Source: a virus. Taken from it: a DNA stretch of 23,548 bases. The position numbers and the translations under genes were made by a program. Positions 1 to 23,548 of this stretch are shown here, in pieces; positions within the stretch are counted from its first letter, which is position 1, and every line of letters begins with the position of its first letter. Under the pieces are notes generated by a model, which had not been told where the DNA came from, ran no database searches, and was given only the letters and a program-made list of their open reading frames with translations. The stretch lies in IMG/VR virus record IMGVR_UViG_3300011114_000125, positions 1 through 23,548 of that record; one strand, written 5' to 3'.

Positions 1-165
1 GGCACAGTGCACGACGAATTGATCGCTGTTGTACCTGATGCCGAGGTAGAGGAAGCTAAGACTTGGGTCTTGGCGCAGATGACTATGGAGCCAAGCTATA
101 TGCAAGGCATACCATTGTCCGCTGACGGTGGCGCGCATCGTCGTTATGGGTTAGCAAAAAACTAG
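1..165 (+). CDS. DNA polymerase, family A (Pol I type), C-terminal fragment
   Basis: This is the 3' end of a gene whose start lies left of the window; 54 codons remain, ending in TAG at 163-165. The fragment begins GTVHDELIAVVPD. VHDEL is motif C of family A DNA polymerases, where the Asp binds a catalytic metal in the palm and the His and Glu are conserved. The tail (PSYMQGIPLSADGG, then RRYGLAKN) matches the usual PL-x-A-x-G plus YG-x-AK ending of phage and bacterial Pol I enzymes. Its role is synthesis of phage DNA in the host cytoplasm. The polymerase domain core and any 3'-5' exonuclease domain are out of view. The stop codon overlaps the ribosome binding site of the next gene, so the genes are probably co-transcribed. 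Confidence 0.93.
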   Translation, partial: GTVHDELIAVVPDAEVEEAKTWVLAQMTMEPSYMQGIPLSADGGAHRRYGLAKN

Positions 166-173
166 GAGAAGCA
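165..173 (+). promoter_or_regulatory. Extended ribosome binding site (GGAGAAGCA) for a TTG start
   Basis: GGAGAAGCA begins on the last base of the polymerase stop codon and lies three bases before the TTG start at 177. The Shine-Dalgarno core AGGAG (164-168) is 8 bases from TTG, which supports TTG as the true start. The same 9-mer precedes the helicase gene (1386) and the coiled-coil gene (3016). Confidence 0.7.
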
Positions 174-176
174 GTA

Positions 177-476
177 TTGAAGTTACCAACAAAAATAAGA
201 GTAGGTAGGCGGTGGTACAGCGTGGAAGTCATTGAAGCTATGATCGATAAGACTTACATGGGGCGTGTGCATTATGACGCGCAGCACATTCGTATCGGTA
301 CACGCAACCACACAGGCAAGCCGTTCACAAAGCACGAAGTCGGTGATACCTTTTGGCATGAGCTTACGCATGCAATCTTGCATGACATGGACAGCCCTTT
401 GTATCGTGACGAGCGTTTTGTGTCGGCGTTTGCAACACGGCTTAACAGAGCCATTAACACAGCGAAGTTCGAATGA
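177..476 (+). CDS. Small HExxH (gluzincin-like) metallopeptidase-fold protein
   Basis: A 99-residue protein with HELTH at residues 61-65, the zinc-binding HExxH signature. E79, in the DERFVSAF stretch, is the likely third ligand, the spacing seen in gluzincins such as the ImmA/IrrE and SprT-like families. There is no signal peptide, so it should act in the cytoplasm. The usual helix-beta arrangement around the motif is present, but there is no C-terminal domain and the protein is near the minimum size for the fold. Substrate unknown: it could cleave a host regulator or a DNA-protein adduct, or be a non-proteolytic zinc protein. It starts at TTG with a good Shine-Dalgarno and overlaps the next gene by 4 bases (ATGA), implying translational coupling in the replication operon. 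Confidence 0.78.
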   Translation: MKLPTKIRVGRRWYSVEVIEAMIDKTYMGRVHYDAQHIRIGTRNHTGKPFTKHEVGDTFWHELTHAILHDMDSPLYRDERFVSAFATRLNRAINTAKFE

Positions 477-1138
477 AAAAACCAGCATGGTCACACAGCA
501 GCCTCAAAGATTTTGAAGGTTGCCAGCGCAGGTATCACGAGGTCAAAGTCTTAAAGAAGTACCCCTTCCAAGAGACTGAAGCCACGCGGTACGGCAATCA
601 GGTACATCAGGCGATTGAAGACTACATCAGGGATCAAAAGCCTATACCGCCTGAGTACGAGCAGTTCCAGCCTGTCGTGGACGCCATGCTCAAGAAGCCC
701 GGAAGAAAGCTAGCAGAGTACGAGATGGCGCTACGCGCTGACCTTACGCCTACTAACTGGAAAGCACCTGATGTTTGGGTGCGGGGCATCGCTGACATTC
801 TGATCGTTGACGACGAAAACCTTACGGCATGGGTGGGAGACTGGAAGACCGGCAACAACAAGTACCCCGACAGGGATCAGCTTGTACTAATGTCGCTCAT
901 GGTGTTCCAACACTTCCCACACATCCGTAAGGTTAACTCTGCGTTGCTGTTCATCGTCAAAAATGATATGGTCAAGATGCAGATGACACGCGATCAAGCC
1001 GAAGCCTTCTGGTGGAAGTATCGTGAGCGTACTGCACGTTTGGAATCCTGCTTTGAGAACGATGTATGGAACCCAAATCAAACCCCACTATGCGGCTGGT
1101 GTCAGGTCACTGGCTGTGAGTTTAACCCTAAGCACTAG
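473..1138 (+). CDS. PD-(D/E)XK nuclease, Cas4/RecB-like, with putative Fe-S cysteines
   Basis: A 221-residue nuclease of the Cas4/AddB/RecB superfamily. Motifs in order: WSHSSLKDFEGCQRRY (residues 6-21, with C17), GNQVHQA (H45), a candidate acidic residue around E82/E84, RGIADILI (D108), and GDWKTGN (D123 and K125, the D-x-K of the active site). At the end, C207, C210 and C215 (C-x2-C-x4-C) complete a four-cysteine set with C17, the layout of a 4Fe-4S cluster in Cas4 and AddB. By family knowledge it is a metal-dependent DNA exonuclease or flap-type nuclease, probably serving phage replication, recombination or host DNA breakdown. It starts at ATG inside the stop overlap with the metallopeptidase gene. 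No CRISPR array or other cas gene is nearby, so adaptation is not implied. Confidence 0.88.
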   Translation: MKKPAWSHSSLKDFEGCQRRYHEVKVLKKYPFQETEATRYGNQVHQAIEDYIRDQKPIPPEYEQFQPVVDAMLKKPGRKLAEYEMALRADLTPTNWKAPDVWVRGIADILIVDDENLTAWVGDWKTGNNKYPDRDQLVLMSLMVFQHFPHIRKVNSALLFIVKNDMVKMQMTRDQAEAFWWKYRERTARLESCFENDVWNPNQTPLCGWCQVTGCEFNPKH

Positions 1139-1146
1139 GAACAATC

Positions 1147-1380
1147 ATGGCCACAAGAAACTATCGGTCAGAGTACGTTAACTACCAAGGCAAGCCCGAT
1201 CAGATCAAGAAACGAGCAGAGCGCGTTAAGGCTCGTCGCATGATGGAGAAGACAGGAGCAGCCACCAAGGGTGACGGCAAAGATGTGGATCACATCACGC
1301 CCATGCGCTCAGGCGGCACATCAGCCAAAGGTAACTTGCGTATGCGTAGCAAATCTGCCAACAGAGCAGACAATAAATAA
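1147..1380 (+). CDS. Small HNH-type protein
   Basis: A 77-residue, strongly basic protein. The C-terminal half carries DVDHITPM (D48-H49) followed by GGTSAKGNLRM with N63, then more Asn and Arg residues; this fits the beta-beta-alpha-metal HNH finger in short form. The N-terminal half (residues 1-35) is rich in Lys and Arg and could bind DNA. No zinc-knuckle cysteines are present. Small HNH proteins of this kind are common in phage replication or packaging regions, where they may nick DNA, though some are probably structural. The start is ATG with AGGAA at 1137-1141 overlapping the upstream stop. It sits between the PD-(D/E)XK nuclease and the helicase, which favours a DNA-processing role over a free-standing homing endonuclease; neither is proven. 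Confidence 0.72.
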   Translation: MATRNYRSEYVNYQGKPDQIKKRAERVKARRMMEKTGAATKGDGKDVDHITPMRSGGTSAKGNLRMRSKSANRADNK

Positions 1381-1385
1381 TCCTC

Positions 1386-1394
1386 GGAGAAGCA
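1386..1394 (+). promoter_or_regulatory. Extended ribosome binding site (GGAGAAGCA) of the helicase gene
   Basis: GGAGAAGCA abuts the ATG at 1395, with GGAG 5 bases from the start. It is the second of three identical 9-mers at gene starts in this module. Confidence 0.65.
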
Positions 1395-2954
1395 ATGGAA
1401 ATTGTAGAAGACAGAGCACTTATCTTACGAACAAGGAACCCGCACAAATACTCAATCATCCCTAAGAGCAAAGCCATGCTTCGTGCAGACGGAGGCTATG
1501 ATGTTGCTGTGTACTGGGGTCTTGATGAAGCGCGGGTCTTGCGTAACCTAGGTGTAAAAGATGTACCTTCGCCTATCACTAGGCGCTACGATTGGCCGGG
1601 GCGATACACGCCAATGGCTCATCAAATCGAGACGTCAGCGTTCCTCACGCTGTACAGAAGAGCCTTCGTGTTTTCCGAACCCGGCACGGGCAAGACACTG
1701 TCTGCATTGTGGGCGGCTGACTACTTGATGAAGTTAGGTAAGGTGCGCAGGGTTCTCATTCTGTGCCCCTTGTCCATCATGCATAGCGCATGGATGGGTG
1801 ACCTTAACAACAGTATTATTCATCGCTCTGCCGTTATCGCGCACCATGCTCAGGCTAGTCGGCGCATTGAGATGATCCAGCGTGACTACGAGATTGTGAT
1901 TACCAACTACGAAGGCTTGAACCTGATTGCCGACGAGGTGCGTAACGATGGCCGCTTTGACCTTGTGATTGTTGACGAAGCCAACGCATACAAGACACCC
2001 ACGACACGCAGATGGAAGTCTCTTAACTCAATCCTTACGCCAACCACGTACCTGTGGATGATGACGGGCACACCAGCGTCTCAGTCACCAGTGGATGCGT
2101 ATGGCTTGGCTAAGTTGGTTAACCCTGATGGTGTGCCTAAGTTCTTTACTGCGTGGCGCGACAAAGTGATGAACAAGGTGACGCTGTTCAAGTGGGCGCC
2201 CAAGGCTGATGCCAAGGACAAGGTGCATGAGGCTCTCCAGCCAGCCATTCGCTATACCAAAGCACAGTGCCTAGACTTACCGCCTGTCATTACCATGACG
2301 CGTGAGGTGCAGTTGACCCCGCAGCAAGCCAAGTACTACAACCTTCTCAAAGAACGTATGCTTGTGCAGACCGCAGGGGAGACCATCACAGCAGTCAATG
2401 CCGCCGCTGGTGTGAGTAAGCTGTTGCAGATCAGTTGTGGTGCGGCCTACACAGACGACAAGGAAGTTGTTGAGTTTGACTCTGCCCCTAGGCTTGCGGT
2501 ACTGGAGGAGATACTGGAGGAGACTGATCGCAAGGTCATCATCTTCGCCTTGTTCCGTAGCACCATCGACACCATCAGCACATACCTCACCAAGAAGGGC
2601 ATTGTCAATGAGTGCATCCACGGGGACGTAACGCCAAGCAAGCGTGGGCAAACGATCAATCGCTTCCAGACTGAAGCTGACCCGCGTGTACTGGTCATGC
2701 AGCCTGCGGCTTCTGCTCACGGCATCACGCTGACTGCCGCTGATACTGTGGTGTTCTACGGGCCACTGATGAGTGTTGAGCAGTACATCCAGTGCTGTGC
2801 CCGTGCTGACCGCAAGGGGCAGGACTCAGACAAAGTTACTGTGATCCACATTCAGGGTAGCGCGATTGAGAGGAAGATGTTTAGTGCGTTGGCAGGGAAA
2901 GTTAGCGATAACTTACTTCTTACCGACATGTTTGAAACTGAAATTAAATCATGA
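1395..2954 (+). CDS. SNF2-type superfamily 2 DNA helicase/translocase
   Basis: A 519-residue protein with both RecA-like lobes. A helix containing the Q-like motif (TPMAHQ, 72-77) precedes Walker A EPGTGKT (95-101). Walker B is IVDEAN (about 192-197), a DEAN variant of the DEAH box. Motif III is MTGTP (223-227). The second lobe has a VLVMQPAASAHGITL motif V, and motif VI reads QCCARADRKGQ (466-476) with both arginines of the Q-x3-R-x2-R-x-G-Q pattern. These are hallmarks of SNF2/RapA-like ATPases that move along double-stranded DNA; single-strand unwinding is less certain. It may remodel forks or displace proteins during phage replication. There is no fused nuclease, and the N-terminal 65 residues match nothing I recognise. 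Start supported by GGAGAAGCA directly before ATG. Confidence 0.92.
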   Translation: MEIVEDRALILRTRNPHKYSIIPKSKAMLRADGGYDVAVYWGLDEARVLRNLGVKDVPSPITRRYDWPGRYTPMAHQIETSAFLTLYRRAFVFSEPGTGKTLSALWAADYLMKLGKVRRVLILCPLSIMHSAWMGDLNNSIIHRSAVIAHHAQASRRIEMIQRDYEIVITNYEGLNLIADEVRNDGRFDLVIVDEANAYKTPTTRRWKSLNSILTPTTYLWMMTGTPASQSPVDAYGLAKLVNPDGVPKFFTAWRDKVMNKVTLFKWAPKADAKDKVHEALQPAIRYTKAQCLDLPPVITMTREVQLTPQQAKYYNLLKERMLVQTAGETITAVNAAAGVSKLLQISCGAAYTDDKEVVEFDSAPRLAVLEEILEETDRKVIIFALFRSTIDTISTYLTKKGIVNECIHGDVTPSKRGQTINRFQTEADPRVLVMQPAASAHGITLTAADTVVFYGPLMSVEQYIQCCARADRKGQDSDKVTVIHIQGSAIERKMFSALAGKVSDNLLLTDMFETEIKS

Positions 2955-2961
2955 AAGGGGG

Positions 2962-2989
2962 TTGCAACCAATTGAATTACGTGTAAACT
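2962..2989 (+). promoter_or_regulatory. Candidate sigma-70-type promoter and palindrome in the 2955-3025 gap
   Basis: The 71-base gap after the helicase gene holds TTGCAA (2962-2967), 16 bases, then TAAACT (2984-2989). Each hexamer matches 4 of 6 consensus bases, so the site is modest. The -35 hexamer lies inside a perfect 10-bp palindrome, GGTTGCAACC (2960-2969), which could be an operator. This is the first real gap in the module and would suit a second transcript for the SSB-like and primase genes. Nothing else was seen in the gap except the downstream ribosome binding site. Confidence 0.35.
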
Positions 2990-3015
2990 GTCCAACCTTA
3001 GACAATAATTAAACA

Positions 3016-3024
3016 GGAGAAGCA
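3016..3024 (+). promoter_or_regulatory. Extended ribosome binding site (GGAGAAGCA) for a GTG start
   Basis: Third copy of GGAGAAGCA, one base before the GTG start at 3026. AGGAG (3015-3019) is 6 bases from GTG and supports this non-ATG start. Confidence 0.65.
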
Positions 3025-3025
3025 A

Positions 3026-3427
3026 GTGTCAGAAGACTTAGTACCGCTAGACAAGCTAGCAAAAATCTACCGCAAACTGCGTAGCAAGATTGCCGACCTA
3101 ACCCAAGAGTACGACACGCAAGTCGAAGTGCTCAAGGCGCAACAGGAAGAGATCAAGAACGCAATGAAAGACCAGATGAAGACGATGGGCGTCACATCTG
3201 TACGCACTACCGAGGGCACTGTCGTGCTGTCTGTAAAGACGCGTTACTCCACACAGGACTGGGATGAATTCAAGAAGTTCGTCATAGCCCACGAAGCCAT
3301 CGAGCTTTTGGAGAAGCGTATTGCACAGACCAACATGAAGCAGTTCTTGGAAGAAAACCCCGGGGTCGTACCGCCCGGACTTAACTCAGCCTCTGAGTAC
3401 GATATCTCTGTACGTAAACCAACTTAA
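3026..3427 (+). CDS. Coiled-coil protein of unknown function, next to the SSB-like gene
   Basis: A 133-residue, highly charged protein. Residues about 8-55 form a likely coiled coil (KIYRKLRSKIADL, then charged heptad-like helices). After a short beta segment (VRTTEGTVVLSVKTRYS, about 59-75), a second helical part runs through WDEFKKFVIAHEAIELLEKRI. This overall plan, helical hairpin then beta strands then helix, resembles small phage proteins encoded beside ssDNA-binding or recombination proteins, such as the Gp157 type; that is an impression of architecture, not an established match. No catalytic motif, cysteine pair or membrane segment is visible. It abuts the SSB-like gene, with no gap between its TAA and the next possible ATG, so the products may act together on single-stranded DNA. 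The start is GTG. Confidence 0.75.
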   Translation: MSEDLVPLDKLAKIYRKLRSKIADLTQEYDTQVEVLKAQQEEIKNAMKDQMKTMGVTSVRTTEGTVVLSVKTRYSTQDWDEFKKFVIAHEAIELLEKRIAQTNMKQFLEENPGVVPPGLNSASEYDISVRKPT

Positions 3428-3439
3428 ATGGAAATCAAA

Positions 3440-4411
3440 ATGAGCAATATTGCAATGTTCAACCCCTCAAATGTGCCGTCGTTCGCTAAGAACGCGGCTT
3501 TGTCTGCAACTACTTTGGCCTTGGCTGGCGGTGTCAACACCAGTGCCGGCATGAAGCGCGTTTCCATCAAGGGTGGCGTGTTCCGTCTGCTTGCTGGTGG
3601 CAAAGAGGTTGCCGCTATCGATGAGCGCTTCTTGGATGTGATCGTGGTCAAGGCTGCCCCCAAGGTCAGCCGTATCTTCTACGCAGGCTCCTACGACAAG
3701 GACGCGGCGGCTGCACCCCCTGACTGCACCTCTGGTGATGGTGACAAGCCCGATGCAGGCGTGAGGAACCCACAGGCTTCTAGCTGCGCCGCTTGCCCAC
3801 AGAACATCGCTGGGTCGGGCAATGGTAATAGCCGTGCTTGCCGTTACCAACAGCGTTTGGCTGTGGTTTTGGCTAACAACCCTGAAGGCGATGTGTTGCA
3901 AGTTACTCTGCCAGCTACATCCATCTTTGGCAAGGAAGAAGGCGACAAGCGCCCACTACAGGCATACGCCCGCTTCATGGCGGCTCAGACTCCCCCTGTT
4001 AACTTGGATGCCATCGTGACCCGCATGAAGTTCGACACCAAGGCTGAGTCTCCCAAGCTGATCTTTGCACCTGTGCGTTGGTTGACTAATGACGAGTACG
4101 AGATTGTGCAGACTCAGAGCACATCAAAGGATGCTGAAAAGGCTGTATCTTCAACCCCTGCGGCTGTGGATGGCGTTACTGCCCCTGCTCCGTTGGCTCT
4201 AGAAGGCAAACGTCCTATGGGCAAGATGCTGGATGAAGACGAGGCCGAAGCTATGGCTGAAGTTAAAGCCGCTAAGCCCAAGAAAGCCAAGGCGGTTGAG
4301 GTTGAGGCCGAAGAGGAACCCGAAGTTCGCAAGGCTCCTGCCAAGGTTGAAGCCGCCCCAGCTAAGAAGAACAAGCTGGCCGACATCGTTGCTGATTGGG
4401 ACGATGAGTAA
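3440..4411 (+). CDS. Putative ssDNA-binding protein with four cysteines and an acidic tail
   Basis: About 323 residues from ATG 3440. An in-frame ATG at 3428, directly after the upstream stop, would add MEIK; 3440 is preferred because GGA lies before it and the protein then opens MSNIAMF. The N-terminal 220 residues look like a beta-rich globular domain. Four cysteines in C-x19-C-x2-C-x14-C (C96, C116, C119 and C134 from this start) suggest a bound metal, as in T4 gp32, though the fold need not be the same. The last 100 residues are low-complexity Ala, Lys and Glu ending in DWDDE, the type of acidic tail by which SSBs such as T7 gp2.5 contact polymerase and primase. The gene lies between a coiled-coil gene and the primase-helicase. 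Assignment comes from architecture and context; another replication scaffold is possible. Confidence 0.72.
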   Translation: MSNIAMFNPSNVPSFAKNAALSATTLALAGGVNTSAGMKRVSIKGGVFRLLAGGKEVAAIDERFLDVIVVKAAPKVSRIFYAGSYDKDAAAAPPDCTSGDGDKPDAGVRNPQASSCAACPQNIAGSGNGNSRACRYQQRLAVVLANNPEGDVLQVTLPATSIFGKEEGDKRPLQAYARFMAAQTPPVNLDAIVTRMKFDTKAESPKLIFAPVRWLTNDEYEIVQTQSTSKDAEKAVSSTPAAVDGVTAPAPLALEGKRPMGKMLDEDEAEAMAEVKAAKPKKAKAVEVEAEEEPEVRKAPAKVEAAPAKKNKLADIVADWDDE

Positions 4412-4418
4412 CTAAATC

Positions 4419-4466
4419 GGGGGGAACGTCGTGCAACATGCTTGCGGACGAGCGGCTAGTACCCCC
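4419..4466 (+). promoter_or_regulatory. Nested inverted repeat upstream of the HTH gene (candidate operator or RNA structure)
   Basis: The 66-base gap after the SSB-like gene folds neatly. The inner stem pairs CGTC (4427-4430) with GACG (4447-4450) and GCAA (4433-4436) with TTGC (4442-4445), around the loop CATGC, with a 2x1 internal loop. An outer G-run (4419-4424) can pair with CCCCC (4462-4466). No U-run follows, so a strong intrinsic terminator is unlikely. As DNA, the two half-sites could bind a dimeric regulator, and the downstream gene encodes an HTH protein. As RNA, the structure ends 11 bases before the next start codon and could affect its translation. No convincing promoter was seen here. 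Confidence 0.5.
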
Positions 4467-4477
4467 ACCTTAAACAC

Positions 4478-4771
4478 ATGGCGTACTCACAAAAAATAAT
4501 TGACGAGGTAGCGAAGACACCCAAGTCTCTGGGCAACCAGCTTGGGCGTTGGGCGATCCATCTTGACTTTCCGGTCACGAAGATTGCCTATGCTCTGGGC
4601 GTCTCAAGGCAGACTGTTTACAACTGGTTCACTGGCACTGAGGTGTTCGTGGCCTATCGTAACCGCGTCGAATTCTTAACTCACATAATGAAGACCTCAC
4701 GCACAGCGGACGAGGCATGGAGAAAAATATGTACGGAATACAACCTCGATCCCTCACCACGCAAGAGCTAA
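4478..4771 (+). CDS. Helix-turn-helix DNA-binding protein
   Basis: A 97-residue protein. Residues 33-53 (VTKIAYALGVSRQTVYNWFTG) form a clear helix-turn-helix, with G41 in the turn and SRQTVYNW in the recognition helix. A helix rich in aromatic residues precedes it (GRWAIHLDF), and a helical C-terminal half may mediate dimer formation. It is likely a phage transcription regulator or a DNA-binding replication accessory; its place between SSB-like and primase genes allows either. No Shine-Dalgarno is visible in the 20 bases before ATG 4478, which is unusual for this module and may mean weak or structure-controlled translation from the stem-loop upstream. Its end overlaps the following small gene by 43 bases from that gene's preferred start. 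Confidence 0.82.
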   Translation: MAYSQKIIDEVAKTPKSLGNQLGRWAIHLDFPVTKIAYALGVSRQTVYNWFTGTEVFVAYRNRVEFLTHIMKTSRTADEAWRKICTEYNLDPSPRKS

Positions 4772-4911
4772 TTCGGTTTAGCGCTGAACTCATTGAACTT
4801 GATACCGGACTGCCCAAGGAGTGGCAACTAGAAGTTCTTAGACGCTTGACTGTGATGGCCCCACCTGACGGGTCAACAACTAAAGACACACGCCAACTCG
4901 AACTCTTCTGA
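4729..4911 (+). CDS. 60-aa protein with C-terminal sliding-clamp-binding motif QLELF
   Basis: A 60-residue protein from ATG 4729. An in-frame ATG at 4717 would add MEKN, but GGAGA at 4719-4723 sits 5 bases before 4729 and favours the later start. The gene begins inside the HTH gene in another frame, implying coupled translation. It is helical in the middle (TTQELIRFSAELIELDT, then EWQLEVLRRL) and ends in RQLELF directly before the stop. QLxLF is the canonical pentapeptide with which bacterial proteins bind the hydrophobic cleft of the DnaN beta clamp, and a free C-terminal position suits it. No other domain is recognised. The next gene, 14 bases on, is the primase-helicase. The motif match is exact; clamp binding itself is inference. 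Confidence 0.72.
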   Translation: MYGIQPRSLTTQELIRFSAELIELDTGLPKEWQLEVLRRLTVMAPPDGSTTKDTRQLELF

Positions 4912-4925
4912 CCGCAAGGACTTGA

Positions 4926-7820
4926 ATGACTCCGCTTGAGTTTTTAGCGGTTGTTCTGCCGCCGCCAGAATTTGGTCGGTACTGCGTAGCAGAACTAACT
5001 AGGACGAAAGAGCATGTCTTTGTTGACTCGCTCGATCAGACAACAACGCCAATCAAAGGTTGGCACGATAGCAAGTTGGATGTTTACTTTGCCTTGGCTA
5101 CCTTTGGCAAGGAAGACAATCGGCAAGCTACCAACGCAAGGTATGTAAAGTCCCTGTTCATCGACATGGATGGATACGCATCGAAGAAAGATGCCGCCCT
5201 TGCGCTCAATGCGTTCTTGGAGAAGACTGGCCTTGATGCCTTGGGTACGCCCTATGTGGTGGGTTCTGGTGGCGGGTTGCACTGCTACTGGCCGCTACTC
5301 ACTGCCGTTCCTATTGATTCGTGGAAGCCGGTGGCTGAGAACTTTAAACGCCTGTGCAAGCAGGAGAACATGGCCATCGACATGACCGTGACGGCTGACG
5401 CCGCCCGAGTCTTGCGTGTGCCTGATACCACCAACTTCAAGAAGAAGTACGCAACGCCGCGCCCTGTGCGCATACTGACTGAAGGCGATGTGTTCAGCTT
5501 CGAGGGGCTGGCAACTCTCATCCGAGAGAAACTGACAGGCTCAGTATATGAGCCTGTAGCTATGCCATCACTTGACTTGCCCGGCCAGCGCCCAGCCAAG
5601 GCAACGCCCTCGGCTACGACAGTTAAGTTGTATGAGAACAGCATAACCAAGTTCAAACCTATCTGGCTTGCTACGCAGAATGGTCGTGGCTGTGGTCAGT
5701 TAGCGAACTACGTGGAGCATGCAACCGAGGACGGCATGGAGCCGATCTGGAGAGGCTTGCTGTCATGGACAAAGGTTTGTGAGGACGGCAACAAGGCGGC
5801 GGTGTGGCTAAGCAAGATGCATCCGTATGAGCCTGAGCGCATGAACCAGAAGCTGCAAAGCATCAAGGGGCCATACCCCTGCGTCAAGATGGACTCAGAG
5901 AACCCCGGAGTGTGCCAGTCGTGCTCACACTGGGGCAAGATAACCAACCCCCTGATCTTAGGGCGCGAGTTGTCTGTTGAGGTGGAAGAGAAAGAGATCG
6001 AGGTCAAGCTGACAAGTGACAGCACAGTCACTGCGAAAGAAGTCGTCAAGGTCATGCGCCCAACACCGCCACGGGGTTACGCCTACGGCACGAACGGCGG
6101 CGTGTTCATGGAGCGCACAGTAGAAGATGACGAGGGCGTCAAGTCCAAGAAGCAAGTGATGCTGTTGCCCTACGAGTTGTTCGTGGTGGACATCCTCAAT
6201 AGCAACAACGACCACACTGTGCACCTGATTGCGCTCAGACCTGAAGGGGCGATAAACGTAACCATGCCGCAGAAGGCGGTGGTCAGCAAAGACGAAACGG
6301 TGAAAGCACTGGCAAGCCAAAACATAGTGGCGGCTTTTGGTGCCAACAATGACAAAAACTTATTTGAATATGTGAGGGCATGCGTGGAAGAATCTAGCAC
6401 TAACAAAGTACCAATCAAAGTTCCCGATAGCTATGGTTGGCAACCTGACAACTCGTATGTATTTGCGGGTCGTATCTTCACTAAGGGTAAACCCCCAGTC
6501 AAAGTCCCAATGCCGGGCTTGGAGAACATCACCAAGAACACCGAGCCTCGTGGCACTATGGAGCAGTGGCGCATCTTCATAGAGATGATGATTGCCAAGA
6601 AGATGTGGGATCACCTAGCCGTTTTGCTTGCGGGTGCTGGCGCACCTTTCATGCGCTTCACAGGTATCTACGGCATGACATACCACTGTGCCAGTACCGA
6701 ATCTGGTACGGGTAAGACGCTTGCTCTGGAGGCTGCAGCATCGGTCTGGGGACACCCAACCCACTACCGCACAGGCAAGAGCACATCTCCTGTGGCTATG
6801 CAACAGCGCTTGGGTCTGCTCAACAGCCACCCGCTTATCACTGACGAGATCACATCCAAGAACCGAGACGACTTCGAGTGGTTGCCTGAGTTCCTACTGG
6901 ACATGACCGAAGGCCGTGGCAAGGAGCGTATGGAGTCTGGCTCCAACAAAGAGCGCCTGAACTTGTCAACTTGGATGACCAACGCTTTGATGTCATCTAA
7001 CACCCACATCGTGGACTACCTGACTGGTGGGCGTACCCATTCGTCTGAGGGTGAACTGCGCCGCTTGCTTGAGTTTGTGCTTGAGGACGAGTTGTCTTGG
7101 GAGCCACACGAGATTGAGATCATCAAGTCCTTGCAAGCTAACTACGCCGTGGCTGGCTACGCCCTGTCTCAGTACCTTGCGGACAATGTGGATCAGTTCC
7201 CTAAGATGGTGGGCGAAGCCGTTGCCGGTATGTACACTGAGTTCAAGGCGACCAACGATGAGCGCTTCTGGATGGCAGGGGTTGGATGCTCTATATGCGC
7301 CCTCAAAGCGTTTAAAGAGCTAGGCGTGGTGGACATACCCTATCGCCCTATTCTGAACTCCTACAAGAAGGCTGTGGACTACATGCGAGCCAGTATGAAG
7401 AGCAGTGTGCGCACCGCTGTGGATGTACTGAACTCCTACACCCGTGACAACTATGGCAGTTTCGTAGTTATTAAACCTAGCAAGGGCGGCCTCATGGCTG
7501 AACTGGGTAGCGGCAAGGACATTGACTTGACCATCACACGCAACAAGGTGTTTGGGCGGGTGGAGCATGAGCCGATCCCCAACCACATCGACTATTTCAT
7601 CGAGGAGCAACTGCTCAAGGCGTACTGTGCCACCATGAGCTTTGGATATTCATCCTTTAAGCGCCAGCTTGAACAACTGTACAACGTAGAGTATCTTAAG
7701 AAAGATATGATGGCCAAGACCAAAGGGCCACAGATGCGGGTCACAGTTATGAAAATCAGACGTGAGATTATTGAAGCCGATGAAGTACTCCTCACTGCGC
7801 CTTCCGTGGGAGAAAGTTGA
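4926..7820 (+). CDS. Primase-helicase fusion (archaeo-eukaryotic-type primase plus P-loop helicase)
   Basis: A 964-residue replication protein. The N-terminal region carries three archaeo-eukaryotic primase-type motifs: LFIDMDGY (D80 and D82), GGGLHCYW (H119) and DAARVLRVPDTTN (158-170). A small Cys cluster, C319-x10-C330-x2-C333-S-H335, may bind zinc. The C-terminal half, with a DUF927-like look, has Walker A ESGTGKT (592-598), Walker B PLITDEI (636-642), then sensor-type residues around NALMSSN and an Arg-rich GGRTHSSEGELRRLL segment. It probably primes and unwinds at the phage fork in place of separate T7-style primase and helicase domains. Start: ATG with AAGGA 5 bases upstream. The C-terminus overlaps the next small gene by 41 bases in another frame. 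Confidence 0.88.
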   Translation: MTPLEFLAVVLPPPEFGRYCVAELTRTKEHVFVDSLDQTTTPIKGWHDSKLDVYFALATFGKEDNRQATNARYVKSLFIDMDGYASKKDAALALNAFLEKTGLDALGTPYVVGSGGGLHCYWPLLTAVPIDSWKPVAENFKRLCKQENMAIDMTVTADAARVLRVPDTTNFKKKYATPRPVRILTEGDVFSFEGLATLIREKLTGSVYEPVAMPSLDLPGQRPAKATPSATTVKLYENSITKFKPIWLATQNGRGCGQLANYVEHATEDGMEPIWRGLLSWTKVCEDGNKAAVWLSKMHPYEPERMNQKLQSIKGPYPCVKMDSENPGVCQSCSHWGKITNPLILGRELSVEVEEKEIEVKLTSDSTVTAKEVVKVMRPTPPRGYAYGTNGGVFMERTVEDDEGVKSKKQVMLLPYELFVVDILNSNNDHTVHLIALRPEGAINVTMPQKAVVSKDETVKALASQNIVAAFGANNDKNLFEYVRACVEESSTNKVPIKVPDSYGWQPDNSYVFAGRIFTKGKPPVKVPMPGLENITKNTEPRGTMEQWRIFIEMMIAKKMWDHLAVLLAGAGAPFMRFTGIYGMTYHCASTESGTGKTLALEAAASVWGHPTHYRTGKSTSPVAMQQRLGLLNSHPLITDEITSKNRDDFEWLPEFLLDMTEGRGKERMESGSNKERLNLSTWMTNALMSSNTHIVDYLTGGRTHSSEGELRRLLEFVLEDELSWEPHEIEIIKSLQANYAVAGYALSQYLADNVDQFPKMVGEAVAGMYTEFKATNDERFWMAGVGCSICALKAFKELGVVDIPYRPILNSYKKAVDYMRASMKSSVRTAVDVLNSYTRDNYGSFVVIKPSKGGLMAELGSGKDIDLTITRNKVFGRVEHEPIPNHIDYFIEEQLLKAYCATMSFGYSSFKRQLEQLYNVEYLKKDMMAKTKGPQMRVTVMKIRREIIEADEVLLTAPSVGES

Positions 7821-7986
7821 GAAAGGGCAGGGGTTCTTTGTCCCCTGCCTAGACACCGAAGCCATGAAAGAGTGGGGCTTGAAGAAAGCTTTTTCTCTCA
7901 GAATACTAGATGCCCACGCTAGCGTGGGCATCCTTAACGGCAAGCTAGGTGTTATGTTTTACCGGAAGCCTCAATCCGTTTCATAG
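7780..7986 (+). CDS. Small conserved-type phage protein, function unknown
   Basis: A 68-residue protein from ATG 7780; a GTG at 7762 in the same frame would give 74 residues. No strong Shine-Dalgarno is visible, but the start lies inside the end of the primase-helicase gene, allowing coupled translation. It opens with a patch reading LRLPWEKVEKGQGFFVPCLD and ends in GKLGVMFYRKP, a short beta-rich pattern I recognise loosely from small hypothetical phage proteins. No catalytic motif is evident. Two oddities weaken the call: a perfect 24-bp palindrome lies within it (codons for DAHASVGI), and its last 35 bases overlap the giant gene on the other strand. Real but unassigned is the best reading. 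Confidence 0.6.
   Translation: MKYSSLRLPWEKVEKGQGFFVPCLDTEAMKEWGLKKAFSLRILDAHASVGILNGKLGVMFYRKPQSVS
7909..7932. terminator. Perfect 24-bp palindrome, candidate bidirectional terminator
   Basis: GATGCCCACG (7909-7918), CTAG, then CGTGGGCATC (7923-7932) form a GC-rich 10-bp stem with a 4-base loop. It lies between the convergent operons: 20 bases past the giant gene's stop when read on the - strand, and near the end of the last + gene. The flanking T-tracts are weak (CCTTAA on +, TAGTATTCT on -), so termination may be partial. Being an exact DNA palindrome, it could instead bind a protein dimer. Confidence 0.55.
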
Positions 7987-10900
7987 CTTTCTCAAACTTG
8001 TCCGCCACATCTTGGCGTGCCGCATCGATTTTATCTAGCCTTGCACGTTTCTCAGCCCCTGTCATGTTCTTCATGTTATTGATGCGGTCAACATCAGTGC
8101 GAAGCTTACCCATGACGTTTTGGTAGTTACGTGCTAAAGCTGCTGATGCAACTAAAGCCCGGTTGTCTTCTAAGAAATCCCTAGCTTCCTGCCCCTGACC
8201 TTTCTTTCGCATGTCGTCAAAGGTAGCCTTGGCTTGCATAGATTCGCTTGCCATGCGGTACATAACATCAGAATCAGCACCCCCGTATTTCTTTTGGAAT
8301 GAACTGCCAATGAACGGCAAGTCTGAGACACGCTTCTCAGCAGGTTCGCCACGAGTTTTTTTACGGAACAAACCATCAGCCGCGCCCATAACAATCAAAG
8401 GCAACTGACCAAAGTAACCTGTGGCAAGGTGTTCAATCTGCACAGGAGAAAATCCGGGCAACACTTTGCTCAACATCTTAGCCGCTTCGGTCGTAGTTTC
8501 AGAAAACCGCTGTTGTGGCGACAGCTTCTCCATACGCGCCGATTCAATAGCTGAGTCGTTAAAAAAGCGCTTGTTGCTGTAGACCTCAAACGCGGGTTTA
8601 AAAATCTGCGGCACACCTCTGGAACTGTAGCCCGGCACTGACTGTAAGAACATGTCACGCAGAGCTTCCAACTGCTGGACGCCATCAACTTCAGCTTTCA
8701 TAGCGTCAGATGCGGCAACAGCCAAGGAAAAGAACCAACCAGCCTCGTAAGGGATAGGCAGCTTCAATGGCTCGTCAACGCCCGGTAAGTGCAGGAAGAA
8801 GTTAGTGTAACGATCCTTTGGTTTAGCGTTCTTGTAGTACTCGTCATCGTCCATAGCCATGGCGTAGACAATACCTGTAGCCACCAACAGCAATGCGTTG
8901 TTAAAAAACTTCTGCTGAATCTGCATCTGTTCTTCAAACGGCATCTGGCCACGGGCTGCTTTGTACAACACGTTCAAGCCTTGGATCTGCGCATTAAAGA
9001 ACGGAATCAAACGGCTGGCGTACTGCACTGTGGGTGACAGACCGCGCTTGTAAAAGTTCATTGACTCGCGTACAGCCAAGTCAGCTTCCACTTCAGACAG
9101 TCCGTTTCTACGTGCGTTTTCATACACCAGCGCACGGGTGGCAGCATCAGCACGCATTGCGTAACGGTCTGTTGCGGCAAACACTTTATCCAAAACGCTC
9201 TGGTCTTTACCGCTTGCCAACTGCAAAGCCATTTTAGCAACGTCGTCTGGGTCACCAGTGAAGATGCCACTCTGGATCAGACCCTTTTTAATCATCTCTT
9301 CGTTGATCGGGCTTTGTCCACGGCTGGAAGCTACAAACTCTTTACCAGCTTTGACCACCGCTGTCAGGGGGTTGTAGTCCAGACCACCCGTAAACGCTGC
9401 GGCCATTGGGTCACGAACCAACTGACGCGCAATATAGATTGGCATGCGAGTCACGCCAGAGCGCAAGATGTCACCAGCAATACCGCCAATCTTCAAGAAC
9501 GCGGGAAGCGTCAGGTGAGCGCCCTCCAAGCTCTTCACAATTAACTCGGCAGGGATACCGCCCATGACGGTGTCACTAGTTTTAACTCGTAGCCAACGCT
9601 CGCCCTTGTCGTCTGGTTTGTCGGGATTAGGCTCTTGGTTAAAGCGAATAACGTCTGGGGACGCGGGGCCCATACCAATATGGATAGGCATAGCGCTAGT
9701 CGGCTTGCCGTCTTTGCCCACAGGCCCCTTACCTTCGCCAATCTTTTGGAACGCATACGCTAGATTCTTGGTAGCCAAGTTTGTCAGCGCCTTGTCCATG
9801 ATGAGCAAGGAATTGCGTTGCAGTGTTTCGGTGATTGGTAAAATGCGAGTCTCACCGCCCACTAGTTCTTTCAGGTACGGCTGACGACGAATGTCGCCAA
9901 TCGTTACAGTCACCTCATCGCTAAACACCAATTGCGCCATACCATTCTCGTTGACACGATAGAACGGTATGAAGTCACCCTCTTTCAGCAGTCTGTCAGC
10001 TTCAGCTTTGGTAATAGCGCCGGTTGATGCCAAGAACTTAATCTGGCCTTCGTTGTACGCGTTGTATGCAGAACGGGTTGCTTCCAGTGCATTTTTAAGT
10101 TTAGAGTCGGCGTTGGCTGCGGCAAGCGCGGCTTTAAGTTTTTCCTCTGTTACACCAAGAGCACCTAGGTCTAGCTTGGCCACGCCCTTGTTCATTGCAC
10201 GTTGGGCAATCATGTAGGTGGTAGCTATGTTGGCTTTGGCTTCTGGATCACCCATTGGGATGTCTGCAACAGACTTGAACACATCAAGCGCGTTATCCTT
10301 GTCAATAGACCTGACACCTTTAAAACCTTTTTCGTCGGTGTACAACTCCATCGGCCCCTTTTGGAGCGAAGCATTTAACATTGCCATCTTCTGGTCGGCC
10401 ATGACAATGTGTGACATAGCCTGAGTAAACAGCATGTCGTCGCCAATCTCTTTGGCGCCAGCTTTCAAAGCTTCGCGCAAACCAGCGCGCATATCAACCA
10501 ACTCCATTTCAGCTTGAAGAAATGGCTTAGTGCCAAGTTGTTCTTTCCAAGTTTTCTTCTTGGACATGATGTCTTTGGCCAAGTCAACCAACGCATTCTC
10601 CTCACCATACTGCGCAGCCCGTGCGTAACGTGGCGTCTCTTCTGGCTCGATCATCTCCAGTACTGGTGGTTGGTCAGCTATGCGGTTGGGGATATCAACA
10701 GTTCCAAGCTGGCTTCTGCTGTCAATAAGCTTTTCTTCTGGCGCAACAGTTTCAATGTCAAAAGCGGCGTTTACTTTCTTGGCAATTTTAAAAATGTCTG
10801 CTTTTGGAGAAGCATGTTTTGCCTCCAACTCTTCTCGCACGCTTGCCAACCACTCATACATATTTCCCGCAGTTCTGTCTTCGCTAGTGTCAAACTCACC

Positions 10901-13900
10901 AAAGTCAAGACCATCCGCGTAATCAACAGCACTTTGACCTAACGCTTCTTTTGTGGCGTTACGCAACGTTTTAACAATATCGTTGTCAGCGTCAGCTTTA
11001 ATATTTTTTATGCCGTATTGTTTTTGAAGCTCTTGCATAAGCCCAAAAAACTGCATGGAGTTTCCGTCAGCAACAGCACGCTCACGCGCTTTAGGGGTCA
11101 TCTCAGGCGCGTAAATAGTATCCGGTAAAGACAAATCAAGCGCAGTAAAGTTGGCGTTAACTGAAATTTTGTTAACAACCGTTGCGTTTTTAATTGTGGC
11201 GTTTAGCCTACCGGGGGTGGTCTCCAAGCTGTCGCCAGTTTCAATACGGTTAATTACCGCGTTGTCTGCCAGTACCAACATTGGTTTGGTTTTGTCTTTT
11301 CCGCTAAATCTAATTAGATCAATGTTTTTAACTTTTGGTAAACGAACAACCGTATCACCAGAAACCGAAACTTCGTTTACTGATTCTAAATTTGGTAAAT
11401 ATGCGTCACCGCCTATAAAAAGAATACTGTCGACGGTGCGTACATTGTCGGCAGGAACTTCAAATCTATTACCTCGTAGTTCGTAATTAAATTGGTTAAG
11501 TGCAAAGTAACCGCGGATGCCGGGGAAGTGGCCTTCTTTTGTGGCGGCTTCTGTTGATTCACCTAATTTTTTACCTACAGCGTCGACTAAAGCATCGGTT
11601 GGATCTGGGCGTGCTACAAAATTTTCGCCATCTATGGCAGAAAAATTTAACAATCGACGTACATCGTATGTATGAGCATCGCCGGTTGAATCGTCTAGAT
11701 AAGAACCTAGCTTCATCAAAAACGGCACATCAAAAGCTTTCTCGCCTTTTAATATGCTTGTCAGCGCTTGTTTGCGCTCTAGCGTTTCAATAAATCTTTC
11801 GGAACCTGTAAAGTTTTTACTAGACAAAAAGTCTTTGGCAATCAGTTCTTGCTCATTTGTAAGACCTTGAGACTCTGTGTTGCCACGAACTTCACCAACA
11901 TCAGTTTTACCGTTCATACGAACTGCAACTGATGGGCTTCCGTTCTTGTAGTAAATGTAAAAGTCGCCTTGCTCAATCTGATTCTTAGCAGTCTGTACAG
12001 AACTGCCTGTACACCAAGACGTGTTTGCGGCTCCAGCGTTTAATTCTTCCGCTGCTTTTTGAATGTCTTTTGCGTTTGCGTAAATTTCGGTGTAGTAAGA
12101 ATCTAAAAACTTTGCGGTCTCGTCAATTGTTGTTAGTTTTGGTTCGCCTTCAACTTCTAAACGGGCGTTCTCCAGTTGAAGCAAATCCGCTTGCTCGTTT
12201 GTAAGTTTTAAAACGCGAACTGCATTGGGCTTAACTTCTTCATCAAATAAATCCGCAAATGTACGTGGGCGGGCTTCCCCGGCGTTTACAGCATTTGCTA
12301 TTTGCCGAAGTTGTTCGCCAAGATTAACAGGGCGTGCTGGTACACGAACAGGGCGTGCCAGTACACGACCGGCTCTTACAGGGCCTCTTCGTGCGCCTCT
12401 TTCAAAAATTTCTTTTTCCCAAATTGCTTGAAGTTCTGCCGAAAGTTCTGCGCGGTCAACGGGCTGTCCGTTTCTTTCAAACAAGTTGGGGTTGTCTGCG
12501 CGTTTCATTTCAAAACGCATACCGCTAAACGTCATGTCTTCTGGCGTCATCAAACGCACACGCACTTCTGGTCGCTCAGGCAATAGGTGTTGGTCAAACT
12601 TTTGCCAGCCGTCTTTCTTAGCGTTGTTTTCTGCGTTGCGGTCAGCCATTTCCTGCATGCCTGCAAGGAACGCTTGCTTGAGTGGTAAACCTTCACGCAA
12701 CTTACGAATGACTTCGCCCGCGTCTTTGCTACTAATAAACGCCAAATTGTGCGTATTGTCTTTACCAATCTCGGCAAGTTTCAAACGTCCTGTTTTGTCT
12801 GACAGCACAGCATACTTAGATGCGGCCTTAGCCACCAGCGCTTGTTCAACGTATGTGTATTCAGGCGTATTTAAAAGGTCGTAGACAAGTCCGCGCAAAT
12901 CTTCTCTGCGTTTGTCTGTAGTTTCTTTGGCTAATATAGCACCCAGATTGCTGCCTTCTTTTATGGCCAAACTAAGATATGTTTGTGCGTCAGCCTCTAC
13001 ATAGTGCAGTGGGTTGTTTTCGTCAAACGGTTTGCCGTCCGACATAACCACTTTGGTGTTTTTTGACAGCTTGTCCTCATCAACACCGCTTATGTACTGC
13101 GAGGGGTACAGCCCCATGTTATCAAGCATGGTTTTACCGATCCGATCAGCATCTTCTGCTGTACGGTCTTTCTGCTTGATCTCGGGGCCAAACTGCTCGG
13201 CAAACTGCTTCATCGAGTTACTACCGGTAGCTAACGCGGCAATGTCTTTCTGTGCCAGCTTACGGGATACCGTTCGCTCAACGCCTGCAGTGCGCACACT
13301 GGATGGAATCATCAACGCATCAACAGACTGAAGTGCTGCACCAAACATAGTCTCTGGACGCTCCACACCCAACAAGCGCATGATGATGCTTTTGAAGCCA
13401 GCCCATGCGTCAGACAGACGCCACTTCTTACCTTGCAGTTGTTGCTGTAAGGTGCGGTTGGACATGACTTCAGCGGCAAACTCGGACAGACTACCTTTGG
13501 CAGATGCGCTGGTAATCTTTGGATCGTTCTTGACAGCCGCATACAATGCTTGCAACTCACGCTTGGCAACAAGTTGTTGCTTGGTCAGCTTGCTTTCGTC
13601 CATCTGCAACACGCGCTCAACTGCGGCGTGTGTGCCTTCGTGCAACAGAATCTCTTGTGACAAACCGCCGTTGCGGCTCAAACTAATACGGCGGCTAGTA
13701 GCGGAACCCAGCACGGCTTTGCCGTTCTCGTCTGTTACTTGGCTCTGAATCGACACACTGGTGTCGTCAAGCATATCTGCTAGGCGTTGTGCCACGGCAC
13801 GGTTGACCTGCGATGTAGCAGGGTCGTTGGCCATGTCAATAAAGGCGGCGCGCAAATCGTTGTCCTCCAACGCACGTACTTGTGCCGCTGTCAGGTCTGG

Positions 13901-16900
13901 ACTTGTTGACTCTACGCCTCGGGCGTACTCTTCGTTTTCTCGTGGGTTGTACACATCTTCCATAGCAGAAGTCTTGCGAGTATCTTCGCCATAAACTTCT
14001 TCTTCAGTTATCTTACGTGGGCGGCCACGAGGTTTAGGTTCAGGCGCTTCTACTTCTTCAGCCACTATTGATGTGTCGTTGCGATACATCTTACGCATTT
14101 GCTCTACCAGCTCACGCTTGACCGCCGCCAATTCTTTGGTAAAGCTCTTGATTTCGGCATCAAGATTGGTTATCTCTTGCTCAGAAGGAAGCGCAACTGT
14201 CTCTCTGTAATCTTTACGAGTTATTCTGTTTTTCTGTAACTTTAGTCTTTCTTGAATGGCTTTAAAACGCTCAAGTTCTTTTGTAGATTCGTCCAGCTTG
14301 GTTGTAAGTTCAGCTTCACGTCTTTCAAGGATGTACTGGAACTCGGCTTGGCGCTCAGCTTCAATTGCTGCTTCTTGCGCAGTAGTCAACTCTTTCTGGC
14401 CAGCCCGAATCTTTTCTGCATAAGCGTTGGCTTCTGCCACGGCTTGCTTGACTGTTGGAGACTTAATAGTGCGCTGCTCAACCAACGGCTGTCTGACAGA
14501 ACCGACATTACGTTTGGACTCGGCTGTACCTGTACGGAACTTGGCAGGGGCACTGGTAGTTTGACGGGCACCAGCCGACACACGGCCTTGCAAGGCAACA
14601 GCAAGTCTAGCTTTGTCTTCTGTGCCTGTAGAGATTTCGGTATTGACCGCGTCAATTTGATTATTCAAACGTTCAACTGTCTTGGTCTTGCTATCTCTAA
14701 TGGCATCGTCGCGCTGAATTGTCAGGGCAGCTAAGCGGTCTGTGGCTTTGCCCAACTCCTGTACCTGATCGATGTACTGGTCGAGTGTGTCCTGCTCTTC
14801 AATGCTTGCGGCACGAACTTCTGGCTCAGCACCAAGTGTTTTTCTAAGCGGCACATTACGCGCACGCATAAAGTTAATAGCGTTTTCAAGTGTCTCTTTG
14901 CGCACAGACAGGCGGCTTTGCAAACGAATAGCCGCACCCATACCTTTAAACGCCTGTACGTTTTGTTCGCCCCCAACATACGAACCGGACTTCTTTCTAG
15001 CAGCAGTGACCTTAGTCGCGGCCTCAGTTAATTGTTTGTCAATGTTGCCAAGCTCAAGAACCAACGATAACAGGGGCTTGTTGTACAGATCATTTTTGTA
15101 TTTGACTTCACTGGCAGCATCGGCTGTTAGCCCACGTTCACGGGCATCTTGTTCGGCAGCGCTAAGCGCGCGGACTTGCACACTTTTTTCCGCTTTGTAT
15201 AAATCGTAGGTAGGGTATGTGCGTAAAAATGCCGCACCTGTATCTGGGTCTGCTGCACTTTTTTTGTAGGTAGCTTCTGATCGATCCCCAAAACCAGACA
15301 TCGCCACGTTCCAACGGCGGGCACGTTCGTCAGATATTTGTTGCTCCAACTGTTGTACGGAACCAACTTTAGCGCCTTTTACAGCCTGCGCCTTGTCTGC
15401 GGCAGTTTGGCGTTCTTTAGTTTCGGCTTCGCCAACTTCAGCTTGTGCTGTGCGCACGGCATCTTGTAAGCGTTTGATCTCATCTTGAGCAGCAGCGTTG
15501 GATTTAGCTAGCGGATCAGTAGTAGCTTTGAGTTCAGCCAAACGCTGCTCACCCACCAGCACTTTGATCTGCGTACGTATTAAATCCAAAGCGCCTTTAG
15601 TCTGAACAAGTTCTGCTTTGGCTTCTTGGTAAAGCGCCAACAAGTCGTCTAACTCTTTAAACAACTTAATCTCTACTGCGCCGCCTTTGGCACGCACGCC
15701 AACGCGGTTAGATTCTTTAATCAGGTCGTCTTTAGCCTGCTCGTACGCCCTAATACGTCCGTTTATGTCACTGACAGCTAGCTTCAGATTATTCATCTTC
15801 AGCACCATGTTCTCAGTGTTAGTCTGGAACGCGGTCAACTCTTGGTTTTCTTTTAAGAACTTAGTCCAGTTCTTGATCTTGCTCATGCGGGCAGTGGTGG
15901 CTTTGCTGTCTTTCAGCATCTGCTTTAGGCGCGGCAACGCCCTGCTCAGGAACGCACGGACTGGGGCCAAGTCTTTCTCAGACTGCTTCATGTCTTGCTT
16001 GAGCCTGCGAACATATGGGCTATTGATAAAGCGCTGGAACGTTTCTACGTCAGGTCTAGCACCAATGTCTAGGCTTGGGCCAGCTTCAATACCGCGGCGT
16101 TCAGCTTTCTGTACACGGCTACGCTCATCGGCTGCGCCAAACAAAGGCAGTTGACCAGCTTGCTCATCCCGAACAGTCTCAGATAAACGGACTAATGGCT
16201 CCAACTCAGCCTGTAAAGACAGCGGCACAGCTTCAACGCCTTTGCCGCGTATGGTGCCTGACACCAGTTTGCGTTTGCCCGTAACAGGGTCTATACGGTA
16301 AACAGGCTCGTTAATATCTTGCCCACGTTTCTCAACCTTAGCTCTGCCGGGCACACCCTGTGTGCGCTTGTCTTCTTCTGGCTGGGCTACAAAGCCGGGC
16401 AACTTGCCGGGTTTGCCTGTACGCTCCAGACGCTCACGCTGAGCAAACATCTCAGTCTGAGATACAGACGCGGCTTGTCCGGGGACAACCCCAGTAATAC
16501 TATCAACATCTTTCTTAAATTCTTTTGTTGGCGTTGTGGTGCTGACCTGCGCTTGTGTTTGTTTTGTTGGCGGGAAGGTCTGAAGGTTTACGGGACGGCC
16601 AGCGCCTTTGCGCGGCACGCCCTCTGCTCCGCTCTCAATCTTCGTCAACTGCTGGTCAAGTAGTGTGAGGAAGCCCTGCGACTCCGAGACATTCTGGCGT
16701 GTGCCTTGATCTGTAACCTCAGACGTAGCTTGCTTGAGCGTCGTGTCTGCTTGGGGTATCACTTGCTCTGCACGGCGCAAGAACGCCTCGGCTTCTGGAG
16801 ATAAGTCAAACACAGACAAAGCGCGGTTGATACGGCCTTTTAAATTCTCAGGCGTTATGGGGGCGCCAGACTTCTCAGAGCGTGGGTACAGACGGAACTC

Positions 16901-18979
16901 TTTTGCTGGCTCACGCGTAACAACGCGCTTAGCTTCTTCTGCAGGCACAACTTCTTCGGCTGTAGGCAACGTGCCTTTTTCTAAGGGTATACCCTGTAAG
17001 CGTTGTTGTAGCTGGCCAAATGCGGCAGACGACGTTGGCGGCGCTTCTTTGTTTCCAAATAACCCCAAGTTCTCAGTCATTGGAGAAGGCGCACGTTTTA
17101 TACGCTGTAGTGCCTGCATCTCAGGCGTCATACGTTCACGCAGTGCGGCATCTTCTGCGGCACGGGCTTCAGCCGCACGGCTAGCTTCAATGGTAGCCTG
17201 TTCCTGTTCTTCCAACACACCAAGACGTTGCTGATTAGGTTGTGCTGTTTTAGCCGCTTTTTGCAGGCGCATTTCTTCTAACTGCAGATTCAACCCGCCA
17301 TACACTATCTCTTCTGCTTTTTTCTGTGCGATTGCTTGTTTTTCTAAATCTTTACGTGGCGCTACCAAAAGTGGTAATGGTGTACGTGTTTTTACTAACT
17401 GCCCTGCCATGTACGGATCAGCCATCAAGTAATCTATGTAGACACTTAAGTCTTGTTTCTTAGTGTCTTTTTCAGTGGCCATAGCCACACGCTCTGGCAC
17501 TTGCTGTTTAGCCAAACCAATACGATCTTGTGCGTACTTTGCCGCGTCCGTTGGTGGTGTTGCAAAGGGGTCTTCAGCGCCCACTTCTGTAGGCGTAATC
17601 CTTTGTTTGCCTGAAATTTGTTTTTGTTGCGCAGCTTGCTCAAGTGCGTACTCTTCGGGCGACATACCAGATACGCGCTGTTCTTCTCTAGCCGCTAAAA
17701 TTCTAGGCTTGAGCGTGTTCCACTCTTTAATCAACGCCTTGGTTTCGTCTGAATTACGTAAATCTTTTTTAGCTTTTTGGGCTTCTTTTTTAGCGGCTTC
17801 AGCGGCAATATCGCCTTCCGCTACGGTGACATTGCTTGCAATATCAAAATCTCTAATTTGTTTTTTAACGGCTTCCAAGCGGCTATCTACGTCTAGCGCA
17901 TACTGAGGGCTGTTCTTTTTAATCTCTTCAGCTTTGGCAAGTGCTTCAGCTTCTTGCGTGGCTTGCAGTCTAGCTGCGGCTTTTGTTTGCTTATCGCGTT
18001 CAGTATCGTCTGCTTTAATCTGCGTACGGGCGGCAGACTTGTCAGCAAACCGGCCAGCACCGCCTAGCAAACCTAACTTGGACACTTCAAAGGCTGTATT
18101 GCCATAGTCGGCAAAAGCTTCTTCGTCGAACAATGATTGACCAGCTTGCGCACGCTGAAGAAACTGTTGTGTTACTTCGGTTGGGATTTCAAACGCAACG
18201 CCTTTAGCTGTACCTTTACCCAAGGTTTTGAGGAAGCCTTCGTCTGCCAACTTAGCAGCGGCAAGCTTTTCGGCTTCGGCAGTAGCGCCTCTTGTCAGTA
18301 ACTTTTCAATGTTGGGGCCAAAGATGGCTTTGGCAATGCTGCGACCCATAGGGATCAGCATGGTGGCTACGTCCAAGCCAGCGGCGGGGATTGCAAACGC
18401 GGCGGCTTTAAAACGATTGACGTTTACAGGCTCACCTTTTTTGCGTTGCTCTTCGGCTTGGGCTTCTAAAAAATCACCATATTGTTGGGCAAATGATGGG
18501 CCAAATGCGCCAGCCAAAGCACCGTAAGGACTCTTTGTGGCAATACCAGCGGCTCTAGCTGCGGCTGCGGACTCTGCAATTTGAGGCGCTTGCTGCGCTA
18601 AAGCGTTGGGAATTTGGCGAAGGTACTCGCCAATAGCTGATGGTAAACCTTTTTCTTCGTACGCTTTGGTAACTTCTGTCCAGCCGGGCTGTTCGCCGTA
18701 GCTTGCTTTGATGGCTTTCTGACGCTCAATACCAGCTTCAGCAGCTTCGTTTCCACCTGTTAAAGATGCTAGACCTGTGCGCTGTGACGAAAAAAGCTGT
18801 TCTGCACCCTGCCCAACACTTTCAAAAAAACCGGGACGTTTCTTTGCTTTTTCTTCCTCTTTTACACCACCAAAAGCTTCAGGATACATGCGTTGCGCGC
18901 GTTCCCATGTCTGTGCAGGCGTTTCGCCCTCGCGGATTGCTACTGTTGAACCGTCGGGTAGAGGAAGAACTTTTGCCAT
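7952..18979 (-). CDS. Giant polyvalent virion/ejection protein (3675 aa) with metallopeptidase, WCTG and LPD38-like domains
   Basis: One uninterrupted frame. Residues 1-40 (opening MAKVLPLPDGSTVA, then YPEAFGG) resemble a short N-terminal module common on phage virion proteins. Residues 40-320 are amphipathic and Ala/Gly-rich. Coiled coils fill roughly 985-1205 and 1490-1635. An AT-hook (RGRPRK) lies at 1651-1656. HEGTH at 1780-1784 plus E1833 or E1837 forms a gluzincin-type zinc site. WCTG at 2322-2325 starts an uncharacterised domain with GDFYIYY and GEVRGN (2362-2367), then a beta-solenoid-like part (2501-2622). The C-terminus matches LPD38-type domains: DRYAMRADAATR (from 3271), LIPFFNAQ (from 3324), and a hydrophobic helix near 3360-3376. 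Such polyvalent proteins are thought to be packaged and injected with phage DNA. A weak GGTG precedes ATG. Virion placement is inferred, not shown. Confidence 0.85.
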   Translation of the reverse strand: MAKVLPLPDGSTVAIREGETPAQTWERAQRMYPEAFGGVKEEEKAKKRPGFFESVGQGAEQLFSSQRTGLASLTGGNEAAEAGIERQKAIKASYGEQPGWTEVTKAYEEKGLPSAIGEYLRQIPNALAQQAPQIAESAAAARAAGIATKSPYGALAGAFGPSFAQQYGDFLEAQAEEQRKKGEPVNVNRFKAAAFAIPAAGLDVATMLIPMGRSIAKAIFGPNIEKLLTRGATAEAEKLAAAKLADEGFLKTLGKGTAKGVAFEIPTEVTQQFLQRAQAGQSLFDEEAFADYGNTAFEVSKLGLLGGAGRFADKSAARTQIKADDTERDKQTKAAARLQATQEAEALAKAEEIKKNSPQYALDVDSRLEAVKKQIRDFDIASNVTVAEGDIAAEAAKKEAQKAKKDLRNSDETKALIKEWNTLKPRILAAREEQRVSGMSPEEYALEQAAQQKQISGKQRITPTEVGAEDPFATPPTDAAKYAQDRIGLAKQQVPERVAMATEKDTKKQDLSVYIDYLMADPYMAGQLVKTRTPLPLLVAPRKDLEKQAIAQKKAEEIVYGGLNLQLEEMRLQKAAKTAQPNQQRLGVLEEQEQATIEASRAAEARAAEDAALRERMTPEMQALQRIKRAPSPMTENLGLFGNKEAPPTSSAAFGQLQQRLQGIPLEKGTLPTAEEVVPAEEAKRVVTREPAKEFRLYPRSEKSGAPITPENLKGRINRALSVFDLSPEAEAFLRRAEQVIPQADTTLKQATSEVTDQGTRQNVSESQGFLTLLDQQLTKIESGAEGVPRKGAGRPVNLQTFPPTKQTQAQVSTTTPTKEFKKDVDSITGVVPGQAASVSQTEMFAQRERLERTGKPGKLPGFVAQPEEDKRTQGVPGRAKVEKRGQDINEPVYRIDPVTGKRKLVSGTIRGKGVEAVPLSLQAELEPLVRLSETVRDEQAGQLPLFGAADERSRVQKAERRGIEAGPSLDIGARPDVETFQRFINSPYVRRLKQDMKQSEKDLAPVRAFLSRALPRLKQMLKDSKATTARMSKIKNWTKFLKENQELTAFQTNTENMVLKMNNLKLAVSDINGRIRAYEQAKDDLIKESNRVGVRAKGGAVEIKLFKELDDLLALYQEAKAELVQTKGALDLIRTQIKVLVGEQRLAELKATTDPLAKSNAAAQDEIKRLQDAVRTAQAEVGEAETKERQTAADKAQAVKGAKVGSVQQLEQQISDERARRWNVAMSGFGDRSEATYKKSAADPDTGAAFLRTYPTYDLYKAEKSVQVRALSAAEQDARERGLTADAASEVKYKNDLYNKPLLSLVLELGNIDKQLTEAATKVTAARKKSGSYVGGEQNVQAFKGMGAAIRLQSRLSVRKETLENAINFMRARNVPLRKTLGAEPEVRAASIEEQDTLDQYIDQVQELGKATDRLAALTIQRDDAIRDSKTKTVERLNNQIDAVNTEISTGTEDKARLAVALQGRVSAGARQTTSAPAKFRTGTAESKRNVGSVRQPLVEQRTIKSPTVKQAVAEANAYAEKIRAGQKELTTAQEAAIEAERQAEFQYILERREAELTTKLDESTKELERFKAIQERLKLQKNRITRKDYRETVALPSEQEITNLDAEIKSFTKELAAVKRELVEQMRKMYRNDTSIVAEEVEAPEPKPRGRPRKITEEEVYGEDTRKTSAMEDVYNPRENEEYARGVESTSPDLTAAQVRALEDNDLRAAFIDMANDPATSQVNRAVAQRLADMLDDTSVSIQSQVTDENGKAVLGSATSRRISLSRNGGLSQEILLHEGTHAAVERVLQMDESKLTKQQLVAKRELQALYAAVKNDPKITSASAKGSLSEFAAEVMSNRTLQQQLQGKKWRLSDAWAGFKSIIMRLLGVERPETMFGAALQSVDALMIPSSVRTAGVERTVSRKLAQKDIAALATGSNSMKQFAEQFGPEIKQKDRTAEDADRIGKTMLDNMGLYPSQYISGVDEDKLSKNTKVVMSDGKPFDENNPLHYVEADAQTYLSLAIKEGSNLGAILAKETTDKRREDLRGLVYDLLNTPEYTYVEQALVAKAASKYAVLSDKTGRLKLAEIGKDNTHNLAFISSKDAGEVIRKLREGLPLKQAFLAGMQEMADRNAENNAKKDGWQKFDQHLLPERPEVRVRLMTPEDMTFSGMRFEMKRADNPNLFERNGQPVDRAELSAELQAIWEKEIFERGARRGPVRAGRVLARPVRVPARPVNLGEQLRQIANAVNAGEARPRTFADLFDEEVKPNAVRVLKLTNEQADLLQLENARLEVEGEPKLTTIDETAKFLDSYYTEIYANAKDIQKAAEELNAGAANTSWCTGSSVQTAKNQIEQGDFYIYYKNGSPSVAVRMNGKTDVGEVRGNTESQGLTNEQELIAKDFLSSKNFTGSERFIETLERKQALTSILKGEKAFDVPFLMKLGSYLDDSTGDAHTYDVRRLLNFSAIDGENFVARPDPTDALVDAVGKKLGESTEAATKEGHFPGIRGYFALNQFNYELRGNRFEVPADNVRTVDSILFIGGDAYLPNLESVNEVSVSGDTVVRLPKVKNIDLIRFSGKDKTKPMLVLADNAVINRIETGDSLETTPGRLNATIKNATVVNKISVNANFTALDLSLPDTIYAPEMTPKARERAVADGNSMQFFGLMQELQKQYGIKNIKADADNDIVKTLRNATKEALGQSAVDYADGLDFGEFDTSEDRTAGNMYEWLASVREELEAKHASPKADIFKIAKKVNAAFDIETVAPEEKLIDSRSQLGTVDIPNRIADQPPVLEMIEPEETPRYARAAQYGEENALVDLAKDIMSKKKTWKEQLGTKPFLQAEMELVDMRAGLREALKAGAKEIGDDMLFTQAMSHIVMADQKMAMLNASLQKGPMELYTDEKGFKGVRSIDKDNALDVFKSVADIPMGDPEAKANIATTYMIAQRAMNKGVAKLDLGALGVTEEKLKAALAAANADSKLKNALEATRSAYNAYNEGQIKFLASTGAITKAEADRLLKEGDFIPFYRVNENGMAQLVFSDEVTVTIGDIRRQPYLKELVGGETRILPITETLQRNSLLIMDKALTNLATKNLAYAFQKIGEGKGPVGKDGKPTSAMPIHIGMGPASPDVIRFNQEPNPDKPDDKGERWLRVKTSDTVMGGIPAELIVKSLEGAHLTLPAFLKIGGIAGDILRSGVTRMPIYIARQLVRDPMAAAFTGGLDYNPLTAVVKAGKEFVASSRGQSPINEEMIKKGLIQSGIFTGDPDDVAKMALQLASGKDQSVLDKVFAATDRYAMRADAATRALVYENARRNGLSEVEADLAVRESMNFYKRGLSPTVQYASRLIPFFNAQIQGLNVLYKAARGQMPFEEQMQIQQKFFNNALLLVATGIVYAMAMDDDEYYKNAKPKDRYTNFFLHLPGVDEPLKLPIPYEAGWFFSLAVAASDAMKAEVDGVQQLEALRDMFLQSVPGYSSRGVPQIFKPAFEVYSNKRFFNDSAIESARMEKLSPQQRFSETTTEAAKMLSKVLPGFSPVQIEHLATGYFGQLPLIVMGAADGLFRKKTRGEPAEKRVSDLPFIGSSFQKKYGGADSDVMYRMASESMQAKATFDDMRKKGQGQEARDFLEDNRALVASAALARNYQNVMGKLRTDVDRINNMKNMTGAEKRARLDKIDAARQDVADKFEKAMKRIEASGKT
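11110..12110 (-). other. WCTG domain plus beta-solenoid-like section inside the giant gene
   Basis: Residues about 2290-2622 of the giant protein. The sequence NTSWCTGSSVQTAK, then GDFYIYYKNGSPSVAVRMNG and GEVRGN, recalls a domain of unknown function seen in hypothetical proteins of phages and uncultured bacteria, often followed by leucine-rich or solenoid repeats. Here it is followed by short strands with repeating valines and leucines (VPADNVRTVDSILFIGG, YLPNLESVNEV, VVRLPKVKNIDLI), which look like solenoid turns. Several 60-base lines here are only 28-40% G+C by my hand count, against about 48% in a sampled line of the C-terminal part. The identification is from memory of the family pattern. 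Confidence 0.5.
12326..12367 (-). repeat. Tandem 21-bp repeat, two copies, in the giant gene
   Basis: Copy 1 (12326-12346) and copy 2 (12347-12367) differ at 2 of 21 bases (CTGG versus CCAG in the middle). A third, degenerate copy may follow near 12368-12385. Read on the - strand the repeat keeps frame and encodes a Pro/Arg/Val/Ala linker, RVLARPV then RVPARPV (residues about 2205-2218). It marks the linker just before the WCTG section. Confidence 0.8.
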
Positions 18980-19004
18980 GTTTACACCAAATTGTTCGGC
19001 TTAG

Positions 19005-19034
19005 AAAAACAGGGGTGGCGCCGTACCACCCCTG
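19005..19034 (-). terminator. Intrinsic terminator upstream of the giant gene
   Basis: On the - strand, CAGGGGTGG (19034-19026), loop TACGGCG, then CCACCCCTG (19018-19010) make a perfect 9-bp GC-rich stem followed by TTTTT (19009-19005) and CT. It follows the stop of the 595-aa gene by 15 bases and ends 25 bases before the giant gene's ATG. Too little room remains for a promoter after it, so the giant gene probably depends on read-through or on a promoter inside the upstream gene; the terminator would then lower its dose. Confidence 0.85.
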
Positions 19035-19049
19035 CTGTAGATTATGCCA

Positions 19050-20837
19050 TTACTGGCGGTCAGGTTTGCCTTCAATAGCTCCGGGAACACCTTTTTCTAG
19101 TGCTTGAATTGTCTTCATTTGTTTCACAAACTGTTCAGGCGTTAGTGGAGGGTTTATAGTTGTGTCTTTTCCAGCGGTAGCCGTTACGTAGGCTTCGTAA
19201 GCTTGTGTCATTGTTTTTTTACCCGCTTGAATTTCGGTGGCCAAACGATAGCCTTTTTCAATATCGCCACCACCCAACAATCGGTACAAAGCTTGTGGGC
19301 TACCCGCACCAGCAGCGCGCTCTCTGGAAGCATTTTCTAAACGTACGCGTTCGTCGGCAGAAGAAAGCTCAAGTATCTTGGTGGCTTGGGCGGCATTGAC
19401 ATCGTAGGCTTTCATCGTTCCAGCCAGCGCATCTTTCTTACCTTGGATGACAGTCCTGTTAATGTCGTCCTGTGCAGCACGGCGCTCTTTGTCAGTCATA
19501 TTGGTTTCGTTGCGGCGGTACTCTTCAATCTGATCGCGTGCATCGTCGACCTTTTCTTTAGCAGCCAACAGGCGCTGTTTGCCAGCAGCATAAGATGCCA
19601 CGCCAGATTTAGCGCCTTCAGCAATACCCGTCAATCCGGGGCCACGGCTGGTCATCATGCCCAGACCCGCTTCAAGTAAAGCCAAACCTGTATTGCGTTC
19701 ATCTTCTTTACCAAGGCGTGCTTCACGTTCAGCCAAACGGCCTTCCTTGCCTTTAAAAGCTTCGCCACGGGCGGTAATACTTTTCTCAAGCGCCGCACTA
19801 CGCTCCAATGCTGCGGCTTTTTCTTCTGCTGCAATCTCGCCTTGCTGTGTAGAGAATGGGTTTTTAACATCCGCAGGAGAGCCCATCAACGTGTCTAAGC
19901 GTTTGCGGTAGCCTTCAGCCGTAGTTGGGTAATCTCCGGCCACTTTGCTAGATGCTTGACCTGCAGAGTCAATAATTTTCTTAACTGCGGCAGTTGAGCC
20001 GGGCATATCAACAGGAGGATTTTCAAAGCCGGACTTTACGCCGGGGAAGTCTTTAGCGCGTGTAGCTGTATTTGATGGGTACTTTGCTTCTGTTGCTGCC
20101 TTATCGCCTGCTTTAACTTTTTCGTCGTTGTATAGTTTTATTTCGTCAGGCGTAGCAATACCTTTGTTAATACGATATGCAATTTCGCTTAGCGCTGCTT
20201 GCTTTTTTTGTTCCCCCATGTAATCTGTAAACATTTCCCACGGCTTCTTATTCTCAGGAGAACCCTCTTGCGTAAACTCAGCGCGGGGTTGTACAGCTTG
20301 AAAATTAGGAATGTCACCAATCAAACTGCCGTCACCGCCTTTAGCTTTAGGAATGCCTTGATAACGTGGAATATGACCGCCACCAGACATACGCATCACA
20401 CCACCACCGTCTTGGGCGTAGTTGAACATGCCGCCCGTGTTGCCCATATTGTCTAGGCGTTGTGTTGTAACAGGTGCGTTGGTGCTTTCGTCAAAGCCTG
20501 CAATACCGCCATCAGCCAAGTGCCGCATGTTGGGTGCAGGGATACGCGCTATGCCTTGGTTTTCTGGTAACTGTGTTTGAGCCATTACAGGTGCAGGAGC
20601 CATCCCTGCAATGTCCTGATCTACAACCGTGGGTTGCTGTCCGGGATTTCCCTGTGCCGCCAAGCGCAAAGCTTTGCGGCGGTTTGACTCTGCGTTGGCC
20701 AGCGACACAATATATATGTCGTTTTTGTGCATGCGTGCGTAGTCCTGCAACGCGGAGTCAGGTTGAAGCTTAGCCAGCGTCTGAGTAATCAGATCGGCGT
20801 CAGGTGTGCCAATAGGAGTTTGTTGTGTAAAAGCCAT
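19050..20837 (-). CDS. Putative internal virion or ejection protein (595 aa)
   Basis: A 595-residue protein of no named family I can assign. The first 75 residues are helical and charged (DYARMHKNDIYIVSLANAE). A glycine-rich linker follows with HLADGGIAGF (106-115) and GGGVMRMSGGGHIPRY (about 148-163). Residues about 335-480 are a long charged helical region, interrupted by a hydrophobic Gly-rich patch, LALLEAGLGMMTSRGPGLTG (about 386-405), of a type seen in phage internal virion proteins. The C-terminal 80 residues are ordinary globular. No enzyme motif is visible. RBS: AGGAT from the tail of the upstream gene, 7 bases before ATG. The gene is packed 2 bases behind its neighbour and followed by an intrinsic terminator, so it closes a three-gene transcript that ends before the giant. 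Confidence 0.75.
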   Translation of the reverse strand: MAFTQQTPIGTPDADLITQTLAKLQPDSALQDYARMHKNDIYIVSLANAESNRRKALRLAAQGNPGQQPTVVDQDIAGMAPAPVMAQTQLPENQGIARIPAPNMRHLADGGIAGFDESTNAPVTTQRLDNMGNTGGMFNYAQDGGGVMRMSGGGHIPRYQGIPKAKGGDGSLIGDIPNFQAVQPRAEFTQEGSPENKKPWEMFTDYMGEQKKQAALSEIAYRINKGIATPDEIKLYNDEKVKAGDKAATEAKYPSNTATRAKDFPGVKSGFENPPVDMPGSTAAVKKIIDSAGQASSKVAGDYPTTAEGYRKRLDTLMGSPADVKNPFSTQQGEIAAEEKAAALERSAALEKSITARGEAFKGKEGRLAEREARLGKEDERNTGLALLEAGLGMMTSRGPGLTGIAEGAKSGVASYAAGKQRLLAAKEKVDDARDQIEEYRRNETNMTDKERRAAQDDINRTVIQGKKDALAGTMKAYDVNAAQATKILELSSADERVRLENASRERAAGAGSPQALYRLLGGGDIEKGYRLATEIQAGKKTMTQAYEAYVTATAGKDTTINPPLTPEQFVKQMKTIQALEKGVPGAIEGKPDRQ

Positions 20838-20839
20838 GT

Positions 20840-21883
20840 TTAATCCTGACCCATTCTATAAATAGCTAACTCAGCCAAACCAGCAGGACGATCACCAACG
20901 GATCCGCCTTCCGCAAACATACCTAGCTTGCTTGCTCCAATTGCCGCCGTGCCCAAACCCGCCGCCTGAGACAACATTGAAGGGGGTGTCTGGTATATAG
21001 ATGAAGACTGCTGAGTCAATGGCAAGCCGCGCAGAATGTCGGACATGAAGCCCATCTGTTTGTATGGCGAGTTCTGGTAATTCAGGAAGTCCTGATACTG
21101 ATTGTTCAGAATGTTCTGTTGTTGCTGTTGTTGCTGCAAACCATACTGGTTCTGCATCTGGTTGATGCCCATGTTCTGCTGGTACTGAGTGTTACCCAAC
21201 TGACCCAAAGCATTTGCGCCTGTCAGCGCTGTTTGTAGACCTTGAAGTCCCAAGCCTGCGCCAAACTGGCCTTGTTGTGCATTAAGGTTAGCCGCCGCTT
21301 GAGTAGCCCCCTGCTCTTGGTTGAACTGCCCCATGCCTTGGGTATACGCGGCTTGCTGGCCTTGTGCGTAAATATCACCTAATTGACGGTTTAAATTGCC
21401 CCTAGCTTGGCCACGCATCAGATAGTCACCACTACCCCCAAACGCGCCTGCACGGGCGGCTTGGGCACCTTGGGCTTGACTGGCAATAGCCGCTTGACGC
21501 GTTGCATCTTGCTGTTGGCGTGCCACCACATTGTTCATGTAGGGCGACATGTAGCTCTCGGCCATGCCGGGGCTTGTAAACGATTTAGTTTGGAATGGGT
21601 TGTATGTATACCCAGTATTGAGCGCACCCAAGCCAGCGGAACCCGCCATAGCCGTTGCATCTTGCAACTGGGGAGAACCCTGCATCAATGCCGCATTGTC
21701 ATAGGACATCTGCTGTAAAGGCGCAAACTGCGCTTGACGCTCACCCATGTACTGCTGATATGGGTTCTGTGAAGGGTCAGTGTAGCTTTGCGCGGCGCCC
21801 AGCAGGTTTTCGACATACGGCTTGGCGTAGTCGGGGATTGAGGTTTGCGATATTTGCTGTTGCGAGAGTTGTGGTTCAGCCAT
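20840..21883 (-). CDS. Gln-rich putative DNA-transfer/virion protein (347 aa)
   Basis: A 347-residue, Gln-, Ala- and Gly-rich protein. N-terminal residues 1-60 include SIPDYAKPYVENLLGAAQ and a Tyr/Gln-rich stretch. The middle has a helical part with ARAGAFGGSGDYLMRGQ (about 143-159), a signature I associate with small DNA-transfer or tail-associated proteins of podoviruses. A poly-Gln run of seven lies at residues 250-256. The C-terminus reads LGMFAEGGSVGDRPAGLAELAIYRM, again with the acidic-GG motif shared by its neighbours. There is no signal peptide; a short hydrophobic run (AAGLGTAAIGAS) may be membrane-active. RBS AAGGA lies about 9 bases before ATG. It sits 10 bases from the upstream gene, in one operon. 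A structural role is likely; the exact one is unknown. Confidence 0.75.
   Translation of the reverse strand: MAEPQLSQQQISQTSIPDYAKPYVENLLGAAQSYTDPSQNPYQQYMGERQAQFAPLQQMSYDNAALMQGSPQLQDATAMAGSAGLGALNTGYTYNPFQTKSFTSPGMAESYMSPYMNNVVARQQQDATRQAAIASQAQGAQAARAGAFGGSGDYLMRGQARGNLNRQLGDIYAQGQQAAYTQGMGQFNQEQGATQAAANLNAQQGQFGAGLGLQGLQTALTGANALGQLGNTQYQQNMGINQMQNQYGLQQQQQQQNILNNQYQDFLNYQNSPYKQMGFMSDILRGLPLTQQSSSIYQTPPSMLSQAAGLGTAAIGASKLGMFAEGGSVGDRPAGLAELAIYRMGQD
21116..21136 (-). repeat. CAG/CAA codon run encoding seven glutamines
   Basis: On the + strand this reads as alternating CTG and TTG triplets; on the coding strand it gives seven Gln codons mixing CAG and CAA. Such a run can expand or contract by slippage, so the length of this linker may vary between relatives. 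Confidence 0.85.
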
Positions 21884-21893
21884 GATCTATTCC

Positions 21894-23548
21894 TTAAGCG
21901 GGAAGATATTTGTCAGCGCGGCTGTTGGCCGCTACTTTGTTTTTGCCGGTGGTTGCACCCCGCGCACGTTGCACACGATCCATCATGGCGTAAAGCTTCT
22001 TAGCGCCTGCATCTGTTGAGCCGTTACCTAACTCAGACACGATACGCGCAGGCACTACAAACTCACCATCGGCAAGGCGTGCGGGTTGACTCTTAGCGCC
22101 AATCGTTGCGGGGATGCTGTCAGACACGCCATCACCGGGGCCTTTGAGCAAACGGCCACCATCAGAGTAGCCACCCAATGTGCCAAGACCGCCACCAGAG
22201 TAGGGCATACCGCCCATAGCGTAAGCGCGTTGCAAGCCACCAGCAGCTTCGCCGGAACCACCACCGTCACCACCACCTTGTGTGGTATCTATTTGGCTAC
22301 TTGCAGCGGCGGCATCATCGGCTTTCTTTTTATCAGCTTCTGTTTTAGCTTTGGAACCTGCGCGGAAGTCAGCGTACACGCTAGAAAGGCTTCGGTTTGT
22401 AGCGTCAGCGATCTGTTGGGCAGAAAGGTTGTTGGCTATTGCCCAGTCATACAAGGCTTGGCCAGACAGGGGGGTATCTTTTAAGGAACTCTTAATGTCA
22501 TTCAATGACATGCTGTACGTCACGTTACCTTTGTCGTCGCGTCCGGGGGCTATGTAGTCAGGATTAGGATCCATCTTACCGGTGGCTTTATTGTATATGT
22601 ATGGCAGGTTGCCCCTTGCCGGGTAGCCCAGCACTGCTGTAGCATAGTCTTGAGAAAGTTGGCCATCAAAACTGGATTTAGTGGGGTATGCGGCACCGGC
22701 TTTACCTGTAAGGTAATCGTACGCGGCTTTGGAATCACCACTCAAGCGGTTAACGTATTTTTGAGTAAACTCTTCGGGGGTGTATGTTGGTGATGTGTAG
22801 CCCAGACTGCCACCACCTTTTTCATACATATCACGCAGGTTTTTAGAACCCGTGAAACCGCCAACTGGGATGTTGGGGATACGTGGTGAAGATGTGATCG
22901 TGCGGTTAGGGTTAACCGTTGCGCCACCGCCAATTTGCGATGGGCCTGTGTTACCAGACACACCTACGGGCAACGATGTTGCTGGCGCAGTATATAAATT
23001 TGTGGGTGTATCTTCAACAGTGGACGTATGCTGTGTTGCGTCTACATTTTTAACAATTAACCCATTTTCTAAATGGTAGCCAGACGGTACTATTACGTCG
23101 TTACCACCACCGCCTGTAACTGTGGTTACTTTTGCTTGTGGCCCCATTAACTTAGAAGCTTGGTACAAGTCTAAATTAGATACTGGTGATCCCGTTTGTA
23201 GCCCCGCATAGTCTCTAAAGTTATTGTAAATATTTTCAGCCTTGGCGTATGTATTCATTACATCTTTGTTGACTGCATCCTTGTACCATTGGGTTTTACG
23301 GTCAGCATCAGTTACCTCGCGGCCAAGAACATTTCGCACCCATTCATCAGCAATGTTGCTAGCATCTGCGGAAGAATACCCTGTGTACCCTTTTTGCGCA
23401 TCTGCAAGGGATAGGCCAAAATTTCCTGTTTCTTTGTTTGCTTGCGCCCCTCTAATGAAGTCAGCATACATAGTGGCGCTGTCTTGATTTCCCGAAGTAA
23501 GTTGCTGTGTCCAATAAGCCATACCGTTGGGATCAGGATCACGTCCCA
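21894..23548 (-). CDS. Virion or tail-associated protein with DUF4214-like repeats, 5' end beyond the window
   Basis: At least 550 residues. An ATG at 23522 exists, but it has no Shine-Dalgarno and the frame stays open to the edge, reading GRDPDPNG directly into MAYWTQQL. That joined segment resembles a DUF4214 repeat (GR-x-x-D-x-x-G-x-x-Y-W), and a second copy begins at VLGREVTDADRKTQWY, so the true start lies outside. The middle is a Thr/Pro/Gly-rich linker, then a helical globular part (about 240-380 from ATG 23522). The C-terminal 90 residues hold GGYSDGGRLLKGPGDGVSDS and ARLADGEFVVPARIVSEL, a pattern common in phage tail or virion proteins. It leads the three-gene virion transcript and is probably structural; no enzymatic residues are visible. 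Confidence 0.8.
   Translation of the reverse strand, partial: GRDPDPNGMAYWTQQLTSGNQDSATMYADFIRGAQANKETGNFGLSLADAQKGYTGYSSADASNIADEWVRNVLGREVTDADRKTQWYKDAVNKDVMNTYAKAENIYNNFRDYAGLQTGSPVSNLDLYQASKLMGPQAKVTTVTGGGGNDVIVPSGYHLENGLIVKNVDATQHTSTVEDTPTNLYTAPATSLPVGVSGNTGPSQIGGGATVNPNRTITSSPRIPNIPVGGFTGSKNLRDMYEKGGGSLGYTSPTYTPEEFTQKYVNRLSGDSKAAYDYLTGKAGAAYPTKSSFDGQLSQDYATAVLGYPARGNLPYIYNKATGKMDPNPDYIAPGRDDKGNVTYSMSLNDIKSSLKDTPLSGQALYDWAIANNLSAQQIADATNRSLSSVYADFRAGSKAKTEADKKKADDAAAASSQIDTTQGGGDGGGSGEAAGGLQRAYAMGGMPYSGGGLGTLGGYSDGGRLLKGPGDGVSDSIPATIGAKSQPARLADGEFVVPARIVSELGNGSTDAGAKKLYAMMDRVQRARGATTGKNKVAANSRADKYLPA

Follow-up and report, generated by a model that had tools for sequence, protein, structure and literature searches.

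What does the product of an 11-kb open frame in a virus record do, and where would it act? The window, that is, the whole stretch of DNA analysed here, is the full length of one record of a bacterial virus from an environmental sample (23,548 bases) and may be a fragment of a genome. A single open frame occupies 7952..18979 on its minus strand (read from 18979 to 7952; 3,675 codons) and encodes the putative giant ejection/polyvalent protein P0001 (3675 aa); frame 1 of the plus strand contains many stops across the same interval. Scans with parts of P0001 returned 9, 19 and 46 loci, on contigs that overlap between the sets. The set of 46, obtained by scanning viral contigs with an alignment of residues 1660–2200, includes a few near-identical contigs. 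In 35 of these loci the frame is complete from stop to stop (2,799–3,681 codons), the other 11 running off the available stretch. Given 46 related loci, 35 of them with a complete long frame, P0001 is not a chance frame. A preliminary description, made from the sequence letters, had proposed this frame together with HEGTH and a downstream Glu, a WCTG domain, a solenoid-like part and an LPD38-like end, all of which were recovered. P0001 is likely to be both a polyvalent effector and the largest of the ejection proteins of its phage, which is probably short-tailed in its inferred tail shape; sequence comparison makes its delivery into the host with the DNA very probable. A 52-kb viral contig (L224) carries a more distant relative of 3,851 codons (frame from ~4182), with HETTH at 899 and WCTG at 1285.

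Mean identity to distant relatives, taken in 25-residue blocks, is 9–30% over residues 1–325, 0–21% over 326–1675, 43–72% over 1676–1950 (lower, and mostly still high, up to 2130), 36–57% over 2301–2400, and 11–64% over 2801–3675. Below, coordinates accompanying residues of P0001 are those of the window, minus strand. The variable middle (residues 331–1640; 14060..17989) is poorly conserved beyond the close clade and also varies in length. The composition of residues 981–1640 (6% Pro+Gly, 32% charged) fits helices and does not prove coiled coils. The AT-hook of the preliminary description is present as an AT-hook-like PRGRPRK (residues 1650–1656; 14012..14032), found in six of the 46 loci, all close relatives. 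Being confined to the close clade, it was rejected as a defining part of P0001 and does not belong to the core. Searches of the PDB with four P0001 alignments gave no sequence match at E <0.5, and megablast of window positions 1–12000 against phages gave none.

A zincin-like domain is assigned to residues 1695–1890 (13310..13897) from conservation, an AF2 model and structural alignment. It carries HEGTH (residues 1780–1784; 13628..13642) and, downstream, LSEFAAE (residues 1831–1837; 13469..13489), which holds the predicted third zinc ligand. HExxH is found in 45 of the 46 loci, the remaining locus ending before the motif, and the H, E and H of this motif and the Glu of the downstream motif are invariant in a 42-row alignment. 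In the AF2 model (model residues 30–146, pLDDT ~80), a helix, three strands, the HExxH helix, another helix and the Glu-bearing helix follow one another in that order. Zincins lead the solved chains aligned to this part (lethal factor, Z 7.3; N4 gp50, Z 6.3 over 140 residues; PPEP-3, Z 6.3); according to the tool, Z scores below 8 perhaps reflect a common arrangement only and are weak alone, and a family missing from the rows of such structural-alignment listings is no evidence against that family. Pfam zincin models gave no match to P0001, and a Foldseek search of the PDB with the cargo model gave 79 matches, none at E up to 0.001. Against viral models, 14 matches to the cargo model reached E up to 0.001, and several of the proteins matched are named as polyvalent or virion proteins. 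Weak as the Z scores are alone, the motif and the modelled order of elements nevertheless agree, favouring the zincin assignment. The chances that the domain is active as a peptidase appear about even. A conserved helical region, defined by conservation and profile alignment, follows at residues 1891–2170 (12470..13309).

Between the zincin-like domain and the C-terminal region lies a cassette of two parts. The WCTG domain (residues 2296–2460; 11600..12094), delimited by profile comparison and conservation, bears the WCTG motif at residues 2322–2325 (12005..12016). A β-solenoid is predicted at residues ~2484–2617 (11129..11530) from AF2 strands, nine of its 13 ten-residue blocks having a pLDDT of at least 92. 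WCT is present in 44 of the 46 loci; one other locus ends too early, and one (L072) is without the motif. In L072 both the WCTG domain and the solenoid are missing, and the post-zincin region runs directly into the C-terminal region. The distance from HExxH to the C-end is 1,649–1,893 residues in 34 of the 35 complete relatives and 1,123 in L072, a difference that an inserted cassette would explain. No match to residues 1880–2640 was found among phages and plasmids (tblastn, E up to 1).

Relatives of the cassette were found in bacterial genomes. A profile of the WCTG domain alone identified 204 relatives among 315 candidate bacterial-genome stretches, and the best 80 of the 204, corresponding to 78 loci (L098–L175), form the bacterial set described here. 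Titles in this set name Patescibacteria groups and uncultured Bacilli, Tenericutes, Erysipelotrichaceae, Firmicutes and Clostridia. A WCT frame is present in 76 of the 78 loci, and 67 of these frames have at least 500 codons; HExxH occurs in none of the 76 and LPD38 in none of eight proteins scanned. Alignment of 27 bacterial with 42 phage rows using hhalign gives a probability of 99.8 over 255 columns (P0001 ~2009–2460). When the upstream half is compared alone, bacterial against phage profile, the probability of 0.6 is without significance, and homology is therefore certain for the WCTG core; the second half of the conserved helical region 1891–2170 is collinear with the N-part of the bacterial proteins. 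As judged from profiles, the core is homologous to proteins that stand alone in Patescibacteria and in gut Bacilli. Residues invariant in both the 30 phage and the 27 bacterial rows (W-C-T, G-D-F, A-x-R, E-x-R-G and Q) look like a candidate active site, and the domain may be enzymatic, at somewhat less than an even chance.

The bacterial proteins comprise a helical N-part and the WCTG core, followed in four of nine printed sequences by what are, by eye, solenoid-like repeats. Phage and bacterial solenoids are alike in place and, to that extent (four of nine, by eye), partly in look. The N-part and core of eight bacterial proteins have no Pfam or NCBIfam match above cut-off. The tails vary, with DUF4116 repeats in L163 and a DUF3153 match in L152. 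Across the family the head is constant and the repeat tails differ; two of seven bacterial genomes searched contain two WCTG copies. Neighbouring genes at five bacterial loci are mostly housekeeping-like by eye, one near L135 being a reverse-transcriptase-like fragment. The family is patchy: seeds included, it occurs in 15 of the 97 genomes that belong to the same order as one Bacilli genome, and in 11 of the 145 that share a phylum with one Patescibacteria genome.

Two known families were compared with the WCTG domain. PcfJ (PF14284) has no Pfam match in 15 phage members, eight bacterial proteins or the window. Comparison with a PcfJ profile (17 PcfJ loci) gives non-significant probabilities of 1.3 and 0.2, both best alignments being collinear over the WC-to-RG stretch; a viral Foldseek row named PcfJ-like stands at rank 37 (E 0.28, probability 0.08), and the WCTG–PcfJ resemblance is one seen by eye. 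GNAT acetyltransferases account for many structural-alignment rows (Z 4.2–5.6; 81–105 residues, split around an insertion), and a GNAT fold is, on this modelling, a lead only.

P0001 could instead be a purely structural ejection or tunnel protein, its zincin and WCTG parts being degenerate folds that persist as spacers or virion scaffolding and do not act in the host. The variation of the middle in length and sequence and the position of the giant gene in the late operon of a relative (G001) would suit such a protein, and the available portion of PMC8954989 mentions no such cargo in its description of the T7 and P22 ejection proteins. The zincin and WCTG regions, however, are among the best conserved (43–72% over residues 1676–1950 and 36–57% over 2301–2400, against 0–21% over 331–1675), with zincin residues invariant in 42 rows and WCTG residues in 30. 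Taken together, these observations leave a solely structural role unlikely.

Both ends of P0001 look like delivery parts. The helical C-terminal region (residues 2790–3675; 7955..10612), defined by tblastn, profile comparison and a model, contains the sole convincing Pfam match in P0001, to LPD38 (PF18857; residues 3379–3557; 8309..8845; E 8.2e-26, 91.7 bits against a cut-off of 27). PHROGs 18222 and 9854, families of unknown function, match residues 3145–3661. In tblastn against phages, residues 994–3675 find 137 records at below 60% identity, the best 40 of the 137 all lying in 2966–3668; with residues 1–1826 nothing is found at E up to 1e-5. Confidence in the C-terminal model is modest (pLDDT 66). 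Foldseek against predicted viral proteins gives 56 matches at E up to 0.001, and VIA rows for this model fall mostly on its last helices. Sixteen of the best 50 of these 56 matches are named ‘large polyvalent protein’; one of them (rank 22) comes from an assembly labelled Siphoviridae, so LPD38 need not imply a short tail. Ten isolate proteins with a matching C-terminal region were compared: in four, two of them closely alike, HExxH lies 1,000–1,056 residues from the C-end, and six are without HExxH. The P0001 C-terminus also aligns with the last 923 residues of gp69 of the Burkholderia phage JC1 (probability 97.4, 695 columns, pairwise E 1e-11).

The N-terminus begins with a tag of LPDG...YPEAFG type (residues 1–45; 18845..18979) that is exchanged between near-identical relatives. 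The proteins of the window and L031 are identical at 19 of the first 40 residues and at 2002 of 2050 past the tag; in DNA, 5802 of 6000 bases are identical past the tag, 70 of 132 inside it and 10 of 60 upstream (all ungapped). Because identity falls here against near-identity past the tag, the tag and the preceding bases look to have been swapped as a unit. Ad hoc sequence patterns sort the tags of the 39 relatives whose start is readable into three types (14, 9 and 15 relatives) and one other. Type b (query from L038; the type in nine of the 39) matches 14 phage records, representing 11 distinct phages, at 62.5–70.8% identity (E 2e-4 to 4e-3). In all four of these records that were opened, three genes lie side by side and the match begins at codon 7 or 8 of the third, which is also the largest; by name it is an injection or DNA-transfer protein in three records, and it is unnamed in one. 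The Emek record's own note states that its protein resembles one phage's protein at the N-terminus and another's at the C-terminus. If the reading of P0001 as an ejection protein is right, this short N-terminal tag, common to unrelated phages, would be a candidate loading or ejection signal. Neither the window's own tag type nor the third type found a match in phages by tblastn; since the former is unmatched, the argument extends to P0001 by position only. Alignment and hydropathy place an N-terminal helical region, its helicity predicted from sequence, at residues 46–330 (17990..18844). Hydropathy reaches at least 1.3 over 19 residues at 190–212, the hydrophobic stretch of this region, and again at 3357–3377.

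The gene neighbourhood also resembles that of ejection proteins. Directly upstream of the giant gene, a 595-aa protein (19050..20837, minus strand) is by position the counterpart of the middle ejection gene and has no informative PHROG match. Beyond it, a 347-aa protein (20840..21883, minus strand) matches PHROG 4287, ‘DNA ejection protein’ (E 3.6e-13), and is the only one of these two small neighbours with an ejection-family match. A larger frame on the same strand follows and is open at the contig end. The order of ejection-protein PHROG (347 aa), 595-aa protein and giant is like that in JC1, N4 and P22-like phages. Genes at 177–7820 run opposite in direction to the giant; among their products are a SNF2-type helicase, a PD-(D/E)XK nuclease and a DUF927 protein. 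In this early-looking module, the best match of the gene at 3026–3427 is PHROG 13900, ‘minor head protein’, with weak Mu Gam-like and Gp157 matches besides; its ‘minor head protein’ label may be wrong. G001, with the giant gene in its late operon, has terminase, portal and head-protein matches. At 35991–40508 it also carries adjacent genes of ~290 codons with a common VEYLVVAGGG glycine-rich part and differing N-termini, as in tail-fibre paralogues. HTVC027P, the cultured Pelagibacter phage closest by terminase among the matches listed, has a protein of 1,342 aa at a comparable position, in which LPD38 similarity was not detectable. HTVC027P gp85 was rejected as an LPD38 relative on this ground, and a gene in the late region of this phage (L243, 11415–11882) is annotated as co-chaperone GroES.

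The delivery of P0001 is argued for by the proven virion location of JC1 gp69, by the tag type that some relatives have in common with injection proteins, and by a gene order that fits ejection operons. The preliminary description had proposed a polyvalent protein injected with the DNA. Comparison supports this through LPD38, the zincin signature, gene order, JC1 gp69 and the tag type of relatives, the window's own tag being the part that stays unmatched.

Between the 595-aa and giant genes, at 19009–19035 (minus strand), there is a strong hairpin that resembles a terminator and has a T run. It goes with the window's tag family (P0001, L032, L033 and L052, the last of which shows paired changes), and weaker candidates occur in two more of the 39 upstream stretches examined. 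As it precedes the giant in the close clade, expression of the giant need not follow that of the other late genes, which would be in keeping with an unpackaged protein that works inside the cell, as an effector or in assembly, and in which LPD38 is a host-side domain. Such a protein is very unlikely, given that virions contain JC1 gp69 (PMC9144972), which shares this C-terminal region, and that an ejection-protein PHROG is encoded two genes upstream. That P0001 is the ordinary tape measure of a long-tailed phage, which the preliminary description had set against its own reading, is scarcely credible: it would fit the great length, the late operon, a single weak Foldseek row so named (cargo model against viral models; rank 19, E 3e-3, probability 0.16) and the assignment of one of ten scanned G001 late proteins to PHROG 10775, ‘tail protein’ (another being a weak ‘baseplate wedge subunit’), but neither Pfam nor PHROGs gives a tape-measure match to any part of P0001, the protein carries LPD38, zincin and WCTG parts, and none of the ten matched tail tube, sheath or tape-measure families.

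As an ejection protein that is also a polyvalent effector, P0001 would be loaded into the head and would exit through the tail with its two smaller neighbours, helping DNA to cross the envelope in the manner of T7 gp16, P22 gp16 and N4 gp50. The N-terminal tag and hydrophobic region may function in loading, in exit or in crossing the membrane, the helical LPD38 end may have a conserved delivery or DNA-entry role, and exchangeable cargo would sit between the two ends. The zincin may cleave the chain after loading or entry, or may cleave a host protein; release of the cassette by the zincin is conceivable, if rather doubtful. In the host, the WCTG domain and β-solenoid would act, probably as an enzyme-like head and a recognition tail. 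One could go further and regard the cassette as an injected version of a bacterial cellular system, with an enzyme-like head and variable recognition tail freed by the zincin and used against, or in place of, the host's own family members, the exchangeable N-terminal tags shared with gp16-type proteins being a portable loading or ejection address. This fuller scheme is improbable as a whole.

Among known systems, JC1 gp69 is a DarB-like giant virion protein, similar to Bcep22 gp75, that was identified in CsCl-purified virions by 51 unique peptides, second by score; gp67 and gp68, encoded directly before it, are also listed as virion proteins (PMC9144972). P0001 resembles it in being the product of a large late gene behind two smaller virion genes and in its LPD38 end, the HExxH of gp69 lying 1,051 residues from the C-end. 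A table in the paper gives gp69 methylase/helicase-type, lytic-transglycosylase-like and LPD3 parts (PMC9144972), none of which Pfam finds in P0001, and gp69 is without a WC[TVS] motif, whereas P0001 has WCTG. A DarB-type methylase-helicase was rejected for P0001, which has no methylase or helicase Pfam match.

The virion RNA polymerase of N4, gp50, has ~3,500 aa, an N-part inserted in nanodiscs, an HExxH part and a large helical C-end (PMC12633501, preprint). It is like P0001 in size, HExxH part, helical C-end and position after two ejection genes. However, its C-terminal (C2) region has no detectable similarity to P0001 (hhalign probability 0.3), and its zincin profile matches weakly (probability 16; structural Z 6.3). 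An N4-type RNA polymerase was rejected, since neither Pfam nor PHROGs returned an RNA polymerase family at E up to 1 and C2 showed no detectable similarity. P22 gp16 is ejected (PMC10883804, PMC8402733), and ejection proteins are mosaic (PMC8954989). Like P22-like gp16, P0001 is by position the largest and third of three adjacent ejection genes. The gp16 N-terminal sequence is common to one tag type (nine of 39 relatives), whereas P0001 bears another, and the four P22-like genes opened encode 636–724 aa, against 3,675 aa.

LPD38 and a zincin-like peptidase in one chain, in a late-gene neighbourhood, is a known theme of phage polyvalent proteins (Iyer 2017, PMC5512222). P0001 combines at least two unrelated domains of that set (LPD38 and zincin-like) in one chain, and its late-gene setting is indicated by PHROG 4287 two genes upstream and by portal and terminase in G001. 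The domain order, which the preliminary description could not place, is in this respect familiar, a zincin followed by an LPD38 region being known from other phages. Between them stands the WCTG cassette, absent in L072 and not found among the polyvalent proteins in the available portion of Iyer 2017 (PMC5512222). Standalone bacterial WCTG proteins have the WCTG core in common with P0001 but are without HExxH (76 of 76) and LPD38 (eight of eight). What appears new is this cassette between zincin and LPD38, its WCTG core being homologous by profile comparison to unnamed bacterial proteins; it was not met in the portions of the LPD38 and polyvalent literature available, which does not prove its absence from print. 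If this reading is correct, a giant ejection protein would consist of delivery-chassis ends and an exchangeable middle cargo that can be read by comparing relatives, and a phage-injected protein would be linked to a family that is still unnamed in Patescibacteria and gut Bacilli.
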